Source of the DNA: Paramagnetospirillum kuznetsovii
GTDB lineage: Bacteria; Pseudomonadota; Alphaproteobacteria; Rhodospirillales; Magnetospirillaceae
Assembly (NCBI RefSeq): GCF_003284725.1
Contig: NZ_PGTO01000003.1
Span: 186,001-250,000 of the forward strand
Direction: 5' to 3'
DNA length: 64,000 nt
Shown here: positions 1 through 64,000 of the stretch, piece after piece
How positions within the stretch are numbered: the first letter of the stretch is position 1
Layout: every line of letters begins with the position of its first letter
The notes under the pieces: model-generated
Told to the model about the DNA's origin: nothing
Database searches by the model: none
The model's input: only the letters and a program-made list of their open reading frames with translations
Program-made: the position numbers and the translations under genes

Positions 1-205
1 CGCGTTCGGCGGCGTCATCCACCTGCTGGACGATCAAGATGGCATCAATGCCGGAGATCCCGGCCGTCGCCCCGACGGCATGGGCCTCCTCCATCGAATC
101 CATGGAATCGACGAGGGCTTGGCGAAATTCGCCTTTACCTTGGCTTTTTCCGGTCTTGCTGGCGCCTGCGGCAGGCCCCTTGGAACCGACTCCGGAAATC
201 TTCAT
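1..205 (-). CDS. fliX: Flagellar assembly regulator FliX, 5' part only (gene runs off the left edge)
   Basis: The minus strand from the ATG at 205 reads MKISGVGSKGPAAG..., then about 68 residues to the window edge, including GEFRQALVDSMDSMEEA and GISGIDAILIVQQVDD. The MKISG start and the following Gln-rich helix match FliX, the class II flagellar assembly factor that in Caulobacter links basal-body assembly to activation of the sigma-54 regulator FlbD. The gene is divergent from flgI, the same arrangement as in Caulobacter, which supports the call. Only the N-terminal half is visible, so length and C-terminal integrity cannot be judged. Confidence 0.82.
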   Translation of the reverse strand, partial: MKISGVGSKGPAAGASKTGKSQGKGEFRQALVDSMDSMEEAHAVGATAGISGIDAILIVQQVDDAAER

Positions 206-402
206 GAGTGCCCGGTGGTTGTCATGTCGTTGTGATCCTAGCCCCTTGGGGCCTCTCAGCGATAGGCGCTATTTCGCCAGAGCCGAGGCTTGCGGTCAAC
301 TGGGCAGGAATTGCCGGGCCGAGAGGGAGTTAACTGCCGCCGCCGCCCCTGTTTTTCCGCCACGCCCGGCCCAACACCCTTGCATTTGGCGGATTTCGCG
401 GC

Positions 403-417
403 TGGCACGCCTTTCGC
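403..417 (+). promoter_or_regulatory. Probable sigma-54 promoter of flgI
   Basis: TGGCACGCCTTTCGC has the GG and GC dinucleotides separated by exactly ten bases and differs from the -24/-12 consensus (TGGCAC-N5-TTGC) only in the -12 element. It lies about 50 bases before the flgI start, in the fliX/flgI divergent gap. Flagellar rod and ring genes of related bacteria are sigma-54 dependent, which fits. Confidence 0.6.
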
Positions 418-468
418 ATCGTCATTCCCGCAAGACCCGTGACCCGCTTTGCCCAGGGTGAGACCATC

Positions 469-1644
469 ATGACCCGCATCGACGTAAAAGCCGCCACCTT
501 CACCGCCCCGATCCGCGCCTTCCTTTTGGCCGCCTCGCTGGTCGCGGTGACCATCGGACTGATGCCGGCCGAGGCCTTCGGGGCATCGCGCATCAAGGAC
601 ATCGCCGATTTCGAAGGCGTGCGCGACAATATGTTGGTGGGTTACGGCCTGGTGGTCGGCCTGAACGGAACCGGCGACTCGCTGACCAACGCGCCGTTCA
701 CCAAGGAAAGCCTGACCGGCATGCTGGAACGCCTGGGCGTCAACATCCGCGACAAGACCGGCGCCATCACCTCCGTCAGCCCCAAGAACGTCGCCGCCGT
801 CATGGTGACCGCCGTCCTTCCCCCCTTCGCCCGCCAGGGCACCCGCATCGACACCAATGTCTCGGCCATGGGCGACGCCAAGGATCTGCGCGGCGGCACC
901 CTTCTGGTCACCCCGCTGATCGGCGCCGACGGCGAGGTCTATGCCGTGGGCCAGGGCCAGGTCGCCACCGGCGGCTTCTCCGCCTCGGGCGCGTCCGGCA
1001 CCTCGGTGGTCAAGGGCGTTCCCACCGCCGGCCGCATCTCCAACGGAGCGATTGTCGAGCGCGAGCTTCCCTTCGAGATGGCCCATCTGGAAGCGGTCAA
1101 GGTCAGCCTGCGCAATCCCGACTTCACCACCTCGCGGCGCATCGCCCAGGCGGTCAATTCCTTCCTGGGCGGCGACATGGCCCGCCCGGTCGATCCCGGC
1201 ACCGTCCAGATCGTGGTTCCGCCCGGCTATCGCGGCAACGTCGTCGGCCTGTTGACCGACGTGGAGCAGCTGCGCGTCGAGCCCGATCAGGTCGCCCGCG
1301 TGGTCATCGACGAAGTATCCGGCACCATCGTCATGGGCGAGAACGTGCGCATCAGCACCGTCGCCATCGCCCAGGGCCAGTTGACCATCCGCATCAGCGA
1401 GACGCCCCAGGTCTCGCAGCCCTCGCCCTTCTCCGACGCGGGCACCACCACCACCGTGCAGCGCACCGACATCCAGGTGGACGAAGGCGCGGGCAACAAG
1501 CTGGCCGTGGTCCCCCACAAGGTCACCTTGCAGGAACTGGTCGAAGGCCTGAACAGCCTGGGCATCGGCCCGCGCGACCTGATCACCATCTTGCAAGCCA
1601 TCAAGGCCGCCGGCGCCCTGCAGGCCGAACTGGAGGTGATGTAA
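469..1644 (+). CDS. flgI: Flagellar P-ring protein FlgI
   Basis: About 391 aa. FlgI forms the periplasmic P ring around the flagellar rod in the peptidoglycan layer. The ATG at 469 is chosen because AGGGTGAG lies just upstream; a GTG at 439 in frame has no good ribosome-binding site. A Sec-type signal peptide covers about residues 1-37 (hydrophobic run AFLLAASLVAVTIGL, then AEAFGA). The mature protein starts SRIKDIADFEGVRDNMLVGYG, a FlgI hallmark, followed by LVVGLNGTGDSL. The C-terminus LQELVEGLNSLGIGPRDLI is also typical. It heads an operon with the rod-binding gene two bases downstream and has its own likely sigma-54 promoter. Confidence 0.97.
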   Translation: MTRIDVKAATFTAPIRAFLLAASLVAVTIGLMPAEAFGASRIKDIADFEGVRDNMLVGYGLVVGLNGTGDSLTNAPFTKESLTGMLERLGVNIRDKTGAITSVSPKNVAAVMVTAVLPPFARQGTRIDTNVSAMGDAKDLRGGTLLVTPLIGADGEVYAVGQGQVATGGFSASGASGTSVVKGVPTAGRISNGAIVERELPFEMAHLEAVKVSLRNPDFTTSRRIAQAVNSFLGGDMARPVDPGTVQIVVPPGYRGNVVGLLTDVEQLRVEPDQVARVVIDEVSGTIVMGENVRISTVAIAQGQLTIRISETPQVSQPSPFSDAGTTTTVQRTDIQVDEGAGNKLAVVPHKVTLQELVEGLNSLGIGPRDLITILQAIKAAGALQAELEVM

Positions 1645-1645
1645 C

Positions 1646-1981
1646 ATGACCGCCGCCATCACACCCTCGTTCGACTCCTATGACATGGCGCCCAAGCCGC
1701 CCCCCATGGTCAAGTCCGCCGACAAGGCCACCGCCCAGAAGGTCGGCCGTCAGTTCGAGGCGCAGTTCGTCTCGCAGATGTTCCAGCACATGTTCGAGGG
1801 CATCAAGACCGACGGCGTGTTCGGCGGCGGCTCCGGCGAAGAGATGTTCCGGTCCCTGCTGGTCGATGAATACGGTAAGATGGTGGCCAATCGCGGCACC
1901 GCCAACAATCCCAACGCCAGCGGCTTCGGCATCGGCGCCGCCGTTCAGAAAATGCTGTTGAAGCACCAGGAGGTGCAGTGA
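1646..1981 (+). CDS. Rod-binding protein, FlgJ N-domain type (no muramidase domain)
   Basis: 111 aa. The core QKVGRQFEAQFVSQMFQHMF followed by GGSGEEMFRSLLVDEYGKMVA is the rod-binding domain found at the N-terminus of enterobacterial FlgJ. The C-terminal muramidase domain of E. coli FlgJ is absent, as is usual in alphaproteobacteria, where the short protein is encoded next to flgI. It should cap or chaperone rod assembly in the periplasm; peptidoglycan opening must come from another enzyme. It starts one base after flgI stops and is followed one base later by the FlgN-like gene, so the three are almost certainly co-translated. Confidence 0.88.
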   Translation: MTAAITPSFDSYDMAPKPPPMVKSADKATAQKVGRQFEAQFVSQMFQHMFEGIKTDGVFGGGSGEEMFRSLLVDEYGKMVANRGTANNPNASGFGIGAAVQKMLLKHQEVQ

Positions 1982-1982
1982 C

Positions 1983-2450
1983 ATGACCGACATCCTCCAC
2001 GACGACGACACGCCCGACAGCGGCCCCATCATCGCCTTCGACGATCTGATGTTCGCCTGCACCAATCTGTGCGAACTGCTCGAGATCGAGAACGAGGCGC
2101 TGCTGAGCCACGACGTCGAGACCGTCAAGATTCTGACCGAGAACAAGGTCTCGCTGTCACGCCTGTACGAACAGGCCATGCAGCCCATGGTCACAAGCCC
2201 TGAACTGGCCGAAACCCTGGAGCCGGAGCAGCGCGACGAGCTGATGGCGGTGGGATTGCGGCTGCAGGAGCTGACCAAGGTCAACACCCTTCGCCTGGAA
2301 GCGGAGATGGAGGCCTATAAGCGGGTCATGGACATCCTGGCCGACAAGGCGAAGAAGCAAAAGATCAACGCGACCAACTACGGCAGGGCAGGCACCTTCG
2401 ACCCGTCCTGCGCCACGGGCGGATCGCTTACCTACAACAAGTCGCTCTAA
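1983..2450 (+). CDS. FlgN-like flagellar export chaperone (putative)
   Basis: 155 aa, predicted soluble and largely helical with heptad-like runs (DLMFACTNLCELLEIENEALL, and a second long helix around ELTKVNTLRLEAEMEAYKRVMDIL). FlgN binds the C-termini of FlgK and FlgL before secretion. Identification rests on size, helical pattern with the ENEAL segment typical of FlgN-like proteins, and its position directly before flgK. Sequence identity to enteric FlgN is too low to be sure from inspection. The ATG overlaps the preceding stop region (TGACATG) and flgK follows 24 bases later. Confidence 0.68.
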   Translation: MTDILHDDDTPDSGPIIAFDDLMFACTNLCELLEIENEALLSHDVETVKILTENKVSLSRLYEQAMQPMVTSPELAETLEPEQRDELMAVGLRLQELTKVNTLRLEAEMEAYKRVMDILADKAKKQKINATNYGRAGTFDPSCATGGSLTYNKSL

Positions 2451-2474
2451 CGCCAGAAAGGCGGGGAGAAGATC

Positions 2475-5090
2475 ATGGGTCTCACACTCGGTCTCAGCAC
2501 GGCGCTCTCGGGACTACTGACGAACCAGAAGGGTCTGGACGTCATTTCCCAGAACATCGTCAACGTCAACACCAAGGGCTATGTCCGCAAGGTGATGACA
2601 CCGGAATCCGTCACGGTGGCCGGTATGGGCGCCGGTGTGCAGACGGGCGCCATCGTGCGCAACGTCGATGAAGGCCTGATGAAGGATATCCGCCGCCAGA
2701 CCTCGACCCAGGGATCGCTCGACACCCTGCACGACTACTATCCCCGCATCGAGGATCTGTTCGGCCAAGTGGGCGACAACAATTCCATCGCCCATCAGGT
2801 GGAAACGTTGCAATCCTCGTTCGACGCCCTGGGTGTTCAGATCAACACCTCGGCCCTGCAAACCGCCGTGATCACCACCAGCCTGGACACCGCCAACAAG
2901 TTCAGCCAGATGACCGACAACATCCAGAATCTGCGCCTGGAAGCCGATCGCGGCATTCAGGACACGGTCGGACTGATCAATGAGCAGATATCCAATATCT
3001 TCGATCTCAACCAGAAGATCGTGCGCGGCGGCGCCATCGGCGCCGATATCGGCGACCTGAAGGACAAGCGCGACAACGCGCTGACCGCTCTGGCCCAGTA
3101 CATGGACATCCAGTATTTCGAGCGCGGCGATGGATCGGTCGGCGTCTACACCAAGACCGGCAAGACCCTGGTGGATAAGGGAGCGGCCACCATGACCCAC
3201 GTCTCCACCACCGTCACGGATTCGTGGATGACGGCGGCCGGCGGCAATTTCAATTCCATCACCCTGTCCACCACGTCGGAACCGAATATCGATATCTCCG
3301 CCGATATCAAGGACGGCAAGATTCGCGCCCTGCTGGACCTGCGCGACTCCGTCCTGCCCAATCTGCAGTCCCAGGTGGACGAATTGGCCAACAAGCTGAA
3401 GGACACGGTCAATCTGGCGCATAATCGCGGCACCACCTATCCGACCGCGCGCTCGCAGATGACCGGCACCCACCAGTTGATCGATCCCAACAACCCGTCC
3501 ATCAACGGCGGGCTGATCCCGGCGGCCATCACCCCCAATTCGCAGACGATGTGGCTGAGCGGCAGCAACGACGTCGCCATCACCCTGTTCGACCCCAACG
3601 GCAATGAAATCGTCAGCACCACGCTGAAGACCATCATGGGCAGCACCAGTTACAACGATGCCGCCGGCGCGGCGACCTCGCTCGACATTTCGTCCTCGGC
3701 GACGACTCCGGGCGTCAAGATCACCGACGTGGCCGCCAAGATTCAGAATTGGATGCGGGCGCAGAACTACCAGAACAACGCGCTGTCCAACGCCACCGCC
3801 TCCATCACCAACGGCACCTTCGCGCTGAACACCGGCAACACCTCGGTGACCCTGGATTTCCGCGATCAAGCCTCAAGCACCAAGGGCAGCACGGCAACCG
3901 ACGCCACCATCAATTTCGACGTGGACGGCGACGGCAGCGCCGATCAGCAGGTCCAGGGATTCTCGAACTTCTTCGGGCTGAACGATCTGTTCACCGAGGT
4001 CTCGCCGCGCTCCATCAGCGATTCGACCATTCTCGACCAGGCCACGACACTGAACAGCACGCGAACCTTCCGCCTGCTCGACCCCAGCGGTCAGATCGGC
4101 AATACCGTCACCGTGCTGGCGGGGTCGTCCTTGTCGTCCATCGCCGACGCCATCAACAAGCAGACCCAAACCAACGAATCCGCGGTCTTGTCCAGTCACT
4201 CCATGACCATGGTGGGCAATTCGACTCTGTCCATCGCCGATTCCAACGGCAACATCACCGGCTTTCCCATCACCCTGGCGGCGGGCACGACCACCGACCT
4301 CAACGTCATCGCCCAACAGATCAACAATGTGGGCGGTTCGGTTCTGGCCAAGGTGGTGCAGAACGGACCCAGCAGCTATCAGCTTCGCGTCTGGGACAGC
4401 CGCGGCGTTGAATTGACCGTGTCTGCCTCGGGCGGCACCGTCGGCGGCGCCACGCTGGACAGTTACCTCGGCATGCGAAAGGCGAATCTGGTCCAGGCCT
4501 CGGTCATTCCGGACGGTTCCGGCTATCGACTGCGCATCCGCCAGACCAATGACCAGGAACTGTTCATCGGCGCCACCCCGGACAGCCAGACGCCTCCCGG
4601 CAGCATCGTCACCGATCTCGGCCTGCACGCCGCCGCCACCCGCATGGCCAGCGGATTGTCGGTGCGCACCGACATCCAGGGCTCGCCGTCGCTGGTCAGT
4701 CGCGGCGCCACCCAGTACAACGCCGACCTGGACAAGTACTATCTGTCCGAGGGCGACAACACCACCACGCTCGCCATCAGCCAAGCCATGGCCAACAAGC
4801 AGTCCATGGCCTCGGCGGGCAACATCTATGCCGGCAGCTACAACTTCTCGGAATACGCGGCCGCCAGCATTTCCGTGGTGTCCACCGGCGCCGCCCACGC
4901 CGACGAGCAGCGAAGCTATCAGACCACCCTGGGCCAAGCGCTCAATAACCAATATACCTCCATGAGCGGCGTGAACCTCGACGAAGAGGTGGCGAATATG
5001 ATCAACTTCCAGCAGGCTTATTCCGCCTCGGCGAAGGTGATCTCGACGCTGCAGCAAATGCTCGACACTCTGGTCAACATCATTCGTTAG
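2475..5090 (+). CDS. flgK: Flagellar hook-associated protein 1, FlgK (enlarged)
   Basis: 871 aa, against about 550 in enteric bacteria. FlgK sits at the hook-filament junction. The N-terminus (LSTALSGLLTNQKGL, then DVISQNIVNVNTKGYVRK) and C-terminus (SGVNLDEEVANMINFQQAY, then KVISTLQQMLDTLVNI) are the conserved rod/hook/filament coiled-coil segments. The extra length lies in the middle, about residues 330-760, rich in Thr, Ser, Asn and Gly, including a DVDGDGSADQQ stretch that looks like a possible Ca-binding loop. The central part is surface exposed in known HAP1 structures, so the insert probably decorates the junction. A GGGGAGAAG ribosome-binding site precedes the ATG; flgL follows after 11 bases. 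Confidence 0.96.
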   Translation: MGLTLGLSTALSGLLTNQKGLDVISQNIVNVNTKGYVRKVMTPESVTVAGMGAGVQTGAIVRNVDEGLMKDIRRQTSTQGSLDTLHDYYPRIEDLFGQVGDNNSIAHQVETLQSSFDALGVQINTSALQTAVITTSLDTANKFSQMTDNIQNLRLEADRGIQDTVGLINEQISNIFDLNQKIVRGGAIGADIGDLKDKRDNALTALAQYMDIQYFERGDGSVGVYTKTGKTLVDKGAATMTHVSTTVTDSWMTAAGGNFNSITLSTTSEPNIDISADIKDGKIRALLDLRDSVLPNLQSQVDELANKLKDTVNLAHNRGTTYPTARSQMTGTHQLIDPNNPSINGGLIPAAITPNSQTMWLSGSNDVAITLFDPNGNEIVSTTLKTIMGSTSYNDAAGAATSLDISSSATTPGVKITDVAAKIQNWMRAQNYQNNALSNATASITNGTFALNTGNTSVTLDFRDQASSTKGSTATDATINFDVDGDGSADQQVQGFSNFFGLNDLFTEVSPRSISDSTILDQATTLNSTRTFRLLDPSGQIGNTVTVLAGSSLSSIADAINKQTQTNESAVLSSHSMTMVGNSTLSIADSNGNITGFPITLAAGTTTDLNVIAQQINNVGGSVLAKVVQNGPSSYQLRVWDSRGVELTVSASGGTVGGATLDSYLGMRKANLVQASVIPDGSGYRLRIRQTNDQELFIGATPDSQTPPGSIVTDLGLHAAATRMASGLSVRTDIQGSPSLVSRGATQYNADLDKYYLSEGDNTTTLAISQAMANKQSMASAGNIYAGSYNFSEYAAASISVVSTGAAHADEQRSYQTTLGQALNNQYTSMSGVNLDEEVANMINFQQAYSASAKVISTLQQMLDTLVNIIR

Positions 5091-5101
5091 GGAGGCCGGT
5101 C

Positions 5102-7258
5102 ATGACACGCATCGGCACACTCGGAGCCAATACCGCCTACGTCGATCGCATCTTGGACATTCAAAGCCGGATGAACGATGGCCAGCTTCAGGTTTCCACT
5201 GGCCTCAAGTCCCAGACCTATGCGGGCATCGCCACCGATGCCAATTCCCTGTTGAACTTCGAGACCGAAAAGGCCTCGGCGCAACAGTTCATCAAGGGCA
5301 ACACCTCGGTGGGAACCAAGCTGAGCGCCGCCGCCAGTTCCCTGACCGGCATCCAGAAGAGCCTGAAGACCTTCCAGAACCAGTTGAGCTCGTTTTATTC
5401 GGGCAATACCACCGACCGCAAGAACGTGGAGCAGATCCAGGGATTCGCCTATCAGGCCATGCTGGATATCCAGTCCTATCTGGGGGCCAACGTGAATGGC
5501 CAGTATCTGTTCGCGGGCGGCCGCGTCAGCCAGGATCCGGTGCAGCTTCCGGCCTCGACCCTGTCCGGCTTCCAGGCCATCTACAACGGCAGCACCGTGC
5601 AATGGCCCACCAGCCGCAGCGCCCAACTGCTGTCGACGACCATGACCTCGTCGGACACCACCCAGTTGATCGTCAATTCCGCCACCGGCACCATTCGGGC
5701 CGCCGATGCCGACAGTCTGTCGCAATTGGCAACCGGCGCCCGATTCAGCATCACCAACAGCGTTTCCAACAACACCACCTATCAGGTGCGCGCCCATGCC
5801 GCCATGAATGTCGGTGGCACCGCCCTTGCGGAAGGAACCTCCGCCGTCGGCGCCGCGACCATCAGCTATGGCAGCACGCCCACCAATCTGAGCACGGCGG
5901 CGGGCGGCACCGGCGCACTGACCTTCGCCTTCGCCGCCAACGGCAACATGACCATGACACCGGCCAATGCCAACACCCTGTCGCCCATGACGGCGGGAAC
6001 AAAATTCACCATCAATGGATCGACCGGCAATGCCTGGGACGGCGCCTATAAGGTGGTCAGCAACCTCAACGGCGTGGTGGAATTCGCCACCGACACCGAC
6101 CAGGGCAAGACCGAGAGCCTGACCCAGACCGCCACCACGTCGCCGCTGTCGCTGTCGCTCAATTACGGCGCCGCCACCAGCCTGACCACCGGGGCGGTGT
6201 CCATGACGGCGGTGCCCTCGACGGCAACGGGCAAGACCACCATCACCGTAACCACCACCGGCGCGACGGACTTCGCCGCCTATTCCGTCGGCGACACCAT
6301 CACCATCGGCGGATCCGGCGGCCATAACGGCACCTTCACCGTTTCGGCGGTGGGCGCGGGCGGCAGCAGCGTTTCCTTCGTGGAAAATTCCGATGCGGTC
6401 CGGGTCAGTCAGTTCGTGCCCCAGACCGGCCGAAGCGACGTGGCGATCAAATTCCAGGTCGGCCCGGGCGCCACCAACGACCAGATCACCGCCGGTTCCG
6501 GCACCAGCGCCAACACCGGCTACGGCACCTTGACCTTCAGCCCCACCGGGACCACCGGCGAACGCATCACCGGTTCGGCGGGCGCCACCTCCTTCGTGAC
6601 GGGCGGCGGAGCACTTTACCCCGCCGTGGGCCAGGTCATTCAGTTGTCCAGCACCTCGGGGGTCAATGACGGCTCGTATACGGTGACCGCCAATACGGGT
6701 AGCTATATCGAGGTTCAAAGCATCCTGCCGACCAGCGAGACGGTCAGCACCGCGAAGATCGACGCGTCATCGTGGTATAAGGGCGACACCTTGCAGGTCC
6801 AGCACCGCATCGACGACGACCGTCAGGTCAATGTGGGCATCTACGCGTCGGACACCGCTTTCGAGAAAGCGTTCCGCGCCTTGGGCCTGATCGCCCAGGG
6901 GGCCTTTGGCACCGCCGGTGGACTGGATCAGAACCAGCAACGCATCACCCAGGCCAAATACCTGCTGAACGACGCCATCGAATCACCGGCCGCCGGAACG
7001 CCTCCGTTCGGCACCGAGATGCGCGGCGACATCAATTCGGTGCAGCAAAACCTCGGCTTCGTGCAGCAGGTGATCGCCAACAAGAACTCCAAGCATCAAA
7101 GCTTCATCGACTTCCTGCAGACCCGCATCGACGGCATCGAGCAGATCGACAAGAACGTGGCGGTGACCTCGCTGCTGTCGGATTCCAACGCGCTTCAGGC
7201 CAGCTACCAATCCCTGGCGAAAATCCAGGGGCTCAGCCTGTTGAACTACTTGCACTAG
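5102..7258 (+). CDS. flgL: Flagellar hook-associated protein 3, FlgL (strongly enlarged)
   Basis: 718 aa, more than twice the about 320 of E. coli FlgL. The N-terminal flagellin-like domain (NTAYVDRILDIQSRMNDGQL, QVSTGLKSQTYAGIATDANSL) and the C-terminal helix (NVAVTSLLSDSNALQASYQSL, then AKIQGLSLLNYL) are intact. Between about residues 190 and 560 lies a Thr/Ser/Gly-rich region with repeated beta-like segments (for example TTITVTTTGATDFAAYSVGD, then TITIGGSGGHNGTFTVSAVG). This suggests one or more immunoglobulin- or adhesin-like surface domains. The gene follows flgK and precedes the TPR/glycosyltransferase-like gene by 13 bases, so it is part of one transcription unit. Confidence 0.94.
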   Translation: MTRIGTLGANTAYVDRILDIQSRMNDGQLQVSTGLKSQTYAGIATDANSLLNFETEKASAQQFIKGNTSVGTKLSAAASSLTGIQKSLKTFQNQLSSFYSGNTTDRKNVEQIQGFAYQAMLDIQSYLGANVNGQYLFAGGRVSQDPVQLPASTLSGFQAIYNGSTVQWPTSRSAQLLSTTMTSSDTTQLIVNSATGTIRAADADSLSQLATGARFSITNSVSNNTTYQVRAHAAMNVGGTALAEGTSAVGAATISYGSTPTNLSTAAGGTGALTFAFAANGNMTMTPANANTLSPMTAGTKFTINGSTGNAWDGAYKVVSNLNGVVEFATDTDQGKTESLTQTATTSPLSLSLNYGAATSLTTGAVSMTAVPSTATGKTTITVTTTGATDFAAYSVGDTITIGGSGGHNGTFTVSAVGAGGSSVSFVENSDAVRVSQFVPQTGRSDVAIKFQVGPGATNDQITAGSGTSANTGYGTLTFSPTGTTGERITGSAGATSFVTGGGALYPAVGQVIQLSSTSGVNDGSYTVTANTGSYIEVQSILPTSETVSTAKIDASSWYKGDTLQVQHRIDDDRQVNVGIYASDTAFEKAFRALGLIAQGAFGTAGGLDQNQQRITQAKYLLNDAIESPAAGTPPFGTEMRGDINSVQQNLGFVQQVIANKNSKHQSFIDFLQTRIDGIEQIDKNVAVTSLLSDSNALQASYQSLAKIQGLSLLNYLH

Positions 7259-7271
7259 GATAAACCGCCGA

Positions 7272-9032
7272 ATGGACATAGAGAGCGAATTGCAGCAAGG
7301 GATCGAGCTGCAAAAGGCGGGGCGACTGGGAGATGCGGTTCGCCACTACAAGCTGGTTCTAGAAGTGGATCCGGCCAATGTGGACGCTCTCAACCTGATG
7401 AGCGTGCTCGCCTTGACCGCCGGAGATTTCCAAACCGCCGCCTCTCTCGCCTTCGCGGCGGTAAGCGAACAGCCTGACTGGTTTGTCTCGCGCGTCAATC
7501 TCGGCAATGCGCTGCAAGCCCAGGGACGCCACGACGAGGCCATCGATGCGTTTCAACAGGCCATCGCCCTCAATCCATCCTCGGCCGAAGCCTATCTGAA
7601 CCTTTCCGATGCCCTCAATCAAACCGGACGCCATGGCGAAGCTGCCGACATGGCGGTCCAAGCCATCCTGATTGCGCCGGAAATGGCCGATGCCCATGTG
7701 AATTTCGGCAATGCCCTGATGGGGCTGGAAAGCCCCGGCGAAGCGTTGGAAGCCTATGTCAAGGCCGCCCGGCTGGACGCATCCAACGCCTTGGCGTGGA
7801 TGAATATGGGCAATGCCCATATGGCGCTGGGCGCCCCTGACGCGGCGGTGGAGGCCTATCTGCACTCCATCTCCCTTTCCGACGGGCCGATGAAGCGCTT
7901 CAATCTCGGCAATGCCTATTACGCCCTTCACCGCTTCGCCGAAGCGGCGGAAGCTTATGGCAAATGCCTGGAACTGGAGCCAAACTATCTGGACGCCCGC
8001 ATCAATCTCGGTGCCGTTCTCCGCGATATGGGCCGTTTGGACGATGCCGAGACGACGGTGCGCGACGCCCTGGCCCTGGCCCCGAACGAGGCGGAATTGC
8101 ACTGGAATCTCGCCCTCGTCCAACTGACCAGGGGCAATTACCTCGATGGCTGGCGGGAATACGAATGGCGCTGGCGAACGCCTCACTTCGCCAGGTTCGT
8201 CCGTGAGTTCAATGCGGCCGAATGGCAGGGCGAAAGCCTGGACGGCAAGACCATCCTGGTGCATGCGGAACAAGGCTTTGGCGATGCCCTGGAGATGTGC
8301 CGCTTCGTGCCCCTGCTGGCGGATATGGGGGCCACGGTGACATTGGAATGCCGACCGGGACTCGGACGGCTCTTCACCACCTTGGACCCGCGCGTCAGCG
8401 TCTTTGAAGTGGGAAGCCAGCCACTGCCCGATACCGACTATCACGTTCCGCTGATGTCGTTGCCCCTGCGCTTTCAAACCACCCTGAACAGCATCCCGAG
8501 CCGCGTGCCCTATCTGCGCGCTCCCGACGGCGCCGCCACCTTCCCGGACGTGGCCGCCCATCCCGGCTTGAAGGTCGGCGTCGCCTGGAGCGGCAGCAGC
8601 ACGCGACGCGACAACCAGCCGCGCTCGTTCAGGCCTCACGACCTGCTGGAACTGGGCGATTGCCGCCTGTATTCACTGCAAAAGGGCGATGCCGCCGCCA
8701 CCGCTTCGGACTTGTTCGATCACGGATTGATGATCGACCTGGGGCCGCTGCTGGGCGACTTCGCCGACACGGCCGCCGCCATCGGTGCAATGGATCTGAT
8801 CGTGTCGGCCGATACCGCCGTCGCCCATCTGGCGGGGGCGCTGGGCAAGCCGGTCTGGATCCTGCTGCCCGCTCCGACCAGTGCTTTCCTATGGATGCAG
8901 GGACGCGCCGATAGCCCGTGGTACCCGAGTGCGCGGCTGTTTCGCCAAACCACGCCCGGCGACTGGTCTTCCGTGGTGGCCGAAATGCATCAGGCCTTGG
9001 CGGAGGATATCTTGAAATTCTCCAGCACCTGA
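7272..9032 (+). CDS. TPR-repeat protein with C-terminal GT9-like glycosyltransferase domain
   Basis: 586 aa, predicted cytoplasmic. About nine tetratricopeptide repeats occupy residues 1-300 (for example LGNALQAQGRHDEAIDAFQQ, INLGAVLRDMGRLDDAETTV). Then comes a WREYEWRWRTPHF linker, common in TPR-transferase fusions, and a domain with HAEQGFGDALEMCRFVPLL, VGVAWSGSS and LIVSADTAVAHLAGALGKPV. The last is the nucleotide-sugar-binding signature of the heptosyltransferase (GT9) fold and not of SPINDLY/OGT. Its place directly after flgL suggests glycosylation of flagellin or of the large hook-associated proteins; that is inference. Its last 43 bases overlap the convergent flbT gene. Confidence 0.8.
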   Translation: MDIESELQQGIELQKAGRLGDAVRHYKLVLEVDPANVDALNLMSVLALTAGDFQTAASLAFAAVSEQPDWFVSRVNLGNALQAQGRHDEAIDAFQQAIALNPSSAEAYLNLSDALNQTGRHGEAADMAVQAILIAPEMADAHVNFGNALMGLESPGEALEAYVKAARLDASNALAWMNMGNAHMALGAPDAAVEAYLHSISLSDGPMKRFNLGNAYYALHRFAEAAEAYGKCLELEPNYLDARINLGAVLRDMGRLDDAETTVRDALALAPNEAELHWNLALVQLTRGNYLDGWREYEWRWRTPHFARFVREFNAAEWQGESLDGKTILVHAEQGFGDALEMCRFVPLLADMGATVTLECRPGLGRLFTTLDPRVSVFEVGSQPLPDTDYHVPLMSLPLRFQTTLNSIPSRVPYLRAPDGAATFPDVAAHPGLKVGVAWSGSSTRRDNQPRSFRPHDLLELGDCRLYSLQKGDAAATASDLFDHGLMIDLGPLLGDFADTAAAIGAMDLIVSADTAVAHLAGALGKPVWILLPAPTSAFLWMQGRADSPWYPSARLFRQTTPGDWSSVVAEMHQALAEDILKFSST

Positions 9033-9397
9033 GCTTCGTGCTTGAGCAGTTTGCGCGACAGCTTCAGCGCCTTGTAGAATTCCTGGGCGGCGACGGCCGC
9101 CCGCAATTCCTCGCCCAGCGGCGCGGCGCTGGCGCATGACTCCACGTAATCGGTCAGACAACGCTCGAACAGGCCCAGATATTTCGTCCGACTGCCCGGA
9201 AAGATATAGGCGTTCTGAACGAAGAAATAGACGCGACCGGCGGGCGTGATGCTATCGCCGTCGGCGATGATGTCCTTTTCCCGCAGAATATTGGAATCGT
9301 TCAACACCCGTAGCTTGGTGGAATGTCCGGCATTCTCGACGACGGCGCCGTTCACGATCACCTTTTCGCCGGGCTTCAGATCAATCAGTAGGGGCAC
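8990..9397 (-). CDS. flbT: Flagellin translation regulator FlbT
   Basis: 135 aa from a GTG start at 9397, preceded by GGAG at a good distance; the open frame extends much further upstream but only as a shadow of the next gene. It reads MPLLIDLKPGEKVIVNGAVV, then NILREKDIIADGDSITPAGR and VYFFVQNAYIF, all typical of FlbT. In Caulobacter, FlbT binds the 5' untranslated region of flagellin mRNA and blocks its translation until the hook is complete. The partner flaF is not beside it here. It converges on and overlaps the TPR/glycosyltransferase gene by 43 bases; the flagellin in this window is some 45 kb away. Confidence 0.92.
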   Translation of the reverse strand: MPLLIDLKPGEKVIVNGAVVENAGHSTKLRVLNDSNILREKDIIADGDSITPAGRVYFFVQNAYIFPGSRTKYLGLFERCLTDYVESCASAAPLGEELRAAVAAQEFYKALKLSRKLLKHEAQVLENFKISSAKA

Positions 9398-9444
9398 GTC
9401 TTTTCTCCAAAGGCATGAGCATTCATACCACCGCTTGGCGATGC

Positions 9445-10047
9445 CTACCAGCCGCCACGCTTGGCCCAGTCCTCGACCATGGCCATGCGGTCGGCGCCCC
9501 AAAAGCCTTCGCCGTCGACCACGAAGAAGGGCGAGCCGAACACGCCCTGTTCGATGGCGGTCTCGGTCTCGTCCTTCAGGCGCTGCTTCCACACCGCGTC
9601 CTGGGCGGCCGCTTCCAGCGCGGCGGGATCGATTCCCACGGTCCGGCCCAGTTGGACCACCAAGGCGAGGTCGGAGATATCCTCCCCCTCGGCGAAATAG
9701 GCGTGAAATACCGCCTTGGCGAAGCGTTGCGCCAACGCCTGGTCCCGGTCCGCCAGCCACCAGAAAGCCCGCGACGGCGCCAGCGACGCCACCGGGAACC
9801 GGTCGGGCATGCGGTAGGGCGCGTTGATCAGGCGCGCCACCCGCTCCCAGTCATGGCGGGCATAGGCGCCCTTGATGGGCTGGTCCACCAGTGGCTTGTT
9901 GCCGGACGCCCTGAAGGCCGAACCGATCATGATGGCCTTCCACGCCACCTCGCGCCCCGATCGCCACGCCAAGTCATCGGCCTGAAGCGCCGCGAAATAG
10001 GCATAGGGCGACGAAAAATCGAAATAGAACGAGATGGCATCGCTCAT
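9445..10047 (-). CDS. DsbA-fold 2-hydroxychromene-2-carboxylate isomerase family protein
   Basis: 200 aa from the ATG at 10047, chosen over an in-frame start 33 bases upstream because GGAGTGGGTC precedes it. FYFDFSSPYAYFA near the N-terminus carries the SPY motif where DsbA/thioredoxin proteins have CxxC, and the C-terminus GVFGSPFFVVDGEGFWG has the cis-Pro loop. This is the kappa-GST/HCCA isomerase group, glutathione-dependent enzymes named from naphthalene breakdown but widespread in proteobacteria with unknown natural substrates. The following SDR and RidA genes suggest a small detoxification or catabolic unit. Confidence 0.85.
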   Translation of the reverse strand: MSDAISFYFDFSSPYAYFAALQADDLAWRSGREVAWKAIMIGSAFRASGNKPLVDQPIKGAYARHDWERVARLINAPYRMPDRFPVASLAPSRAFWWLADRDQALAQRFAKAVFHAYFAEGEDISDLALVVQLGRTVGIDPAALEAAAQDAVWKQRLKDETETAIEQGVFGSPFFVVDGEGFWGADRMAMVEDWAKRGGW

Positions 10048-10057
10048 GACCCACTCC

Positions 10058-10726
10058 TCACCACGGAAGCACCCGCCCATCGTAATGGACGAGATGGCCG
10101 CTGTCGGCGGCTTTCAGGTCGGCCAATACCTTTCGCATGCCCGTGATCGCCTCGGGCGGGTCCAGCGGGGCGGTCGGCCCGCCCATATCGGTACGCACCC
10201 ATCCCGGCGACAACGCCACCGTCAGGATACCGCGCGGGGCCAAATCCACCGCCAATCCCTTGATCACCATGTTGAGCGCCGCCTTGGCCGCCCGATAGGC
10301 GTAGGAGCCGCCCGAGGTGTTGTCGGTCACCGAGCCCATCATGGACGACACCGCCGCGAAAATCTTGCGGCCGTCGAGATGGTCGGCAAAGGCCTCCGCC
10401 ACCTTGAGCGGCGCCAGGGCGTCGATGCGCATGACCTCCAGGAACTTGTCCGGGTCCACCGCGCCGAAGTCCTGAGCCTCGCCATAGATTCCGGCGTTGT
10501 GCAGCACGATGTCCAGTTTGACGGTGGCCAAGGACGCCGCCAGCCGCCGGATCGAGGCCGGATCGGCCACGTCGCAGATATAGATCTCGGCCCCCGCCTC
10601 GGAAACGGCGCGACCCTTGGCGGGGTCGCGCACCGTCGCCAACACCCGCCAGCCGTCGGCGGCGTATTGGCGGACGAATTCCAGGCCGAGACCGCGACTG
10701 GCGCCGATGATCAGGATGGCGGGCAT
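10058..10726 (-). CDS. Short-chain dehydrogenase/reductase (SDR)
   Basis: 222 aa. The N-terminal Rossmann motif is ILIIGASRGLGLEFVRQY (GxxxGLG). DVADPASI follows the second strand, and NAG (LHNAGIYG) is conserved. The catalytic residues are visible as SSMMGSV and SYAYRAAKAAL (Tyr-x3-Lys, with Ala before Lys). PGWVRTDMGG is the usual NADP-dependent SDR segment. The closest style is the short C-factor-like SDRs, whose substrates are mostly unknown. It lies 10 bases upstream of the isomerase gene and 4 bases after the RidA gene, so the three are likely co-transcribed. Confidence 0.88.
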   Translation of the reverse strand: MPAILIIGASRGLGLEFVRQYAADGWRVLATVRDPAKGRAVSEAGAEIYICDVADPASIRRLAASLATVKLDIVLHNAGIYGEAQDFGAVDPDKFLEVMRIDALAPLKVAEAFADHLDGRKIFAAVSSMMGSVTDNTSGGSYAYRAAKAALNMVIKGLAVDLAPRGILTVALSPGWVRTDMGGPTAPLDPPEAITGMRKVLADLKAADSGHLVHYDGRVLPW

Positions 10727-10730
10727 GGGA

Positions 10731-11105
10731 TTACGCCTTGAGGGCGGTGACTTCGATTTCCACCTTCATGCGGGGATCGACCAGGCCGCAGACGATGGTG
10801 GTATTGGCGGGGCGGATGCCCTTGAAGGCCTTGCCCAGTACCGGGGCGATGATCTCGAAGAACGCGGCCTCGGTGATATAGGCCTTGACCCGCACCACGT
10901 CCTTGAGCGACGCGCCCGCCTGTTCCAGCGCGGCGGCGATGGTCGCCATGCACTGCTCGGCCTGGGCCACCACGTCGTCGGCGATCTGACCGTCCTTGAA
11001 GCCCGAAGTGCCGGACACGAACACCCAGGGATCCTGCTGGACGGCACGGGAATAGCCGGCAACGTCTTCGAACGAGGAGCCGGAGGAAATCAGACGACGG
11101 GTCAT
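10731..11105 (-). CDS. RidA/YjgF-family protein
   Basis: 124 aa. The family signature is visible: VFVSGTSGFKDGQIADDVVA, then VVRVKAYITEAAFFEII, and the C-terminal IRPANTTIVCGLVDPRMKVE. Family members with a conserved Arg hydrolyse reactive enamine/imine intermediates made by PLP enzymes; here the Arg in GIRPANTT is present. The CGLVDPRMKVEIEV ending resembles the Rid4-Rid7 subgroups rather than archetypal RidA (usually PTRxCVEV), so the physiological substrate is open. It is first gene of the RidA-SDR-isomerase run. Confidence 0.85.
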   Translation of the reverse strand: MTRRLISSGSSFEDVAGYSRAVQQDPWVFVSGTSGFKDGQIADDVVAQAEQCMATIAAALEQAGASLKDVVRVKAYITEAAFFEIIAPVLGKAFKGIRPANTTIVCGLVDPRMKVEIEVTALKA

Positions 11106-11168
11106 GGAACCATCCTTGTCAGCGAGAGGAACAGAGACGACGAGTCATATATCGGGCGCGACGAGCCT

Positions 11169-11513
11169 TCAACCACTCAGGATGCGATCCAGGAACGGCA
11201 CCCTGCCCTCGCGATCCTCGATCTCGATCACCCATAGGTCGCAGTCGAAGTCGCGTTGCCGGGCGATATAGGCATCGGCCTTGTCCTCGGGCACCGGATC
11301 TGGGCCGGTGGCGCGCAGCCATGCGGCCTCGCCGGTGCCGTCGCGCACTTGGCTGAACACCTCGCAGCCAGCGGCGCCGCGATTGAGTTTGACCAGCACG
11401 GCGCCTGCGTCCTCGTCGCCCTTCTTGACCACGAAGGCGGGAATGGCGAGGACGCCGCATTGGCGGATCACCGCATGAACCCACAGCTTGGCCTTCAGGC
11501 GGGGTTGCGTCAC
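11169..11513 (-). CDS. DUF1491 family protein
   Basis: 114 aa, starting GTG at 11513 so that its start overlaps the stop of the upstream channel gene (GTGA). The open frame could be extended upstream but only into the channel gene. It reads LKAKLWVHAVIRQCGVLAIP, then FVVKKGDEDAGAVLVKLN and QRDFDCDLWVIEIEDREGR, which matches the short alphaproteobacterial DUF1491 family of unknown function. The 4-base overlap implies translational coupling to the channel, but no functional link is known. Confidence 0.78.
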   Translation of the reverse strand: MTQPRLKAKLWVHAVIRQCGVLAIPAFVVKKGDEDAGAVLVKLNRGAAGCEVFSQVRDGTGEAAWLRATGPDPVPEDKADAYIARQRDFDCDLWVIEIEDREGRVPFLDRILSG

Positions 11514-12682
11514 GCCTTTGGCTCGGGGAGATTGCCGCCGGGCGGCGGCGCCTGTTCCAGGCCCATGCGGGCTCTGGCGGTTTCCCAAATGACTTCCAGC
11601 AGCGCGTGGTCGTTGGCGACGAACTTATGGAAGTCGCGGGCGTCGAGAATCAGCAGCTGGCAGCGACTGATGGCCTTCACCGTGGCGGTGCGCGGGCAAC
11701 GTTCGATCAGCGCGATCTCGCCGAAGAAATCGCCGTTCTTGAGGATGAAGGTTCCCATCTTGCCTTTCACCTCCACCTGTCCGGTGACGATGAAATACAT
11801 GCATTCGCCGGTATCGCCTTCGCGCATCAGCACCTCGCCCTTGATGGCGCGCGACAGGCGGACCAGATTGGCGATCTGGGCGATCTGACTGGCTTGCAGG
11901 CGGGCGAAGAACGGCACCTTGGCCACCAGATGCCAGGTGGACACGAAATTCTGCCGCTTCATTTCCTCGGAAAAGCCCGAGGCCAGAATGGACGCCGGCA
12001 GCGCGAACATGCACAGCCCCATCACCGCGACGACGCTGCCCAGCATCTTCCCCACCGGCGTGGTCGGCACGATGTCGCCATAGCCGAGGGTGCTCAGGGT
12101 GACGATGGCCCACCACATGGCGTCAGGCACCGACTTGAATCCCGGATTGACGGTTCGTTCGGCGAAATAAAGAAGGGTCGAGGCCGAAATGGCCATCAAC
12201 AGCATGATGAACAGCGACGCCAGCAGCGGCCGCATTTCATTCAGCGCCACCACCCCAAGGGTTTCCAAGGCGGGCGAATAACGCGCCAGCTTCAGGAACC
12301 GCACGATGCCGAATACGGTGGCGCCGTCGGCCGGCAGTTGGAACGCCTCGCCGACCATGAACGGCACCACCGCCAGAAAATCGAACAGGCCGTAAGGGCT
12401 TAGGGCATAGCGCAGCCGCGCCGCCAGGGGCGTATCGTCGTCGATGGGATCGAGGCCGCTGACATAGAGACGGAGGGCGTAATCGGTGGTGAGCGCCACC
12501 AAGAGCAGGGCACTGATCCCGGCGGCCAGCGGTTCATGCGCCCCCCAGACCCCGTCGAGCGTGTTCAGGATGGCGACGCAGGTGGAAAGCACGATGCAGA
12601 CGATGAGAACGGAGCGGAACACCACCGCCCGCTTGGGCGGAAACGGACCTTCCGCAATCAATCCTTTTATCCACTCTCGCAT
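11510..12682 (-). CDS. Cyclic-nucleotide-gated potassium channel (MlotiK1/MmaK type)
   Basis: 390 aa inner-membrane protein. After a hydrophobic S1-S4-like region (about residues 20-170, with LRLYVSGLDP and FLKLARYSPALETLG), a pore loop WWAIVTLSTLGYGDIVP carries the K+ selectivity filter TLGYGD, followed by an S6 helix. The C-terminal domain (about residues 265-375) is a cyclic-nucleotide-binding domain: GEVLMREGDTGECMYFIVTG and the phosphate-binding cassette GEIALIERCPRTATV with the essential Arg. The set matches prokaryotic CNG channels such as MlotiK1, and a homologue MmaK was described from Magnetospirillum. It likely lets cAMP modulate K+ flux. DUF1491 overlaps its stop. Confidence 0.9.
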   Translation of the reverse strand: MREWIKGLIAEGPFPPKRAVVFRSVLIVCIVLSTCVAILNTLDGVWGAHEPLAAGISALLLVALTTDYALRLYVSGLDPIDDDTPLAARLRYALSPYGLFDFLAVVPFMVGEAFQLPADGATVFGIVRFLKLARYSPALETLGVVALNEMRPLLASLFIMLLMAISASTLLYFAERTVNPGFKSVPDAMWWAIVTLSTLGYGDIVPTTPVGKMLGSVVAVMGLCMFALPASILASGFSEEMKRQNFVSTWHLVAKVPFFARLQASQIAQIANLVRLSRAIKGEVLMREGDTGECMYFIVTGQVEVKGKMGTFILKNGDFFGEIALIERCPRTATVKAISRCQLLILDARDFHKFVANDHALLEVIWETARARMGLEQAPPPGGNLPEPKA

Positions 12683-12753
12683 GGAGGCCCCCGTTTAGAA
12701 GGAGCTACTATACCTGCGAGATATTCGAGGCGCTACCGGCCACGACACCTCGG

Positions 12754-13740
12754 TTAGGCCAGAGTCACCTCGAACTCGGCGACGATGGGGGCGTGATAGC
12801 TTTCCGGCGGGCCGACGATGGCGGCGGGCGACACCAACTCGTCGCCCAGCGTCTCGTTATGCAACTCCGCCGCCTTAAAGCCGCCGAGAAGGTTGCGCGA
12901 CACCACGATGTGATCCAGCAGCACCGGATGGCCATGGTGGATGACCGAGAAGCGGGCGCTTTCCGGTAGCGAGCGTTCCACCGGCACCAGCATGCGCATG
13001 GCGAGGTGACCGTTCCCGATATCCTCCTCGTCGCCGCGAATGATGCGAAGCGACGCCTCGCGGTCGGTGGCGTTGAAATCGCCGCACACCGCGATCAGCG
13101 CGTCGGGCTCGGCGTCGAACAGGCGTTCCACCAGCAGGCGCACCTCCAGCGCCTGTCCCGCCTGCTTGACGCTGGCCATGAAGAAGCCTTCCGCCCAACC
13201 GGCCACCGACAGCCAGCGGCCGGGGCTTTCCTTCTGGCCATGGAGCCAAGCCGCCCGTGGCGCCCGCAGATGCAGGTTGATCACATGCAAGCTCCGTCCA
13301 TCGGCCAGCCGGAACGCGGCATGCAGGACCGGCCGGTCCCACTCCAGCGCCATGGCCGAGGGGGATGGCGGGTCGGTCCGGGTCGGCCGCCATTGGCACG
13401 GCTCCACCAGATCGTGCCAGAATTGATCATGACTCTCGGGCGCGTGGCGGGACAAGATGACCAGATTGTGGAGGTCGGACGGATGCGCGCCGCCGCGATT
13501 CAGGCTGATCACCCGATGCCATCCCTCGTAGCGGGTTCCCTCCAAAAGCCGGTCCAGGCCCGACAGCAAACGAGGCCCGTGCTTGGATTGGGCATGGGCA
13601 TTGATTTCCTGGAAACACAGAATGTCGGCCCGCAACCGCTGCAATTGCGGCCGCAAGACACGCAGGCGATCATCGAAATCGATGACTCCGCGCGGGCGAT
13701 CATCCAAGTTTTCCAGATTGAAGGTGGCTATTCGGACCAT
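12754..13740 (-). CDS. Endonuclease/exonuclease/phosphatase (EEP) family protein
   Basis: 328 aa with no obvious signal peptide. The EEP fold signature is clear: VRIATFNLENLDDRPRG at the start, ADILCFQEINAHAQ (catalytic Glu), LIAVCGDFNATDREA (DFN motif) and LLDHIVVSRNLLGG with SYHAPIVAEFEV (terminal D/H region). Members range from DNases to sphingomyelinases and inositol-phosphate phosphatases; nothing in the sequence chooses among them. It is transcribed away from cheZ, with about 290 bases between the two starts. Confidence 0.85.
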   Translation of the reverse strand: MVRIATFNLENLDDRPRGVIDFDDRLRVLRPQLQRLRADILCFQEINAHAQSKHGPRLLSGLDRLLEGTRYEGWHRVISLNRGGAHPSDLHNLVILSRHAPESHDQFWHDLVEPCQWRPTRTDPPSPSAMALEWDRPVLHAAFRLADGRSLHVINLHLRAPRAAWLHGQKESPGRWLSVAGWAEGFFMASVKQAGQALEVRLLVERLFDAEPDALIAVCGDFNATDREASLRIIRGDEEDIGNGHLAMRMLVPVERSLPESARFSVIHHGHPVLLDHIVVSRNLLGGFKAAELHNETLGDELVSPAAIVGPPESYHAPIVAEFEVTLA

Positions 13741-14030
13741 TCTTCCACTGTACTCCCGGTCACTGTCGGCCGCGAGTATGATAAGGCTCCGACTTGTGCC
13801 CTGACGGCGCTTCGGTATAGTGAAACGAAATCAGTCATGACGGCGTGGGGCATGACTTGGGCGCCGCGTTTCTCGACCGGGCGCCTTGATCGCTAAGTGG
13901 TCGATGTGATGAAGAATAGGTTGACCGAGTGCATCCGGGTTTCGGATAACTCCAATAGGCCGTGAGTGGAACGGACAAATGGCGATGGGGCATCCCCGCC
14001 GCCGATGTCGGAAAGGGGTTTCGGGGAATC

Positions 14031-14756
14031 ATGACTACCGAACGCAAGTTGTTCACGGCCGAAATCAAAAGGCTTCAGCAGCGCGGCGATGCTTCCCCCA
14101 ACGCCTCCAACGCCGAGGTTCTGAAGGCCATCAAGGAATTGCGGGAAGACCTCAAGCACCTTGTCACCCATGGCGAGGTTCCGGCCCCCGCCGCCACTCC
14201 CGCCGCCGATGACGCGCTGCCGCAAAAGGCCGCCGAGGTCTCCATGCTGAAGACCGAGCTGCGCGCCCTGGCCGTCTGCATCGAGCATACCAAGGCCGAA
14301 ATCGCCGCCCTGAAGCCCAAGGAAGCCGACGACGACCGCCTGATCGCCGTGACCTTCGAACTGGACGCCATCGTGTCCTCCACCGAAAGGGCCACCGAGC
14401 AGATCCTGGAAGCCTCGGAAAAGATCGAGGCCATCGGAAAGGAAATCCAAGCCCATGCCGCCGACGGCTATGTCAGCCGCCTGGTGGAAGATATCGGCGA
14501 CACCGTCAGCTCCATCTTCGAGGCCTGCAACTTCCAAGACATTACCGGCCAGCGCATCACCAAGGTGGTCAAGACCCTGAAATACGTGGAAGACCGCATC
14601 AACGCCATGATCGAGATCTGGGGCCAGGAAAACATCGCCGACGTCTCGCCCAAGATTTTCGAGGAGCATCGCGACGACGATTCCAAATTGCTTAATGGCC
14701 CGCAGTTGGAAAACAAGGGCATCAGCCAAGCCGAGATCGACAGCCTGTTTGGATGA
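14031..14756 (+). CDS. cheZ: Chemotaxis protein phosphatase CheZ
   Basis: 241 aa from the ATG at 14031 (GGGGAAT upstream; an in-frame ATG-like start 69 bases earlier would add an untypical tail). CheZ dephosphorylates CheY-P. The long hairpin helices are followed by the catalytic segment IFEACNFQDITGQRITKVV, in which the FQDxTGQ motif carries the catalytic Gln. The C-terminus SQAEIDSLFG is the CheY-binding peptide at the end of a flexible linker. Many alphaproteobacteria lack CheZ and use phosphate-sink CheYs, so its presence, outside a che operon, is worth noting. Confidence 0.93.
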   Translation: MTTERKLFTAEIKRLQQRGDASPNASNAEVLKAIKELREDLKHLVTHGEVPAPAATPAADDALPQKAAEVSMLKTELRALAVCIEHTKAEIAALKPKEADDDRLIAVTFELDAIVSSTERATEQILEASEKIEAIGKEIQAHAADGYVSRLVEDIGDTVSSIFEACNFQDITGQRITKVVKTLKYVEDRINAMIEIWGQENIADVSPKIFEEHRDDDSKLLNGPQLENKGISQAEIDSLFG

Positions 14757-14819
14757 CAGTCAAACCGCAAGTAAACATCAGGTATTCACCTGGCGCTTAC
14801 TTAAAAGGTTAACGACAAT

Positions 14820-14850
14820 GGCCCTCGCAAGACGAGGGCCTTTCCATTTG
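14820..14850 (+). terminator. Rho-independent terminator after cheZ
   Basis: GGCCCTCG-CAAGA-CGAGGGCC is a perfect 8-bp stem with a 5-base loop, followed by TTTCCATTTG. It lies 64 bases after the cheZ stop and 48 bases before rnpB, separating the two units. The T tract is broken, so termination may be partial. Confidence 0.7.
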
Positions 14851-14897
14851 TGCCGATCATGCTTGACGGGGCCTCCCTCCAAGCCCAAAGTCCCGGC

Positions 14898-15309
<412 letters not shown>

Positions 15310-15521
15310 ATCTCCCCCCCTCCTAACCCTAGGTATGGGTTGCCGCATCCGCCGCAATGCTGTTCTCGGTCCATACCAAGAACACACTTTCCGCACCCTT
15401 GGCACCAAGGCGGGAAAGATCGCTAAATATCAACAATTTGCATCGATTTCCTCGAGTACTTTAGTAAAAGTGAGGCTGGACTACGGAATTCCACCCATTT
15501 CCCAAAGTTTTACTATCCGAT
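15310..15521. other. Intergenic region between rnpB and the mra operator, no gene seen
   Basis: No coding frame with a plausible start is visible. A weak hairpin AACCC-TAGGTAT-GGGTT (15325-15341) could assist rnpB 3' end formation but lacks a T tract. The later part is AT-richer than its surroundings and presumably belongs to the mraZ promoter region. Confidence 0.5.
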
Positions 15522-15565
15522 TCCATTGACGCCCATCTCATCCCATGCTATCCCATTAACACCCA
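15522..15565 (-). promoter_or_regulatory. Putative MraZ operator: four or five TGGG repeats at 10-bp spacing
   Basis: On the minus strand, TGGG occurs at 15565, 15555, 15545 and 15535, with a degenerate TGGA at 15525, giving an exact 10-bp period. E. coli MraZ binds direct TGGGN repeats separated by five bases in the mraZ promoter, so the spacing matches; the repeat orientation here is opposite to that gene. A possible -35 element TTGACG (15526-15531) lies inside the array, so binding would block transcription. The array lies 71-114 bases before the mraZ start. Confidence 0.72.
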
Positions 15566-15635
15566 CCATTCGGCGCCAGGGGCGTAGTGTGTCGAGGCGG
15601 GTGTTTCGGAAACAGTCAGGCAAGGCGGACGAAAG

Positions 15636-16103
15636 GTGGCGTTGTTCCTATCCACATTCGTCAATCGGATCGACAAGAAGGGCCGGACCTCGGTTCCGGC
15701 GACCTTCCGCGCTGCCTTGGCCGCTGGGGCCTTTCCCGGAATCGTCGCCTATCGCTCGTTCACCAGCGCCTGCATCGAGGGCTGCGGCATGGACTTCATG
15801 GAGCGCCTGTCCGACGGCGCCCAGGCGTTCGATGCCTTCAGTGACGAGCAGGAAAACCTTGCCGCCCTGATCTTCGCCGATGCCCGCCAGCTTCCCTGGG
15901 ATCCGGAAGGCCGCGTCAGCCTGCCCGAGGACATCCTGGCCCATGCCGGAATCACCGAAAGCGTCGCCTTCGTCGGCAAGGGCCAGACCTTCCAGATCTG
16001 GCAGCCCGACGCCTACAAGGCGGTGGAAGCCGACATCCGCGCCAAGGCCCTGACCTCGCGCCCGACCCTGCCCCTGCGCCCCAAGCCCGTGGCGGGGGCT
16101 TGA
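15636..16103 (+). CDS. mraZ: MraZ, DNA-binding regulator of the dcw operon
   Basis: 155 aa, starting at GTG (15636) with GGACGAAAG upstream. MraZ has two AbrB/SpoVT-like beta modules that assemble into a ring and bind repeats in front of its own gene. Both DXXXR signatures are recognisable: NRIDKKGRTSVPATFRAAL in the first repeat and LPWDPEGRVSLPEDILAHAG in the second. The C-terminal tail is Pro/Lys rich. It is the first gene of the cell-wall/division operon; the stop overlaps the region just before the rsmH start. Confidence 0.95.
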   Translation: MALFLSTFVNRIDKKGRTSVPATFRAALAAGAFPGIVAYRSFTSACIEGCGMDFMERLSDGAQAFDAFSDEQENLAALIFADARQLPWDPEGRVSLPEDILAHAGITESVAFVGKGQTFQIWQPDAYKAVEADIRAKALTSRPTLPLRPKPVAGA

Positions 16104-16105
16104 TC

Positions 16106-17068
16106 ATGACCCCCTCGCCCCATATCCCGGTCCTGCTGTCCGAGGTGATCGAGGCGCTGGCCCCGCGCGACGGCGGCATCTATGTGGACGGCACCTTCGG
16201 GGCCGGTGGCTATTCCATGGCCATGCTCGACGGCGCCCGCTGCACCGTCCACGGCATCGACCGCGACCCCCATGCGGTGGCGCGGGGCCGTGCGCTGCAA
16301 ACCCAGCGCGGCGGCGCCTTCGCCATGATCGAAGGCCGCTTCGGCCAGATGGACGAGCTTTTGCGTATCCAGGGTGTCAACCAGGTAGACGGCGTCGCCC
16401 TGGACATCGGCGTGTCCTCCATGCAGATCGACGAGGCCGAGCGCGGCTTCTCCTTCGCCAAGGACGGACCGCTGGACATGCGCATGGAGCAAAGCGGCCC
16501 CAGCGCCGCCGATCTCGTCAATCACACCGAGGAAGCGGCGCTGGCCGACATCATCTATCGCTACGGCGAGGAACGCCTGTCGCGCCGGGTGGCCAAGGCC
16601 ATCGTGACCATGCGCAAGGACAAGAAGTTCGAACGCACCTCGGAGCTGGCCGCCGTCATCCGCCGGGTGGTCCCCAAGCATGCCGACGGCATCGATCCGG
16701 CGACGCGGACCTTCCAGGCGCTGCGCATCGCGGTCAACGACGAACTGGGCGAGTTGGAGCGGGGACTGGCCGCCGCCGAGCGGTTGCTCGCCCCCGGCGG
16801 GCGGCTGGCGGTCGTCACCTTCCATTCCCTGGAAGACCGGGTGGTCAAGGACTTCATGCGCGACCGCAGCGGCGAGGCGGCGCGTCCGTCGCGCCATCTG
16901 CCCCAGGCGGCCTCCGGCCCGGCGGCCAGCTTCACCCTGCTGCATCGCCGCGCCGTCAAGGCCGGACAGGAAGAGACCCAGGCCAATCCGCGCGCCCGCT
17001 CGGCCAAGCTGCGCGCCGCCATCCGCACCGAAGCCCAAGCCTGGACCCAATCGGGGAGGCCGTCATGA
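16106..17068 (+). CDS. rsmH: 16S rRNA m4C1402 methyltransferase RsmH (MraW)
   Basis: 320 aa from the ATG at 16106, preceded by GGCGGGGGC. Uses S-adenosylmethionine to methylate N4 of C1402 in 16S rRNA. N-terminus HIPVLLSEVIEAL is a hallmark. The SAM site is visible as YVDGTFGAGGYS, and DGVALDIGVSSMQIDEAERG, then PLDMRM and YRYGEERLSRRVA follow. C-terminal FHSLEDRVVKDFM and RARSAKLRA are conserved. Its last four bases overlap ftsL (ATGA). Confidence 0.96.
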   Translation: MTPSPHIPVLLSEVIEALAPRDGGIYVDGTFGAGGYSMAMLDGARCTVHGIDRDPHAVARGRALQTQRGGAFAMIEGRFGQMDELLRIQGVNQVDGVALDIGVSSMQIDEAERGFSFAKDGPLDMRMEQSGPSAADLVNHTEEAALADIIYRYGEERLSRRVAKAIVTMRKDKKFERTSELAAVIRRVVPKHADGIDPATRTFQALRIAVNDELGELERGLAAAERLLAPGGRLAVVTFHSLEDRVVKDFMRDRSGEAARPSRHLPQAASGPAASFTLLHRRAVKAGQEETQANPRARSAKLRAAIRTEAQAWTQSGRPS

Positions 17069-17649
17069 AGCGCGGCCTGCTCGGCACCATCTTGTGGACC
17101 TTGCTTGCGGGCTGCATCGGCGTCGGCCTGTTCTTCATCAAGCACGAGGTCAAGGATCAGGAGCGTCGATTGACCTCCCTGACCACCGAGATTCAGCGCA
17201 ATCAGGAAACCATCCACGTGCTGCGCGCCGAGTGGAGCTATCTCAACGATCCCTCCCGCCTGCGCATGCTGGCGGAAAAGCATCTGGGCATGCATGCGGT
17301 CAAGCCCGCCGAGATCGCCAGTCTTGATTCGGTGCTGCGCGATGGCCTGGCGTCGCCGACCATGATGGCCGCCGCGTTGCCGCCGCGTCAGCCCGCGACC
17401 ATCGCCGCCAAGCCCACCGAACACGCGCCCAAGCAACAGATCAAGCTGGCCGAAACCCCCGCCAATCCACGCCCGGCGGATTCCGGCAAGCCACCGCCCC
17501 CCAAACCGCAACAGCCAAAGCCCGGCGGGGTCACCGTCGCCAGTGGCACGGCCCCACCGCCCACTGTGCTGGCGGCCCCCGCGAAGGGGGGACACACCAT
17601 CGTGGTGAAATCACCGGCCCTGGCCCAGACAGATGGGGGGAGCCGGTGA
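17065..17649 (+). CDS. ftsL: Cell division protein FtsL (alphaproteobacterial type)
   Basis: 194 aa bitopic membrane protein: short cytoplasmic N-terminus MKRG, one transmembrane helix (TILWTLLAGCIGVGLFFI), then a periplasmic coiled coil (about residues 25-75: HEVKDQERRLTSLTTEIQRN) with LRAEWSYLNDPSRLRMLAEK. The last is the conserved patch that contacts FtsB and FtsQ. After it comes an unusually long Pro/Ala/Lys-rich tail of about 100 residues. FtsL is part of the FtsQLB trigger of septal wall synthesis. Assignment rests on topology, the conserved patch and position between rsmH and ftsI; both junctions are 4-base overlaps. Confidence 0.85.
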   Translation: MKRGLLGTILWTLLAGCIGVGLFFIKHEVKDQERRLTSLTTEIQRNQETIHVLRAEWSYLNDPSRLRMLAEKHLGMHAVKPAEIASLDSVLRDGLASPTMMAAALPPRQPATIAAKPTEHAPKQQIKLAETPANPRPADSGKPPPPKPQQPKPGGVTVASGTAPPPTVLAAPAKGGHTIVVKSPALAQTDGGSR

Positions 17650-19412
17650 GCCTGTTTCCCGCCAAGCGCCATCAGCCCGGCTTTCACGCCGGCGACGATC
17701 TTCAGGCCGGAGCCGCACTGCGGCTGGACGGTGTTCGCATGCAGGCCATCGAGACCGGCCGCTCGCGTCTGGTCATCACCGCCTTGATCTTCCTGATGGG
17801 CTTCGGCGCCATCGGCGTTCGCATGGTGGACGTGTCGCTGCTGGACCGCGCCCCCGCCCGTCAGGCCGCCGCCCCCCAAAGTCGCTCCGACGGATTGGAG
17901 ATGGAGCGCGCCGATATCAGCGACCGCAGCGGCGTGTTGCTGGCCTCGTCGCTGCCCACCGTGTCGCTGTTCGCCAAGCCCGAAGACCTGAAAGCCGCCA
18001 AGGTGGATGTGGAGGGCGCCGCCGCCCAGTTGGTGTCGGTCCTGTCCGATCTGGACATGGAGGACACCATCGAGAAGCTGGCCTCGTCGCGCCAGTTCGT
18101 CTACCTGAAGCGCAATTTGACGCCGCGCCAGCAATACGATGTCAACGCGCTGGGCATTCCCGGCCTGCAATTCGAGAAGGGCGAGCGCCGCATCTATCCC
18201 CACGGCAATCTGGTGTCCCACGTGGTCGGCATGACCGATGTGGACAACAAGGGCGTCGCCGGAATCGAGAAGCGGTTCGAGAACGCCATCCGCGAAAGCC
18301 GGGAACCGCTGGGCCTGGCCATCGACATCCGGGTCCAGACCATCTTGCGCAACGAACTGGCCCGCGCCGTCCAGGAATTCTCCGCCGTGGGCGCCACCGG
18401 CATGGTGATGGACGTCAATAGCGGCGAGATGATCGCCATGGTCAGCCTGCCCGATTTCGACCCCAACGATCCCCCCCCGGCCACCGATCCCGCCATGTTC
18501 AACCGCGCCACCAAGGGCGCCTACGAGATGGGCAGCACCTTCAAGCTGTTCAACACCGCCATGGTGCTGGACCTGGGGCGCGCCAACCTCAATTCAAGCT
18601 TCGACGCCTCCAAGCCGCTGGTCTTCGCCAGCCACACCATCCATGACGACCATGCCCTGAACCGCTGGCTGACCATCCCGGAAATCCTGATCCATTCCTC
18701 CAATATCGGCTCGGCCCGCATGGCGCTGGACGCCGGAACCGAGGCCCAGCGCGCCTTCATGGCCCGTATCGGCATGCTGGCCCCGCCCGCCATCGAATTG
18801 CCCGAGGTGGGCGCGCCCATGGTTCCCAATCCCTGGCGCGAGATCAGCACCATCACCATCGCCTTCGGCCACGGCCTGTCGGTGACGCCCTTGCAGCTGC
18901 TGAGCGGCGTCGCCACCTTGGTCAATGGCGGCGTCTACCATCAGCCGACCTTGCTGGCGCGCTCTCCCGACGAGAAGAGCGCGGGCATCCGCATCATCAA
19001 GCCGAAGACCTCGGAACAGATCCGTTCGCTGATGCGCATGGTGGTCACCGAGGGCACAGGCAAGAAGGCCGATGTTCCCGGCTACGAGGTGGGCGGCAAG
19101 ACCGGCACCGCCGAGAAGGCGGGCCATGGCGGCTATCGCAAGAAGGCGGTGTTGTCTTCCTTCGTCTCCGCCTTCCCCATGGATGCGCCGCGCTACGCCG
19201 TCCTGATCATGATCGACGAGCCGCAGGCCACCAAGGAGACCTATGGATTCATCACGGCGGGATGGACGGCGGCCCCGGTTACCGGTCGGGTCATCGCCCA
19301 GATCGCCCCCCTGATGGGCTTGATGCCCAAGACCGTGGTCCCGGCGCCGACCGTGGCCACCAAGAACGTGCCCCCCTCCGGAAGGAGCAGAGAAGTTGCG
19401 GCGGTTGAGTGA
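17646..19412 (+). CDS. ftsI: Septal transpeptidase FtsI (PBP3)
   Basis: 588 aa, GTG start overlapping the ftsL stop (GTGA). One N-terminal transmembrane helix (LVITALIFLMGFGAIGVRMV), then the PBP dimerisation domain (ERADISDRSGVLLASSLPTV) and the transpeptidase domain. Active-site motifs are all present: GSTFKLF (SxxK nucleophile), HSSNIG (SxN) and GGKTGTAEKAG (KTG). It cross-links septal peptidoglycan. The C-terminal tail after position 560 is Pro/Thr rich. The 3' end overlaps the murE start by 17 bases. Confidence 0.96.
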   Translation: MSLFPAKRHQPGFHAGDDLQAGAALRLDGVRMQAIETGRSRLVITALIFLMGFGAIGVRMVDVSLLDRAPARQAAAPQSRSDGLEMERADISDRSGVLLASSLPTVSLFAKPEDLKAAKVDVEGAAAQLVSVLSDLDMEDTIEKLASSRQFVYLKRNLTPRQQYDVNALGIPGLQFEKGERRIYPHGNLVSHVVGMTDVDNKGVAGIEKRFENAIRESREPLGLAIDIRVQTILRNELARAVQEFSAVGATGMVMDVNSGEMIAMVSLPDFDPNDPPPATDPAMFNRATKGAYEMGSTFKLFNTAMVLDLGRANLNSSFDASKPLVFASHTIHDDHALNRWLTIPEILIHSSNIGSARMALDAGTEAQRAFMARIGMLAPPAIELPEVGAPMVPNPWREISTITIAFGHGLSVTPLQLLSGVATLVNGGVYHQPTLLARSPDEKSAGIRIIKPKTSEQIRSLMRMVVTEGTGKKADVPGYEVGGKTGTAEKAGHGGYRKKAVLSSFVSAFPMDAPRYAVLIMIDEPQATKETYGFITAGWTAAPVTGRVIAQIAPLMGLMPKTVVPAPTVATKNVPPSGRSREVAAVE

Positions 19413-20850
19413 GATGATGGGAACGAACCTCGCCCACGACATGGACATCGCCGGCATCACCGCCGATTCCCGTGCCGTGGCCAAGGGATTCCTGTTCGCC
19501 GCCCTGGTGGGAACCAAGGCCGACGGCCGCGCCTTCGTGCCCGCCGCCATCGCCAAAGGCGCCACCGCCATTCTTGCCCCCGAGGGCTCGGCCCTGGATC
19601 TGCCGCCCGGCGTGGTCCTGATCACCGATGCCAATCCACGCCGCCGCTTCGCCCAAATGGCCGCCGCCTTCCATGGCGCCCAGCCCGACACCATGGTCGC
19701 GGTCACCGGCACCAACGGTAAGACCTCGGTCGCCAGCTTCTACCGCCAGATCATGGACGCATTGGGCCATCCGGCCGCCGCCATCGGCACCCTGGGGATC
19801 ATCGCCAAGGGATGGGACAACGCGGGCGGCCTGACCACCCCCGACCCCGCCGCCCTGCACGAATCGCTGGCCCGCCTGAAAGCCTTCGGCATCAGCCATG
19901 CCTGCATGGAGGCTTCCAGCCACGGCCTCGACCAGCACCGCCTGGACGGCGTTCGCCTCGCGGCCGCCGCCTTCACCAATCTGACGTGGGATCACCTCGA
20001 CTATCACGGCGACATGGAGACCTACGCCAAGGCCAAGCAGCGGCTGTTCACCGAACTGGTGGGCGACGGCGGCACGGCGGTCATCAACATGGATGCCGAG
20101 CACGGCCCCCGCTTCGCCCAGGCCGCCGCCGCCCGTGGCCTCATGGTCATGGGCTATGGCAAGGCAGCCGCCGAGCTGCGCCTGATCGCCGCCGCCGCCA
20201 AGCCGTTCGGCCAGGAACTGCGCCTGGAGATCATGGGCCGCTCCGCCACCGTCAAGCTACCCCTGGCCGGTCTGTTCCAGGCCTATAACGCCCTGGCCGC
20301 CCTGGGGCTCGCCCTGGCGTCGGGCGCCGATGCCAAAGCGGCGCTGGCGGCGCTGGAAAAGCTGGACGGCGTTCCCGGTCGCCTGCAACTGGCCGCCAAA
20401 CGCGCCAATGGCGCCGCCATCTATGTGGATTACGCCCATACCCCCGATGCCCTGGACACCGTGTTGAACGCCTTGAAGCCCCATGCGACCCGCCGTCTGG
20501 TCGCCGTGTTCGGCTGCGGCGGCGACCGCGACCCCGGCAAGCGTCCCCTGATGGGCGCCGTCGCCTGCCGTCTGGCCGACGCCACGATCATCACCGACGA
20601 CAATCCGCGTTCCGAGGATGCCGCCGCCATCCGCGAATCGGTGCGGACCGCCTGCCGCGGCGCCATCGAGATCGCCGACCGCCGCGAGGCCATCCGCACC
20701 GCCGTGGCCGGTCTGCAAAAGGGCGACCTGTTGCTGATCGCGGGCAAGGGCCACGAGACCGGCCAGATCGTGGGGGGCGCCGTTCTGCCCTTCGACGATG
20801 CCGAGGAAGCGCGCGCCGCCGTGCTTTTCGCCGATGGGAGGCTGTCATGA
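19396..20850 (+). CDS. murE: UDP-MurNAc-tripeptide synthetase MurE (meso-DAP adding)
   Basis: 484 aa. The start used is TTG at 19396, giving MRRLSEMM, with AAGGAGCAG upstream; an ATG seven codons later is a possible alternative. The P-loop is MVAVTGTNGKTSVASFYRQ. DDNPRSEDAAAI contains the DNPR motif that selects meso-diaminopimelate instead of lysine, consistent with a Gram-negative wall. HxxLDYH and GCGGDRDPGKRPLMG are also conserved. It overlaps ftsI by 17 bases and murF by 4. Confidence 0.96.
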   Translation: MRRLSEMMGTNLAHDMDIAGITADSRAVAKGFLFAALVGTKADGRAFVPAAIAKGATAILAPEGSALDLPPGVVLITDANPRRRFAQMAAAFHGAQPDTMVAVTGTNGKTSVASFYRQIMDALGHPAAAIGTLGIIAKGWDNAGGLTTPDPAALHESLARLKAFGISHACMEASSHGLDQHRLDGVRLAAAAFTNLTWDHLDYHGDMETYAKAKQRLFTELVGDGGTAVINMDAEHGPRFAQAAAARGLMVMGYGKAAAELRLIAAAAKPFGQELRLEIMGRSATVKLPLAGLFQAYNALAALGLALASGADAKAALAALEKLDGVPGRLQLAAKRANGAAIYVDYAHTPDALDTVLNALKPHATRRLVAVFGCGGDRDPGKRPLMGAVACRLADATIITDDNPRSEDAAAIRESVRTACRGAIEIADRREAIRTAVAGLQKGDLLLIAGKGHETGQIVGGAVLPFDDAEEARAAVLFADGRLS

Positions 20851-22238
20851 GCGAGCAACCGCTCTGGACATCCACCGAGGCCGCCGCCGCCGTGGCGGGA
20901 ACCCCGTCGGGCACCATGTGGGAAGCGTCGGGCGTCTCCATCGACAGCCGTACCGTCCAGCCGGGCGATCTGTTCATCGCCCTGCAAGGCCCCAATCACG
21001 ACGGCCACGACCATGTGGCGGGCGCCCTGGCCAATGGCGCCGCCTGCGCCCTGGTGCATCGCCTGCCCGCTGGCGTGCCCGACGACGCGCCGCTGCTGCT
21101 GGTCAAGGACACCACGGCGGCGCTGGAAGACTTGGCCGCCGCCGCCCGCGCCCGGAGCACCGCCCGCATCGTCGCCGTCACCGGCAGCGTGGGCAAGACC
21201 GGCACCAAGGAGATGCTGCGCCTGGTCCTGGCCGAGCAGGGTCGCACCCATGCCAGCACCGGCAACCTGAACAACCACCTGGGCGCGCCACTGTCGCTGG
21301 CCCGCATGCCGCGCGACGCCCGGTTCGGCGTCTTCGAACTGGGCATGAACCATGCCGGTGAGTTGACGCCCCTAAGCCGCTTGGTGCGCCCCCATGTGGC
21401 CACCATTACGACCGTCGAAGCGGTGCATATGGAGTTCTTCGGCTCCACCGAAGCCATCGCCGACGCCAAGGCCGAGGTCTTCGCAGGGCTTGAGCCGGGC
21501 GGCATCGCCGTGCTGCCCCGCGACAACCGCCATTTCCACCGGCTGGCCGGGGCGGTCAAGAATTCCTCCATTCAGTCCTTCGGCAGCCATATCGAAGCCA
21601 CCGCCCGGCTGATGGACGCCGCCGTCGATCCCGAAGCCACCGTCGTGTTCGCCCTGCTGGGCGAGCGCGCCCTGTCCTACCGCATCGGCATTCCCGGTCT
21701 GCACTGGGCCATGAATTCCCTGGCCGTCCTGCTGGTGGCCGAGGCACTGGGCGCCGATGGGGATCGCGCCGCCAAGGCGCTGGCCGGAATGTCGGCCCCC
21801 AAGGGACGCGGCGAACGTCGCCGCGTCGCCGTCCCCGGCGGCAATGCCGAGCTGATCGACGAAAGCTACAACGCCTCGCCGGTGTCCATGCGGGCCGCCA
21901 TCGCCACCCTGGCCTCGGCCAAACCGGCCAAGGGCGCGCGCCGCATCGCGGTGATGGGCGACATGCTGGAACTGGGCGAGACCGGACCGGCGCTGCACGC
22001 CTCGCTGGCCGAGACCATCGAGAACTGGGGCATCGATACCGTTTTTACCGCAGGCCCCCTGATGCGCCATCTGCGCGACGCCTTGCCCGACCACCGGCGC
22101 GGCGGCCATGCCGAATCCTCCGACGCCCTGGCGCCGCTGGTCCGCCAAGCGGTGCGCAACGGCGACGTGGTCATGGTCAAGGGATCGGCGGGCAGCAAGA
22201 TGGGCCGGGTGGTCCAGGCTTTGGCAGAGGAGAGATAG
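20847..22238 (+). CDS. murF: UDP-MurNAc-pentapeptide synthetase MurF
   Basis: 463 aa. Adds D-Ala-D-Ala to the UDP-MurNAc-tripeptide. SIDSRTVQPGDLFIALQG is the N-terminal MurF/MurE fingerprint; the P-loop is IVAVTGSVGKTGTKEML; NLNNHLGAPLSLARM and FELGMNHAGELTPLSRLV are MurF specific; IDESYNASPVSMRAA lies in the C-terminal domain. Start overlaps murE (ATGA) and mraY follows after 6 bases. Confidence 0.96.
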   Translation: MSEQPLWTSTEAAAAVAGTPSGTMWEASGVSIDSRTVQPGDLFIALQGPNHDGHDHVAGALANGAACALVHRLPAGVPDDAPLLLVKDTTAALEDLAAAARARSTARIVAVTGSVGKTGTKEMLRLVLAEQGRTHASTGNLNNHLGAPLSLARMPRDARFGVFELGMNHAGELTPLSRLVRPHVATITTVEAVHMEFFGSTEAIADAKAEVFAGLEPGGIAVLPRDNRHFHRLAGAVKNSSIQSFGSHIEATARLMDAAVDPEATVVFALLGERALSYRIGIPGLHWAMNSLAVLLVAEALGADGDRAAKALAGMSAPKGRGERRRVAVPGGNAELIDESYNASPVSMRAAIATLASAKPAKGARRIAVMGDMLELGETGPALHASLAETIENWGIDTVFTAGPLMRHLRDALPDHRRGGHAESSDALAPLVRQAVRNGDVVMVKGSAGSKMGRVVQALAEER

Positions 22239-22244
22239 GACCAC

Positions 22245-23333
22245 ATGCTCTACAACCTCCTCTACCCGCTGGCGGATCAGGTTCCCGTCTTCAATCTGTT
22301 CAAATACCTGACCTTCCGCACCGGCGGCGCGGTCCTCACCGCGCTGATCGTGTCCTTCCTGCTGGGCCCGGCCATCATCAATTCCCTGCGCAAATGGCAA
22401 AAGCAGGGCCAGCCCATCCGCGCCGACGGGCCGGAAAGCCATCTGCTGACCAAGAAAGGAACCCCCACCATGGGCGGCTTCCTGATCCTGATCGCCTTGG
22501 CGGTGTCTACCCTGCTATGGGCCGATCTGCGCAATCAATATGTCTGGATCGTCACCCTGGTGACCCTGGGCTACGGACTGATCGGCTTTCTCGACGACTA
22601 TCTCAAGGTCTCCAAGAAGAACCCCAAGGGCATGCCCGGCAAGGCCAAGCTGGTGGGTGAAGTGGTCATCGCCCTGATCGCCGCCACCTGGGTCATGGCC
22701 TTGCAGCGCGAGCCCCTGGCGGGCGCCCTGGCGGTGCCGTTCTTCAAGACCGTGCTGCTGCAGCTGTCCTGGCTGTATCTGCCCTTCGCGGTGTTCATCG
22801 TGGTCGGCGCCGGTAACGCGGTGAACCTGACCGACGGCCTGGACGGGCTCGCCATCGTGCCGGTGATGATCGCGGCGGGCGTCTTCGCCATCATCGCCTA
22901 TCTGGTCGGCCACGCCGTCTTCGCCAACTACCTGCAAATCCACTACGTCACCGGATCGGGCGAACTGGCGGTGTTCTGCGGCGCATTGGTGGGAGCCGGT
23001 CTCGGCTTCCTGTGGTTCAACGCGCCGCCCGCCATGGTGTTCATGGGCGACACCGGCAGCCTCGCGCTGGGCGGCGCCCTGGGCGCCATCAGCGTGGTGA
23101 CCAAGCACGAGCTGGTGCTGGGCATCGTCGGCGGCCTGTTCGTGCTGGAGACCGTCTCGGTCATTGTCCAGGTGGCCTCGTTCAAGCTGACCGGCAAGCG
23201 GGTGTTCCGCATGGCGCCGCTGCACCACCACTACGAAAAGAAGGGCTGGGCCGAACCCACCGTGGTGATCCGCTTCTGGATCATCGCCACCATCCTGGCC
23301 CTGGTCGGCCTGTCCACCCTGAAGCTGAGATAG
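22245..23333 (+). CDS. mraY: Phospho-MurNAc-pentapeptide translocase MraY
   Basis: 362 aa, about ten transmembrane helices. Transfers phospho-MurNAc-pentapeptide to undecaprenyl phosphate, forming lipid I at the inner membrane. Catalytic-loop motifs are visible: [30 protein letters not shown] (Asp pair), [13 protein letters not shown] and the C-terminal [19 protein letters not shown] (HHH). AGGAGAGATAGGA gives a strong ribosome-binding site. N-terminus [20 protein letters not shown] is typical. Confidence 0.97.
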
Positions 23334-23340
23334 GCGCGTC

Positions 23341-24714
23341 ATGATCCCGGTCCCGTTCCTCAAAGGCAAGCGCGTCGCGGTGATGGGTCTCGGCAAGTCC
23401 GGGACGGCGACGGCACGCGCGCTGCTGGCCAGCGGCGCGGGCATCATGGCCTGGGACGATAACGACGGGGCGCGCCGCATGGGCGCCGAGGACGGCCTGC
23501 CCATCGGCGACCTGATGGTCATGAACATCGCCAAGGCCGATCTGCTGGTGTGGAGCCCGGGCATTCCCCACACCCATCCCCAGCCGCATCCGGTGGCGGT
23601 AAAGGCCAAGGCGGCCAATGTGCCCATGGTCTGCGACGTGGAACTGCTGGCCCTGGCCAAGCCCGAGCACCGCTTCCTGGCCGTGACCGGCACCAATGGC
23701 AAGTCCACCACCACCACCCTGCTGACCCATGTCTTCCAGGCCTCGGGCCACCCGGCGGCGGCTGGTGGCAATCTGGGCACCGCCGCGCTGGACATGCCCG
23801 AGCTTCCCGGCGACGGCCGCTATGTGCTGGAACTGTCCTCCTATCAGTTGGAGCTGGTGCACAGCCTGAAGCTGGGCGTCGGCATCCTGCTCAACATCAC
23901 CCCCGACCATCTCGGCCGCCACGGCGGCATGGACGGCTATGTGGCGGCCAAGCGCCGCCTGTTCGACTTCCTGGTTCCCGGCGGCGCGGCGGTGATCGGC
24001 ATGGATGACGGCGCTTCCAAATCCATGGCCGCCGAACTGTCGCGCCTGGGTGTGCGGGTGGTGCCGGTCTCGGTCAAGCAGGTGCTGGCCGACGGCGTTT
24101 CCGCCCCCGAGGGCGTGCTGCTGGACAATGGCAAGCCGGTCTGCGACTTGAAGGACTTCCCCCGCCTGCCGGGCCGCCATAACTGGCAGAACGCCTGCGC
24201 CGTCTATGCCGCCGCCCGCGCCGAGGGCGTCCCAGCCAAGGCCATCGTGGCGGCGCTGGCCAGCTATCCCGGCCTCGCCCATCGCCAGGAACTGATCGCC
24301 ACCGTGGACGGCATCCGCTGGATCAACGATTCCAAGGCCACCAACGCCGACGCGGTGGACAAGGCGCTGGTCTGCTACGACCGCATCTATTGGATCCTGG
24401 GCGGCCAAGCCAAGGAAGGCGGCATTGCCTCGCTGGAAAAGCATTTCGGCCGCATCGAGCACGCCTTCCTGATCGGCGAGGCGACCGAGGATTTCGCCGC
24501 CGCCCTTGACGGCAAGGTCCGCTTTACCCGCTGCGCCACCCTGGCCAATGCGGTCGCCAGCGCCCGCAACCTGGCGACCTCGGACGCCATCGACGGCTCG
24601 GTGGTGCTGCTGTCGCCCGCCTGCGCCTCGTGGGATCAGTTCACGTCGTTCGAGCATCGCGGCGACAGCTTCCGCGAACTGGTGATGGCCTTCGCCGGGG
24701 GGGGAGGAGAATGA
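23341..24714 (+). CDS. murD: UDP-MurNAc-L-Ala:D-Glu ligase MurD
   Basis: 457 aa. Adds D-Glu in the cytoplasmic stage of wall synthesis. N-terminal Rossmann-like VAVMGLGKSGTATARALLA; ATP site FLAVTGTNGKSTTTTLLTHV; ELSSYQLELVHSLKLGVGI; GLAHRQELIATVDGIRWIND and SKATNADAV; C-terminal LLSPACASWDQFTSFEHRGD. All are MurD signatures. Its stop overlaps the ATG of the mini-ORF in the spacer before ftsW instead of the ftsW start itself. Confidence 0.96.
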   Translation: MIPVPFLKGKRVAVMGLGKSGTATARALLASGAGIMAWDDNDGARRMGAEDGLPIGDLMVMNIAKADLLVWSPGIPHTHPQPHPVAVKAKAANVPMVCDVELLALAKPEHRFLAVTGTNGKSTTTTLLTHVFQASGHPAAAGGNLGTAALDMPELPGDGRYVLELSSYQLELVHSLKLGVGILLNITPDHLGRHGGMDGYVAAKRRLFDFLVPGGAAVIGMDDGASKSMAAELSRLGVRVVPVSVKQVLADGVSAPEGVLLDNGKPVCDLKDFPRLPGRHNWQNACAVYAAARAEGVPAKAIVAALASYPGLAHRQELIATVDGIRWINDSKATNADAVDKALVCYDRIYWILGGQAKEGGIASLEKHFGRIEHAFLIGEATEDFAAALDGKVRFTRCATLANAVASARNLATSDAIDGSVVLLSPACASWDQFTSFEHRGDSFRELVMAFAGGGGE

Positions 24715-24866
24715 CGCACCCGGCACCCGAGATGGAGCGGAGCGGAATGCGGGCGGGACGCCCGCGCTCCGGCGAAGCGACTATGCGCGTTGAGCGCACG
24801 CGCCTCGTGGCGCGGAAGCCAAGCGAACGGAGTTCGCGCCCGGCGACTGAGGGGCTTTCATCATGA
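24711..24866 (+). repeat. Intercistronic repeat insert A with coupling mini-ORF (murD/ftsW)
   Basis: The spacer holds one open frame of 51 codons. Its ATG overlaps the murD stop and its TGA overlaps the ftsW start (ATGA at both ends). The encoded peptide is Arg/Ser rich (MTHPAPEMERSG..., ending SSRPATEGLSS) and looks like no known protein. The DNA contains a REP-like unit (24749-24770), hairpins TGCGC-GTTGA-GCGCA and CGCGCC-TCGT-GGCGCG, and CGAAC-GGA-GTTCG. The conserved 3' block CGCCCGGCG-AC-TGAGGGG supplies the ftsW ribosome-binding site. Related inserts: B, C and D. Confidence 0.7.
24749..24770 (+). repeat. REP-like palindromic unit, single copy
   Basis: Stem GCGGGCG-GGA-CGCCCGC followed by GCTCC, 22 bases. 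The identical unit occurs as inverted pairs at 39540-39597 and 44819-44881. Here it is single and lies inside insert A. Confidence 0.75.
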
Positions 24867-25993
24867 CCATCACTTTTGGCCGCACCGATACCTCGACCCT
24901 GGGCCGCTGGTGGTGGACGGTGGATCGCTGGTCCATCGCCGCCCTGGTCCTGCTGGTGGCGGTGGGCGCCCTGCTGACCATGGCGGCCAGCCCGGCGGTG
25001 GCCGAGCGCATCAACGTGCAAAGCTTCCACTTCGTGCGCCGCCAGTTCATGTTCCTGGCCCCCGCCTTGATCACCATGGTGGCGGTGTCGCTGCTGAGCC
25101 CCAAGCAGATCCGCCGCATGGCGGTCATCGGTCTGATCGGCACCATCGTGCTTCTGGCCCTGGTGCCGGTGCTGGGCGCCGAAGTCAAGGGCGCCAAGCG
25201 CTGGCTGAATCTCGGCGGTCTGTCCATCCAGCCGTCGGAATTCGTCAAGCCCATGTTCGCGGTGGTCTCGGGCTGGATGTTCGCCTCCGCCCGCATCGAG
25301 GAAGGCTTCCCCGGCCGCCTGATCGCCACCGGACTGTTCGGCGTGGTCGCCGCCCTGCTGCTGGTCCAGCCCGATGTGGGCCAGACCGCCATCCTGACCG
25401 CCATCTGGGCGGTCCAGTTCTTCCTGGCCGGTCTGTCCATCGGCTGGGTGGTCGGGCTGGGCCTCGCCGCCCCGGTGGGCGCCATGGCCGCCTATTACGC
25501 CTTCCCCCATGTGCATGCGCGCATCGACAAGTTCATGGACCCTTCCGGAGCGGGGGGCTATCAGGTCACCACCGCTCTCAACGCCTTCAAGAACGGCGGC
25601 CTGTTCGGCAAGGGGCCGGGCGAGGGCCGGGTCAAGCTGTCGCTGCCCGATGCCCATACCGACTTCATCCTGGCGGTGGGCGGCGAGGAATTCGGCATCG
25701 TGCTGTGCCTGTTCATCCTGGCGCTGTTCGCCTTCATCGTGCTGCGCGGCTTCTCGCGGGTGCTGAAGGAAGACAATCTGTTCGTGGTTCTATCCACCGC
25801 CGGGCTGCTGGTCCAGTTCGGCCTGCAGGCCATGGTCAACATGGCCTCGACCCTGCGCATGATGCCCGCCAAGGGTATGACGCTGCCCTTCATCTCTTAC
25901 GGCGGCTCGTCCATGGTGGCGCTGGCGCTGGGCATGGGCATGGTCCTGGCGCTGACCCGCACCCGCTATGGCAGGGAGGGCCACGACGCATGA
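24863..25993 (+). CDS. ftsW: Lipid II polymerase FtsW (SEDS family)
   Basis: 376 aa with about ten transmembrane helices. SEDS glycosyltransferase that polymerises lipid II at the septum with FtsI. Motifs: GAKRWLNLGGLSIQPSEFVK (the SEDS signature), LLLVQPDVGQTAIL (containing the catalytic-loop Asp), GPGEGRVKLSLPDAHTDFIL and LPFISYGGSSMVALALGMGM. Length and order are normal. It starts after insert A, preceded by TGAGGGG as ribosome-binding site, and its stop overlaps the ATG of insert B. Confidence 0.96.
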   Translation: MTITFGRTDTSTLGRWWWTVDRWSIAALVLLVAVGALLTMAASPAVAERINVQSFHFVRRQFMFLAPALITMVAVSLLSPKQIRRMAVIGLIGTIVLLALVPVLGAEVKGAKRWLNLGGLSIQPSEFVKPMFAVVSGWMFASARIEEGFPGRLIATGLFGVVAALLLVQPDVGQTAILTAIWAVQFFLAGLSIGWVVGLGLAAPVGAMAAYYAFPHVHARIDKFMDPSGAGGYQVTTALNAFKNGGLFGKGPGEGRVKLSLPDAHTDFILAVGGEEFGIVLCLFILALFAFIVLRGFSRVLKEDNLFVVLSTAGLLVQFGLQAMVNMASTLRMMPAKGMTLPFISYGGSSMVALALGMGMVLALTRTRYGREGHDA

Positions 25994-26115
25994 GCGACCG
26001 CAGGGAGCGCGGGCGCGTTGAGCGCCCAGGAGCGACGAGGAAGCGCAGCGAAGGAGGGAAGCGGAGGAGCCCAGTGAGCGGAGCGAACGCCCGGCGCATG
26101 AGGGCTAAACCATGA
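25990..26115 (+). repeat. Intercistronic repeat insert B with coupling mini-ORF (ftsW/murG)
   Basis: 41-codon frame MSDRRERGRVERPG..., ending NARRMRAKP, very basic. Its ATG overlaps the ftsW stop and its TGA overlaps the murG start (ATGA at both ends). It shares with insert A a GTTGA-loop hairpin (here GGGCGC-GTTGA-GCGCCC, with compensating stem changes) and the 3' block CGCCCGGCG-CA-TGAGGG. It lacks the REP unit; the middle is an AGCG/GGAG-rich stretch. The 3' block is read in a different frame from inserts A, C and D. Confidence 0.62.
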
Positions 26116-27224
26116 CCACTCCCCCTCTCATCGCCCTCGCCGCCGGTGGTACCGGCGGCCACGTTTTTCCCGCCGAGGCCCTGGCCGCCGTGCTGCTGGA
26201 GCGCGGCCACCGGCTGGCCCTGGTGACCGACAAGCGCGGCGCCGCCTATGGCGGCACCCTGGGCTCGCTGGAGACCCATCGTATCTCTGCTGGCGGCATC
26301 GCGGGACGCGGCAAGCTGGCCAAGCTGCGCGCCGTGGCCGAACTGGGCCTGGGCGTGCTGCAGGCCCGCTCCCTGCTGTCCCGCATCCGCCCCGCCGTGG
26401 TGGTGGGCTTCGGCGGCTATGCCTCGGTTCCCGGCGTGGTCGCCGCCGTGCTGACCGGCATTCCCACCGCCATCCACGAACAGAACGCCGTGCTGGGCCG
26501 CGCCAATCGGCTGCTGGCGGGCAGGGTCAAGCGCATCGCCACCTCCTTCGCCGAGGTCAGCCATGTGGAGCCCCGCCTGGCCCCCAAGCTGGTCCATACC
26601 GGCATGCCGGTGCGGGCGGGCATCGACGCCATGCGCTCGGTCGCCTATCCGGCGCTGGACCAGACCGGCCCGATCAATCTGGTGGTGCTGGGCGGCAGCC
26701 AGGGCGCCCGCATCCTGTCCGAGGTGGTTCCCGCCGCGCTGGTCCGCCTGCCCGAAGCCCTGCGTCGGCGCATTTCCATCGCCCAGCAATGCCGTCCCGA
26801 GGATCTCGACGCGGTGGGCAAGGCCTATGAGGGCTCGGGTATCACCTGCACCCTGCAAAGCTTCTTCACCGACGTGCCCGAGCGGCTGGCGGGCGCCCAT
26901 CTGGTGATCGGCCGTGCCGGAGCCTCCACCGTGGCCGAACTGACCGCCCTGGGGCGTCCGGCCATCCTGGTCCCCTATCCCTTCGCCATCGACGACCACC
27001 AGACCGCCAATGCCCATGCGGTGGAAGACAGCGGCGGGGCCTGGCTGATGCAGCAGGACGGCTTTACCGCAGAGGCCCTGGCCGCCCGGCTGGAAACCCT
27101 GTTGGGCCAGCCGGAAACCCTGATCCGCACCGCCGAATGCGCCGCCAAGGCAGGCCGCCCCGACGCCGCCGCCCGGCTGGCCGATCTGGTGGCCGGCCTC
27201 ATCTCACCCGCGACGGGGATCTGA
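26112..27224 (+). CDS. murG: Lipid II synthase MurG (GlcNAc transferase)
   Basis: 370 aa peripheral membrane enzyme converting lipid I to lipid II. G loop 1 LAAGGTGGHVFPAEALA, G loop 2 VVGFGGYASVPGVVAA, HEQNAVLGRANRLLA, GGSQGARILSEVVP and IGRAGASTVAELTALGRPAI are all present. Upstream TGAGGG from insert B serves as ribosome-binding site. murC follows after 3 bases. Confidence 0.97.
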   Translation: MTTPPLIALAAGGTGGHVFPAEALAAVLLERGHRLALVTDKRGAAYGGTLGSLETHRISAGGIAGRGKLAKLRAVAELGLGVLQARSLLSRIRPAVVVGFGGYASVPGVVAAVLTGIPTAIHEQNAVLGRANRLLAGRVKRIATSFAEVSHVEPRLAPKLVHTGMPVRAGIDAMRSVAYPALDQTGPINLVVLGGSQGARILSEVVPAALVRLPEALRRRISIAQQCRPEDLDAVGKAYEGSGITCTLQSFFTDVPERLAGAHLVIGRAGASTVAELTALGRPAILVPYPFAIDDHQTANAHAVEDSGGAWLMQQDGFTAEALAARLETLLGQPETLIRTAECAAKAGRPDAAARLADLVAGLISPATGI

Positions 27225-27227
27225 CCC

Positions 27228-28646
27228 ATGCGCCACATGCCGCTCTCCATCGGGACCATCCATTTCGTCGGCATCGGCGGCATCGGCATGTCGGGCATCG
27301 CCGAGATCCTTCACAATCTGGGCTATGCCGTCCAGGGCACCGACATCGCCGACAATTACAATGTCGAGCGGCTGCGCAAGAAGGGCATCACCGTCCATAT
27401 CGGCCACACCGCCGAGGCGCTGGGCGAGGCCCGCGTCGTGGTGGTGTCCTCGGCGGTCAAGCCCGACAATCCCGAGGTGGTGGCCGCCCGCGCCAAGCTG
27501 GTGCCGGTGGTGCGCCGCGCCGAGATGCTGGCCGAGCTGATGCGCCTGAAGGCCGCCATCGCCATCGGCGGCACTCACGGCAAGACCACGACGACCTCCA
27601 TGATCGCGGCCCTGCTGGACGCCGCCCATATGGACCCCACCGTCATCAACGGCGGTATCATCAACGCCTACGGCACCAATGCCCGGCTCGGCGCGAGCGA
27701 CTGGATGGTGGTGGAGGCCGACGAATCCGACGGCAGCTTCATCAAGCTGCCGTCCACCGCCGTGGTGGTCACCAATATCGACCCCGAGCACATGGACTAC
27801 TACGGCAGCTTCGACAAATTGCGCGACGCCTTCCGCACCTTCGTCGAGAACATCCCGTTCTACGGCTTCGCCGCCATGTGCATCGATCACCCGGAAGTCC
27901 AGGCGCTGATCGCCAAGGTGCCCGACCGCAAGATCGTCACCTACGGCTTCTCGCCCCAGGCCTTGGTACGCGCCTCCAATGTGCGCACCGGCGCCGACGG
28001 CGCCCGCTACGACGTGACCATCACCGACCGGGTCACCGAGCGGGTGCGGTGCATCGAGGACATTCACCTGCCCATGTTCGGCGAGCACAACATCCTGAAC
28101 TCGCTGGCCGCCGTGGCGGTGGCCACCCAGTTGGGTCTGGCCAATGACGTGGTCAAGAAGGCCATGGGCTCGTTCGCCGGGGTCAAGCGCCGCTTCACCA
28201 AGACCGGCGAGGCCAAGGGCGTCACCGTCATCGACGATTACGGCCACCATCCGGTGGAGATCGCCGCCGTGCTGAAGGCGGCGCGCAGCGCCACCTCGGG
28301 CAATGTCATCGCGGTGGTCCAGCCCCACCGCTATTCCCGCTTGTCCAATCTGTTCGCCGAGTTCTGCACCTGCTTCAACGACGCCGACACGGTGGTCGTC
28401 GCCGATGTCTATGCCGCTGGCGAGCAGCCCATCAAGGGCTTCGACAAGATCGGTCTGGTCAAGGGATTGCAGGAACACGGCCACCGCCACGCCGTCGGCC
28501 TGTCGGGGCCGAAGGAACTGGCCGCCGTTGTCAACGGCATCGCCAGGCCGGGCGATATGGTGGTCTGCCTGGGCGCGGGCAACATCACCGGCTGGGCCCA
28601 TGCCCTGCCCGCCGAGCTGGCAGCTTTGCCGGAGCCCGCCGAATGA
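27228..28646 (+). CDS. murC: UDP-MurNAc:L-Ala ligase MurC
   Basis: 472 aa. First amino-acid-adding ligase of the pathway. N-terminal [23 protein letters not shown] site [91 protein letters not shown]. No missing residues were noted. It overlaps murB by 4 bases (ATGA). Confidence 0.97.
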
Positions 28647-29566
28647 TGACCAAGCGGCAAACCCATGACTGGCGTGACGCCCTGCCCCAGGTCCGGGGCC
28701 GGATCGGCTTCGACCAGCCCATGGCGCCTTATACCTGGTTCCGCGTCGGCGGCCCGGCGGAGGTTTTGTTCCGTCCCGCCGATCTGGACGACCTGATCGC
28801 CTTCCTGGCCGAATTGCCGCCCGAGATTCCGGTGACCACCATCGGCGTCGGCTCCAACCTGCTGGTCAGGGACGGCGGCGTTCCCGGCGTGGTCATCCGC
28901 CTGACCGGGCCCTTCGCCACCATCGAGCCCTGCCAGGGCTCCATCACCGCCGGAGCGGGCGCGCTGGACCTCACCGTCGCCAAGGTCGCGATGGAGGAAG
29001 GCATCGCCGGGCTGGAATTCCTGTCCGGCATTCCCGGCACCATCGGCGGCGCGCTGCGCATGAACGCGGGCGCCTTCGGAAGCGAGATGAAGGACGTCAC
29101 CACCAGCGCCGAGGCGCTGGACCGCACCGGCCAGCTTCACATCTTCTCGCTGGACGATCTGGGCTTTTCCTATCGCCACAGCGCCCTGGACGACAGTTGG
29201 ATCTTCCTGGCCGCCACCTTGAAGGGCCGCCCCGGCAAGGAGGCCAATATCGCGGCCAAGATGGAGGAAATCCGCGCCGGTCGCGAAGAGGCCCAGCCCA
29301 CCCGTGCCCGCACCGGCGGCTCCACCTTCGCCAATCCTCCCGGTCACAGCGCCTGGAAGCTGGTGGACGCCGCCGGTTGCCGGGGCCTGACCATGGGCGG
29401 CGCCCAGATCAGCGAGAAGCACTGCAATTTCCTACTCAACCTGGGCGACGCCACCGCCGCCGACATCGAGGATCTGGGCGAGGAAGTCCGGCGTCGGGTG
29501 ATGGACGCCAGCGGGATCGAGCTTCGCTGGGAAATCCAGCGCATCGGGGTGAGGAAAGAGCCATGA
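28643..29566 (+). CDS. murB: UDP-N-acetylenolpyruvylglucosamine reductase MurB
   Basis: 307 aa flavoenzyme reducing UDP-GlcNAc-enolpyruvate to UDP-MurNAc with NADPH. FAD-binding motifs: [37 protein letters not shown], and [20 protein letters not shown]. The catalytic region [20 protein letters not shown] and [20 protein letters not shown] (Ser proton donor) are present. Type I MurB organisation. The stop overlaps the ATG of insert C. Confidence 0.96.
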
Positions 29567-29703
29567 AGGACCGGAGCGCAGCGACTAGCCCGTTGCCCAT
29601 AGGCCCGGGCGGGCAATTGCCCGCAGGGAGGGCGCGCGCCTCGTGGCGCGAGAGCCAAGGCCACGGATGTGGCCGCCCGGCGATTGAGGGACAGAAGCAA
29701 TGA
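29563..29703 (+). repeat. Intercistronic repeat insert C with coupling mini-ORF (murB/ddl)
   Basis: 46-codon frame [17 protein letters not shown]..., ending CGRPAIEGQKQ. Its ATG overlaps the murB stop and its TGA overlaps the ddl start. It shares CGCGCC-TCGT-GGCGCG and the following AGCCAAG with insert A. Next comes a hairpin GGCCAC-GGAT-GTGGCC where A has CGAAC-GGA-GTTCG, a changed but still paired stem. The 3' block is CGCCCGGCG-AT-TGAGGGA, in the same frame as in A and D (peptide RPAxEG). Confidence 0.7.
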
Positions 29704-30617
29704 GCATAAAGCGCGTCACCGTCCTGATGGGGGGAGCCTCGGCCGAGCGCGAGGTGTCCTTGCGCTCCGGCCGCGCCGCCGGTTCCGCGCTGGAGAAGGC
29801 CGGTTATGCCGTCACCCTGGTGGATGCCGGGCGCGATCCCCATGAACTGGTCCGCGCCGTGGAAGAGACCCAACCCGACGTGGTGTTCAATGCGCTGCAC
29901 GGCCGTTTCGGCGAGGACGGCTGCGTCCAGGGCGTGCTGAACCTGATGGGGGTGCCCTATACCCATTCCGGCCTGCTGGCCTCGGCCGCCGCCATGGATA
30001 AGGCCTTCGCCCGGCGCCTGTTCGAGACCGCGGGCATCCCGGTCGCCAAGGGCTGCGTGGTCAGGAAGGGCGAGGCCTCGCCGCTGCCGCGTCCCCATGT
30101 GGTCAAGCCGTTGAACGAGGGCTCGTCCGTCGGCGTCTACATCCTGATGGAAGGCGACAGCCGCGATCCGCTGAAGGACTGGCCCTTCGAGTCCGACGAA
30201 GTACTGGTGGAAGAGTTCATCCCCGGCCGCGAGCTGACCGCCGCCGTCATGGGCGACAAGGCGCTGGGCGTGCTGGAAATCACCTCGGACCGGGGCTTCT
30301 ACGACTACGAGGCCAAATACGCGCCGGGCGGATCGCGCCACATCATGCCCGCTCCGCTGCCCGCGTCCGACTACGCCGAGGCTTGCCGACTGGCGGTGGA
30401 ATCCCACCGCGTCCTGGGCTGCCGGGGCGTCTCGCGCACCGATCTGCGCTATGACGACACAAGGCCCGGCCAGCCGCCCCGGCTGATCGTGCTGGAAGTC
30501 AACACCCAGCCGGGCATGACCGCCACCTCGCTGGTTCCCGAGATGGCCGCCCATACCGGCATCGACTTTCCCGCGCTGGTGCGCTGGATGGTGGAGGAGG
30601 CGCGATGCGACGCCTAG
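29700..30617 (+). CDS. ddl: D-alanine-D-alanine ligase
   Basis: 305 aa ATP-grasp enzyme making the D-Ala-D-Ala dipeptide used by MurF. VLMGGASAEREVSLRSGRAA at the N-terminus, NALHGRFGEDGCVQGVLNLM, ATP-grasp PHVVKPLNEGSSVGVYI, EEFIPGRELTAAVMGDKALG and C-terminal LEVNTQPGMTATSLVPEMAA are diagnostic. The GRFGEDG and PYTHSGL segments correspond to a DdlB-like, not vancomycin-type, ligase. Its end overlaps ftsQ by 13 bases. Confidence 0.96.
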   Translation: MSIKRVTVLMGGASAEREVSLRSGRAAGSALEKAGYAVTLVDAGRDPHELVRAVEETQPDVVFNALHGRFGEDGCVQGVLNLMGVPYTHSGLLASAAAMDKAFARRLFETAGIPVAKGCVVRKGEASPLPRPHVVKPLNEGSSVGVYILMEGDSRDPLKDWPFESDEVLVEEFIPGRELTAAVMGDKALGVLEITSDRGFYDYEAKYAPGGSRHIMPAPLPASDYAEACRLAVESHRVLGCRGVSRTDLRYDDTRPGQPPRLIVLEVNTQPGMTATSLVPEMAAHTGIDFPALVRWMVEEARCDA

Positions 30618-31549
30618 ACATCGTCATCACCCCCGACGACCGGCTGGGCGGCTCCTTCGCGGGAGTACGGCCCCAGCGCGAGGCCCAAAAGGCCGCGCCC
30701 CAGTCGACACCCAAGCCCCGGCCCAAGCGCAAGCCTGCCCGCTGGCGGCTCGCCATCACTCCGGTGCAGAAATTCGCCGCCCTGGGCGTCGTCGTCACCG
30801 CCGTGCTGGTGGCCGGAGCCGTGGTCTGGCGCTCTGGCGCGCCGAGCCGCATGATCCGCGATACCGGCAATGCCGCCCTGGCCTCCACCGCCCAGATGGG
30901 TCTTCGCATCGGCGAAATCACCGTGGCGGGCCGCAGGCGCACCCCCACGGATCAGGTGGTCACCGCCCTGGCCGCCCATCATGGCGACCCCATTCTCGGC
31001 CTGGATATCGGCGCCGCCAAGGCCCGGCTGGAAGCGCTGCCCAGCGTGCGCGCCGCCGCCGTGGAACGCCGCCTGCCCGGCGCCCTGCATCTGTCCATCG
31101 TCGAGCGCCAGCCGGTCGCCCTGTGGCAATCCGAAGGCCGCTTCGTCCTGGTGGACCGCGACGGCCACCAGATTCCCGGCGCCATCGAAGGTTTCGAGGA
31201 TCTGCCCCTGGTGGTCGGCGACGGCGCGCCCCAGCGGGTGGAGGAATTGTTCGTCCTGCTCTCCGCCGAGCCGGAAATGGCCGCCCGCGTCAAGGCCGCC
31301 ACCCGGGTGGGCAACCGCCGCTGGAACGTCAGGTTGGACGATGTGGAAAAAGGCCTCGAGGTCCGTCTGCCCGAATTGGACACCGAGAGCGCGTGGCATC
31401 GCCTCGCCGAGTTGGAGAAGCGTCGCGGCCTGACCTCGAAGCAGATCACCATGATCGACCTTCGGGTCGCCGAGCGGCTGATCCTCAAAAGCGATCAGCA
31501 GCAGGCCGCCGAGCGCCGTACTCCCTCCGACAGCCGGAAGGAGGACTGA
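30605..31549 (+). CDS. ftsQ: Cell division protein FtsQ
   Basis: 314 aa bitopic protein. A cytoplasmic basic N-terminus of about 50 residues (KPRPKRKPARWRLAITPVQK), one transmembrane helix (FAALGVVVTAVLVAGAVVW), then a periplasmic POTRA domain (IGEITVAGRRRTPTDQVVTA, ALPSVRAAAVERRLPGALHL) and the FtsQ beta domain (WQSEGRFVLVDRDGHQIPG, EKRRGLTSKQITMIDLRV). With FtsL/FtsB it links the Z ring to septal synthases. GGAGGAGGCGCG precedes the start inside the ddl 3' end. Confidence 0.94.
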   Translation: MRRLDIVITPDDRLGGSFAGVRPQREAQKAAPQSTPKPRPKRKPARWRLAITPVQKFAALGVVVTAVLVAGAVVWRSGAPSRMIRDTGNAALASTAQMGLRIGEITVAGRRRTPTDQVVTALAAHHGDPILGLDIGAAKARLEALPSVRAAAVERRLPGALHLSIVERQPVALWQSEGRFVLVDRDGHQIPGAIEGFEDLPLVVGDGAPQRVEELFVLLSAEPEMAARVKAATRVGNRRWNVRLDDVEKGLEVRLPELDTESAWHRLAELEKRRGLTSKQITMIDLRVAERLILKSDQQQAAERRTPSDSRKED

Positions 31550-31550
31550 C

Positions 31551-32798
31551 ATGGCCACCCGCAATGGACTGATCGCCGCCGTCGATGTGGGCACCACCAA
31601 GGTGTGCTGCTTCATCGCTCGCGTCCAAGACGACGGCGCGCCGCGCATCGTCGGCATCGGCCACCAACTGGCGCGCGGCATGCGCAACGGCGCCGTGGTG
31701 GACATGGAGGAGCTGGAAACCTCGATCCGCGCCTCGGTGGACGCCGCCGAGGAAATGGCGGGCGAGCGCATCCGCACCGTGGCCATCAATATCTCGGGCG
31801 GCCATCCCGGCTCCAACAACGTCAAGGTGGAAGTGGCCATGAACGGCCACGCCGTCAACGAAGCCGATATCCGCCGCATGCTGGAACACGGCCGCGCCCA
31901 CCACGAAAGCGCCGAGCGCGAGCTGATCCACGCCATTCCGGTGGACTACACCATCGACGGCAACGAAGGCATCAAGGATCCGCGCGGCATGTTCGGCGAC
32001 CGCCTGGGCGTCGCCATCCACATCATTTCGGCCGGGATCGGCCCGGTGCGCAATCTGTCCACCGTGGTCAACCGCTGCCATCTCGATATCGAGGCCCGCG
32101 TGGTCAGCCCCTATGCGGCCGGTCTGGCCTGCCTGGTGGACGACGAGAAGGAACTGGGCGTCACCTGCATCGACATGGGCGGCGGCACCACCTCCATCGC
32201 GGTGTTCCACGGCGGCCAGCTCATCCACACCGACGTGATTTCCGTGGGCGGCGCCCATGTGACCAGCGATATCGCCCGCGGCCTGTCGACGCCTTTGATC
32301 CACGCCGAGCGCATGAAGACGCTGTACGGCTCCGCCATTCCGTCCGCCGCCGACGACCGCGAGATCCTGAAGGTGCCGCTGGTGGGCGAGGACGAGGACG
32401 GCGCTTCCAATCAGGTGCCGCGAAGCATGCTGATCCAGATCATCCAGCCCCGGCTGGAAGAGACTTTCGAGCTTGTGCGCTCGCACCTGGAACAAGGCGG
32501 CTTCGACAAGATGGCCGGGCGCCGGGTCGTGCTGACCGGCGGCGCCAGCCAGATGCAGGGGGTGCGCGAATTGGCCGGACTGGTGCTGGACAAGCAGGTT
32601 CGCCTCGGCCGCCCCGTGGGATTGCAGGGATTGCCGGAGGCCACCGGCGGCCCCGCCTTTTCCACCTGCGCCGGATTGATCCGCTACGCCATGGTCCACG
32701 TCCCCGCGCCGACGCGCGGCAAGCGCTCGGCCGGAGCGGGCGATGGATCGGGATCGGGCCTGGGTCGTTTGGGTTCGTGGTTGAAACGGAATTTTTAG
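31551..32798 (+). CDS. ftsA: Z-ring membrane anchor FtsA
   Basis: 415 aa actin-fold ATPase. Phosphate 1 motif [16 protein letters not shown]; 1C subdomain with [20 protein letters not shown]; phosphate 2 [20 protein letters not shown]; adenosine motif [20 protein letters not shown]. The C-terminal [12 protein letters not shown] is the conserved amphipathic membrane-targeting helix. AAGGAGGACTGAC provides a strong ribosome-binding site one base after ftsQ; ftsZ begins 53 bases later. Confidence 0.96.
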
Positions 32799-32851
32799 AC
32801 TTAACCGACGGCCGACATCGAAGCGGCCGAAACAGCGCGGAGGACCATGAC

Positions 32852-34552
32852 ATGCTGACTTTTCTTCCCGGAGCTCCTCAAGAGCTCAAGCCTCGCATCA
32901 CGGTGATCGGCGTCGGCGGCGCCGGAGGCAATGCCGTCAACAACATGATTTTGTCGCGGCTTGAAGGCGTCGAGTTCATCGTCGCCAATACCGACGCCCA
33001 GTCCCTGGGCCAAAGCCGCACCGAACGCCGCATCCAGTTGGGCAATCAGGTGACCCAGGGTCTGGGCGCCGGATCGCGTCCCGATATCGGCCGCGCCGCC
33101 GCCGAGGAAAGCCTGGACGAGATCCTGGGCCAGATCAACGGCGCCAACATGGTGTTCATCACCGCCGGAATGGGCGGCGGCACCGGGTCGGGCGCCGCGC
33201 CCGTCATCGCCCGGGCGGCCCGCGAACAGGGCATCCTCACCGTGGGCGTGGTGACCAAGCCGTTCCACTTCGAAGGCGCGCACCGCATGCGCACCGCAGA
33301 GGGCGCCATCGAGGAGCTGCAGCAGTTCGTCGATACCCTGATCATCATCCCCAACCAGAATCTGTTCCGTGTCGCCACCGAGCGCACCACCTTCGCCGAC
33401 GCCTTCAAGATGGCCGACGATGTGCTGTATTCCGGCGTGCGCGGCGTCACCGACTTGATGATCATGCCCGGCCTGATCAATCTGGACTTCGCCGACATCC
33501 GCACCGTCATGAGCGAGATGGGCAAGGCCATGATGGGCACCGGCGAGGCCGAGGGCGACAAGCGCGCCATCGACGCCGCCGAGGCCGCCATCTCCAACCC
33601 GCTGCTGGACGACACCTCCATGAAGGGGGCCAAGGGCGTCCTGATCAACATCACCGGCGGCATGGACATGACCCTGTTCGAGGTGGATGAGGCCGCCAAT
33701 CGCATTCGCGACGAAGTGGACCCGGAGGCCAATATCATCTTCGGCTCCACCTTCGACGAGAAGCTGAACGGCAAGATGCGGGTCTCGGTGGTCGCCACCG
33801 GCATCGCGTCGGAAGCCGCCGCCCAGCCCAAGCCCACCGTCATCAATCTGGTCAACGTTCCGCCTGCCATCACGCCGCGCCCGGCCATGCCCGCCGCCGC
33901 CCATGTGCAGCCCCATGCGCCGCAGCCCCACGCGCAGCAGCCCCAGTCGCAGCCGCAGTCGCAGCCGCAATTCCGGCCGCAGGTGGCGACCCCGGCGGCG
34001 GCTTCGGTCCAGACCCCGGCCCAGCCCCGGATTCAGCCCCAGGTTCAGCCCCAGGCGCAACCGCAGGTCGCCGCAAGCGCGGTTCACCACGCACCGGCTC
34101 AGGCCCATGGCCATGCCGCCGCCGCCCAGCGGCTCCATCGCGAGCCGGAGCTGGACATCCGCCAGCCCGAACCGCAATTGCGGCAAGAGCCGCAATTGCG
34201 CGTGGAGCCCGAGATGCGCCCCGAGCCCAGCCTCGGCCGTGCTCCGGCCTTCGGCCACGAACGCGAGCCCGACATGCTGGACATGCACAAAGCCATTTCC
34301 AACATTACCGAAACCGACCATCACGACATGGTCGCGCCCACGCAGCAGCACCCCCAGCCGGAGACCCGCCGGGTCGGCAGCCTGATCGACCGTCTGGTCA
34401 ATCGCGGCCGCCAAGCGGTCTCGCCCGCTCCCACCGCCCGCGCTCCGGAACCGGCCGCGCCGCCGACTCCCCGCATGGAAGCCCGTCGCGAGCCGCCGCG
34501 TTCCGGTGAGGATCTGGACATTCCGGCCTTTCTCCGCCGTCAGGCGAACTGA
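32852..34552 (+). CDS. ftsZ: Cell division tubulin FtsZ with long Pro/Gln linker
   Basis: 566 aa, versus 383 in E. coli. The ATG at 32852 is preceded by GGAGG at eight bases. The GTPase core spans about residues 10-330: [18 protein letters not shown], tubulin signature [16 protein letters not shown]7-loop region [11 protein letters not shown]. The extra length is a linker of about 200 residues extremely rich in Gln, Pro and His. The C-terminus has [10 protein letters not shown] and, at the very end, [13 protein letters not shown], the conserved FtsA/MipZ-binding tail. Long linkers are normal in alphaproteobacteria. Last gene of the dcw operon; lpxC does not follow. Confidence 0.96.
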
Positions 34553-34604
34553 GGCCCCATAGACGACCTTCGGGGGGAAACCCCCGTCCGCGCTGAACTT
34601 CAAA

Positions 34605-34641
34605 GGCCCGCCCGGTTCTCCCGGACGGGCCTTCTTTTCTT
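34605..34641 (+). terminator. Terminator of the dcw operon
   Basis: GGCCCGCCCGG-TTCTC-CCGGACGGGCC forms an 11-bp stem with one C/A mismatch, followed by TTCTTTTCTT. It lies 52 bases downstream of the ftsZ stop and closes the operon. Confidence 0.85.
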
Positions 34642-34810
34642 GATACATCCCCAGGTATTCCCCCCCGGAAACAGCGGAAGGGGCGAATGACGGAGAAGGC
34701 TCTATCCGGGGCGTCCGCGCTCCGAGAACAGCGCATCATTCAGAGCGCGGTCGCCGCGCCTGACGGACCGCCATCACCCGATATCGCCACCGACCAAGGT
34801 CGGCCGCACC

Positions 34811-35041
34811 CTATTTCTTGGGACGTTCGGATCGGGAATAATTGCTGAAATGCCCCTCACGGGCGGCTTGCGCCCGCACCCGGCTTTTAACGCCCGGAAA
34901 TTTGGCATCGGGCGCAATGGCCGCGATCTGCCGTTCCAGGTCTCCACTGCCACAGGCGGGACAGGTGGGAGTATCGGAGGCGCGCACCAACGTCTCGAAG
35001 ATGGCCTCGCACCCTTTGCAGCTATACGTGAACAACGGCAT
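34811..35041 (-). CDS. FmdB-type zinc-ribbon protein
   Basis: 76 aa starting at the ATG at 35041 (MPLFTYSCKGCEAIFETLV). Two CxxC knuckles, CKGC and CPAC, form a zinc ribbon; TPTCPACGSGDLERQIAAI is typical of the FmdB/CxxC_CxxC_SSSS family. The tail is basic and low complexity. Family members accompany many unrelated operons and have no settled function; the name comes from a formamidase regulator. It lies downstream of pyc on the same strand, 108 bases after its stop. Confidence 0.85.
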   Translation of the reverse strand: MPLFTYSCKGCEAIFETLVRASDTPTCPACGSGDLERQIAAIAPDAKFPGVKSRVRAQAAREGHFSNYSRSERPKK

Positions 35042-35065
35042 CAAATTCCCCCGCGATATGGCGAA

Positions 35066-35096
35066 GGTGGCGGTGCGTCAGAATATCACCGCCACC
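35066..35096 (-). terminator. Hairpin between pyc and the zinc-ribbon gene
   Basis: GGTGGCGGTG and CACCGCCACC form a perfect 10-bp stem around an 11-base loop. It has no T tract on either strand, so it may be an RNA-stabilising or Rho-assisted 3' structure for pyc and not an intrinsic terminator. Confidence 0.4.
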
Positions 35097-35149
35097 AGCC
35101 AAATCAAGGACGGGGGGAAATGGTGCCATTTTGAGAGCCACGGCCGATC

Positions 35150-38100
35150 CTATGCCATGACCACCAGCAGATCCTTGGCCTCCACCTGGGTGCCGGGAGT
35201 GACGGCGACCGAGGCGATGGTGCCCGCCCGTTCGGCGCGGACGGCGGTTTCCATCTTCATGGCCTCGATGGCCACCAGCAGGTCGCCCTTCTCCACCTCC
35301 TGGCCGGCATGGACGGCGACACTGACCACCAGACCGGGCATGGGGGCCGGAACGTGGTTGGCGTTGCCGGGTTCCGCCTTGGGCCGCGCCACCCGGGCAG
35401 GAGCGACGGTCTTGTCGGTGACCTTGACGGTGCGGGGCTGGCCGTTGAGTTCGAAGAACACCTTGCGCTCGCCGTCCTCGTCGGCATCGGCGATGGCGAG
35501 GAAGCGGACCACCAGGCTCTTGCCCTTTTCCAGGTCGATGGTGATCTCCTGGCCCGGCTGCATGCCATAGAAGAACACATCCGACGGCAGCATGGAGACG
35601 TCGCCGTAATGGCGGTGATGCGCGGCGTAATCGGTGAAGACCTTGGGATACATCAGATAGGAGGCCAGCTCCGCTTCCGAGATCTTGCGCCCGGCCTTCT
35701 TCTCCGCCTCGGCCCGCTCGGCGTCCAGATCGGCGGGCGGCAACACCGCGCCGGGACGAACCGTGATGGGCTTGGCGGCACCCAGCACCTTCTTTTGCAG
35801 GGCGGCGGGGAAGCCGCCCACCGGCTGGCCGAGATCGCCCTTGAAGAACGACACCACCGATTCAGGAAAAGCGATTTCCTTGTCGGGGTCCAGCACGTCG
35901 GCGGGCGTCAGATTGCTGGTCACCATCATCAGCGCCATATCGCCCACCACCTTGGAGGTGGGAGTCACCTTGACCACGTCGCCGAACATCTTGTTGACGT
36001 CGGCATAGGCCTGGGCCACCCAGTCCCAATGCTGCTCGACGCCCAACGAGCGGGCCTGAGCCCGCAGATTGGTGTATTGGCCGCCCGGCATCTCGTGGCG
36101 ATAGACATCGGCGGTGCCGGACCGGATATCGGCCTCGAAGGGGGAATAGACGGCGCGCACCTTCTCCCAGTAGGCGGACAACTGGTTGAGCGCCTGATGA
36201 TCCAGGCCGGGGTCGCGGTCGTGGCCTTTCAGGGCGGCGCAGATGGAGCCCAGCGGCGGCTGGCTGGTCAGCCCGCTCATGGCATCCATGGCGGCGTCCA
36301 CCGCGTCGACGCCCGCTTCCACCGCCGCCAGCACGCTGGCCGCCGACAGCCCGGAGGTGTCATGGGTGTGGAAGTGGATGGGCAGGCCGATTTCCTGCTT
36401 CAGCGCCTTGACCAGGGCGGCGATGGCACGCGGCTTGGCGAGACCGGCCATGTCCTTGATGCCCAGCACATGGGCGCCCGCCTTCTCCAGCTCCTTGGCC
36501 ATGGAGACATAGTATTTGAGATCGTATTTGGCCCGGTCGGCATCGAACAGATCGCCGGTATAGCAGATGGCCGCCTCGCAGAGCTTGCCCGACTCGCCCA
36601 CGGCATCCATGGCGACCCGCATGTTGTCGACCCAGTTCAGCGAGTCGAACACCCGGAACACATCGACGCCATTGTCGGCGGCCTGGCGGACGAAGTGCTT
36701 GACCACGTTATCGGGATAGTTGGTGTAGCCCACCGCGTTGGCCGAGCGCAGCAGCATTTGCAGCAGCAGGTTGGGCATGGCCTTGCGAAAGCCGTGCAGA
36801 CGCTCCCACGGGTCTTCCTTCAAGAAGCGCATGGCCACGTCGAAGGTGGCGCCGCCCCAGCATTCCACCGAGAACAGACCCGGCAGCAGGCGGGCATAGG
36901 CGGGCGCCGCCGCTTGCAGGTCATAGGTCCGCATGCGCGTCGCGATCAGCGACTGATGGGCATCGCGAAAGGTGGTGTCGGTGATCAGGACTTGCTTCTG
37001 GTCCAGCATCCATTTGGCCAGTCCCTTGGCGCCCAGCTTGTCCAGCAACTGCCTGGACCCGGCGGGCGGATCGGACAGGGGATGGGCGGGCGCGTCGGGC
37101 AGCGCCAGCGCCTTGGGCTTGGCGAGGCCCGCCACCTCCGGGTTGCCGTTGACCATCACCTCGCCGACGAAGCGCAGGATGCGGGTGGCGCGGTCGCGGC
37201 GGTCCTGCTTGGCGAACAGTTCCGGCGTCTCGTCGATGAAACGGGTGGTATAGGCGCAGCCGACGAAGCGGGGATGGCTGATCACCGCTTCCAGGAAGGT
37301 GAGGTTGGTGGCGACCCCCCGGATACGGAATTCGCGAAGCGCGCGGTCCATGCGGGCAATGGCTTCTTCCGGGGTCGGCGCCCAGGCGGTGACCTTTTCC
37401 AGCAGCGAGTCGTAATAGCGCGTGATCAGCGCGCCCGAGAACGCGGTGCCGCCGTCGAGACGGATGCCGAACCCCGCCGCGCCGCGATAGGCGGTGATGC
37501 GGCCGTAATCGGGGATGAAGTTGTTGCCGGGATCCTCGGTGGTGATGCGGCACTGGATGGCGTGGCCGTTGAGCCTGATATCGGCCTGCTTTGGCACGTC
37601 GGAACCGGGCGAGCCGATGGAGCCGCCGCCCGCGATCCTGATCTGCGCCTTGACGATATCGATGCCGGTGACCACCTCGGTGACCGTGTGTTCCACCTGG
37701 ACGCGGGGATTGACCTCGATGAAGTAGAATTTGCCGGATTCCATATCCATCAGGAATTCGACGGTTCCGGCATTCTCATAGCGGGCCGCCTGGGCCAGCT
37801 TCAGGGCGCAGGCGCACAGCTCGTCACGCTGGCGGCCGTCCAGATAGGGCGCCGGGGCGCGCTCGACCACCTTCTGATTGCGCCGCTGCACCGAGCAGTC
37901 GCGCTCGAACAGATGGACCAGATTGCCCTTTGAATCGCCCAGGATCTGGACTTCCACATGACGCGCCCGGCGCACCAGCTTTTCCAGATAGACCTCGTCA
38001 TTGCCGAAGGCGGATTTGGCTTCGCGGCGCGCCACCGAGACCAGTTCCATCAGCTCGTCGGGGCCTTCGACAACCCGCATGCCACGCCCGCCGCCGCCCC

Positions 38101-38611
38101 AGCTGGCCTTCAGCATCAGGGGATAGCCCACCTCGGCCGCCAGCGTCAGGCAACCCTCGCCGTCGTCCGGCAGCGGGCCGGTGGCGGGCATCACCGGCAC
38201 GCCCGCCTTCACCGCCAGATTGCGCGCCGCCACCTTGTTGCCCAGCAGGCGCATGACGTCGGAGCTGGGGCCGACGAAGACCATGCCCGCCGCGCGCACC
38301 GCGTCGGCGAAATCCGGGTTCTCCGCCAGGAAGCCATAGCCCGGATGCACCGCGTCGCAGCCCGCCTCCTTGGCCGCATGCACGATCTCGTCGATGGCGA
38401 GATAGGCGTCGATGGGCCCCTTGCCCTTGCCGATCAGATAGCTTTCATCGGCCTTGAAGCGATGCAGCGCGAAGCGGTCCTCGGTGGAGTAGATCGCAAC
38501 CGTCGCCAGCCCCAGTTCCGTGGCGGCGCGGCAGATGCGGATGGCGATTTCGCCGCGATTGGCGACCAGGAGCTTGCGGAGCGGAAAGGAGGAAGAAGCC
38601 GTCGCGGTCAT
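35150..38611 (-). CDS. pyc: Pyruvate carboxylase
   Basis: 1153 aa single-chain enzyme making oxaloacetate from pyruvate, bicarbonate and ATP. Domains in order: biotin carboxylase (about 10-460: LLVANRGEIAIRICRAATEL, KASWGGGGRGMRVVEG, FIEVNPRVQVEHTVTE), carboxyltransferase (about 540-830: ITDTTFRDAHQSLIATRMRT, FRVFDSLNWVDNM, LPIHFHTHDTSG), and a C-terminal biotinyl domain with AIEAMKMETAVRAE (biotin Lys). Length is normal. The N-terminal Met follows AAAGGGTGAT. It is divergent from the GntR-type gene, so pyruvate/lactate-responsive control is plausible. Confidence 0.97.
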   Translation of the reverse strand: MTATASSSFPLRKLLVANRGEIAIRICRAATELGLATVAIYSTEDRFALHRFKADESYLIGKGKGPIDAYLAIDEIVHAAKEAGCDAVHPGYGFLAENPDFADAVRAAGMVFVGPSSDVMRLLGNKVAARNLAVKAGVPVMPATGPLPDDGEGCLTLAAEVGYPLMLKASWGGGGRGMRVVEGPDELMELVSVARREAKSAFGNDEVYLEKLVRRARHVEVQILGDSKGNLVHLFERDCSVQRRNQKVVERAPAPYLDGRQRDELCACALKLAQAARYENAGTVEFLMDMESGKFYFIEVNPRVQVEHTVTEVVTGIDIVKAQIRIAGGGSIGSPGSDVPKQADIRLNGHAIQCRITTEDPGNNFIPDYGRITAYRGAAGFGIRLDGGTAFSGALITRYYDSLLEKVTAWAPTPEEAIARMDRALREFRIRGVATNLTFLEAVISHPRFVGCAYTTRFIDETPELFAKQDRRDRATRILRFVGEVMVNGNPEVAGLAKPKALALPDAPAHPLSDPPAGSRQLLDKLGAKGLAKWMLDQKQVLITDTTFRDAHQSLIATRMRTYDLQAAAPAYARLLPGLFSVECWGGATFDVAMRFLKEDPWERLHGFRKAMPNLLLQMLLRSANAVGYTNYPDNVVKHFVRQAADNGVDVFRVFDSLNWVDNMRVAMDAVGESGKLCEAAICYTGDLFDADRAKYDLKYYVSMAKELEKAGAHVLGIKDMAGLAKPRAIAALVKALKQEIGLPIHFHTHDTSGLSAASVLAAVEAGVDAVDAAMDAMSGLTSQPPLGSICAALKGHDRDPGLDHQALNQLSAYWEKVRAVYSPFEADIRSGTADVYRHEMPGGQYTNLRAQARSLGVEQHWDWVAQAYADVNKMFGDVVKVTPTSKVVGDMALMMVTSNLTPADVLDPDKEIAFPESVVSFFKGDLGQPVGGFPAALQKKVLGAAKPITVRPGAVLPPADLDAERAEAEKKAGRKISEAELASYLMYPKVFTDYAAHHRHYGDVSMLPSDVFFYGMQPGQEITIDLEKGKSLVVRFLAIADADEDGERKVFFELNGQPRTVKVTDKTVAPARVARPKAEPGNANHVPAPMPGLVVSVAVHAGQEVEKGDLLVAIEAMKMETAVRAERAGTIASVAVTPGTQVEAKDLLVVMA

Positions 38612-38652
38612 GGATCACCCTTTTTCACTTTGAGGATCGGTGGATAAATCTT

Positions 38653-38689
38653 TTTACCATTTCTGTAAAGCTGGTTTGTGGTGCTACAC
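38653..38689. promoter_or_regulatory. Candidate operator elements in the pyc/GntR divergent gap
   Basis: Two imperfect dyads lie in the 149-base gap: TTTAC-CATTTCT-GTAAA (38653-38669, perfect 5-bp arms) and TGTGGTGCTACAC (38677-38689). The second contains TGGT-GCT-AC, close to the TGGTnnnACCA core used by PdhR/FadR-type GntR regulators. Position suits control of both divergent genes. Neither is a full consensus, so this is tentative. Confidence 0.4.
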
Positions 38690-38760
38690 TCGCGGTAGAA
38701 GCGACTTTACATGAGCATTCGCTGAGGTTACAGAGTCCTCGTTCGCAATGAGGTCACAAG

Positions 38761-39537
38761 ATGACGGAACCCATTCGTCCAGCGAAACTGGCCGATACCA
38801 TCGCCGACCACCTGGAGCAGTTGATCCTGGAGGGCAGCCTGCGGCCGGGCGAGAAGCTGCTGGCCGAACGCGAATTGGCGCAGCGCTTCGACGTGTCGCG
38901 GCCGTCCCTGCGCGAGGCGCTGGAGAAGCTGGAGAAGCGCGGTCTGCTGTCATCGGGCCGGGGTGGCTCCACCTTCGTGGCGCCGCTCCTGGGCGAAGGA
39001 TTCACCGAACCGCTTTATTCCGCCCTGGCGTCCCGCCCCGAGACCACCTTCGATTATCTGGAGTTCCGCCGCTTCGTCGAGGGCTCGGCCGCCTATTTCG
39101 CGGCGCTGCGTGGCACCGACGTGGACCGCGCCCTGATCAAGCAGTGCTTCGAGACCATGGAAGCCGCCCACCAGAAGGACGATTCCAGCGACGAAGCCGA
39201 TTCCGACGCCGATTTCCATCTGGCGGTCTACGAGGCCTCGCACAATCTGGTGATGCTGCACATCATGCGCTCGCTGTCGGACATGCTGCGCAAGGACGTG
39301 TTCTACAACCGCGCCAAGCTGTATCAGCGCCAAGGCGTGCGCGAGCTTCTGCTGGAACAGCACCGCGCCGTCTACGAGACGGTGATGGCGGGCGATCCCA
39401 TCGCGGCGCGATCCGCCGCCGAGGCCCATATCGACTTCACCCGGGAAGCGTTGCAGGAAATCGCCAAGGCCGATGCGCGCCTGGAAGTCTCGCTGCGCCG
39501 CATCGCGCGGACCGATCTGGTGGCCGCCAAGCGGTGA
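38761..39537 (+). CDS. GntR-family regulator, FadR/PdhR (FCD) subgroup
   Basis: 258 aa. N-terminal winged helix (about 5-75): ILEGSLRPGEKLLAERELAQ, then RFDVSRPSLREALEKLEKRG. LLSSGRGGSTFVAPLL follows, as in PdhR/LldR. The FCD ligand domain (about 95-235) has FRRFVEGSAAYFAALRG, DFHLAVYEASHNLVML and HRAVYETVMAGD, with the Asp and three His positions that bind metal in the FCD fold. Divergent position next to pyc suggests it senses pyruvate, lactate or a related acid and controls pyc or itself; the ligand is not proven by sequence. Confidence 0.87.
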   Translation: MTEPIRPAKLADTIADHLEQLILEGSLRPGEKLLAERELAQRFDVSRPSLREALEKLEKRGLLSSGRGGSTFVAPLLGEGFTEPLYSALASRPETTFDYLEFRRFVEGSAAYFAALRGTDVDRALIKQCFETMEAAHQKDDSSDEADSDADFHLAVYEASHNLVMLHIMRSLSDMLRKDVFYNRAKLYQRQGVRELLLEQHRAVYETVMAGDPIAARSAAEAHIDFTREALQEIAKADARLEVSLRRIARTDLVAAKR

Positions 39538-39539
39538 AT

Positions 39540-39597
39540 GCGGGCGGGACGCCCGCGCTCCCGGCGTCCAATATTGGAGCGCGGGCGTCCCGCCCGC
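39540..39597. repeat. REP-like inverted pair between convergent genes
   Basis: Two copies of the 22-base unit (stem GCGGGCG-GGA-CGCCCGC plus GCTCC) face each other at 39540-39561 and 39576-39597, perfectly complementary, with a 14-base spacer. The pair starts three bases after the GntR gene stop and lies before the convergent hyfI end, so the long hairpin could end transcripts from both sides. Confidence 0.8.
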
Positions 39598-39635
39598 ACC
39601 TCCTCCCCCCGCACCTCCTCCCCGGCGCGACTTGG

Positions 39636-40166
39636 CTAAGACACCGTTTCCAGCAAAGCCAGCAATCCGGCCAGAATCTGCTTCGGGCTGGGCGGGCAGC
39701 CGGGGATGTGGAGATCCACCGGCACCACCTCGTGGACGCCGCCGACCACGGCGTAGGAGCCCTTGAAACAGCCGCCGTCCTTGCCGCAATCGCCCATGGC
39801 GACCACCCATTTGGGATCGGGCGTTGCGTCATAGGTGCGACGAAGCGCCTCGGCCATATTGGTGCTGACCGGCCCGGTCACCAGCAGCACGTCGGCGTGA
39901 CGGGGGCTGGCGACAAAGCGAATGCCGAAGCGTTCCAAGTCGTAGATGGGATTGTTGACGGCGTGGATTTCCAACTCGCAGGCATTGCACGACCCGGCAT
40001 CCACCTCGCGAATGGCCAGCGAGCGTCCCAGGCGCTGACGCACCGCCTCGCCCAGGGCCCGGGCCAGTTCCTCGCTGCCGTCGGGATCGGGCGGCGGCAC
40101 ATTGCGCATGGTATGCGGCCCGCGCACCAGATGCTTGAACAGAACCTTGGAAATAGGGGGAATCAT
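39636..40166 (-). CDS. hyfI: NuoB/HyfI-like [4Fe-4S] subunit of the complex-I-like operon
   Basis: 176 aa. Small electron-transfer subunit holding the terminal (N2-type) cluster. Ligand cysteines are visible: DAGSCNACELEIHAV, MGDCGKDGGCFKG and IPGCPPSPKQILAGLLAL. FGIRFVASPRHADVLLVTGP is typical of the HycG/HyfI/EchC branch and not of bona fide NuoB. Last gene of the six-gene operon, overlapping hyfG by 4 bases. In contrast to hyfG its metal site is intact, so the complex should still carry electrons. Confidence 0.9.
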   Translation of the reverse strand: MIPPISKVLFKHLVRGPHTMRNVPPPDPDGSEELARALGEAVRQRLGRSLAIREVDAGSCNACELEIHAVNNPIYDLERFGIRFVASPRHADVLLVTGPVSTNMAEALRRTYDATPDPKWVVAMGDCGKDGGCFKGSYAVVGGVHEVVPVDLHIPGCPPSPKQILAGLLALLETVS

Positions 40167-41683
40167 AGATCAACCCCCGTGTAGGAGCAGTTGAACGACT
40201 TGTTGCACAGCGGGAAGTCGGCGACGATATTGCCTTCGATGGCGGCTTCCAGCAGCGGCCACTGGAACCAGCTGGGATCGTGCAGATGCCCGGCCATCAC
40301 CTCGCCGTCCTCGGCCATGCGCACCCAGGCCAGCACCTCGCCCCGGAAGCTTTCGCTCACCGCCATGCCCTCACCCGCCACCTGCGGCAAGGGCACCTGA
40401 TAGGCGCCCGGCGGCATGTCGGCCAGGATCTGGGTGATCAGGCCCAGGCTTTCGCGGACCTCGTCGAAGCGAACCATCAGGCGGGCATTGACGTCGCCCT
40501 CGCTGTAAACCGGAATGGTCAGATCCAGCATGTCATAGGGCGCATAGCCGGGCGCCCGGCGCGCATCGTGCCCGCGCCCCGAGGCGCGGCCGACGAAGCC
40601 CCCCGCGCCATAGCGATGGACCAGCGATGACTGGGCGATGCCGGTCCCTTGGGTGCGGTCCGACAGCGAGGGGGTGTTGTCGTAGATCTTGAAGGCCCGC
40701 TCGAAATCCTTGGAAAAGCCGTGCAGCAGGTATTTCAGCGCCTCGGCCCCCTCGTCGGCCAGATCGCGCGACACGCCGCCCGGCACCACCCGATCCATCA
40801 GCAGGCGATGGCCGAACAGGGCGTCGTTGGCCCGCACCATCTTCTCGCGCAGCACCCCCATATGGGACAGCATGATGGCGAAGGCGGCGTCGTTGCACAC
40901 CGCCCCGATGTCGAAGACGTGGTTGGCGATGCGCTCCATTTCCGCCATCAAGGCCCGTAGCCAATGGGCGCGGGGCGGAATCTCGCAGCCCGTGGCGGCC
41001 TCCACCGCCCGCGAGAAGGCGGTGGCATAGGCGACGGTGGCGTCGCCCGACACCCGACCGGCGATGCGGGCCGCCTGTTCGGCGGTCTTGCCCGCCAGCA
41101 GGCCGGTGATGCCCTTGTGGAGATAGCCGAGACGCTGTTCCAGCCGCACCACCGCCTCGCCCTGGCAGTGAAAGCGGAAATGGCCCGGCTCGATCACTCC
41201 GGCATGGACCGGCCCCACCGGAATCTGGTGCAGCCCCTCGCCCTCGGCCGTCAGGAAGTCGTAGACATAGGGCGCGTCGGCGGGCGGCTGAGGCTGAGGC
41301 GACAGCGGCCTGCGGCTGGGCCAACGCCCGTGGTCCAGCCAGGGACGGCGGTCTTCCAGCCCCATGGGGGCAAGGCCCCACAGATCGAAGACGGCGCGCT
41401 CCAGCCGGATCGCCCCCGGCCGCGCCCGGCCCAGCGAGACGAACCAGCGTTCCGGACAGGGATGCGACGCCACGGCGATATCGCCGGTATCGTCGTCGCA
41501 CAGCGCCACATGGATTTCTTCCGCCTCGCCCCACAGGGCCATCACCGTCCAGTCCGAGGCGGACAATTGCCCGACCAAAGCCCGCCACGCCCGGATGTCC
41601 AGCCGGAAGCGGGGAAACGGCCGATGCCCCTCCACCGGCGTGCCGGAGGACAGGAAGTCCAGCAATGTGACGTTGCCCATCAT
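40163..41683 (-). CDS. hyfG: NuoCD/HyfG-like large subunit lacking most [NiFe] ligands
   Basis: 506 aa from the ATG at 41683, whose start overlaps the hyfF stop (ATGATGGGC); a much longer open frame upstream is only a shadow of hyfF. N-terminal NuoC-like domain (about 1-140), then the 49-kDa/large-subunit domain. Where [NiFe] enzymes have RxCGxC, this protein reads RVSGDATVAY (about residue 210), with no cysteine. At the C-terminus, in place of DPCxxC, it ends FPLCNKSFNCSYTGVDL; only one Cys could align with a ligand. It therefore should not bind Ni-Fe and is best described as energy-converting hydrogenase-related. Confidence 0.87.
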   Translation of the reverse strand: MMGNVTLLDFLSSGTPVEGHRPFPRFRLDIRAWRALVGQLSASDWTVMALWGEAEEIHVALCDDDTGDIAVASHPCPERWFVSLGRARPGAIRLERAVFDLWGLAPMGLEDRRPWLDHGRWPSRRPLSPQPQPPADAPYVYDFLTAEGEGLHQIPVGPVHAGVIEPGHFRFHCQGEAVVRLEQRLGYLHKGITGLLAGKTAEQAARIAGRVSGDATVAYATAFSRAVEAATGCEIPPRAHWLRALMAEMERIANHVFDIGAVCNDAAFAIMLSHMGVLREKMVRANDALFGHRLLMDRVVPGGVSRDLADEGAEALKYLLHGFSKDFERAFKIYDNTPSLSDRTQGTGIAQSSLVHRYGAGGFVGRASGRGHDARRAPGYAPYDMLDLTIPVYSEGDVNARLMVRFDEVRESLGLITQILADMPPGAYQVPLPQVAGEGMAVSESFRGEVLAWVRMAEDGEVMAGHLHDPSWFQWPLLEAAIEGNIVADFPLCNKSFNCSYTGVDL

Positions 41684-43170
41684 CCCAGCAACCTCGCGAC
41701 CACCTGGAACCACGCCACCAATTCCTTGGGCAGATACAGCCCGGCCACCAGCACCAGCAGCATATGGACCCAAAGAGGCGTCAGGGCCAGGATGCTGGAA
41801 AAGGTGGTGGCGGTGCCGTGGGAGGCCACCACCTTGGGCGGCTCGCCGAAGGCCATCATCTGCAAGCGGCTGACCAGGGCGCCGAAGGCCAACAGCAGGC
41901 CCAGCGCCAGTGGGATCGCCAGCAGCGGCTGGCGGGCGAAGGTGGAACTGACCACCAGGAACTCGCTCATGAACACGCCCATGGGCGGCAGACCGGCGAT
42001 GGCGAGCACGGCCAGCACGAAGCCCCAGCCCAGCACGGGATGCGACGCGGTCAGGCCCCTGATATCGGCGATGCGCTTGGTGCCCTCGTTCTGGCTGATG
42101 ATGCCGACGGCGAAGAAGATGGCCGACTTGGTCAGTGAATGCATGGTCATGTGCATCAGCCCGGCGAAGTTGGCCAGCGCGCCGCCCATGCCGAAGGCGA
42201 AGGTGATCACTCCCATATGCTCGATGGAGGAATAGGCGAACAGCCGCTTGATGTCGCCGCGCCGGTACAGCATGAAGGCGGCCAGGAACAGGCTCGACAG
42301 CCCCATCATCACCAGCAGCGGCCCCGGCGTCAGGGCCTGGCCGTTGGCGGCGATCAGCATCTTGAAGCGCAGCAGGGCGTAAAGCGCCACGTTGAGCAGC
42401 AGCCCCGACAGCACCGCCGAAATGGGGGTCGGGCCTTCGGCATGGGCGTCGGGCAGCCAGGAATGCAGCGGCGCCAGACCGACCTTGGTGCCGTATCCCA
42501 CCAGCACGAAGACGAAGGCCAGATTGAGCAGATCGGGCTGGAAGGCATGGGCTCGCTTGATCATCAGGGTCCAGGCCATGGCGTCGGCGCCGTCGCCCAT
42601 CACCGGCTGCGCCGCCAGATAGACCAGGGTGGTGCCGAACAGCGCCAGCCCGATGCCCACCGAGCACAAGATGAAGTATTTCCACGCCGCCTCGATGGCT
42701 TCGCGGGTCCGGTACAGGCTGACCATCAGCACGGTGGTCAGTGTCGCCGCCTCCACCGCCACCCACATCACGCCGGTATTGTTGGCGGTCAGCGCCAGCA
42801 GCATGGTGAACAGGAAGGCCTGATACATGGAGTGATAGAAGCGCAGATGCAGGTCGGACAGCCGCTGCGCCTCGCTTTCCCGCGCGATATAGGCGGCCGA
42901 GAACACCGCCGTGGTCAGGCCGATGAAGCTGGTCAGCACCACCAGATAGACGTTGAAGTCGTCGATGAACAACAGCCGGGTCGCCGCCGGGCGATGATCC
43001 AGCAGCATCAGCGACGAGGCGAAGGTGATGGCCGAGGCCACCACATTGACCCAGGTGGCCACCCGCCATTCCTTGAGCACCACCAGGAAACCGGCGGAAC
43101 CCAGCGGCACCCCCAGAATCCACAGCAGCGGATTGTCGGCCCCGGGAAAATTGGCGAGATGACCCATCAT
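41680..43170 (-). CDS. hyfF: HyfF/NuoN-like antiporter subunit
   Basis: 496 aa, about 13-14 transmembrane helices. Proton-channel features of the Mrp/NuoLMN family are visible: a charged helix VAVEAATLTTVLMVSLYRTR with the conserved Glu, VGYGTKVGLAPLHSWLPDAH, then PTPISAVLSGLLLNVALYAL, and YSSIEHMGVITFAFGMGG. In the HyfF position of formate-hydrogenlyase-type complexes. The start overlaps the hyfE stop and the stop overlaps the hyfG start, indicating tight co-translation. Confidence 0.9.
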   Translation of the reverse strand: MMGHLANFPGADNPLLWILGVPLGSAGFLVVLKEWRVATWVNVVASAITFASSLMLLDHRPAATRLLFIDDFNVYLVVLTSFIGLTTAVFSAAYIARESEAQRLSDLHLRFYHSMYQAFLFTMLLALTANNTGVMWVAVEAATLTTVLMVSLYRTREAIEAAWKYFILCSVGIGLALFGTTLVYLAAQPVMGDGADAMAWTLMIKRAHAFQPDLLNLAFVFVLVGYGTKVGLAPLHSWLPDAHAEGPTPISAVLSGLLLNVALYALLRFKMLIAANGQALTPGPLLVMMGLSSLFLAAFMLYRRGDIKRLFAYSSIEHMGVITFAFGMGGALANFAGLMHMTMHSLTKSAIFFAVGIISQNEGTKRIADIRGLTASHPVLGWGFVLAVLAIAGLPPMGVFMSEFLVVSSTFARQPLLAIPLALGLLLAFGALVSRLQMMAFGEPPKVVASHGTATTFSSILALTPLWVHMLLVLVAGLYLPKELVAWFQVVARLLG

Positions 43171-43838
43171 TGGCGGTCACCCCGATAGGTCTCGAGGTCG
43201 TTGAGGTCCAGCGTCTCGAACCGCTCGCGGATGCGGAAGAAGAAGATGCCGAACAGGGTCATGGCCACCAGCACCGAAAAGGCGATGGAAATCTCCACCA
43301 CCAGCGGCATGCCCTTGGCGGACACCGCGGCCAGGATCAGTCCGTTCTCCAGCGCCATGAAGCCCACCACCTGGGTGACCGCATTGTGCCGGGTGATCAT
43401 CATCAGCAGGCCCAGCAGGATCACGCTCATGGCCAGGGCCAGGCTTTCGCGCGTCAGCGCCGCCGCGTTGGCGGTCACCGGCAGCACCAGCAGGATGGAC
43501 AGCGCCACCAGGGCGACGCCGCTGGTCATGGTCCAGCCGATGGACATGGCGGTTTCCACCGAACGGTGGATACCCAGCTTCTCCACCAGCCAATGCAGCG
43601 CGAAGGGCACGATCATCGCCTTGAACACCAGGGCGATGGCGGCGGTGATATAGAGATGCGGCGCATGCTGCACATGGGCCTGCCACGCCGCCGCCGCCGC
43701 CAGGGCCAGGGCCTGGAAGGCGAAGGTGTTGAGCACCGCGAACAGACGGCGCTGATACAGAAGCTGGAATCCCGCCATCAGCACCGTGGCGCCGATCAGA
43801 TGCGCCACCTCGTAGGAGAACTGGCTGATGTCGGCCAT
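43167..43838 (-). CDS. hyfE: HyfE/NuoK-like membrane subunit
   Basis: 223 aa from the ATG at 43838. About six to seven transmembrane helices. The C-terminal half (SLALAMSVILLGLLMMITRH, NAVTQVVGFMALENGLILAA, ISIAFSVLVAMTLFGIFFFR) corresponds to NuoK with its buried Glu; the N-terminal helices are the HyfE-specific extension. The gene overlaps hyfC by one base (TGATG) and hyfF by four. Confidence 0.88.
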   Translation of the reverse strand: MADISQFSYEVAHLIGATVLMAGFQLLYQRRLFAVLNTFAFQALALAAAAAWQAHVQHAPHLYITAAIALVFKAMIVPFALHWLVEKLGIHRSVETAMSIGWTMTSGVALVALSILLVLPVTANAAALTRESLALAMSVILLGLLMMITRHNAVTQVVGFMALENGLILAAVSAKGMPLVVEISIAFSVLVAMTLFGIFFFRIRERFETLDLNDLETYRGDRQ

Positions 43839-44785
43839 CACACCGCCTCCGACACATAGATGAAGATGGTGGCCAACAGGCCCAGCAGCAGCGCGCCGCC
43901 CAGGAAGTCGGCATAGCGGAACACCCGCATCTTGGCGATGACCGTCTCGAAAAAGCCCAAGGCGGTGGCCAGGATAAAGCATTTGGCGAGGAAAGCCCCC
44001 AGACCCAGCGCCACCCCCAGAGCCCCCGCCCCCGGCTGGGCCATGCCCCAGGGCGCGAAGATTCCCGAGATCAGGGCCATGAACAGGGTCAGGCGCACCA
44101 TGCCGGCCCCTTCCATCAGCGCCAGATGACGGCCGGAATATTCCAGCACCATGGCCTCGTGCACCATGGTCAGTTCCAGATGGGTGGCCGGGTTGTCGAT
44201 GGGGATGCGGCCGTTCTCGGCGATGGCCACCATGATCAGCGCCGCCAGCGCTAGCCCCAGCGACACCTCGATGCCGACACCGCCGCCCAGCACGAAGGCG
44301 ATGATCTGGGCGGGCGATGTGGTCCCGGTGATCAGCGACAGCGAGAAACTGACCATCAGCATGGCGGGCTCGGCCAAGCTGGCGATCATCATCTCGCGGC
44401 TGGCCCCCAATCCGCCGAAGCTGGTGCCCACATCCATGCCCGCCAGCGCCGTCCAAAACCGCGCCACCCCCAACAACGCCACCAGGGCGATCAGATCGGC
44501 GGCGGGCGCCAGGACCATATTGGTGGTGAAGGTGGGGATGATGCAGGCCGCCAGCCATACGGCGGCGAAGGTGACATAGGGGGCGGCGCGGAACACCCAG
44601 GACGCCGAATGGGCCACCACCGCCTCCTTCTGGAGCAGGCGGTAGAAATCCCGATAGGGCTGGAACGGCGAGGCGCCGATGCGGCCGTTGAGCCGCGACT
44701 TGACCAGCCGAACCCAGCCGGTGATCAGCGGCGCCAGCGCCACCACCAGGAAGATCTGGGCGATCTGACCGAGGATGGCGGTCAT
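43838..44785 (-). CDS. hyfC: HyfC/NuoH-like membrane subunit
   Basis: 315 aa, about eight transmembrane helices. NuoH-type subunit joining the hydrophilic arm to the membrane arm near the quinone or redox site. Conserved segments: RLNGRIGASPFQPYRDFYRL near the start, ASREMMIASLAEPAMLM and AENGRIPIDNPATHLELTMV followed by HEAMVLEYSG, with the expected cluster of Glu residues. The start follows insert D, whose TGAGGG is the ribosome-binding site. Confidence 0.91.
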   Translation of the reverse strand: MTAILGQIAQIFLVVALAPLITGWVRLVKSRLNGRIGASPFQPYRDFYRLLQKEAVVAHSASWVFRAAPYVTFAAVWLAACIIPTFTTNMVLAPAADLIALVALLGVARFWTALAGMDVGTSFGGLGASREMMIASLAEPAMLMVSFSLSLITGTTSPAQIIAFVLGGGVGIEVSLGLALAALIMVAIAENGRIPIDNPATHLELTMVHEAMVLEYSGRHLALMEGAGMVRLTLFMALISGIFAPWGMAQPGAGALGVALGLGAFLAKCFILATALGFFETVIAKMRVFRYADFLGGALLLGLLATIFIYVSEAV

Positions 44786-44892
44786 TGTTGACGTCCCTCA
44801 AGCGCCGGGCGGGTGGTGGCGGGCGGGACGCCCGCGCTCCGGATCCAGCGCCGTTCTGCGGAGCGCGGGCGTCCCGCCCGCATCTCGCTCAT
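44782..44892 (-). repeat. Intercistronic repeat insert D with coupling mini-ORF (hyfB/hyfC)
   Basis: 36-codon frame on the minus strand: MSEMRAGRPRSAERRW..., ending TTRPALEGRQQ. Its ATG overlaps the hyfB stop and its TGA overlaps the hyfC start. It contains an inverted pair of the 22-base REP-like unit, read here in the same frame as in insert A (MRAGRPRS). The 3' block CGCCCGGCG-CT-TGAGGGA is shared with inserts A-C, although this operon is unrelated to the dcw genes. Confidence 0.72.
44819..44881. repeat. REP-like inverted pair inside insert D
   Basis: Two perfect 22-base copies (44819-44840 and, inverted, 44860-44881) separated by 19 bases. Identical in sequence to the units at 24749 and 39540/39576. 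Confidence 0.8.
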
Positions 44893-46898
44893 TTCTGCTG
44901 CCTCACCGCGACCACCAGCAACATGAACACCAAGGTGGCGAACATCATCAGCAGGTAGCGACGCACCGTCAGGAACTGCATGCGGTTGACCCGGTCGGCC
45001 ACGAAGCCCACCACCCGGCCGATGCCGAGATACAGGAACACCCAGATGCGGTCGATCACCCGGACCTCCAGCTTGGCCGGAGCCATGTCGCCGGGATCGG
45101 GCATGGTGACGGTTTCCTTGACGCCGAACAGCGAGGAACAGAACACCCGGCGCAACGGCTGGGCGAAGCTTTCGCCGCTGTACTGGGCGTTGACGATATT
45201 TTCCCGATGTCCGCAATCCCAGGCGTCGGCGCGGCGCACCCGCGTGGTGCCGAAGCCGTGCACCAGAACGATGCAAATGACGAACAGCGACAGACCGGTC
45301 ATCACCAGCACGGTGCCGGAATAGGAACCGCGGGTGGAACTGACCGGGCTCAGCCATGGCCAGCCCAGATCGGCCGACACCGCGAAGGACACCCCGGTCA
45401 GCGGCTGGACCACATGGGATACCGCGTCGGTCACCGTGACCGGCACCGCCCCTAGGATGATGCACAGCGCCGCCAGAACCGCCATGCTCCAGCGCATGGA
45501 AAACGGCAGGGTATGGGCCTCGGCTGCCGCCTGGGACCGGGGACGGCCCAGGAAGGCGATGCCATAGGCGCGCACGAAGCAACTGGCCGCCAGGGCGGCC
45601 GCCAGGGCCAGCATGGCGCCCACCACCGGCACGCCGAACTTCATGGCCCAGTGCGGCAGGCTCGGTCCCTTGAACAAGGACTGGAAGATCAGCCATTCCG
45701 ACACGAAACCGTTCAAGGGCGGCAGCGCCGAGATGGCCAAGGCGCCCACCAGCGTCGCGGCGCCGGTCCACGGCATGCGGTTGAGCAATCCGCCCAACTT
45801 ATTAAGACTGCGCTCACCCGTCGCGGTGATCACGGCACCGGCCGACAGGAACAGCAGGGTCTTGAAGATGGAATGATTGATGATGTGATACAGCCCCGCC
45901 ACCAGCGCCAGGGCGGCCAGGGCCTTCTCGCCGCTATCCTTGAAGGCGATGGCGAGGCCGAGGCCGATGACCACGACGCCGATATTCTCCACCGTGGAAT
46001 AGGCCAGCAGCTTCTTCAGATCGTCCTGCAGGATGGCGTAGAGCACGCCCAGCACCGCCGTGACGCCGCCGATCCCCATCAGCACCGCCCCCCAGCCCCA
46101 GGCCACATGGCCATGCAGGTCGAACAGGATGCGGATCAGGCCGTAGAGCGCCACCTTGGTCATCACGCCGCTCATCAGGGCGGAGACATGGCTGGGCGCC
46201 GCCGGATGGGCCAGCGGCAGCCACGCGTGCAACGGCACCAGCCCGGCCTTGGACCCCGCCCCCAACAGCGCCAGCAGCACCACCAGAAAGCTGGTCAGAC
46301 CGTCCATCCCATGCAGGCGCATGGCGGGAAAGGAATAGCCGCCCTCGGCCCCGGCCATCAGGCCGAAACAGGTCAGCAGGCAGAAGGTGCCGAAGGTGGC
46401 CATCATCAGATAGACGAAGGCCGCCGAGCGGCTTTCCTCGTTCCTGTGATCGGACAACACCAGCAGCCAGGACGCCAGCGACATGAATTCCCACGACACC
46501 AGGAACATGAAGGCGTCGTCGGAGATCAGCACCGCGTTCATGCCGAACAGGAACAGCGGAAAGAACGGCGTCACCCGGCGCGGCTCGGGCACATGGTCGC
46601 AATAGCCGATGCCGAACACCGATGCCGCGGTGGTGCCCAGATTGACGATGACCATGAACAGGGCCGACAGGTTGTCGAGACGGAAATGGGCCGCCATCCA
46701 GGGCAGGCCGATGGGCAGCACGATGGCCGGGCCGGTTCCCGGCGTCTGGCCCAGATGCTTCAGCCCTCCGGCCAAAAGCACCAGGCTGGCGATGGCGCAG
46801 CCCAGATAGACGACCCGGTGCCGCCACATCTCGCCCCCGGCCAGCACGCCGAACACGGCGAGCGCCAAAAGAGCGGACAAGGCGGACGCGATCAGCAT
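44889..46898 (-). CDS. hyfB: HyfB/NuoL-like proton-translocating subunit
   Basis: 669 aa, about 16 transmembrane helices. First gene of the complex-I-like operon. Channel residues of the antiporter family are present: FMFLVSWEFMSLASWLLVL (Glu of TM5), GAGSKAGLVPLHAWLPLAHP (Lys and His), SALMSGVMTKVALYGLIRIL (Lys), YSTVENIGVVVIGLGLA and HIINHSIFKTLLFLSAGAV. The C-terminal extension ends with another helix and RQQK. No formate dehydrogenase, HyfA/HyfH ferredoxin-type subunit or hydrogenase maturation gene is adjacent. Confidence 0.9.
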   Translation of the reverse strand: MLIASALSALLALAVFGVLAGGEMWRHRVVYLGCAIASLVLLAGGLKHLGQTPGTGPAIVLPIGLPWMAAHFRLDNLSALFMVIVNLGTTAASVFGIGYCDHVPEPRRVTPFFPLFLFGMNAVLISDDAFMFLVSWEFMSLASWLLVLSDHRNEESRSAAFVYLMMATFGTFCLLTCFGLMAGAEGGYSFPAMRLHGMDGLTSFLVVLLALLGAGSKAGLVPLHAWLPLAHPAAPSHVSALMSGVMTKVALYGLIRILFDLHGHVAWGWGAVLMGIGGVTAVLGVLYAILQDDLKKLLAYSTVENIGVVVIGLGLAIAFKDSGEKALAALALVAGLYHIINHSIFKTLLFLSAGAVITATGERSLNKLGGLLNRMPWTGAATLVGALAISALPPLNGFVSEWLIFQSLFKGPSLPHWAMKFGVPVVGAMLALAAALAASCFVRAYGIAFLGRPRSQAAAEAHTLPFSMRWSMAVLAALCIILGAVPVTVTDAVSHVVQPLTGVSFAVSADLGWPWLSPVSSTRGSYSGTVLVMTGLSLFVICIVLVHGFGTTRVRRADAWDCGHRENIVNAQYSGESFAQPLRRVFCSSLFGVKETVTMPDPGDMAPAKLEVRVIDRIWVFLYLGIGRVVGFVADRVNRMQFLTVRRYLLMMFATLVFMLLVVAVRQQK

Positions 46899-46963
46899 CT
46901 GCCGTTCGCCCCCGTGTCTATGTCACCAGGAATCATCAGTATCGCCCCTACCGGAAGGACGGA

Positions 46964-46991
46964 ATCATAGCACGCGATACAGCGCGCGCAA
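46964..46991 (-). promoter_or_regulatory. Probable sigma-70 promoter of the hyf-like operon
   Basis: On the minus strand TTGCGC and TATGAT are separated by 16 bases, about 65 bases before the hyfB start. Good -10, acceptable -35. No FhlA or sigma-54 type site was noticed, unlike E. coli hyf. Confidence 0.5.
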
Positions 46992-47035
46992 GCGATGTGG
47001 AACGCTATTGCCGGATGGTTAGAGGGCGATTCAGC

Positions 47036-47069
47036 CAATGGGCTGAAGCGACGACGCTTCAACCCATTG
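47036..47069 (-). terminator. Hairpin downstream of the PAP2 gene
   Basis: CAATGGG-c-TGAAGCG pairs with CGCTTCA-a-CCCATTG around a 4-base loop: 14 pairs with one mismatch. It is 11 bases past the PAP2 stop. No T tract follows, so intrinsic termination is uncertain. Confidence 0.5.
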
Positions 47070-47079
47070 TCATCGCGCT

Positions 47080-47868
47080 CTATTGCCCTAGCCGACGATC
47101 CCGCTCGAACCGCAGCCGCACCTCGATGCCCCGCATGGTCAGCAGGCGATGGATCAAGATGGTGACCACCACGCCCAGCCACGCCCCCATCACCGCGTCA
47201 GAGAAGAAATGCACGGTGGTCAGCACCCGCGAGGCCGCCACCAGAACCGCCATGGCCACAAACGCGATGTCATAGCGTGGAAAGATCAGCATCAACGCCG
47301 TCATGGCGGCGAAGGCGGCCTGGGAATGCCCGGACGGAAACGAATTGGTGGCATAGGCATGGGTCAAGGGCGCGAAGTCGTAAAGCCCCTGCTCGAACAG
47401 CAGCTTGGGCCGGGTGCGGCCCACCAGGATCTTGATCAGGCTATTGAGCAGGCCCGACCCCGCCACCGACAGGAACAGAAAACCGGGAACCCAGGCCGCC
47501 CGCTCTAATTTGGCGCGGATCTCCAGGGTCGGAGCCGCCCGCCACGCCAGAAAGATCATCACCAGCAAGACGCCCGACGGAATCAGCCAGACACCGCCGA
47601 GACCGAGATGGGTCACCGTCTTGAGGAATCCCTCGAACTCGCCGCCCACCTTGGCCTTCAGCCACAAGGCCAGCGGCCGGTCCAACACGACATAGCCGAT
47701 GACGATCGGCCCGGCGGCATAGACCGTCATCCAGGTCAACGGCCGCCGCTCGGTGCGCTCCCATTGATCGGCCACGGCCTGCCGGAAACCGGCGGCGTCG
47801 CGCCAACGCTCGGCCAGCGCGCCGACGCTTCTCTCCCAGGCCAGGACGAGGCGGTCGAGAATGGTCAC
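47080..47868 (-). CDS. PAP2-type membrane phosphatase
   Basis: 262 aa from the GTG at 47868, which overlaps the stop of the upstream transferase gene (GTGA). About six transmembrane helices. The tripartite PAP2 signature is complete: KILVGRTRP, FPSGHSQAAF, and SRVLTTVHFFSDAVMG. Such enzymes dephosphorylate undecaprenyl pyrophosphate, phosphatidate or lipid A. Coupling to an ArnT-like transferase suggests recycling of a polyprenyl carrier or remodelling of lipid A phosphate; which of them is inference. Confidence 0.9.
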   Translation of the reverse strand: MTILDRLVLAWERSVGALAERWRDAAGFRQAVADQWERTERRPLTWMTVYAAGPIVIGYVVLDRPLALWLKAKVGGEFEGFLKTVTHLGLGGVWLIPSGVLLVMIFLAWRAAPTLEIRAKLERAAWVPGFLFLSVAGSGLLNSLIKILVGRTRPKLLFEQGLYDFAPLTHAYATNSFPSGHSQAAFAAMTALMLIFPRYDIAFVAMAVLVAASRVLTTVHFFSDAVMGAWLGVVVTILIHRLLTMRGIEVRLRFERDRRLGQ

Positions 47869-49505
47869 AGCTTGCCCTCCACCGCATAGGCGGTCAGCGT
47901 CACCGGCTTGCCACGGGAATAATTGAAGCCCTTGACCATGCCCACCACCACCGGCTTGACCGCCTGGGCGGCGGCGGCGGCGAAGAAGGCCTGTTCCTCG
48001 CGGTCGGACACCAGCACCAGGGCGCTGGGGCCATTCAGTAGATGATTGGCGGCGTTGGGGCCGGTGGTCAGGACCGTGTCGGTCCCCAGAAGGAAGACCA
48101 GACTGGGCTCGGAATAGCCCGCCACCACCACGGCGCCGCGATGGGGACGTTCGGCCACCAGCCGGGCGGCGGAGCGGCTGACGAAGAGGTAATCCAGCCC
48201 CGGCAGCACGCCTTCGAACACCACCTGGAACGAGGTGACGGCCAGCACCACCGAAGCCAGGACCGAGGCCCGCATGCGGCCGCGCAGGGCCATGACCACC
48301 GTCAGACCGCCCATGACCACCATGGCGGCGGCCGACGGAATGCTGACCAGCGAGAAGCCCTCGGCGAACTGGGTCGGCGCGATCACAACCGCCGCCGCCA
48401 GGACCAGGACGATGATGCCCCAGACGGCGTACCAGACCTTGGCCCAGCGGGCCGCCAGCAAGGGCGCGGCGCCGACCACGGCGGCGGCCATCAGCAAGGT
48501 CAGGGCGGGATAGGTGGGCAAGGGGTAATGGGGCAGCTTGGTGGGCACGATCTCGAACATCACCCAGGCCGGAATCGCCCAGGCGAGGCAGAAGCGCACC
48601 TGGGGACGCAGTCTTTCCCGCCATGCCAGGATCAGGCCCGGCCACAGCAGCAGCGAGGCGGGCCACAATGTCACCGCCGCCAGGGCAAGATAGGTGCCGG
48701 GCCAGCCGCCATGGCTTTCCTGGGCGCCCAGCAGCTTGGGCAGCAGGTCGCCCTTGACCGCCTCGCCGACGAAGGCGCCGCCGGTCGCCTGGGAAATGGC
48801 GGCGAACCACGGCCCGGCGATGGCGGCGGCCACCAGCATGCCGGTCATGGGCCGCAATCCCACCAGCCAGCCCGCCTTTTTATCGGCGATGATCAGGGCC
48901 AGGATGGTCAGCACGACGATGGCCGGGATCACCGGCCCCTTGAGCAGGATGGACAGGCCGATGGCGATCCAGAACACCAGGGCGACCCAGATGGCGGGGG
49001 CAGGCCCGGCCCCCTTGGACGCCATGTAGAAGCGCCCCAGCGCCCCTTGCGCCGCCACCGCCGTCGCCAGCATCAAGGCGTCGGTCTTGGCCTGATGGGC
49101 TTCCGACACCAGGATCAGGCAGGATGCCAGCAGGGCGGCGCCCAGCAGGGCCGTCTCGCGCCCGAACAGGCTGCGCCCGAAGGCGAAGGTCATCAGCACC
49201 GCCGCCCAGGCCGCCAGGGCGGATGGCAGGCGATAGGGCCAGATCTCGGCGCTGGCCTTGTCGGACAACAGGCTGACGCTGGCGGCCTGAAGCCAATAGG
49301 TGCCCACCGGCTTCTTGGCCCGCATCTCGTGCTGGAACTGGATGCGGATGAAATCGCCGGTTTCCAGCATCTGGCGGGTGGCCTGGACGAAGCGCGACTC
49401 GTCGCGGTCCAGCGGCGGCACGCTCGCCAGTCCCGGCAGATACAGGAACAGACACAGCAGGCTCAACAGCAGATAGGGGCGAAAACCGCCGGTCAGTCGT
49501 TCCAC
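47865..49505 (-). CDS. GT39/ArnT-like polyprenyl-phosphate glycosyltransferase
   Basis: 546 aa, about 12 transmembrane helices. After the first helix the periplasmic loop reads PPLDRDESRFVQATRQMLET with the catalytic acidic pair (DRDE) of the PMT/ArnT superfamily; MRAKKPVGTYWLQA is the carrier-binding loop seen in ArnT-like proteins. The family transfers sugars from a polyprenyl phosphate to lipid A or proteins outside the inner membrane. The C-terminal periplasmic domain is shorter than that of classical PMTs. Co-translated with the PAP2 gene. Confidence 0.85.
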   Translation of the reverse strand: MERLTGGFRPYLLLSLLCLFLYLPGLASVPPLDRDESRFVQATRQMLETGDFIRIQFQHEMRAKKPVGTYWLQAASVSLLSDKASAEIWPYRLPSALAAWAAVLMTFAFGRSLFGRETALLGAALLASCLILVSEAHQAKTDALMLATAVAAQGALGRFYMASKGAGPAPAIWVALVFWIAIGLSILLKGPVIPAIVVLTILALIIADKKAGWLVGLRPMTGMLVAAAIAGPWFAAISQATGGAFVGEAVKGDLLPKLLGAQESHGGWPGTYLALAAVTLWPASLLLWPGLILAWRERLRPQVRFCLAWAIPAWVMFEIVPTKLPHYPLPTYPALTLLMAAAVVGAAPLLAARWAKVWYAVWGIIVLVLAAAVVIAPTQFAEGFSLVSIPSAAAMVVMGGLTVVMALRGRMRASVLASVVLAVTSFQVVFEGVLPGLDYLFVSRSAARLVAERPHRGAVVVAGYSEPSLVFLLGTDTVLTTGPNAANHLLNGPSALVLVSDREEQAFFAAAAAQAVKPVVVGMVKGFNYSRGKPVTLTAYAVEGKL

Positions 49506-49604
49506 GTCCTGGTCTTTCCCGATGGCGAGGCAATGGGGCAGGCATCAACAGCACGAAGTCCGCGTGCAGGTCAAGGGCGCTACAGTCCTCCGCCCCTCGA
49601 TGCA

Positions 49605-49629
49605 TGGCAATGCTTGGCAAACTATGCCA
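49605..49629. promoter_or_regulatory. Putative ParD operator
   Basis: TGGCAA at 49605 and 49615 and the inverted TGCCA at 49625 are spaced 10 bases apart, that is on one face of the helix, within 50 bases of the parD start. Ribbon-helix-helix antitoxins autoregulate through such tandem half-sites, so this is the likely operator. Confidence 0.5.
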
Positions 49630-49653
49630 TGATGCCGCCAACAGGAGGTTCTC

Positions 49654-49887
49654 ATGGCGACGATGAATGTTTCCCTGCCCGACCCCATGCGGGAATGGGT
49701 GGAGGTCCAGGTCAAGGGCGGCGAATACGCCAATGCCAGCGACTACATCCGCGACCTGATCCGGCACGATCAGCGGCGGGCGCAGGCGCTTGAGGCCGCC
49801 ATCGACCAGGGGCTGACGAGCGGACGCAGCCCGCGCAAGGCCGACGACATCATGGCCGACGCCAAGGCTCGCCTGCGGCATGGGTGA
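49654..49887 (+). CDS. parD: ParD-type antitoxin
   Basis: 77 aa. Starts after GGAGG. N-terminal ribbon-helix-helix: MNVSLPDPMREWVEVQVKGG, then EYANASDYIRDLIRHDQRRA, which is the CC2985/ParD signature. The C-terminal half (QGLTSGRSPRKADDIMADAK) would wrap the toxin. Neutralises ParE and represses its own operon. It overlaps the toxin gene by 8 bases. Confidence 0.9.
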   Translation: MATMNVSLPDPMREWVEVQVKGGEYANASDYIRDLIRHDQRRAQALEAAIDQGLTSGRSPRKADDIMADAKARLRHG

Positions 49888-50176
49888 TTACGTCCTTTCC
49901 AATGCCGCCGCCGCCGATCTGGACGAGATATACGTTTACTCCCACCGAAGTTTCGGCGAAGCCCGGGCGGATGCCTATTACGCCGATCTGTCAGACTGCC
50001 TGCGAATGCTGGTCGGCAATCCCCGCCTCGGGCGTCCGGCGGGCACGCGGCACCAAGAGTTGATGCGTCATGCCCATGCCGGGCATGTGATCTATTATCT
50101 GATGGAGAATGGCGGTATTTTCGTCGTCCGAGTCCTGCACCATTCCATGGATAGTCAACGCCATATGGATTCCTGA
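49880..50176 (+). CDS. parE: ParE-type toxin (RelE/ParE superfamily)
   Basis: 98 aa. YVLSNAAAADLDEIYVYSHR is the typical N-terminal ParE helix; the centre has LVGNPRLGRPAGTRHQELMR and the C-terminus HVIYYLMENGGIFVVRVLHH ends in RVLHxSMD, the ParE signature. ParE proteins inhibit DNA gyrase. Length is complete and no disruption is seen, so the pair looks functional. Confidence 0.9.
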   Translation: MGDYVLSNAAAADLDEIYVYSHRSFGEARADAYYADLSDCLRMLVGNPRLGRPAGTRHQELMRHAHAGHVIYYLMENGGIFVVRVLHHSMDSQRHMDS

Positions 50177-50240
50177 CCAGCCTCCGCCCCCTCCGCATCC
50201 CGCCCATGCGCCGGATGACATGATCGGAAATCCGGGTTAG

Positions 50241-51482
<1,242 letters not shown>

Positions 51483-51501
51483 ACGGTCGCAGAAACGACA
51501 A

Positions 51502-51534
51502 GGGGCGGCTCCGCAAGGAACCGCCCCTTTTTTA
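51502..51534 (+). terminator. Rho-independent terminator of aspC
   Basis: GGGGCGGcTCC-GCAA-GGAaCCGCCCC, followed by TTTTTTATT. Strong stem and T tract, 19 bases after the aspC stop and just before the convergent chemoreceptor gene end. Confidence 0.93.
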
Positions 51535-51544
51535 TTGGATCGGA

Positions 51545-53236
51545 TCAGGCCGCCTGCGACCGGATTTCCGCCAAGAAGCCCTCGATCTCGCGATTGAGCG
51601 CCCCGTTATGGGTGATCATCTCGGAGGCCGACCCCGCCACCTCGTCCGCCGCCTGGCGGCTGGTCCGGGTGCCGTTGGACACCAGCCCGATATGATCCGA
51701 CACTTCCCTGGTGCCGCGCGCGGCTTCCTGGACGCTGCGGGAAATCTCGGCGATGGCGGCATTCTGCTCTTCCACCGCGCCCGCGATGGAAGACGTTGCC
51801 TCGTCGACCCGGTTGATGGTCTGGCCGATATGGCGGATGGCGACGACCGCCTTTTCCGTTTCCGCCTGCACCGAGTTGATCTGGGTGCTGATCTCCTGGG
51901 TGGCCTTGGCGGTCTGGTTGGCCAGGGTCTTGACCTCGCCCGCCACCACCGCGAAGCCTTTTCCGGCTTCACCCGCCCGCGCCGCCTCGATGGTGGCGTT
52001 CAGCGCCAGCAGGTTGGTCTGGCTGGCGATATCGTCGATCAGCTTGACCACCTCGCCGATCCGGCCTGCGGCGGCGGCCAGGGCGGCCACCATGGCATTG
52101 GTCTGTTCGGCTTCCGCCGCCGCCGTCCGGGCGATGTCGGCGGTCAGCGAGACTTGCCGACTGATTTCGCTGCCCGATGCGCTCAGTTCCTCGGCGGCGG
52201 AGGCCACGGTCTGAACGTTGCTGGAGGTCTGCTCGGTGGCGACCACCACCACCGAGGTCTGCTCGGACGTCTCCTGCGCCGTCCGCGACATGGCGGCCGA
52301 GGCGCCGTTCAGGCGTTCTCCCACCTGGGCCATGGCGGAAACCGCCGCCTTGACCCGGCTTTCGAGCCCCGTGGCCATGTCGCGAAGGGCGCGATTGCGG
52401 TCCTCGGCAGCCACCGCCTTCATCCTTTCCTGCTCGTCCAGCAATCGGAGATTTTCGATGGAATTGGCCCGGAAGACCTCCATGGCGCGGGCCAGATCGC
52501 CCATCTCGTCGGCGCGCTCGGCGCCTTCGACACGCGCGGCGGTGTCGCCCGCCGCCAGGCCGCGCATCCGCGCCACCAGCACGCCCAGCGGCTTGGCGAT
52601 GGAGCGCGCGATCAGGCTTCCCATGATGGCGGCCAGCAGGACCAGCAGGCCCGCCTTGATGCCGCCGTCGATCACCTTGGCGCGGAACTGCTCGTCGATG
52701 TCGTCCATGAAGACGCCGGTCAGGATGGCCCATCCCCAGGGCTTGAAGCCCTGGACATAGCTGAGCTTGGCAACCGGGGGCTGATCCTTGACGCGCGGAA
52801 ATACATAACTGACATAGCCGCCGCCGTCGCGCTTGGCGCCATCGACCAATTCACGCACGAAGAATACGCCGTTGGGATCCGTGGCCTGAGACATGTCCTT
52901 GCCGATCAGATCGGCGCGCACCGGATGCATGATGGTGACGTAGTTCATATCGGTGACGACGAAGAAGTCGTTGTTGCCGTAGCGGATGGAGCGCAGCGTA
53001 TCCATGGCGGCCGCCTTGGCGGCCTCTTCGGTGATTTCGCCCTTGGCGGCGCGGGCCTGCTGGGCAGAGGCGATGCTGTGGGCGGATTCCACCAACTGCT
53101 TCAGGGTCTGGTGGCGATCCTCGACCAGGCTTTCCTTCAAGGCCGTCAGTCCTTGCGCCGTCAGCAAGACAAGCCCGACCACCATCAAGCCGACCAGCGA
53201 CCAGATCTTTCCACCAATTCCCAGTTTGCGCTCCAT
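51545..53236 (-). CDS. Methyl-accepting chemotaxis protein with single Cache domain
   Basis: 563 aa from the ATG at 53236 (GGAGCGAG upstream; an in-frame start 57 bases earlier is less likely). TM1 about 10-33, a periplasmic sCache_2-type sensor (about 40-185: GNNDFFVVTDMNYVTIMHP, GKDMSQATDPNGVFFVRELV, GFKPWGWAILTGVFMDDI), TM2 about 190-212, HAMP, then the signalling domain with the tip DDIASQTNLLALNATIEAAR and KGFAVVAGEVKTLANQTAKA. The sCache type often senses small organic acids. There is no C-terminal CheR-binding pentapeptide. Confidence 0.94.
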   Translation of the reverse strand: MERKLGIGGKIWSLVGLMVVGLVLLTAQGLTALKESLVEDRHQTLKQLVESAHSIASAQQARAAKGEITEEAAKAAAMDTLRSIRYGNNDFFVVTDMNYVTIMHPVRADLIGKDMSQATDPNGVFFVRELVDGAKRDGGGYVSYVFPRVKDQPPVAKLSYVQGFKPWGWAILTGVFMDDIDEQFRAKVIDGGIKAGLLVLLAAIMGSLIARSIAKPLGVLVARMRGLAAGDTAARVEGAERADEMGDLARAMEVFRANSIENLRLLDEQERMKAVAAEDRNRALRDMATGLESRVKAAVSAMAQVGERLNGASAAMSRTAQETSEQTSVVVVATEQTSSNVQTVASAAEELSASGSEISRQVSLTADIARTAAAEAEQTNAMVAALAAAAGRIGEVVKLIDDIASQTNLLALNATIEAARAGEAGKGFAVVAGEVKTLANQTAKATQEISTQINSVQAETEKAVVAIRHIGQTINRVDEATSSIAGAVEEQNAAIAEISRSVQEAARGTREVSDHIGLVSNGTRTSRQAADEVAGSASEMITHNGALNREIEGFLAEIRSQAA

Positions 53237-53298
53237 TTCGCTCGCTCCTGATTTCGGCCTTTCAGCTGGGCCAAGAACGCCGAGGCTATCCAATAGGG

Positions 53299-53325
53299 CC
53301 TATGCAATAAGGATTATTGTATAGG
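53299..53325. promoter_or_regulatory. 12-bp inverted repeat upstream of the chemoreceptor gene
   Basis: CCTATGCAATAA-GGA-TTATTGTATAGG: 12 bp arms, all paired apart from one G/T, with a 3-base centre, in an AT-rich patch 63 bases before the chemoreceptor start. No T tract follows on the receptor strand, so an operator is more likely than a terminator. No regulator could be assigned. Confidence 0.5.
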
Positions 53326-53465
53326 CTTTGATTCCAAAAAAATAAAGCCTCGACGTGCGGAGCATCGAACGCGCGCGCTTGTCGCCCGCGACGCGCATGC
53401 GCGTGCACACCCATCTCATCAACCGGAGACTTGGGGGGTCGGTCCACTATGGGAGAGGGATGCGC

Positions 53466-53648
53466 CTACTCGGCGGCCTCGGCTGTACGGGGCTTGCCCG
53501 GCCGCCGCAATTGAGCGATCAGAAGCTCACGGGGATTGTGACAGGCTCCGCACCACACCACGGCCGTTCCATCGCCATAGCTGTGAATCCGGTGCTTTCC
53601 GGTTTCATTGCAATGCGGGCAATCAAGAACGGTATTGGGCAAGCTCAT
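53466..53648 (-). CDS. Small zinc-ribbon protein of unknown function
   Basis: 60 aa from the ATG at 53648 (GGGGTG upstream; a GTG three codons earlier is possible). MSLPNTVLDCPHCNETGKHR, then AVVWCGACHNPREL: two CxxC pairs separated by about 20 residues form a probable zinc ribbon. The tail is basic (QLRRPGKPRTAEAAE). Not recognised as a named family. It is alone between the chemoreceptor and flagellin genes. Confidence 0.6.
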   Translation of the reverse strand: MSLPNTVLDCPHCNETGKHRIHSYGDGTAVVWCGACHNPRELLIAQLRRPGKPRTAEAAE

Positions 53649-53803
53649 GGACAGCACCCCATGCGTCGAACTAGGGCACAGATAACCCTATTTCGCCCGA
53701 GGGAGAAGTCAAATTTGCACATGCCTCCTGATCGCCATGGCCGCCGAGGGTTCGAGGCTCTTGCCACGAAGATCACATTATGTCGTGAAACATGACGGCC
53801 GCA

Positions 53804-54622
53804 TTACTGGCGCGAGAACAACGCCAACACCGCTTCCTGGCCTTGACCGGCATTGCGCAGGGCGGCCAGGCCAAGCTGACGATAGGTGTCGGCCGAGGCC
53901 GCATTGGCCGCCGCCTCGTTGGGATCGGACGCGGTCAGGCCGTTGGCCCCCTGGGTCGCGATGGCGGCCTGGTTCTGGTAGAAGCTGGCCTGGGTTTGCA
54001 GACTGGTCACGTTCGCGCCGATCTCTTGCGCCCGCGCGCGGACGGAACTGGTGGCCGCATCCAGATTGGCGATATCGGACTGAATATTGGCGGTATTGCC
54101 TGCCCAGCCCGATGCCGCCGTGATCCCCAGCGAATTGGCGTCGCTCGCCTTGCCGCCGATGCTGGTGGTGGACTGGGCGCTGGCGCCGGGAACCGTCAGG
54201 CTGCCGGGATTGGCGGCGATCAGATTGACGCCGTTATAGGAGGAATCCGAGGCGATGCCGTCGATCTGGCCGCGCAAGGTGTTGTACTGGCTTTGCAGAT
54301 TGGCCTGTTCGGTCGGATCGGAGCTGGCCTCGGCCTGCTTGGCCAAGCTCTTCAACTGCCCGACCACTTTCGTGATGGCGTCGAGACCGTTGCCGGCCGC
54401 TTGCAGCGCCCCGATTCCCTGGCCGATGGAGGTTCCCACCTCGGTCAGCGTGCCCGCGCGTTCAAGCAAGCCGCTGGCCAGCACGAAGGCCTGGGAATTG
54501 TCGGAAGCGGAATTGACCGAACGCCCGGTGGACAGACGCCGCAGGTTCGTATCCAGCAAATCTTGATTTTGCTGGATCGAGGAGAGGGCGCCGGTCGCCG
54601 AGGAGATTGGAGAAAGTGCCAT
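53804..54622 (-). CDS. Flagellin
   Basis: 272 aa. The N-terminal D0/D1 helices (ALSSIQQNQDLLDTNLRRLS, TGRSVNSASDNSQAFVLASG) and the C-terminal D1/D0 helices (SSVRARAQEIGANVTSLQTQ, ASADTYRQLGLAALRNAGQG, ending VLALFSRQ) are conserved. The variable middle is short (about residues 130-180), so this is a compact flagellin without D2/D3 domains. The first residues (MALSPISSATGALSS) are less canonical than MA..INTN, common in Rhodospirillales. The gene is monocistronic and far from the hook genes. Confidence 0.92.
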   Translation of the reverse strand: MALSPISSATGALSSIQQNQDLLDTNLRRLSTGRSVNSASDNSQAFVLASGLLERAGTLTEVGTSIGQGIGALQAAGNGLDAITKVVGQLKSLAKQAEASSDPTEQANLQSQYNTLRGQIDGIASDSSYNGVNLIAANPGSLTVPGASAQSTTSIGGKASDANSLGITAASGWAGNTANIQSDIANLDAATSSVRARAQEIGANVTSLQTQASFYQNQAAIATQGANGLTASDPNEAAANAASADTYRQLGLAALRNAGQGQEAVLALFSRQ

Positions 54623-54642
54623 CTGTCGTCACATCCACAGTA

Positions 54643-54658
54643 TCGGGATGATACCCGA
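54643..54658 (-). promoter_or_regulatory. Hairpin in the flagellin mRNA leader
   Basis: TCGGG-TATCAT-CCCGA on the minus strand, a 5-bp stem with a 6-base loop, ends 20 bases before the flagellin ATG. It is a possible site for FlbT-type translational control, which in Caulobacter acts on the flagellin 5' leader. The stem is short, so this is suggestive only. Confidence 0.35.
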
Positions 54659-54713
54659 ATTCACCTGTTATTGCGACTCTATCGGGACGGGTGGCCGTTG
54701 TCTGTGAACGGGC

Positions 54714-55901
54714 TCACCCGGAAATGGACATGGGAGAGCCGCCCAGGGAGTCCAGCGCCTGCTTCAAGTGAGGCCTTGCCTGAAGCACCGCGCCGACCTC
54801 GACGCCACCGGCATAGGCCGTCTCCAGGACCGCCCCATAGACTTGTTTCATCAATTCCAGGCTGGCCGGAGGAGCCTCCACCCTGGCCAAGCGCTCCGCC
54901 AGCTTGGTGACCGCGTGCACCTGCCCGCTTTGGCAGAAATCCTGCTTGAACCGCTGTTCGCCCATGGTGGTGAAGGCGATCATCACGAAAGCGGTAAAAC
55001 GGCGGATATCGTCGCCCAGCACCGGCAGCAGCACCTTGATCGCATCGCCGTGCATGGCGGAAATCCGAGCCACCGAACGCTGGACCTGACCGACTTCGGC
55101 CTTGGGGAACAGCCGCGCCAAATCCATTTGCTGCACGACCCGCCATAGGACTTCGGCATCGAGGCAGTCGCGCCCCGGCATCATCAGCCGCTGGGCGCCG
55201 TCCAGCAGCAGCGGCTTGCGGCCATCCCTCGGCGTCGCACCGGGAGCCGCCAGAGCCTGCAATTCAGCGGCCTCGCGGATGTCGAGCAAGCGCGCCCCCA
55301 AATCACTGACCAAGGCGGGCGTCATGGGCGCGTAATGCGGGATCAGAAGAACCTGCCAATCGAATTGCAGATAGTCCCGCAAGGCGAGGTAAAGCGCTTC
55401 GGATTTGGACGTCGACCTGGGAGCCTTCTTCACGACCGGCGCGCTGGTCAATCCCAAGGCCAAGACCAGCCGCTTGCCCAAGGACGGCTTGGCGGTCGGC
55501 ACCTGAAAGCGCGACCGGAAGTCCAGCTTGGCGCGGAAATATCGCCGCGCCGAAGCCCGCACCACCAAGGCGACCGCTTCGGCCAGAGTGCGTCCACAAG
55601 ACAACACCGCTTTGTCCAGGGTCACCGGCTGACGCCCCTGGTCCACCACGACATCGCGAAACAGCTCGGGCCGCGAGCGAAACAGCCGGAAGCAGCGATC
55701 AAGCATCTTCGGGTCGTTCATCACCGTGTCATAGGCCGCGGGGCGCGGACGGTGCTTCAGTTCGGGGATCTCGCGCCGAAAGACGTCGATGACCGGCCCT
55801 TCCAAGGCGGCGCGAATAGCCTCGATGCCGGGGTCAAGTTCCGCTGCGGCACCCCTTCCGCCGCTGCTAATAAAATTAGCGCCGACATCTTGTTTCATCA
55901 T
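54714..55901 (-). CDS. Uncharacterised 395-aa protein
   Basis: I do not recognise this family. No signal peptide or convincing transmembrane segment is visible. It looks alpha-helical and soluble, with several basic/Leu-rich segments (SSFR-type runs around LAEAVALVVRASARRYFRAK, then LDIREAAELQALAAPG and VVQQMDLARLFPKAEVGQVQ). No nucleotide-binding loop or metal-binding motif was found. Two adjacent ATG codons are possible starts (55901, 55898). A 10-codon leader ORF with a better ribosome-binding site ends three bases upstream, so initiation may be coupled. It precedes flagellin by about 90 bases on the same strand; a motility role is only a guess. Confidence 0.7.
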   Translation of the reverse strand: MMKQDVGANFISSGGRGAAAELDPGIEAIRAALEGPVIDVFRREIPELKHRPRPAAYDTVMNDPKMLDRCFRLFRSRPELFRDVVVDQGRQPVTLDKAVLSCGRTLAEAVALVVRASARRYFRAKLDFRSRFQVPTAKPSLGKRLVLALGLTSAPVVKKAPRSTSKSEALYLALRDYLQFDWQVLLIPHYAPMTPALVSDLGARLLDIREAAELQALAAPGATPRDGRKPLLLDGAQRLMMPGRDCLDAEVLWRVVQQMDLARLFPKAEVGQVQRSVARISAMHGDAIKVLLPVLGDDIRRFTAFVMIAFTTMGEQRFKQDFCQSGQVHAVTKLAERLARVEAPPASLELMKQVYGAVLETAYAGGVEVGAVLQARPHLKQALDSLGGSPMSISG

Positions 55902-55904
55902 GTA

Positions 55905-55937
55905 TCACCAAAACAATAGACCGACTGCTTCGCTCAT
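55905..55937 (-). CDS. Possible 10-codon leader peptide
   Basis: Minus strand: AAGAAGGAGCTTT, a strong ribosome-binding site, then an ATG-initiated frame MSEAVGLLFW ending TGA, followed after TAC by the double ATG of the 395-aa gene. The downstream gene has no comparable site of its own. The arrangement suggests termination-reinitiation coupling. No terminator/antiterminator pair or run of regulatory codons was seen, so classical attenuation is not supported. Confidence 0.35.
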   Translation of the reverse strand: MSEAVGLLFW

Positions 55938-56161
55938 AAAGCTCCTTCTTTTTGCCAGAAATGTCAATGATACGTAAACACTGCGTGAACATATGTCGTA
56001 TGTTTGTGATGTGTTCCATTTTTTATTAAATATCATTTTTGTTTTAGTAAGATTTTATGCTGTTTTTCTTATTTTCTCCTGCCTCCCCGTGTCCAAGATG
56101 CACAAGGCCGACCAATCTGCTAGACTTGCCCCCTGGCCGTATGACAAGCGGGAGAATGATC
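55938..56161. other. AT-rich intergenic island
   Basis: The DNA between about 55920 and 56085 is far richer in A/T than anything else in the window, with T runs (ATTTTTTATTAAATATC, TTTTTGTTTTAG). It separates the divergent 395-aa gene and the His-rich gene. It may hold both promoters or be a remnant of foreign DNA; no clear -35/-10 pair could be fixed. Confidence 0.45.
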
Positions 56162-56458
56162 ATGCATGGCGGACATCAACACGATCACGGCGAAAGCCAG
56201 GGGCACGAGCACAAGCATCAGCATGCCCATGAGCACAGCCATGTTCACGCCCATCCGCACGCCCATGGCGATGACACCCACAGCCACCCCCATGCCCATG
56301 CCCATGCCCACGAGCATCTGCACCAGCACAGCCACCCTCATGGCCACGCCGGGGGGGGCGCCCATGATCATGGGCACGAGCAGCCCAACCATGCCTGGAA
56401 GCCGCACGAGCACCGTCACTCCGAGGAGGAGTTGAACGGGCATGATCACGAACACTGA
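56162..56458 (+). CDS. Extremely His-rich small protein (putative metal-binding)
   Basis: 98 aa from the ATG at 56162, placed seven bases after GGGAG; ATGs at 56141 and 56156 are in frame but poorly placed. 37 residues are His, mostly in alternating xH order (HEHKHQHAHEHSHVHAHPHA, HAHAHAHEHLHQHSHPHGHA). There is no signal peptide, cysteine or known domain. Such tracts bind Ni, Zn, Co or Cu in HypB, SlyD or Hpn. A buffering or chaperone role for a transition metal is plausible. The reverse strand is also open but has the skewed Met/Val composition of a shadow. Confidence 0.7.
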   Translation: MHGGHQHDHGESQGHEHKHQHAHEHSHVHAHPHAHGDDTHSHPHAHAHAHEHLHQHSHPHGHAGGGAHDHGHEQPNHAWKPHEHRHSEEELNGHDHEH

Positions 56459-56472
56459 GAAAAAGCCGGGGC

Positions 56473-56490
56473 GCGGGCGTCCTCGCCCGC
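56473..56490. repeat. REP-related hairpin
   Basis: GCGGGCG-TCCT-CGCCCGC, the REP stem with an altered loop, lies between the convergent ends of the His-rich gene and pmbA. Confidence 0.5.
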
Positions 56491-56516
56491 ATGCCCCCGC
56501 CCATGCCTGAGCGGAA

Positions 56517-57869
56517 CTATCGCCCGGCGACGGTCAGCCCGTCGATGCGCAGCGTCGGACAGTCGACGCCGTGGCGCAGTTCCAGATCGCTGGCAGGCGT
56601 CAGGTTGAGGAACATGTCCTTCAGATTGCCCGCCACCGTGACCTCGCTGACGGGAAAGGCAATCTCGCCGCCGGAAATCCAGAACCCCGCCGCGCCGCGC
56701 GAATAGTCGCCGGTGACGCCGTTGACGCCCTGGCCGAACAGTTCGGTGACGTAGAAGCCGTCGGGCACGTCATGGATCATCTCGGCCGGGGTGATGACCC
56801 CGGCTTCCATGTAGAAATTGCTGGCCGAGGGCGACGGCGGCGAGCCGGTGCCCCGGCTGGCATGGCCGGTGGTGCGCATGCCCAGCTGGCGGGCCGAGCG
56901 CAGATCCAGCAGCCAGGTGGTCAGGACGCCGTCCTCGATCACGGCGCGGCGCCGGGTGCCCACCCCCTCGCCGTCGCAGGGGCGCGAGCGCAGGCCCCGC
57001 GCCCGATGGGGATCGTCGGTGACTTGAATACCCTTGGCGAAAACCTGCTTACCCAGTTTGTCCTTGAGGAAGCTGGTGCCCCGCGCCACCCCGGCGCCGT
57101 TGATGGCGCCCGCGAGGCTGGAGAGCAACCCGCGCGCCACCCGCGGGTCCAGAATAACCGGGACTTGCTTGGTCGCCACCTTGCGCCCGCCCAGGCGGCG
57201 AACCGCCCGGCGGCCGGCTTCGTGGCCCACGTCTTCCGGGGCGCGCAGGTCCGACAGATAGACGGCGCTGGTATAGTCGTGGTCGCGTTCCATGCCGCTG
57301 GCGGCATCGCCCGCCAGCACGGACACCGACAGCGAGGAACTGGTGACCGAATAGCTGAAGGACAGGCCGTTGGACCCGACGATGGCGACGCTGGACCGTC
57401 CCCATCCGGCCTCGGCGCCTTCGGAATTGCTGACGCCGTCGATGGCGCGGGCGGTATCCTCGGCACGCCGGACCATGTCGATCAGCGTGTCGGCGGTGGG
57501 CTCGGAGGCATCGAACACATCCAGATCGGGAATCCTCGTCGCCAATTCCGAGGGATCGGCCAGACCGCACCACGGATCCTCGGGCACGATGCGGGCCATG
57601 GCGACGCAGCGTTCCACCAATTCGTCCAGGGCGGCGGGCGAACGGTCCGACGAGGAGACGAAGGCCTGGCGCTTGCCCATCAAGACCCGCAGCCCCACAT
57701 CGCCGGATTCGGCGCGTTCCAGCCGCTCCAGCTCGCCCAGGCGCAGGCCCACCGACAGGGCGATGGAATCGATCAGCACCGCGTCGGCGGCTTCCGCGCC
57801 CGCCTTGCGGGCGCGGGCGACGAGGTCGCCCAGCACATCAAGCGGCGAAGGGGAGGTCAGGCGGGACAT
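56517..57869 (-). CDS. pmbA: PmbA/TldE metalloprotease-complex subunit
   Basis: 450 aa. TldD/PmbA family; the heterodimer with TldD matures modified peptides and degrades unfolded small proteins. PmbA lacks the HExxxH zinc motif of TldD, and none is seen here. Conserved parts: GLRLGELERLERAESGDVGL, FSYSVTSSSLSVSVLAGDAA, PVILDPRVARGLLSSLAGAI, DDPHRARGLRSRPCDGEGV and GFYVTELFGQGVNGVTGDYS, then RGAAGFWISGGEIAFPVSEV. Length is normal. No tldD gene is in the window. Confidence 0.94.
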   Translation of the reverse strand: MSRLTSPSPLDVLGDLVARARKAGAEAADAVLIDSIALSVGLRLGELERLERAESGDVGLRVLMGKRQAFVSSSDRSPAALDELVERCVAMARIVPEDPWCGLADPSELATRIPDLDVFDASEPTADTLIDMVRRAEDTARAIDGVSNSEGAEAGWGRSSVAIVGSNGLSFSYSVTSSSLSVSVLAGDAASGMERDHDYTSAVYLSDLRAPEDVGHEAGRRAVRRLGGRKVATKQVPVILDPRVARGLLSSLAGAINGAGVARGTSFLKDKLGKQVFAKGIQVTDDPHRARGLRSRPCDGEGVGTRRRAVIEDGVLTTWLLDLRSARQLGMRTTGHASRGTGSPPSPSASNFYMEAGVITPAEMIHDVPDGFYVTELFGQGVNGVTGDYSRGAAGFWISGGEIAFPVSEVTVAGNLKDMFLNLTPASDLELRHGVDCPTLRIDGLTVAGR

Positions 57870-57941
57870 GGGGGTCGCTCCTAGGCTTGCCGCGAGGGAG
57901 GAAAAGGCTAGCCCGGAACTCGGACAAAGGTAAAGGGGAGA

Positions 57942-58619
57942 TCAAGGGTAAGGCGACAGTCCGATCACCAGCGGATGCAGTGCCATCAGGATAGGAGGCA
58001 GCGCCAAACCCGCCATGAGGCGCCATGGCCCAAGCTCCATCGCCAAGGCCCGCCAGTCAAGCGAACCGCTCAGCGGCATGGCCAAACCTTGCCAGACTTC
58101 CTCGCCAAGCTGGCGTCTGCGCTTGGCGTCCAAGATGCGCGGCCCCAATAGGCACAGAATGAACAACGGCAGGAACAGCAACACCCCCGCCACGGTGCCA
58201 TTGGGAATCAGATGGGCGCCGCTCCACAACCCCAAGGCCCAGATCATGGGATGTCGGGTCAGCCGCAGGATGCCCGGCCGCTTGGGGTCGAAACTCTTAC
58301 CGCCGGGACCGATGGAAAACGGGTTGGGCACCGTCATCCCCGCCACCGCCAGCAGACAGGCAATGGGCATGGCCAGCGACGGCGCCCAGCGCATCCAGGG
58401 CAATTGCGGCCACAGTTGCACAATCGGAGCATGAATGGCCGCCGCCACCACCCAGACCAGCAGGACCGAGGACAGCACGGAATAGCCGCCGTAGAAGCCG
58501 CGCTTGCCGAAAGCCGCCATGGCAGCTTCGCGCAGGCTCCGCACATTGGTCAGCGAATGAGCGATCAGGAAGGCCGCCAGGGCCGTCACCAGATGGCCGT
58601 AACCGCCGGTGAGGCTCAT
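57942..58619 (-). CDS. NnrU family membrane protein
   Basis: 225 aa from the ATG at 58619 (MSLTGGYGHL); an in-frame upstream extension runs through the REP pair and is unlikely to be translated. Six or so transmembrane helices. NPFSIGPGGKSFDPKRPGIL and RLTRHPMIWALGLWSGAHLI match the NnrU/isoprenylcysteine methyltransferase-like group. NnrU was linked to nitric-oxide metabolism in Rhodobacter; a direct role is unproven. It lies between folD and pmbA on the same strand. Confidence 0.85.
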   Translation of the reverse strand: MSLTGGYGHLVTALAAFLIAHSLTNVRSLREAAMAAFGKRGFYGGYSVLSSVLLVWVVAAAIHAPIVQLWPQLPWMRWAPSLAMPIACLLAVAGMTVPNPFSIGPGGKSFDPKRPGILRLTRHPMIWALGLWSGAHLIPNGTVAGVLLFLPLFILCLLGPRILDAKRRRQLGEEVWQGLAMPLSGSLDWRALAMELGPWRLMAGLALPPILMALHPLVIGLSPYP

Positions 58620-58626
58620 GGGACAT

Positions 58627-58689
58627 GCGGCCGGGACGGCCGCGCTCCCACCAAGCCGCCATTCCTCGGAGCGCGGGCTTCCAGCCCGC
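58627..58689. repeat. Diverged REP-like inverted pair
   Basis: Units GCGGCCG-GGA-CGGCCGC + GCTCC (58627-58648) and GGAGC + GCGGGCT-TCC-AGCCCGC (58668-58689), separated by 19 bases. Both stems stay fully paired although their sequences differ from the unit at 24749, that is, compensatory changes. Confidence 0.72.
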
Positions 58690-58722
58690 ATGCGTCATGA
58701 CACCGCCCCGCGAAAGGCAAGA

Positions 58723-59610
58723 TCAGACCTCCGGCACGTCCAGATGATGCAGCCTGGCGCAGGCCACCAGGGTGTTGCGCAGCAGGCAGGCGATGGTCAT
58801 GGGGCCGACGCCGCCCGGTACCGGGGTGATGGCGCCTGCCACCTTGACCGCCTCGGCGAAGGCGACGTCGCCCACCAGCTTCTTGGTGCCGTCGGGTAGC
58901 TCGATCCGATTGATGCCCACATCGATGACGGTGCATCCCGGCTTCAGCCAGTCGCCCCGGATCATTTCCGGCCGCCCCACCGCCGCCACCACGATATCGG
59001 CGCGACGCACCACCTCGGGGAGGTTCTTGGTCTGGGAATGAGCGACGGTGACGGTGCAGCTTTCCTTGATCAGCAACTGGGCCATGGGCTTGCCGACGAT
59101 ATTGCTGCGCCCCACCACCACGGCGTCGAGGCCGCCCAGCTTGCCCAGCACGTCCTTCAGCAGCATCAGCGAGCCCAAGGGCGTGCACGGCACCATGGCG
59201 TCGATGCCGGCGGCGAGGCGTCCCACATTGATGGGATGGAAGCCGTCCACGTCCTTGGACGGGTCGATGGCCTCGATCACCTTCTGGCTGTCGATATGCT
59301 TGGGCAGCGGCAGTTGGACCAGGATGCCGTGAACCTCGGGATCGTCGTTCAGCCCCTCGATCAGGGTCAGCACCTCGCGCTCGGGGGTATCGGCGGGCAA
59401 GGTGTGCATGAAGGACTTCATCCCGGCCTCGACGGTGCGCTTGTGCTTGGTGCGCACATAGACCTGGCTGGCGGGATCCTCGCCCACCAGGACCACGGCG
59501 AGGCCGGGAATCACATGGTGGCGGTCGCGCATGTCCTGCACATGCAAGGCCAAGGTCTCGCGCAGCTTGGCCGAAAAGAGGTTGCCGTCGATCAATCGGG
59601 CGTCAGTCAT
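58723..59610 (-). CDS. folD: Methylenetetrahydrofolate dehydrogenase/cyclohydrolase FolD
   Basis: 295 aa bifunctional enzyme converting methylene-THF to formyl-THF. [15 protein letters not shown] contains the YxxxK catalytic pair; [20 protein letters not shown] and [14 protein letters not shown] are signatures; the NADP fold is [16 protein letters not shown]; the C-terminus has [19 protein letters not shown]. The start overlaps the stop of the DUF167 gene by 8 bases. Confidence 0.96.
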
Positions 59611-59938
59611 GATGGTTCGTCATCCACTGGTCGAGGCGTTGGAGCAGATCGGCCCCGTCGCCGGAAATCAAGATCACCTTGCGCCGGTCGGTGGCGCCCT
59701 GGACGATGTCCATGCCGGTCTTGGGCACCCGCCACTGCTTGGACAGCAGCTTGAGGAGGGCCGCGTTGGCCTTGCCGTCCTCGGGCACCGCCGTCACCTG
59801 GACCTTGACCACCGCCTGGCCGTCGGCATCGGCCGCCACGCCCTGGATGCGGTCGCGCGACGCCTTGGGCGTCAGCCGCACCATGACCCTCACCCCCCCG
59901 GCAACCACCGTGAAGGGCCCCGCTCCCGCTTCCGTCAT
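59603..59938 (-). CDS. DUF167 (YggU family) protein
   Basis: 111 aa. [20 protein letters not shown], then [20 protein letters not shown] and [20 protein letters not shown] are the conserved strands and turns of the DUF167/YggU fold. Function unknown. Here as in many proteobacteria it sits directly next to a YggT gene: three bases downstream of it. Confidence 0.88.
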
Positions 59939-59940
59939 GG

Positions 59941-60237
59941 TCAGATCGCGAACAGCAGCTTACGCAGCACGCTCATCAGGAAATAAATGATCAGCCATAG
60001 CGCGATGGGCGACAGATCGACGGTGCCGAAATCGGGCAGCACCCGCCGGATGGGACGCAGCGCTGGCTCCGTCAGGCGATAGATCACGTCCATGATGGTG
60101 CGCACGGTGGGGTTATAGGTGTTGACCACCCCGAACGCCACCAGCCAGCTCATGATCACCGACGCCAGGATGACGTACCAGTAGAGCTCCAAGGCCATAA
60201 GGATGACCTCGATCAGCGAGGTCAGGACTGCGTGCAT
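59941..60237 (-). CDS. YggT family membrane protein
   Basis: 98 aa from the ATG at 60237 (AAGG upstream; a TTG five codons earlier is possible). Two hydrophobic spans (LELYWYVILASVIMSWLVAF and LSPIALWLIIYFLMSVLRKL) flank RLTEPALRPIRRVLPDFGTV, which is the YggT hallmark. Relatives are linked to osmotic stress or cell-division membrane organisation; function is not settled. First gene of a yggT-DUF167-folD run. Confidence 0.88.
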   Translation of the reverse strand: MHAVLTSLIEVILMALELYWYVILASVIMSWLVAFGVVNTYNPTVRTIMDVIYRLTEPALRPIRRVLPDFGTVDLSPIALWLIIYFLMSVLRKLLFAI

Positions 60238-60308
60238 CGCCGGAACCTTCAAGGCTGTTTGAATTGCGCTCCAAACCTAGCCGCGCTAGGCCCGCAGCGC
60301 AATATCCT

Positions 60309-60800
60309 CTAACCCTCCTGCGGTTCGATGACCGGCTGGGGGCCTTCGCCGGGAATCTCGGAGGCCTGTTGCTCCTGATCCTGGCCGCCTTGATTCTCGC
60401 TGTTTTCCTCGTCGCCTTCCGACTGCATGCCCTGCTCGTCGGCCGGGGTCGGCATCTGCTGACGCGGACGGCCATTGTTCTGATTCTGGGCGTTGATCAT
60501 CCGAAAATAGTGTTCGGCGTGCTGGTAATAGTTCTCCGCCGCCACCCGGTCGCCCTGGGACGAGGCGTCGCGGGCCAGCGACAGGTACTTTTCCAGAACC
60601 TGATGGGCATTGCCGCGAATCCGGCCCTCTGGCCCGTTGCTGTCGAAGACTTGATTGGGGCGGGGAATACCACCGCCGCCGCCGCCGCCACCGCCATGCT
60701 TCTTACCGCCGCCGCCGCCTCCACCGCCGCCGCCGCCATTGGGACCACGACCGCGGGAACGCTGCTTCGGATTCACGGGACCTGTCTTCATATGCATCAT
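60309..60800 (-). CDS. DUF4167 protein with polyglycine N-terminus
   Basis: 163 aa. The N-terminal quarter is almost pure Gly broken by KKHG; the central block EGRIRGNAHQVLEKYLSLAR, then DRVAAENYYQHAEHYFRMI is the conserved DUF4167 domain (about 60-105); the tail is Gln/Glu/Asp-rich and acidic. Basic/Gly-rich N-terminus and helical core suggest RNA binding, which is inference. Start could instead be the ATG at 60791. The position after prmC is typical for alphaproteobacteria. Confidence 0.85.
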   Translation of the reverse strand: MMHMKTGPVNPKQRSRGRGPNGGGGGGGGGGGKKHGGGGGGGGGIPRPNQVFDSNGPEGRIRGNAHQVLEKYLSLARDASSQGDRVAAENYYQHAEHYFRMINAQNQNNGRPRQQMPTPADEQGMQSEGDEENSENQGGQDQEQQASEIPGEGPQPVIEPQEG

Positions 60801-60994
60801 TGTGATTTTCGCTCAAATCCAGTTTACCGACATCTCTGTACGGTTTTGTCCGCTACCGGGTAAGGGGCGGCGATGGGGGATTTCACGGCACTCAATCGAG
60901 GGGCGGAGCCAAGGGCTCGACGCGGTCCCCCGGCTCAGGTGGCGCGTGTTCGGGTCACCCTAGTCGGGTGGCGGCATCTTTCCAACAACTTTTT

Positions 60995-61840
60995 TCAGGA
61001 AATAGCGACGACACAGCGCTCGACCCCCGCCAGATCGCTTCGGATCTCGCGCACGCGCAGTCCCGATTCCGTCACCAGGGCGGCCACGTCGCCCGCCTGA
61101 CCGGCGCCGACCTCCAGCGCCACCATGCCGCCGGGGGCCATAAGCCGCGACAATTGGGGCGCGATCATTCGGTAGCAGTCCAATCCATCCGGCCCACCGG
61201 CCAGGGCGAGACGAGGTTCGAACCGGGCTACTTCCGGCTCCAGCCCGTCGATCTCCCCATCGGGAATATAGGGCGGGTTCGACACGATGATGTCGAAGCG
61301 CTGGTCCAGCCCCTGCCCCCAATCGCCCGATTGCAGGCACACGCGGTCAGCCAGCCCCAAGGCCTCGGCATTGGCCCGCGCCACCTCCAAGGCCGCCGGG
61401 CTCTTGTCGACGCCCAGGCCGGTGGCGAAGCCCAGCTCGCTCAGCAGCGCCAGCAAGATGCAGCCGGTCCCGGTCCCAAGATCGAGAATGCGGCGCGGCC
61501 GTCCTCGCTCGGGCAGACCGTCCAGCACCGCTTCGATCAGCGTCTCGGTATCGGGGCGGGGGTCCAGGGTGTCGCGGGTGACCTTAAGGTCCAAGGTCCA
61601 GAAGCCGCGACGCCCCAGCAGGTGCGAGACCGGCTCGCGGTCCATGCGGCGGCCGATCAGGGCATTGAACCGGGCCGCCTCGTCCGGGCTCAGTTCCAGA
61701 TGCTGCTTCATCATGATGGCTTGCGGCTGCATGGCCATCACCTCGGCCAGCAGCAGCCGGGCATCGAGGCGGGCGGTTTCGATTCCGGCGGCGGTCAAAC
61801 CGGCGGCGGCCTGATGCAGCGCCTGACCGGCGGTCAGCAC
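60995..61840 (-). CDS. prmC: Release-factor glutamine methyltransferase PrmC
   Basis: 281 aa, GTG start overlapping the prfA stop by one base (TAGTG). Methylates the Gln of the GGQ motif in RF1/RF2. SAM-binding ILDLGTGTGCILLALLSE and the NPPY motif IIVSNPPYIPDGEID are intact; LLGRRGFWTLDLKV precedes them. The close link to its substrate's gene prfA is the classic arrangement. Confidence 0.96.
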   Translation of the reverse strand: MLTAGQALHQAAAGLTAAGIETARLDARLLLAEVMAMQPQAIMMKQHLELSPDEAARFNALIGRRMDREPVSHLLGRRGFWTLDLKVTRDTLDPRPDTETLIEAVLDGLPERGRPRRILDLGTGTGCILLALLSELGFATGLGVDKSPAALEVARANAEALGLADRVCLQSGDWGQGLDQRFDIIVSNPPYIPDGEIDGLEPEVARFEPRLALAGGPDGLDCYRMIAPQLSRLMAPGGMVALEVGAGQAGDVAALVTESGLRVREIRSDLAGVERCVVAIS

Positions 61841-62904
61841 TATTGCATCTCCGCCAGACGCTCGGCCTGATCGGCGGTGGTCAGGGCGCCCACCACCTCG
61901 TCCAGCGCATCGCCGCTCATGACCGCGTCGATCTTGTAGAGCGTCAGATTGATGCGGTGATCGGTGACGCGCCCCTGCGGGAAGTTGTAGGTGCGGATGC
62001 GTTCCGAACGGTCACCGGAGCCCACCTGGCTTTTGCGGTTGGCGGCCCGCACGGCATCCTTGGCCTCGCGCTCGCGCTCGTAGAGGCGGGCGCGCAGCAG
62101 CTTCATGGCGGTGGCCTTGTTCTTGTGCTGGCTTTTTTCCTGCTGGCAGGCGACGGCAAGACCGGTGGGCAGATGGGTGACGCGGCAGGCGGAATCCGTG
62201 GTGTTGACGCTTTGACCGCCGGAGCCCTGGGAGCGATAGACGTCGATGCGCAGATCCTTCTCGTCGATCTGGATATCCACCTCTTCCGCCTCGGGCAGCA
62301 CCGCCACGGTGGCGGCCGAGGTGTGGATGCGGCCCTGGGATTCGGTGGCGGGCACCCGCTGCACCCGATGGACGCCGGATTCGAATTTCAGGCGGGCGAA
62401 TACGTTGCGTCCGGTGATGGTGGCGCTGGCCTCCTTGACGCCGCCGATGCCGGTGTCGTTGACGTCCATCACCTCGAACCGCCAGCCTTGCAGCCCGGCA
62501 TAGCGCTCATACATGCGAAACAATTCGGCGGCGAACAGGGCGGCCTCGTCGCCGCCGGTCCCGGCACGCACTTCCAGGATGGCGTTCTTCTCGTCCGCCT
62601 CGTCCTTGGGCAGCAGCATGACGGCGACGTTGCGTTCCAGTTCCGGCAACTGCTCCTTGAGGGCGTAGAACTCTTCCTCGGCCAGTTCCTTCATGTCGGG
62701 ATCGGCCATCATCTGGGAGGCCTGGATCATGTCCTCGCGGGCCTTGCGGAAGGCCTGGACCGCCTCAACCACCGGGTCCAACTCGGCCAGTTCCTTGGAC
62801 AGCTTGACGATGGTGGTGGAATCGATGCCGTCCCCCGACGCCAGCTGCGCCCGCAGCTCGTCGTGGCGGTAAAGCACCTTGTCGAATTGACCTTCCAGAT
62901 TCAT
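61840..62904 (-). CDS. prfA: Peptide chain release factor 1
   Basis: 354 aa. Recognises UAA/UAG. The catalytic loop is [20 protein letters not shown] (GGQ, the PrmC target); the codon-recognition region contains [11 protein letters not shown]-like [20 protein letters not shown] with the expected anticodon-like region before it; C-terminal [20 protein letters not shown]. The start lies 5 bases after hemA. Confidence 0.97.
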
Positions 62905-62909
62905 GTCAC

Positions 62910-64000
62910 CTAATCCTCGAGCCGAAACAGCGTCTTCAGGGTTTTTTCCATGGATTGCCAGTCGGCACCCTCCGCCGCCTTGTCCTTCATGACCTCGGTG
63001 GGGACATGCAGCAGGCGGTTGACCAGCAGTCGCGTCGCCTCGGCGGCATCATTGCCCGCCTCGGCCAGCGCCGCGTCGCGGATTTCGTCGAAGCGGGACC
63101 GCAGCGCCACGATGGCGGGGACCGCGCTTCGGGCCGCCCGGCCGCGCAGATAGGCGGAAGCCTCTTCCTCCACGATGCCACGCGCCGCCCGCGCCGCCGC
63201 CTCGCGCCCGGCGCGGCCTTCCAGGGCGACTTCCTCCAAATCCCCCAGATCGTAGAGGAAAGCGCCTTCCAGCCGATTGACCGCCGTCTCCACATCGCCT
63301 GGAATTCCGGCATCCACCAGGAAGATGGGACGGCGGCGACGCTTGCGCAGGGCATTGCCCACCAATTCGGCGCTCACCACCACGTTACGGCCGCCGACGC
63401 AGGTCAGCACCACGTCGAACCCCGCCAGGGCGTCGCGCAAATCCTCGAAGGCCAGCATGTGACAGTTCAGTGTCTTGGCCAGGGTCTCGGCCCGGCTGTC
63501 CCGGGGCGCGGTGACCGAAAGATCCTTGAGGCCCGCCGCCAACAGGCTTTCCGCCACAAGTTCGCCCATCTCGCCGGTCCCCACCAGCAGAGCCCGCAAC
63601 CGCGAGGGATCGCCGTGAAGATCGCGGGCGACCTGAACGGCGGCGGCGGCGATGCTGACCGGGCCTTCGCCGATGGCGGTCTCGGTGCGCACCCGCTTGG
63701 CCACGGAAAAAGCGGCCTGGATATAGGCGTCCATTTCGTTGCCCAGGGTTCCCGCCTCGCGGGCCAGCCGGTGGGCGGCCTTGACCTGTCCGGTGACATG
63801 CGGCTCGCCGATCACCAGCGAATCCAGCGACGCGGTGACGGTAAAGCCATGACGCACCGCGTCCGCCCCGGTTCGCGAATAGAGATTGGCCGATACCGCC
63901 GCCGGGTCCAGTCCGGCCCGGTCCGCGAAGGCGTCGGAAACCGTCTGAATGGCGCGATCCAGGTCATTGGCGCTGGCCCAGACCTCGACGCGATCACAGG
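62910..64000 (-). CDS. hemA: Glutamyl-tRNA reductase, 3' part (5' end beyond the window)
   Basis: First enzyme of C5 heme synthesis: reduces glutamyl-tRNA to glutamate semialdehyde. The visible frame continues past the internal ATG to the window edge, beginning [18 protein letters not shown]. The Cys at the very edge is the catalytic one of STCNR-type motifs. Then [39 protein letters not shown] (NADPH fold) and [18 protein letters not shown]. The C-terminal dimerisation helix ends [14 protein letters not shown]. About 363 residues are visible. An internal ATG at 63857 is not a real start. Confidence 0.95.

Follow-up and report, generated by a model that had tools for sequence, protein, structure and literature searches.

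Junctions of the dcw genes

The window considered here, a stretch of 64,000 nucleotides of Paramagnetospirillum kuznetsovii, carries dcw genes in which spacers of 148, 118 and 133 nt lie at the junctions murD/ftsW, ftsW/murG and murB/ddl; the genes concerned are murD, ftsW, murG, murC, murB and ddl, and nine other listed junctions, in the range from 17065 to 32798, measure 89, 1, -4, 6, 7, 3, -4, -13 and 1 nt. The first-pass annotation had described the three long spacers as open frames with ATGA at each end, and its coordinates and phases proved exact to the base (start-to-start distances of 152, 122 and 137). Its fourth case, a spacer at a hyf junction, fits as well, with 36 aa and a start-to-start distance of 107. 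Bridging mini-ORFs and the repeat features they contain are collected in Table 1.

Table 1. Bridging mini-ORFs and repeat features in the window
Feature	Position	Strand	Description
Bridging mini-ORF murD->ftsW	24711..24866	+	51 codons (51 aa); type-B repeat copy inside; ATGA at both ends
Bridging mini-ORF ftsW->murG	25990..26115	+	41 codons (41 aa); type-C repeat copy; ATGA at both ends
Bridging mini-ORF murB->ddl	29563..29703	+	46 codons (46 aa); type-B copy with a further nested hairpin; ATGA at both ends
Fourth bridging mini-ORF, hyf	44782..44892	-	36 codons (36 aa); hydrogenase-4 subunit B-like / NuoH-like junction
Hairpin P3, murD/ftsW copy	24799..24814	+	CGCGCC-TCGT-GGCGCG; module also in other copies
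Hairpin P4, murD/ftsW copy	24824..24836	+	CGAAC-GGA-GTTCG; arm covariation across copies
Hairpin P4, murB/ddl copy	29660..29673	+	GCCAC-GGAT-GTGGC
Conserved 3' block CGCCCGGCGACTGAGGG	24837..24853	+	end 9 nt before ftsW ATG; putative ribosome-binding site
Conserved 3' block CGCCCGGCGCATGAGGG	26088..26104	+	end 7 nt before murG ATG; frame differs from the murD/ftsW and murB/ddl blocks
Conserved 3' block CGCCCGGCGATTGAGGG	29674..29690	+	end 9 nt before ddl ATG
Conserved 3' block CGCCCGGCGCTTGAGGG, hyf	44795..44811	-	end 9 nt before downstream ATG

Structure of the repeat

The inserts belong to a repeat that measures about 100 nt and has as many as four hairpins; its 3' end CGCCCGGCGNNTGAGGG contains a Shine-Dalgarno-like GAGGG. 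Shared hairpins, some with compensating changes, had been reported for the inserts, and they are real: the percentage of standard pairs in P4, evaluated by hairpin length over all recognisable copies in hand, lies above that of controls in which arms were shuffled between copies. It reaches 97% against 66% (shuffle maximum 70%) for hairpins of 14 nt (n=126), 96% against 56% for 15 nt (n=36) and 99% against 67% for 16 nt (n=26), while the 13-nt class (n=49) is weaker, at 82% against 52%. In 28 hand-picked copies pairing reaches 94.3%, with 46 cells in which both sides have changed, and none of 500 shuffles reaches as high; in these same copies, the two measures based on pair counts or type counts gave no excess over shuffles. 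Folding of single spacers is not unusual for the three dcw junctions (z -0.78, -0.66 and -1.54), the hyf spacer being the exception (z -4.40). At coupled junctions 64 of 74 copies place the end of the 17-mer 9 or 7 nt before the ATG; the avoidance of 8-nt spacing in coupled copies is partly definitional, because a TGA within the motif closes that frame, and was not counted as evidence.

Distribution of the repeat and orthologous junctions

In its own genome the 17-mer occurs 85 times, against 0 for a reversed control. Since these copies include 17 between convergent genes, 11 antisense and 9 divergent, the repeat is not dedicated to coupling. Between co-directional genes, sense copies outnumber antisense ones by 45 to 11 (p=5e-6), a bias rather than an absolute rule. 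Stops of the [AG]TGA type are enriched in the own-genome stretches, being found at 24 of 42 junctions that hold CGCCCGGCG and at 111 of 367 other co-directional pairs (p=8e-4). Tandem arrays of 2-5 copies are also present (for example at loci L161, L164 and L179), and serial mini-ORFs run through the arrays at L164 (4), L187 (2) and L200 (3).

Relatives without the insert had been expected to show direct ATGA overlaps, and these were seen at all four junctions: 9/17 for murD/ftsW, 16/17 for ftsW/murG, 11/16 for murB/ddl and 7/16 for hyf. In the genus, a direct ATGA is the most frequent state of these junctions (43/66 readings). As called, 22 of the 23 non-overlapping readings at the four sites keep phase and read as an open frame that ends on the downstream start.

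Phase and openness of the spacers

We scored junctions in which a repeat copy lies between co-directional genes, with a DTGA stop upstream and an nTGA start downstream, taking gene starts from our own caller and not from annotation. Most loci in relatives were picked by the motif and a nearby ATGA; ascertainment therefore affects the conserved 3' block and the ATGA downstream at these loci but leaves phase untouched. The coupling phase was found at 99 of 119 DTGA junctions, and at 98 of the 119 one mini-ORF, or several in series, bridges the two genes (chain-coupled). When these were collapsed to orthologous junctions, 66/84 were in phase (p=2e-17); copies at other stops, used as a control, were in phase in 14 of 45 cases. 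Six of the 20 out-of-phase junctions are still chain-coupled via two or three mini-ORFs, if TTG starts and TAATG-type overlaps are allowed, and the other 14 are uncoupled, so that coupling is not indispensable everywhere. A count of 63/63 had been chosen on phase and was not used as evidence.

In the own genome, 22 junctions combine [AG]TGA upstream with nTGA downstream; 18 of them are in phase and 17 both open and coupled. Of all 24 [AG]TGA junctions 19 are in phase (p=5e-6), and at the 19 other junctions the phases split 8/6/5.

In-phase spacers shorter than 200 nt are open in 18/18, 48/53 and 13/15 cases, against 10.1, 30.2 and 8.1 after dinucleotide shuffling (pooled, 79/86; p=3e-13). The comparison proposed in the first-pass annotation, of phase and openness against controls, places copies at overlap-type stops far above both shuffled spacers and other stops; neither this comparison nor the one with relatives refuted the first-pass reading. 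Motif-free [AG]TGA junctions at 60-300 nt lean likewise, with 13/24 in phase, and among motif-free [AG]TGA junctions with nTGA downstream just 3/11 are coupled.

Unrelated inserts at the same kind of junction

A second, unrelated repeat family, in both orientations, is in phase at 12 of 16 DTGA junctions (p=8e-4), a count that excludes three loci known beforehand; when duplicates between genomes G009 and G011 are collapsed, 10/14 remain (p=0.004). In a sister genome (G003) the hyf junction contains an insert of 1,061 nt that runs for 354 codons without a stop in the coupling frame alone, the other five frames having 11, 14, 4, 7 and 12 internal stops. Because unrelated inserts obey the same phase rule, the constraint appears to lie in the junction or the operon rather than in the repeat. 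It had been suggested that the repeats were "selected or built" to preserve coupling: of the two, selection fits better, since the rule also holds for repeats of another family, for both orientations and for an insert of 1 kb. These repeats, the tandem arrays with their serial mini-ORFs and the 1-kb insert all occur at stop/start overlaps chiefly as ORFs that bridge the frame. It is slightly more likely than not that such overlaps filter inserted DNA of nearly any kind into ORFs that are translated and coupled; if so, they would be places where new translated ORFs arise, and the strictness with which inserts keep phase could show, from genome sequence, how far a junction depends on coupling.

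A proposed model for retention of the inserts

From these sequence comparisons we propose, with a probability of roughly 85%, that dispersed repeats insert at stop/start overlaps and that selection for translational coupling retains those that form bridging mini-ORFs. The repeat would enter DTGA overlaps in operons, among other sites, and there would disrupt coupling by termination and reinitiation; according to PMC10666635, reinitiation drops steeply with distance and is nearly abolished by about 20 nt. Surviving inserts would mostly restore coupling, with a start overlapping the upstream stop that opens a mini-ORF through one or several tandem repeats, as a single ORF or as serial ATGA-linked ORFs, whose stop lands on the start of the next gene, so that the two neighbours remain linked. 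Ribosomes may translate the mini-ORF, unfold its hairpins, protect the GC-rich insert against Rho and arrive at the downstream start next to the Shine-Dalgarno that the repeat supplies.

This reading makes the 84 orthologous junctions scored by phase, which hold many separate insertions, a natural, replicated test of the bacterial need for translational coupling, and junctions could be ranked by their dependence on it. It also predicts many unannotated translated mini-ORFs, those at cell-wall gene junctions among them.

Alternative explanations

Coupling might instead be intrinsic to an active master element, 2 modulo 3 in length and without in-frame stops, whose copies at ATGA would inherit their coupling and owe nothing to selection at the junction. 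The commonest coupled inserts (101, 104 and 107 nt) agree with such a design, as do the GCGAG placed directly after the upstream DTGA in 25 in-phase inserts, a frame a that is mostly open also in copies away from overlaps, and the description of MIRUs (mycobacterial interspersed repetitive units) as ORF-carrying in PMC12548453. However, coupled inserts vary from 32 to 446 nt, and when element parts are permuted between junctions, 30.8 of 78 come into phase on average and 45 at most, versus 67 observed, which together argue against a single fixed-length master. The random phase at other stops and the obedience of the unrelated family and the 1-kb insert also count against it, so that it is disfavoured as the sole cause and altogether unlikely.

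It is equally improbable that the hairpins and Shine-Dalgarno form a cis-regulatory RNA element for translational control in which the open frames are incidental. Strong hairpin covariation, the regular spacing to the ATG and the sense bias would all suit such an element, but an incidental frame would not produce the phase excess at DTGA junctions, coupled inserts of 32-44 nt miss most hairpins yet hold phase, and copies occur between convergent genes too. Moreover, a search of Rfam families gave no relevant match up to E=5 in positions 24000-46000 of the window.

The mini-ORFs could also be real small-protein genes with a peptide under selection, as they are open, are positioned like genes and, in frame-a copies, share a C-terminal RPAxEG. 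Two different reading frames run through the conserved 3' block, so the peptide is probably not what is selected; frame and sequence vary between copies (GANARRMRA versus RPATEG), unrelated inserts at the same junctions keep the same phase, and we regard this possibility as very remote. Chance combined with observer selection, by which four phase matches would be luck among the open frames common at 70% GC, draws on the fact that more than half of the dinucleotide-shuffled in-phase spacers are open (10.1/18), but it is refuted at genome scale by a phase excess over the expected one third, with uniform controls.

Comparison with known systems

MIRUs are located in DTGA coupling sites, in operon-sense orientation and in tandem copies. 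The review PMC12548453 presents them as small repeats, apparently mobile, whose insertion at a start codon leaves their own ORF coupled to the gene at a spacing of -4 nt. Compared by description and with no homology claimed, they appear to be the closest precedent, structure and host, and presumably sequence, being different. As with MIRU, the repeat described here sits at DTGA overlaps of co-directional genes, holds an ORF that overlaps the flanking stop and start at most of them, and shows sense bias and tandem arrays; unlike MIRU, it is alphaproteobacterial, hairpin-rich with covarying arms and 32-446 nt long, it occurs outside coupling sites as well, and an unrelated family obeys the same rule beside it. 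It is, in kind, an alphaproteobacterial counterpart of the mycobacterial MIRU. In the literature covered on coupling, repeats and overlaps, with few of the subscription journals in it, MIRU was the only close precedent found; with the same coverage, nothing relevant was found on repeats in Magnetospirillum or Rhodospirillum.

Termination-reinitiation coupling is described for -4/-1 overlaps in PMC6728339 and PMC10666635. In relatives such an overlap is what these junctions most often show, and the coupling is apparently the property that is preserved, although here the genes lie 30-450 nt apart and are rejoined by an intervening ORF. The TAACTGA intergenic repeats of Beggiatoaceae (PMC4679880) are dispersed, lie just 5' of start codons and are in some cases within operons, as here; their forward copies place stops in all three frames, whereas the repeats considered here hold a frame open.

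Origin and ends of the inserts

No mobilising protein was found for the repeat. REP/RAYT and HEARO/IsrB are also small, palindromic and dispersed, and HEARO inserts at ATGA/GTGA. Y1 transposase (PF01797) matches occur in 12 of 29 genomes, the own genome included, but are absent from the two genomes with most copies (G001 and G008), a difference from REP/RAYT on which mobilisation by a RAYT/Y1 protein was rejected. HEARO/IsrB was considered on account of its ATGA/GTGA flank; HEARO RNA (RF02033) matched 0/29 genomes, and 14 control genomes gave no match either. The tandem period modulo 3, judged by eye from listings, was unconvincing.

As for target-site duplication, the 6 nt after the left and right ATGA are identical at a level of 0.41, where shuffling gives 0.36 on average and at most 0.406 in 300 rounds, a signal that is at most weak. 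In each of the nine coupled pairs whose left end is GTGA the right end is ATGA (9/9), which suggests that the ATGA on the right comes from the element or was selected, and was not copied from the target.

Spacers and orthologous junctions

The first-pass annotation had described the murD/ftsW, ftsW/murG and murB/ddl spacers of the dcw cluster, together with a fourth in the hyf region, as mini-ORFs with ATGA at both ends, and its coordinates and phases are exact to the base. NCBIfam confirmed murD, ftsW, murG, murC, murB and ddl, and placed the fourth spacer between a hydrogenase-4 subunit B-like gene and a NuoH-like gene. Each junction was then read in 16 or 17 genomes of the genus, P. kuznetsovii included; a single incomplete locus was excluded at murB/ddl (G013) and another at hyf (G015). 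As the annotation had anticipated for relatives without the insert, a direct ATGA overlap was found at murD/ftsW in 9/17, at ftsW/murG in 16/17, at murB/ddl in 11/16 and at hyf in 7/16.

Among the 23 non-overlapping readings, which are not all independent since insert lengths are shared between genomes (G005/G014 at murD/ftsW, G009/G011 at ddl and G005/G009/G014 at hyf), 22 keep the phase and have an open frame whose stop falls on the downstream start; the 917-nt one before ddl in G004 is explained by a murB gene that the caller missed. The single exception is a 21-nt spacer at hyf in G016, whose GTG start call looks misplaced. At murD/ftsW, G002 and G006 have TGATG or TAATG as coupling start, not DTGA (D = A, G or T).

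The repeat and its distribution

The P. kuznetsovii genome (4.4 Mb) contains 85 copies of the 17-mer CGCCCGGCGNNTGAGGG and 0 of the reversed sequence; the 17-mer is matched in 27 of the 40 genomes searched (153 copies in G001, 167 in G008). According to a codon-usage gene caller written for this analysis and checked on the dcw genes, co-directional genes flank 45 sense and 11 antisense copies, convergent genes flank 17 and divergent genes 9; of the other three copies, 2 are at contig ends and 1 is within a called gene. When 150 candidates per genome were scored with a covariance model built on the 3' module, P. kuznetsovii had 112 matches, and 22 of 29 genomes were matched. The matches listed in a scan of named genomes (at least 115 stretches, with genome names for 80 of 115) include Azospirillum, Nitrospirillum, Roseomonas-like and Phaeospirillum genomes, while a few, such as those in Rhodococcus and Pseudomonas, may be chance matches. 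The distribution of Y1 transposases does not track the repeat in the genomes searched.

Copies carry up to four hairpins (P1-P4) with fixed connectors between them, in several subtypes named here, and Rfam gave no relevant match in window 24000-46000. The arms of P4, the hairpin nearest the 3' block, vary between copies yet remain paired: in 14-nt hairpins (n = 126) 97% of cells are paired versus 66% with arms shuffled, in a hand-picked set of 28 hairpins 94.3% versus 59.1%, and, more weakly, in the 13-nt class 82% versus 52%. Smaller palindromic repeats are nested in the repeat at window 29596-29630 (+) and within 44812-44888 (-), as well as in L010, L046 and L069. Five P. kuznetsovii loci (L006, L033, L034, L045 and L066) hold a longer form with varied tails and an extra 3' hairpin past TGAGGG (CCTCGGTGATCG...CGATCACCGAGG-like), and in L026 about four 15-nt units GGCACGAAAGCCAGG, a local tandem expansion of a connector, stand in tandem just upstream of the 17-mer. 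Many listed copies in G021 and in MAG C5coas_bin-2163 are ~100 bases or less from the end of a contig, so assemblies seem to break at the repeat and its copy number is probably undercounted.

Phase at stop/start overlaps

A junction was counted as in phase when the start minus stop distance is 1 modulo 3, as coupling requires. Of 43 distinct P. kuznetsovii junctions with a copy, 24 have [AG]TGA upstream and 19 of these are in phase (p = 5e-6); when nTGA is also required downstream (n = 22), 18 are in phase and 17 are open and end on the downstream start. The remaining 19 junctions split 8/6/5 across phases. Co-directional junctions of 60-300 nt without CGCCCGGCG show a weaker lean at [AG]TGA (13/24 in phase; 6/11 with nTGA downstream, 3 coupled), and those with other stops (n = 117) fall 43/41/33. 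In relatives, leaving out junctions >900 nt, 60/67 are in phase, 52 coupled by a single ORF, against 10/23 controls at other stops. Among loci from the named-genome scan, where no junction of one uncultured bin was usable, the counts are 3/4 (control 2/2) for Magnetospirillum/Phaeospirillum and 14/19 versus 4/16 for the remainder, 5 of the 19 having no taxon label.

Most relative loci were picked because an ATGA follows the motif at a distance of 4-12 nt; this criterion sets the right end but leaves the phase free. With the sets pooled and TTGA included, after exclusion of junctions >700 nt and then of 24/188 whose downstream start was not nTGA, 99/119 are in phase and 98/119 chain-coupled, that is, bridged by one or serial mini-ORFs (92 of these keep the phase; the other six do not, yet are chain-linked). 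The excess of in-phase copies at overlap-type stops holds when each orthologous junction is counted once (66/84 versus 14/45), and the controls are conservative because a few of them are coupled in their own right, through CTGATG or TAATG.

Openness and serial mini-ORFs

The spacers are also open more often than shuffled controls: in-phase junctions <200 nt are open in 18/18, 48/53 and 13/15 cases in the three sets, versus 10.1, 30.2 and 8.1 expected from dinucleotide shuffling (pooled p = 3e-13). Some junctions failing as single ORFs are chains of mini-ORFs joined by overlapping ATGA; in L169 and L179 the chain continues, but the called downstream start is located past it.

Loci bridged by serial mini-ORFs
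Locus	Mini-ORFs in chain	Remark
L149	2	second is two codons
L187	2	
L200	3	
L164	4	

A probable rule of the junction

The phase could instead reflect a master element of fixed length. This is disfavoured as the sole cause because, of 78 DTGA junctions with a recognisable P4, 67 are in phase, whereas exchanging the lengths and spacings of P4 at random among junctions (2,000 trials) gave 30.8 on average and never more than 45, and because coupled inserts range from 32 to 446 nt. The coupling-phase rule seems to be a property of the junction itself. The hyf insert common to G005, G009 and G014 is a member of another dispersed repeat (CATCCCGACGACCNNCGGGAGGAGGGATC), matched with up to 3 mismatches 8 times in G000, 11 in G005, 51 in G009, 75 in G011 and 32 in G014. 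We sampled 40 stretches from G011 and G009 plus the three known hyf loci (44 copies, both orientations; one junction >400 nt left out of the phase count). At DTGA, 15/19 are in phase and 13 coupled, against 4/18 in phase at other stops, two of these coupled through CTGATGA; removing the three known loci leaves 12/16 (p = 8e-4), and also collapsing G009/G011 duplicates leaves 10/14 (p = 0.004). The hyf junction of G003 (L360, G003:C20) is occupied by an insert of 1,061 nt that reads through 354 codons in the coupling frame without an internal stop; the other five frames contain 11, 14, 4, 7 and 12. The same insert also holds one antisense gene call.

Possible mechanism

Inserts are present at some orthologous junctions and absent at others, with a bias in phase and openness. 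Repeat inserts may have arrived at an ancestral ATGA; the mini-ORF would then be translated, the hairpins melted, protection from Rho provided and the downstream start reached by reinitiation. In published reporter assays with E. coli and Haloferax (PMC10666635), a gap of about 20-40 nt suffices for reinitiation to drop off, so that an unbridged insert would be costly. The system appears to act like the mycobacterial MIRUs, a likeness claimed for the mode of action and not for the sequence; the review PMC12548453 describes these as apparently mobile repeats inserting at start codons, with an internal ORF coupled at -4 nt spacing. At coupled junctions, 64 of 74 copies have 9 or 7 nt between the end of the GAGGG block and the start.
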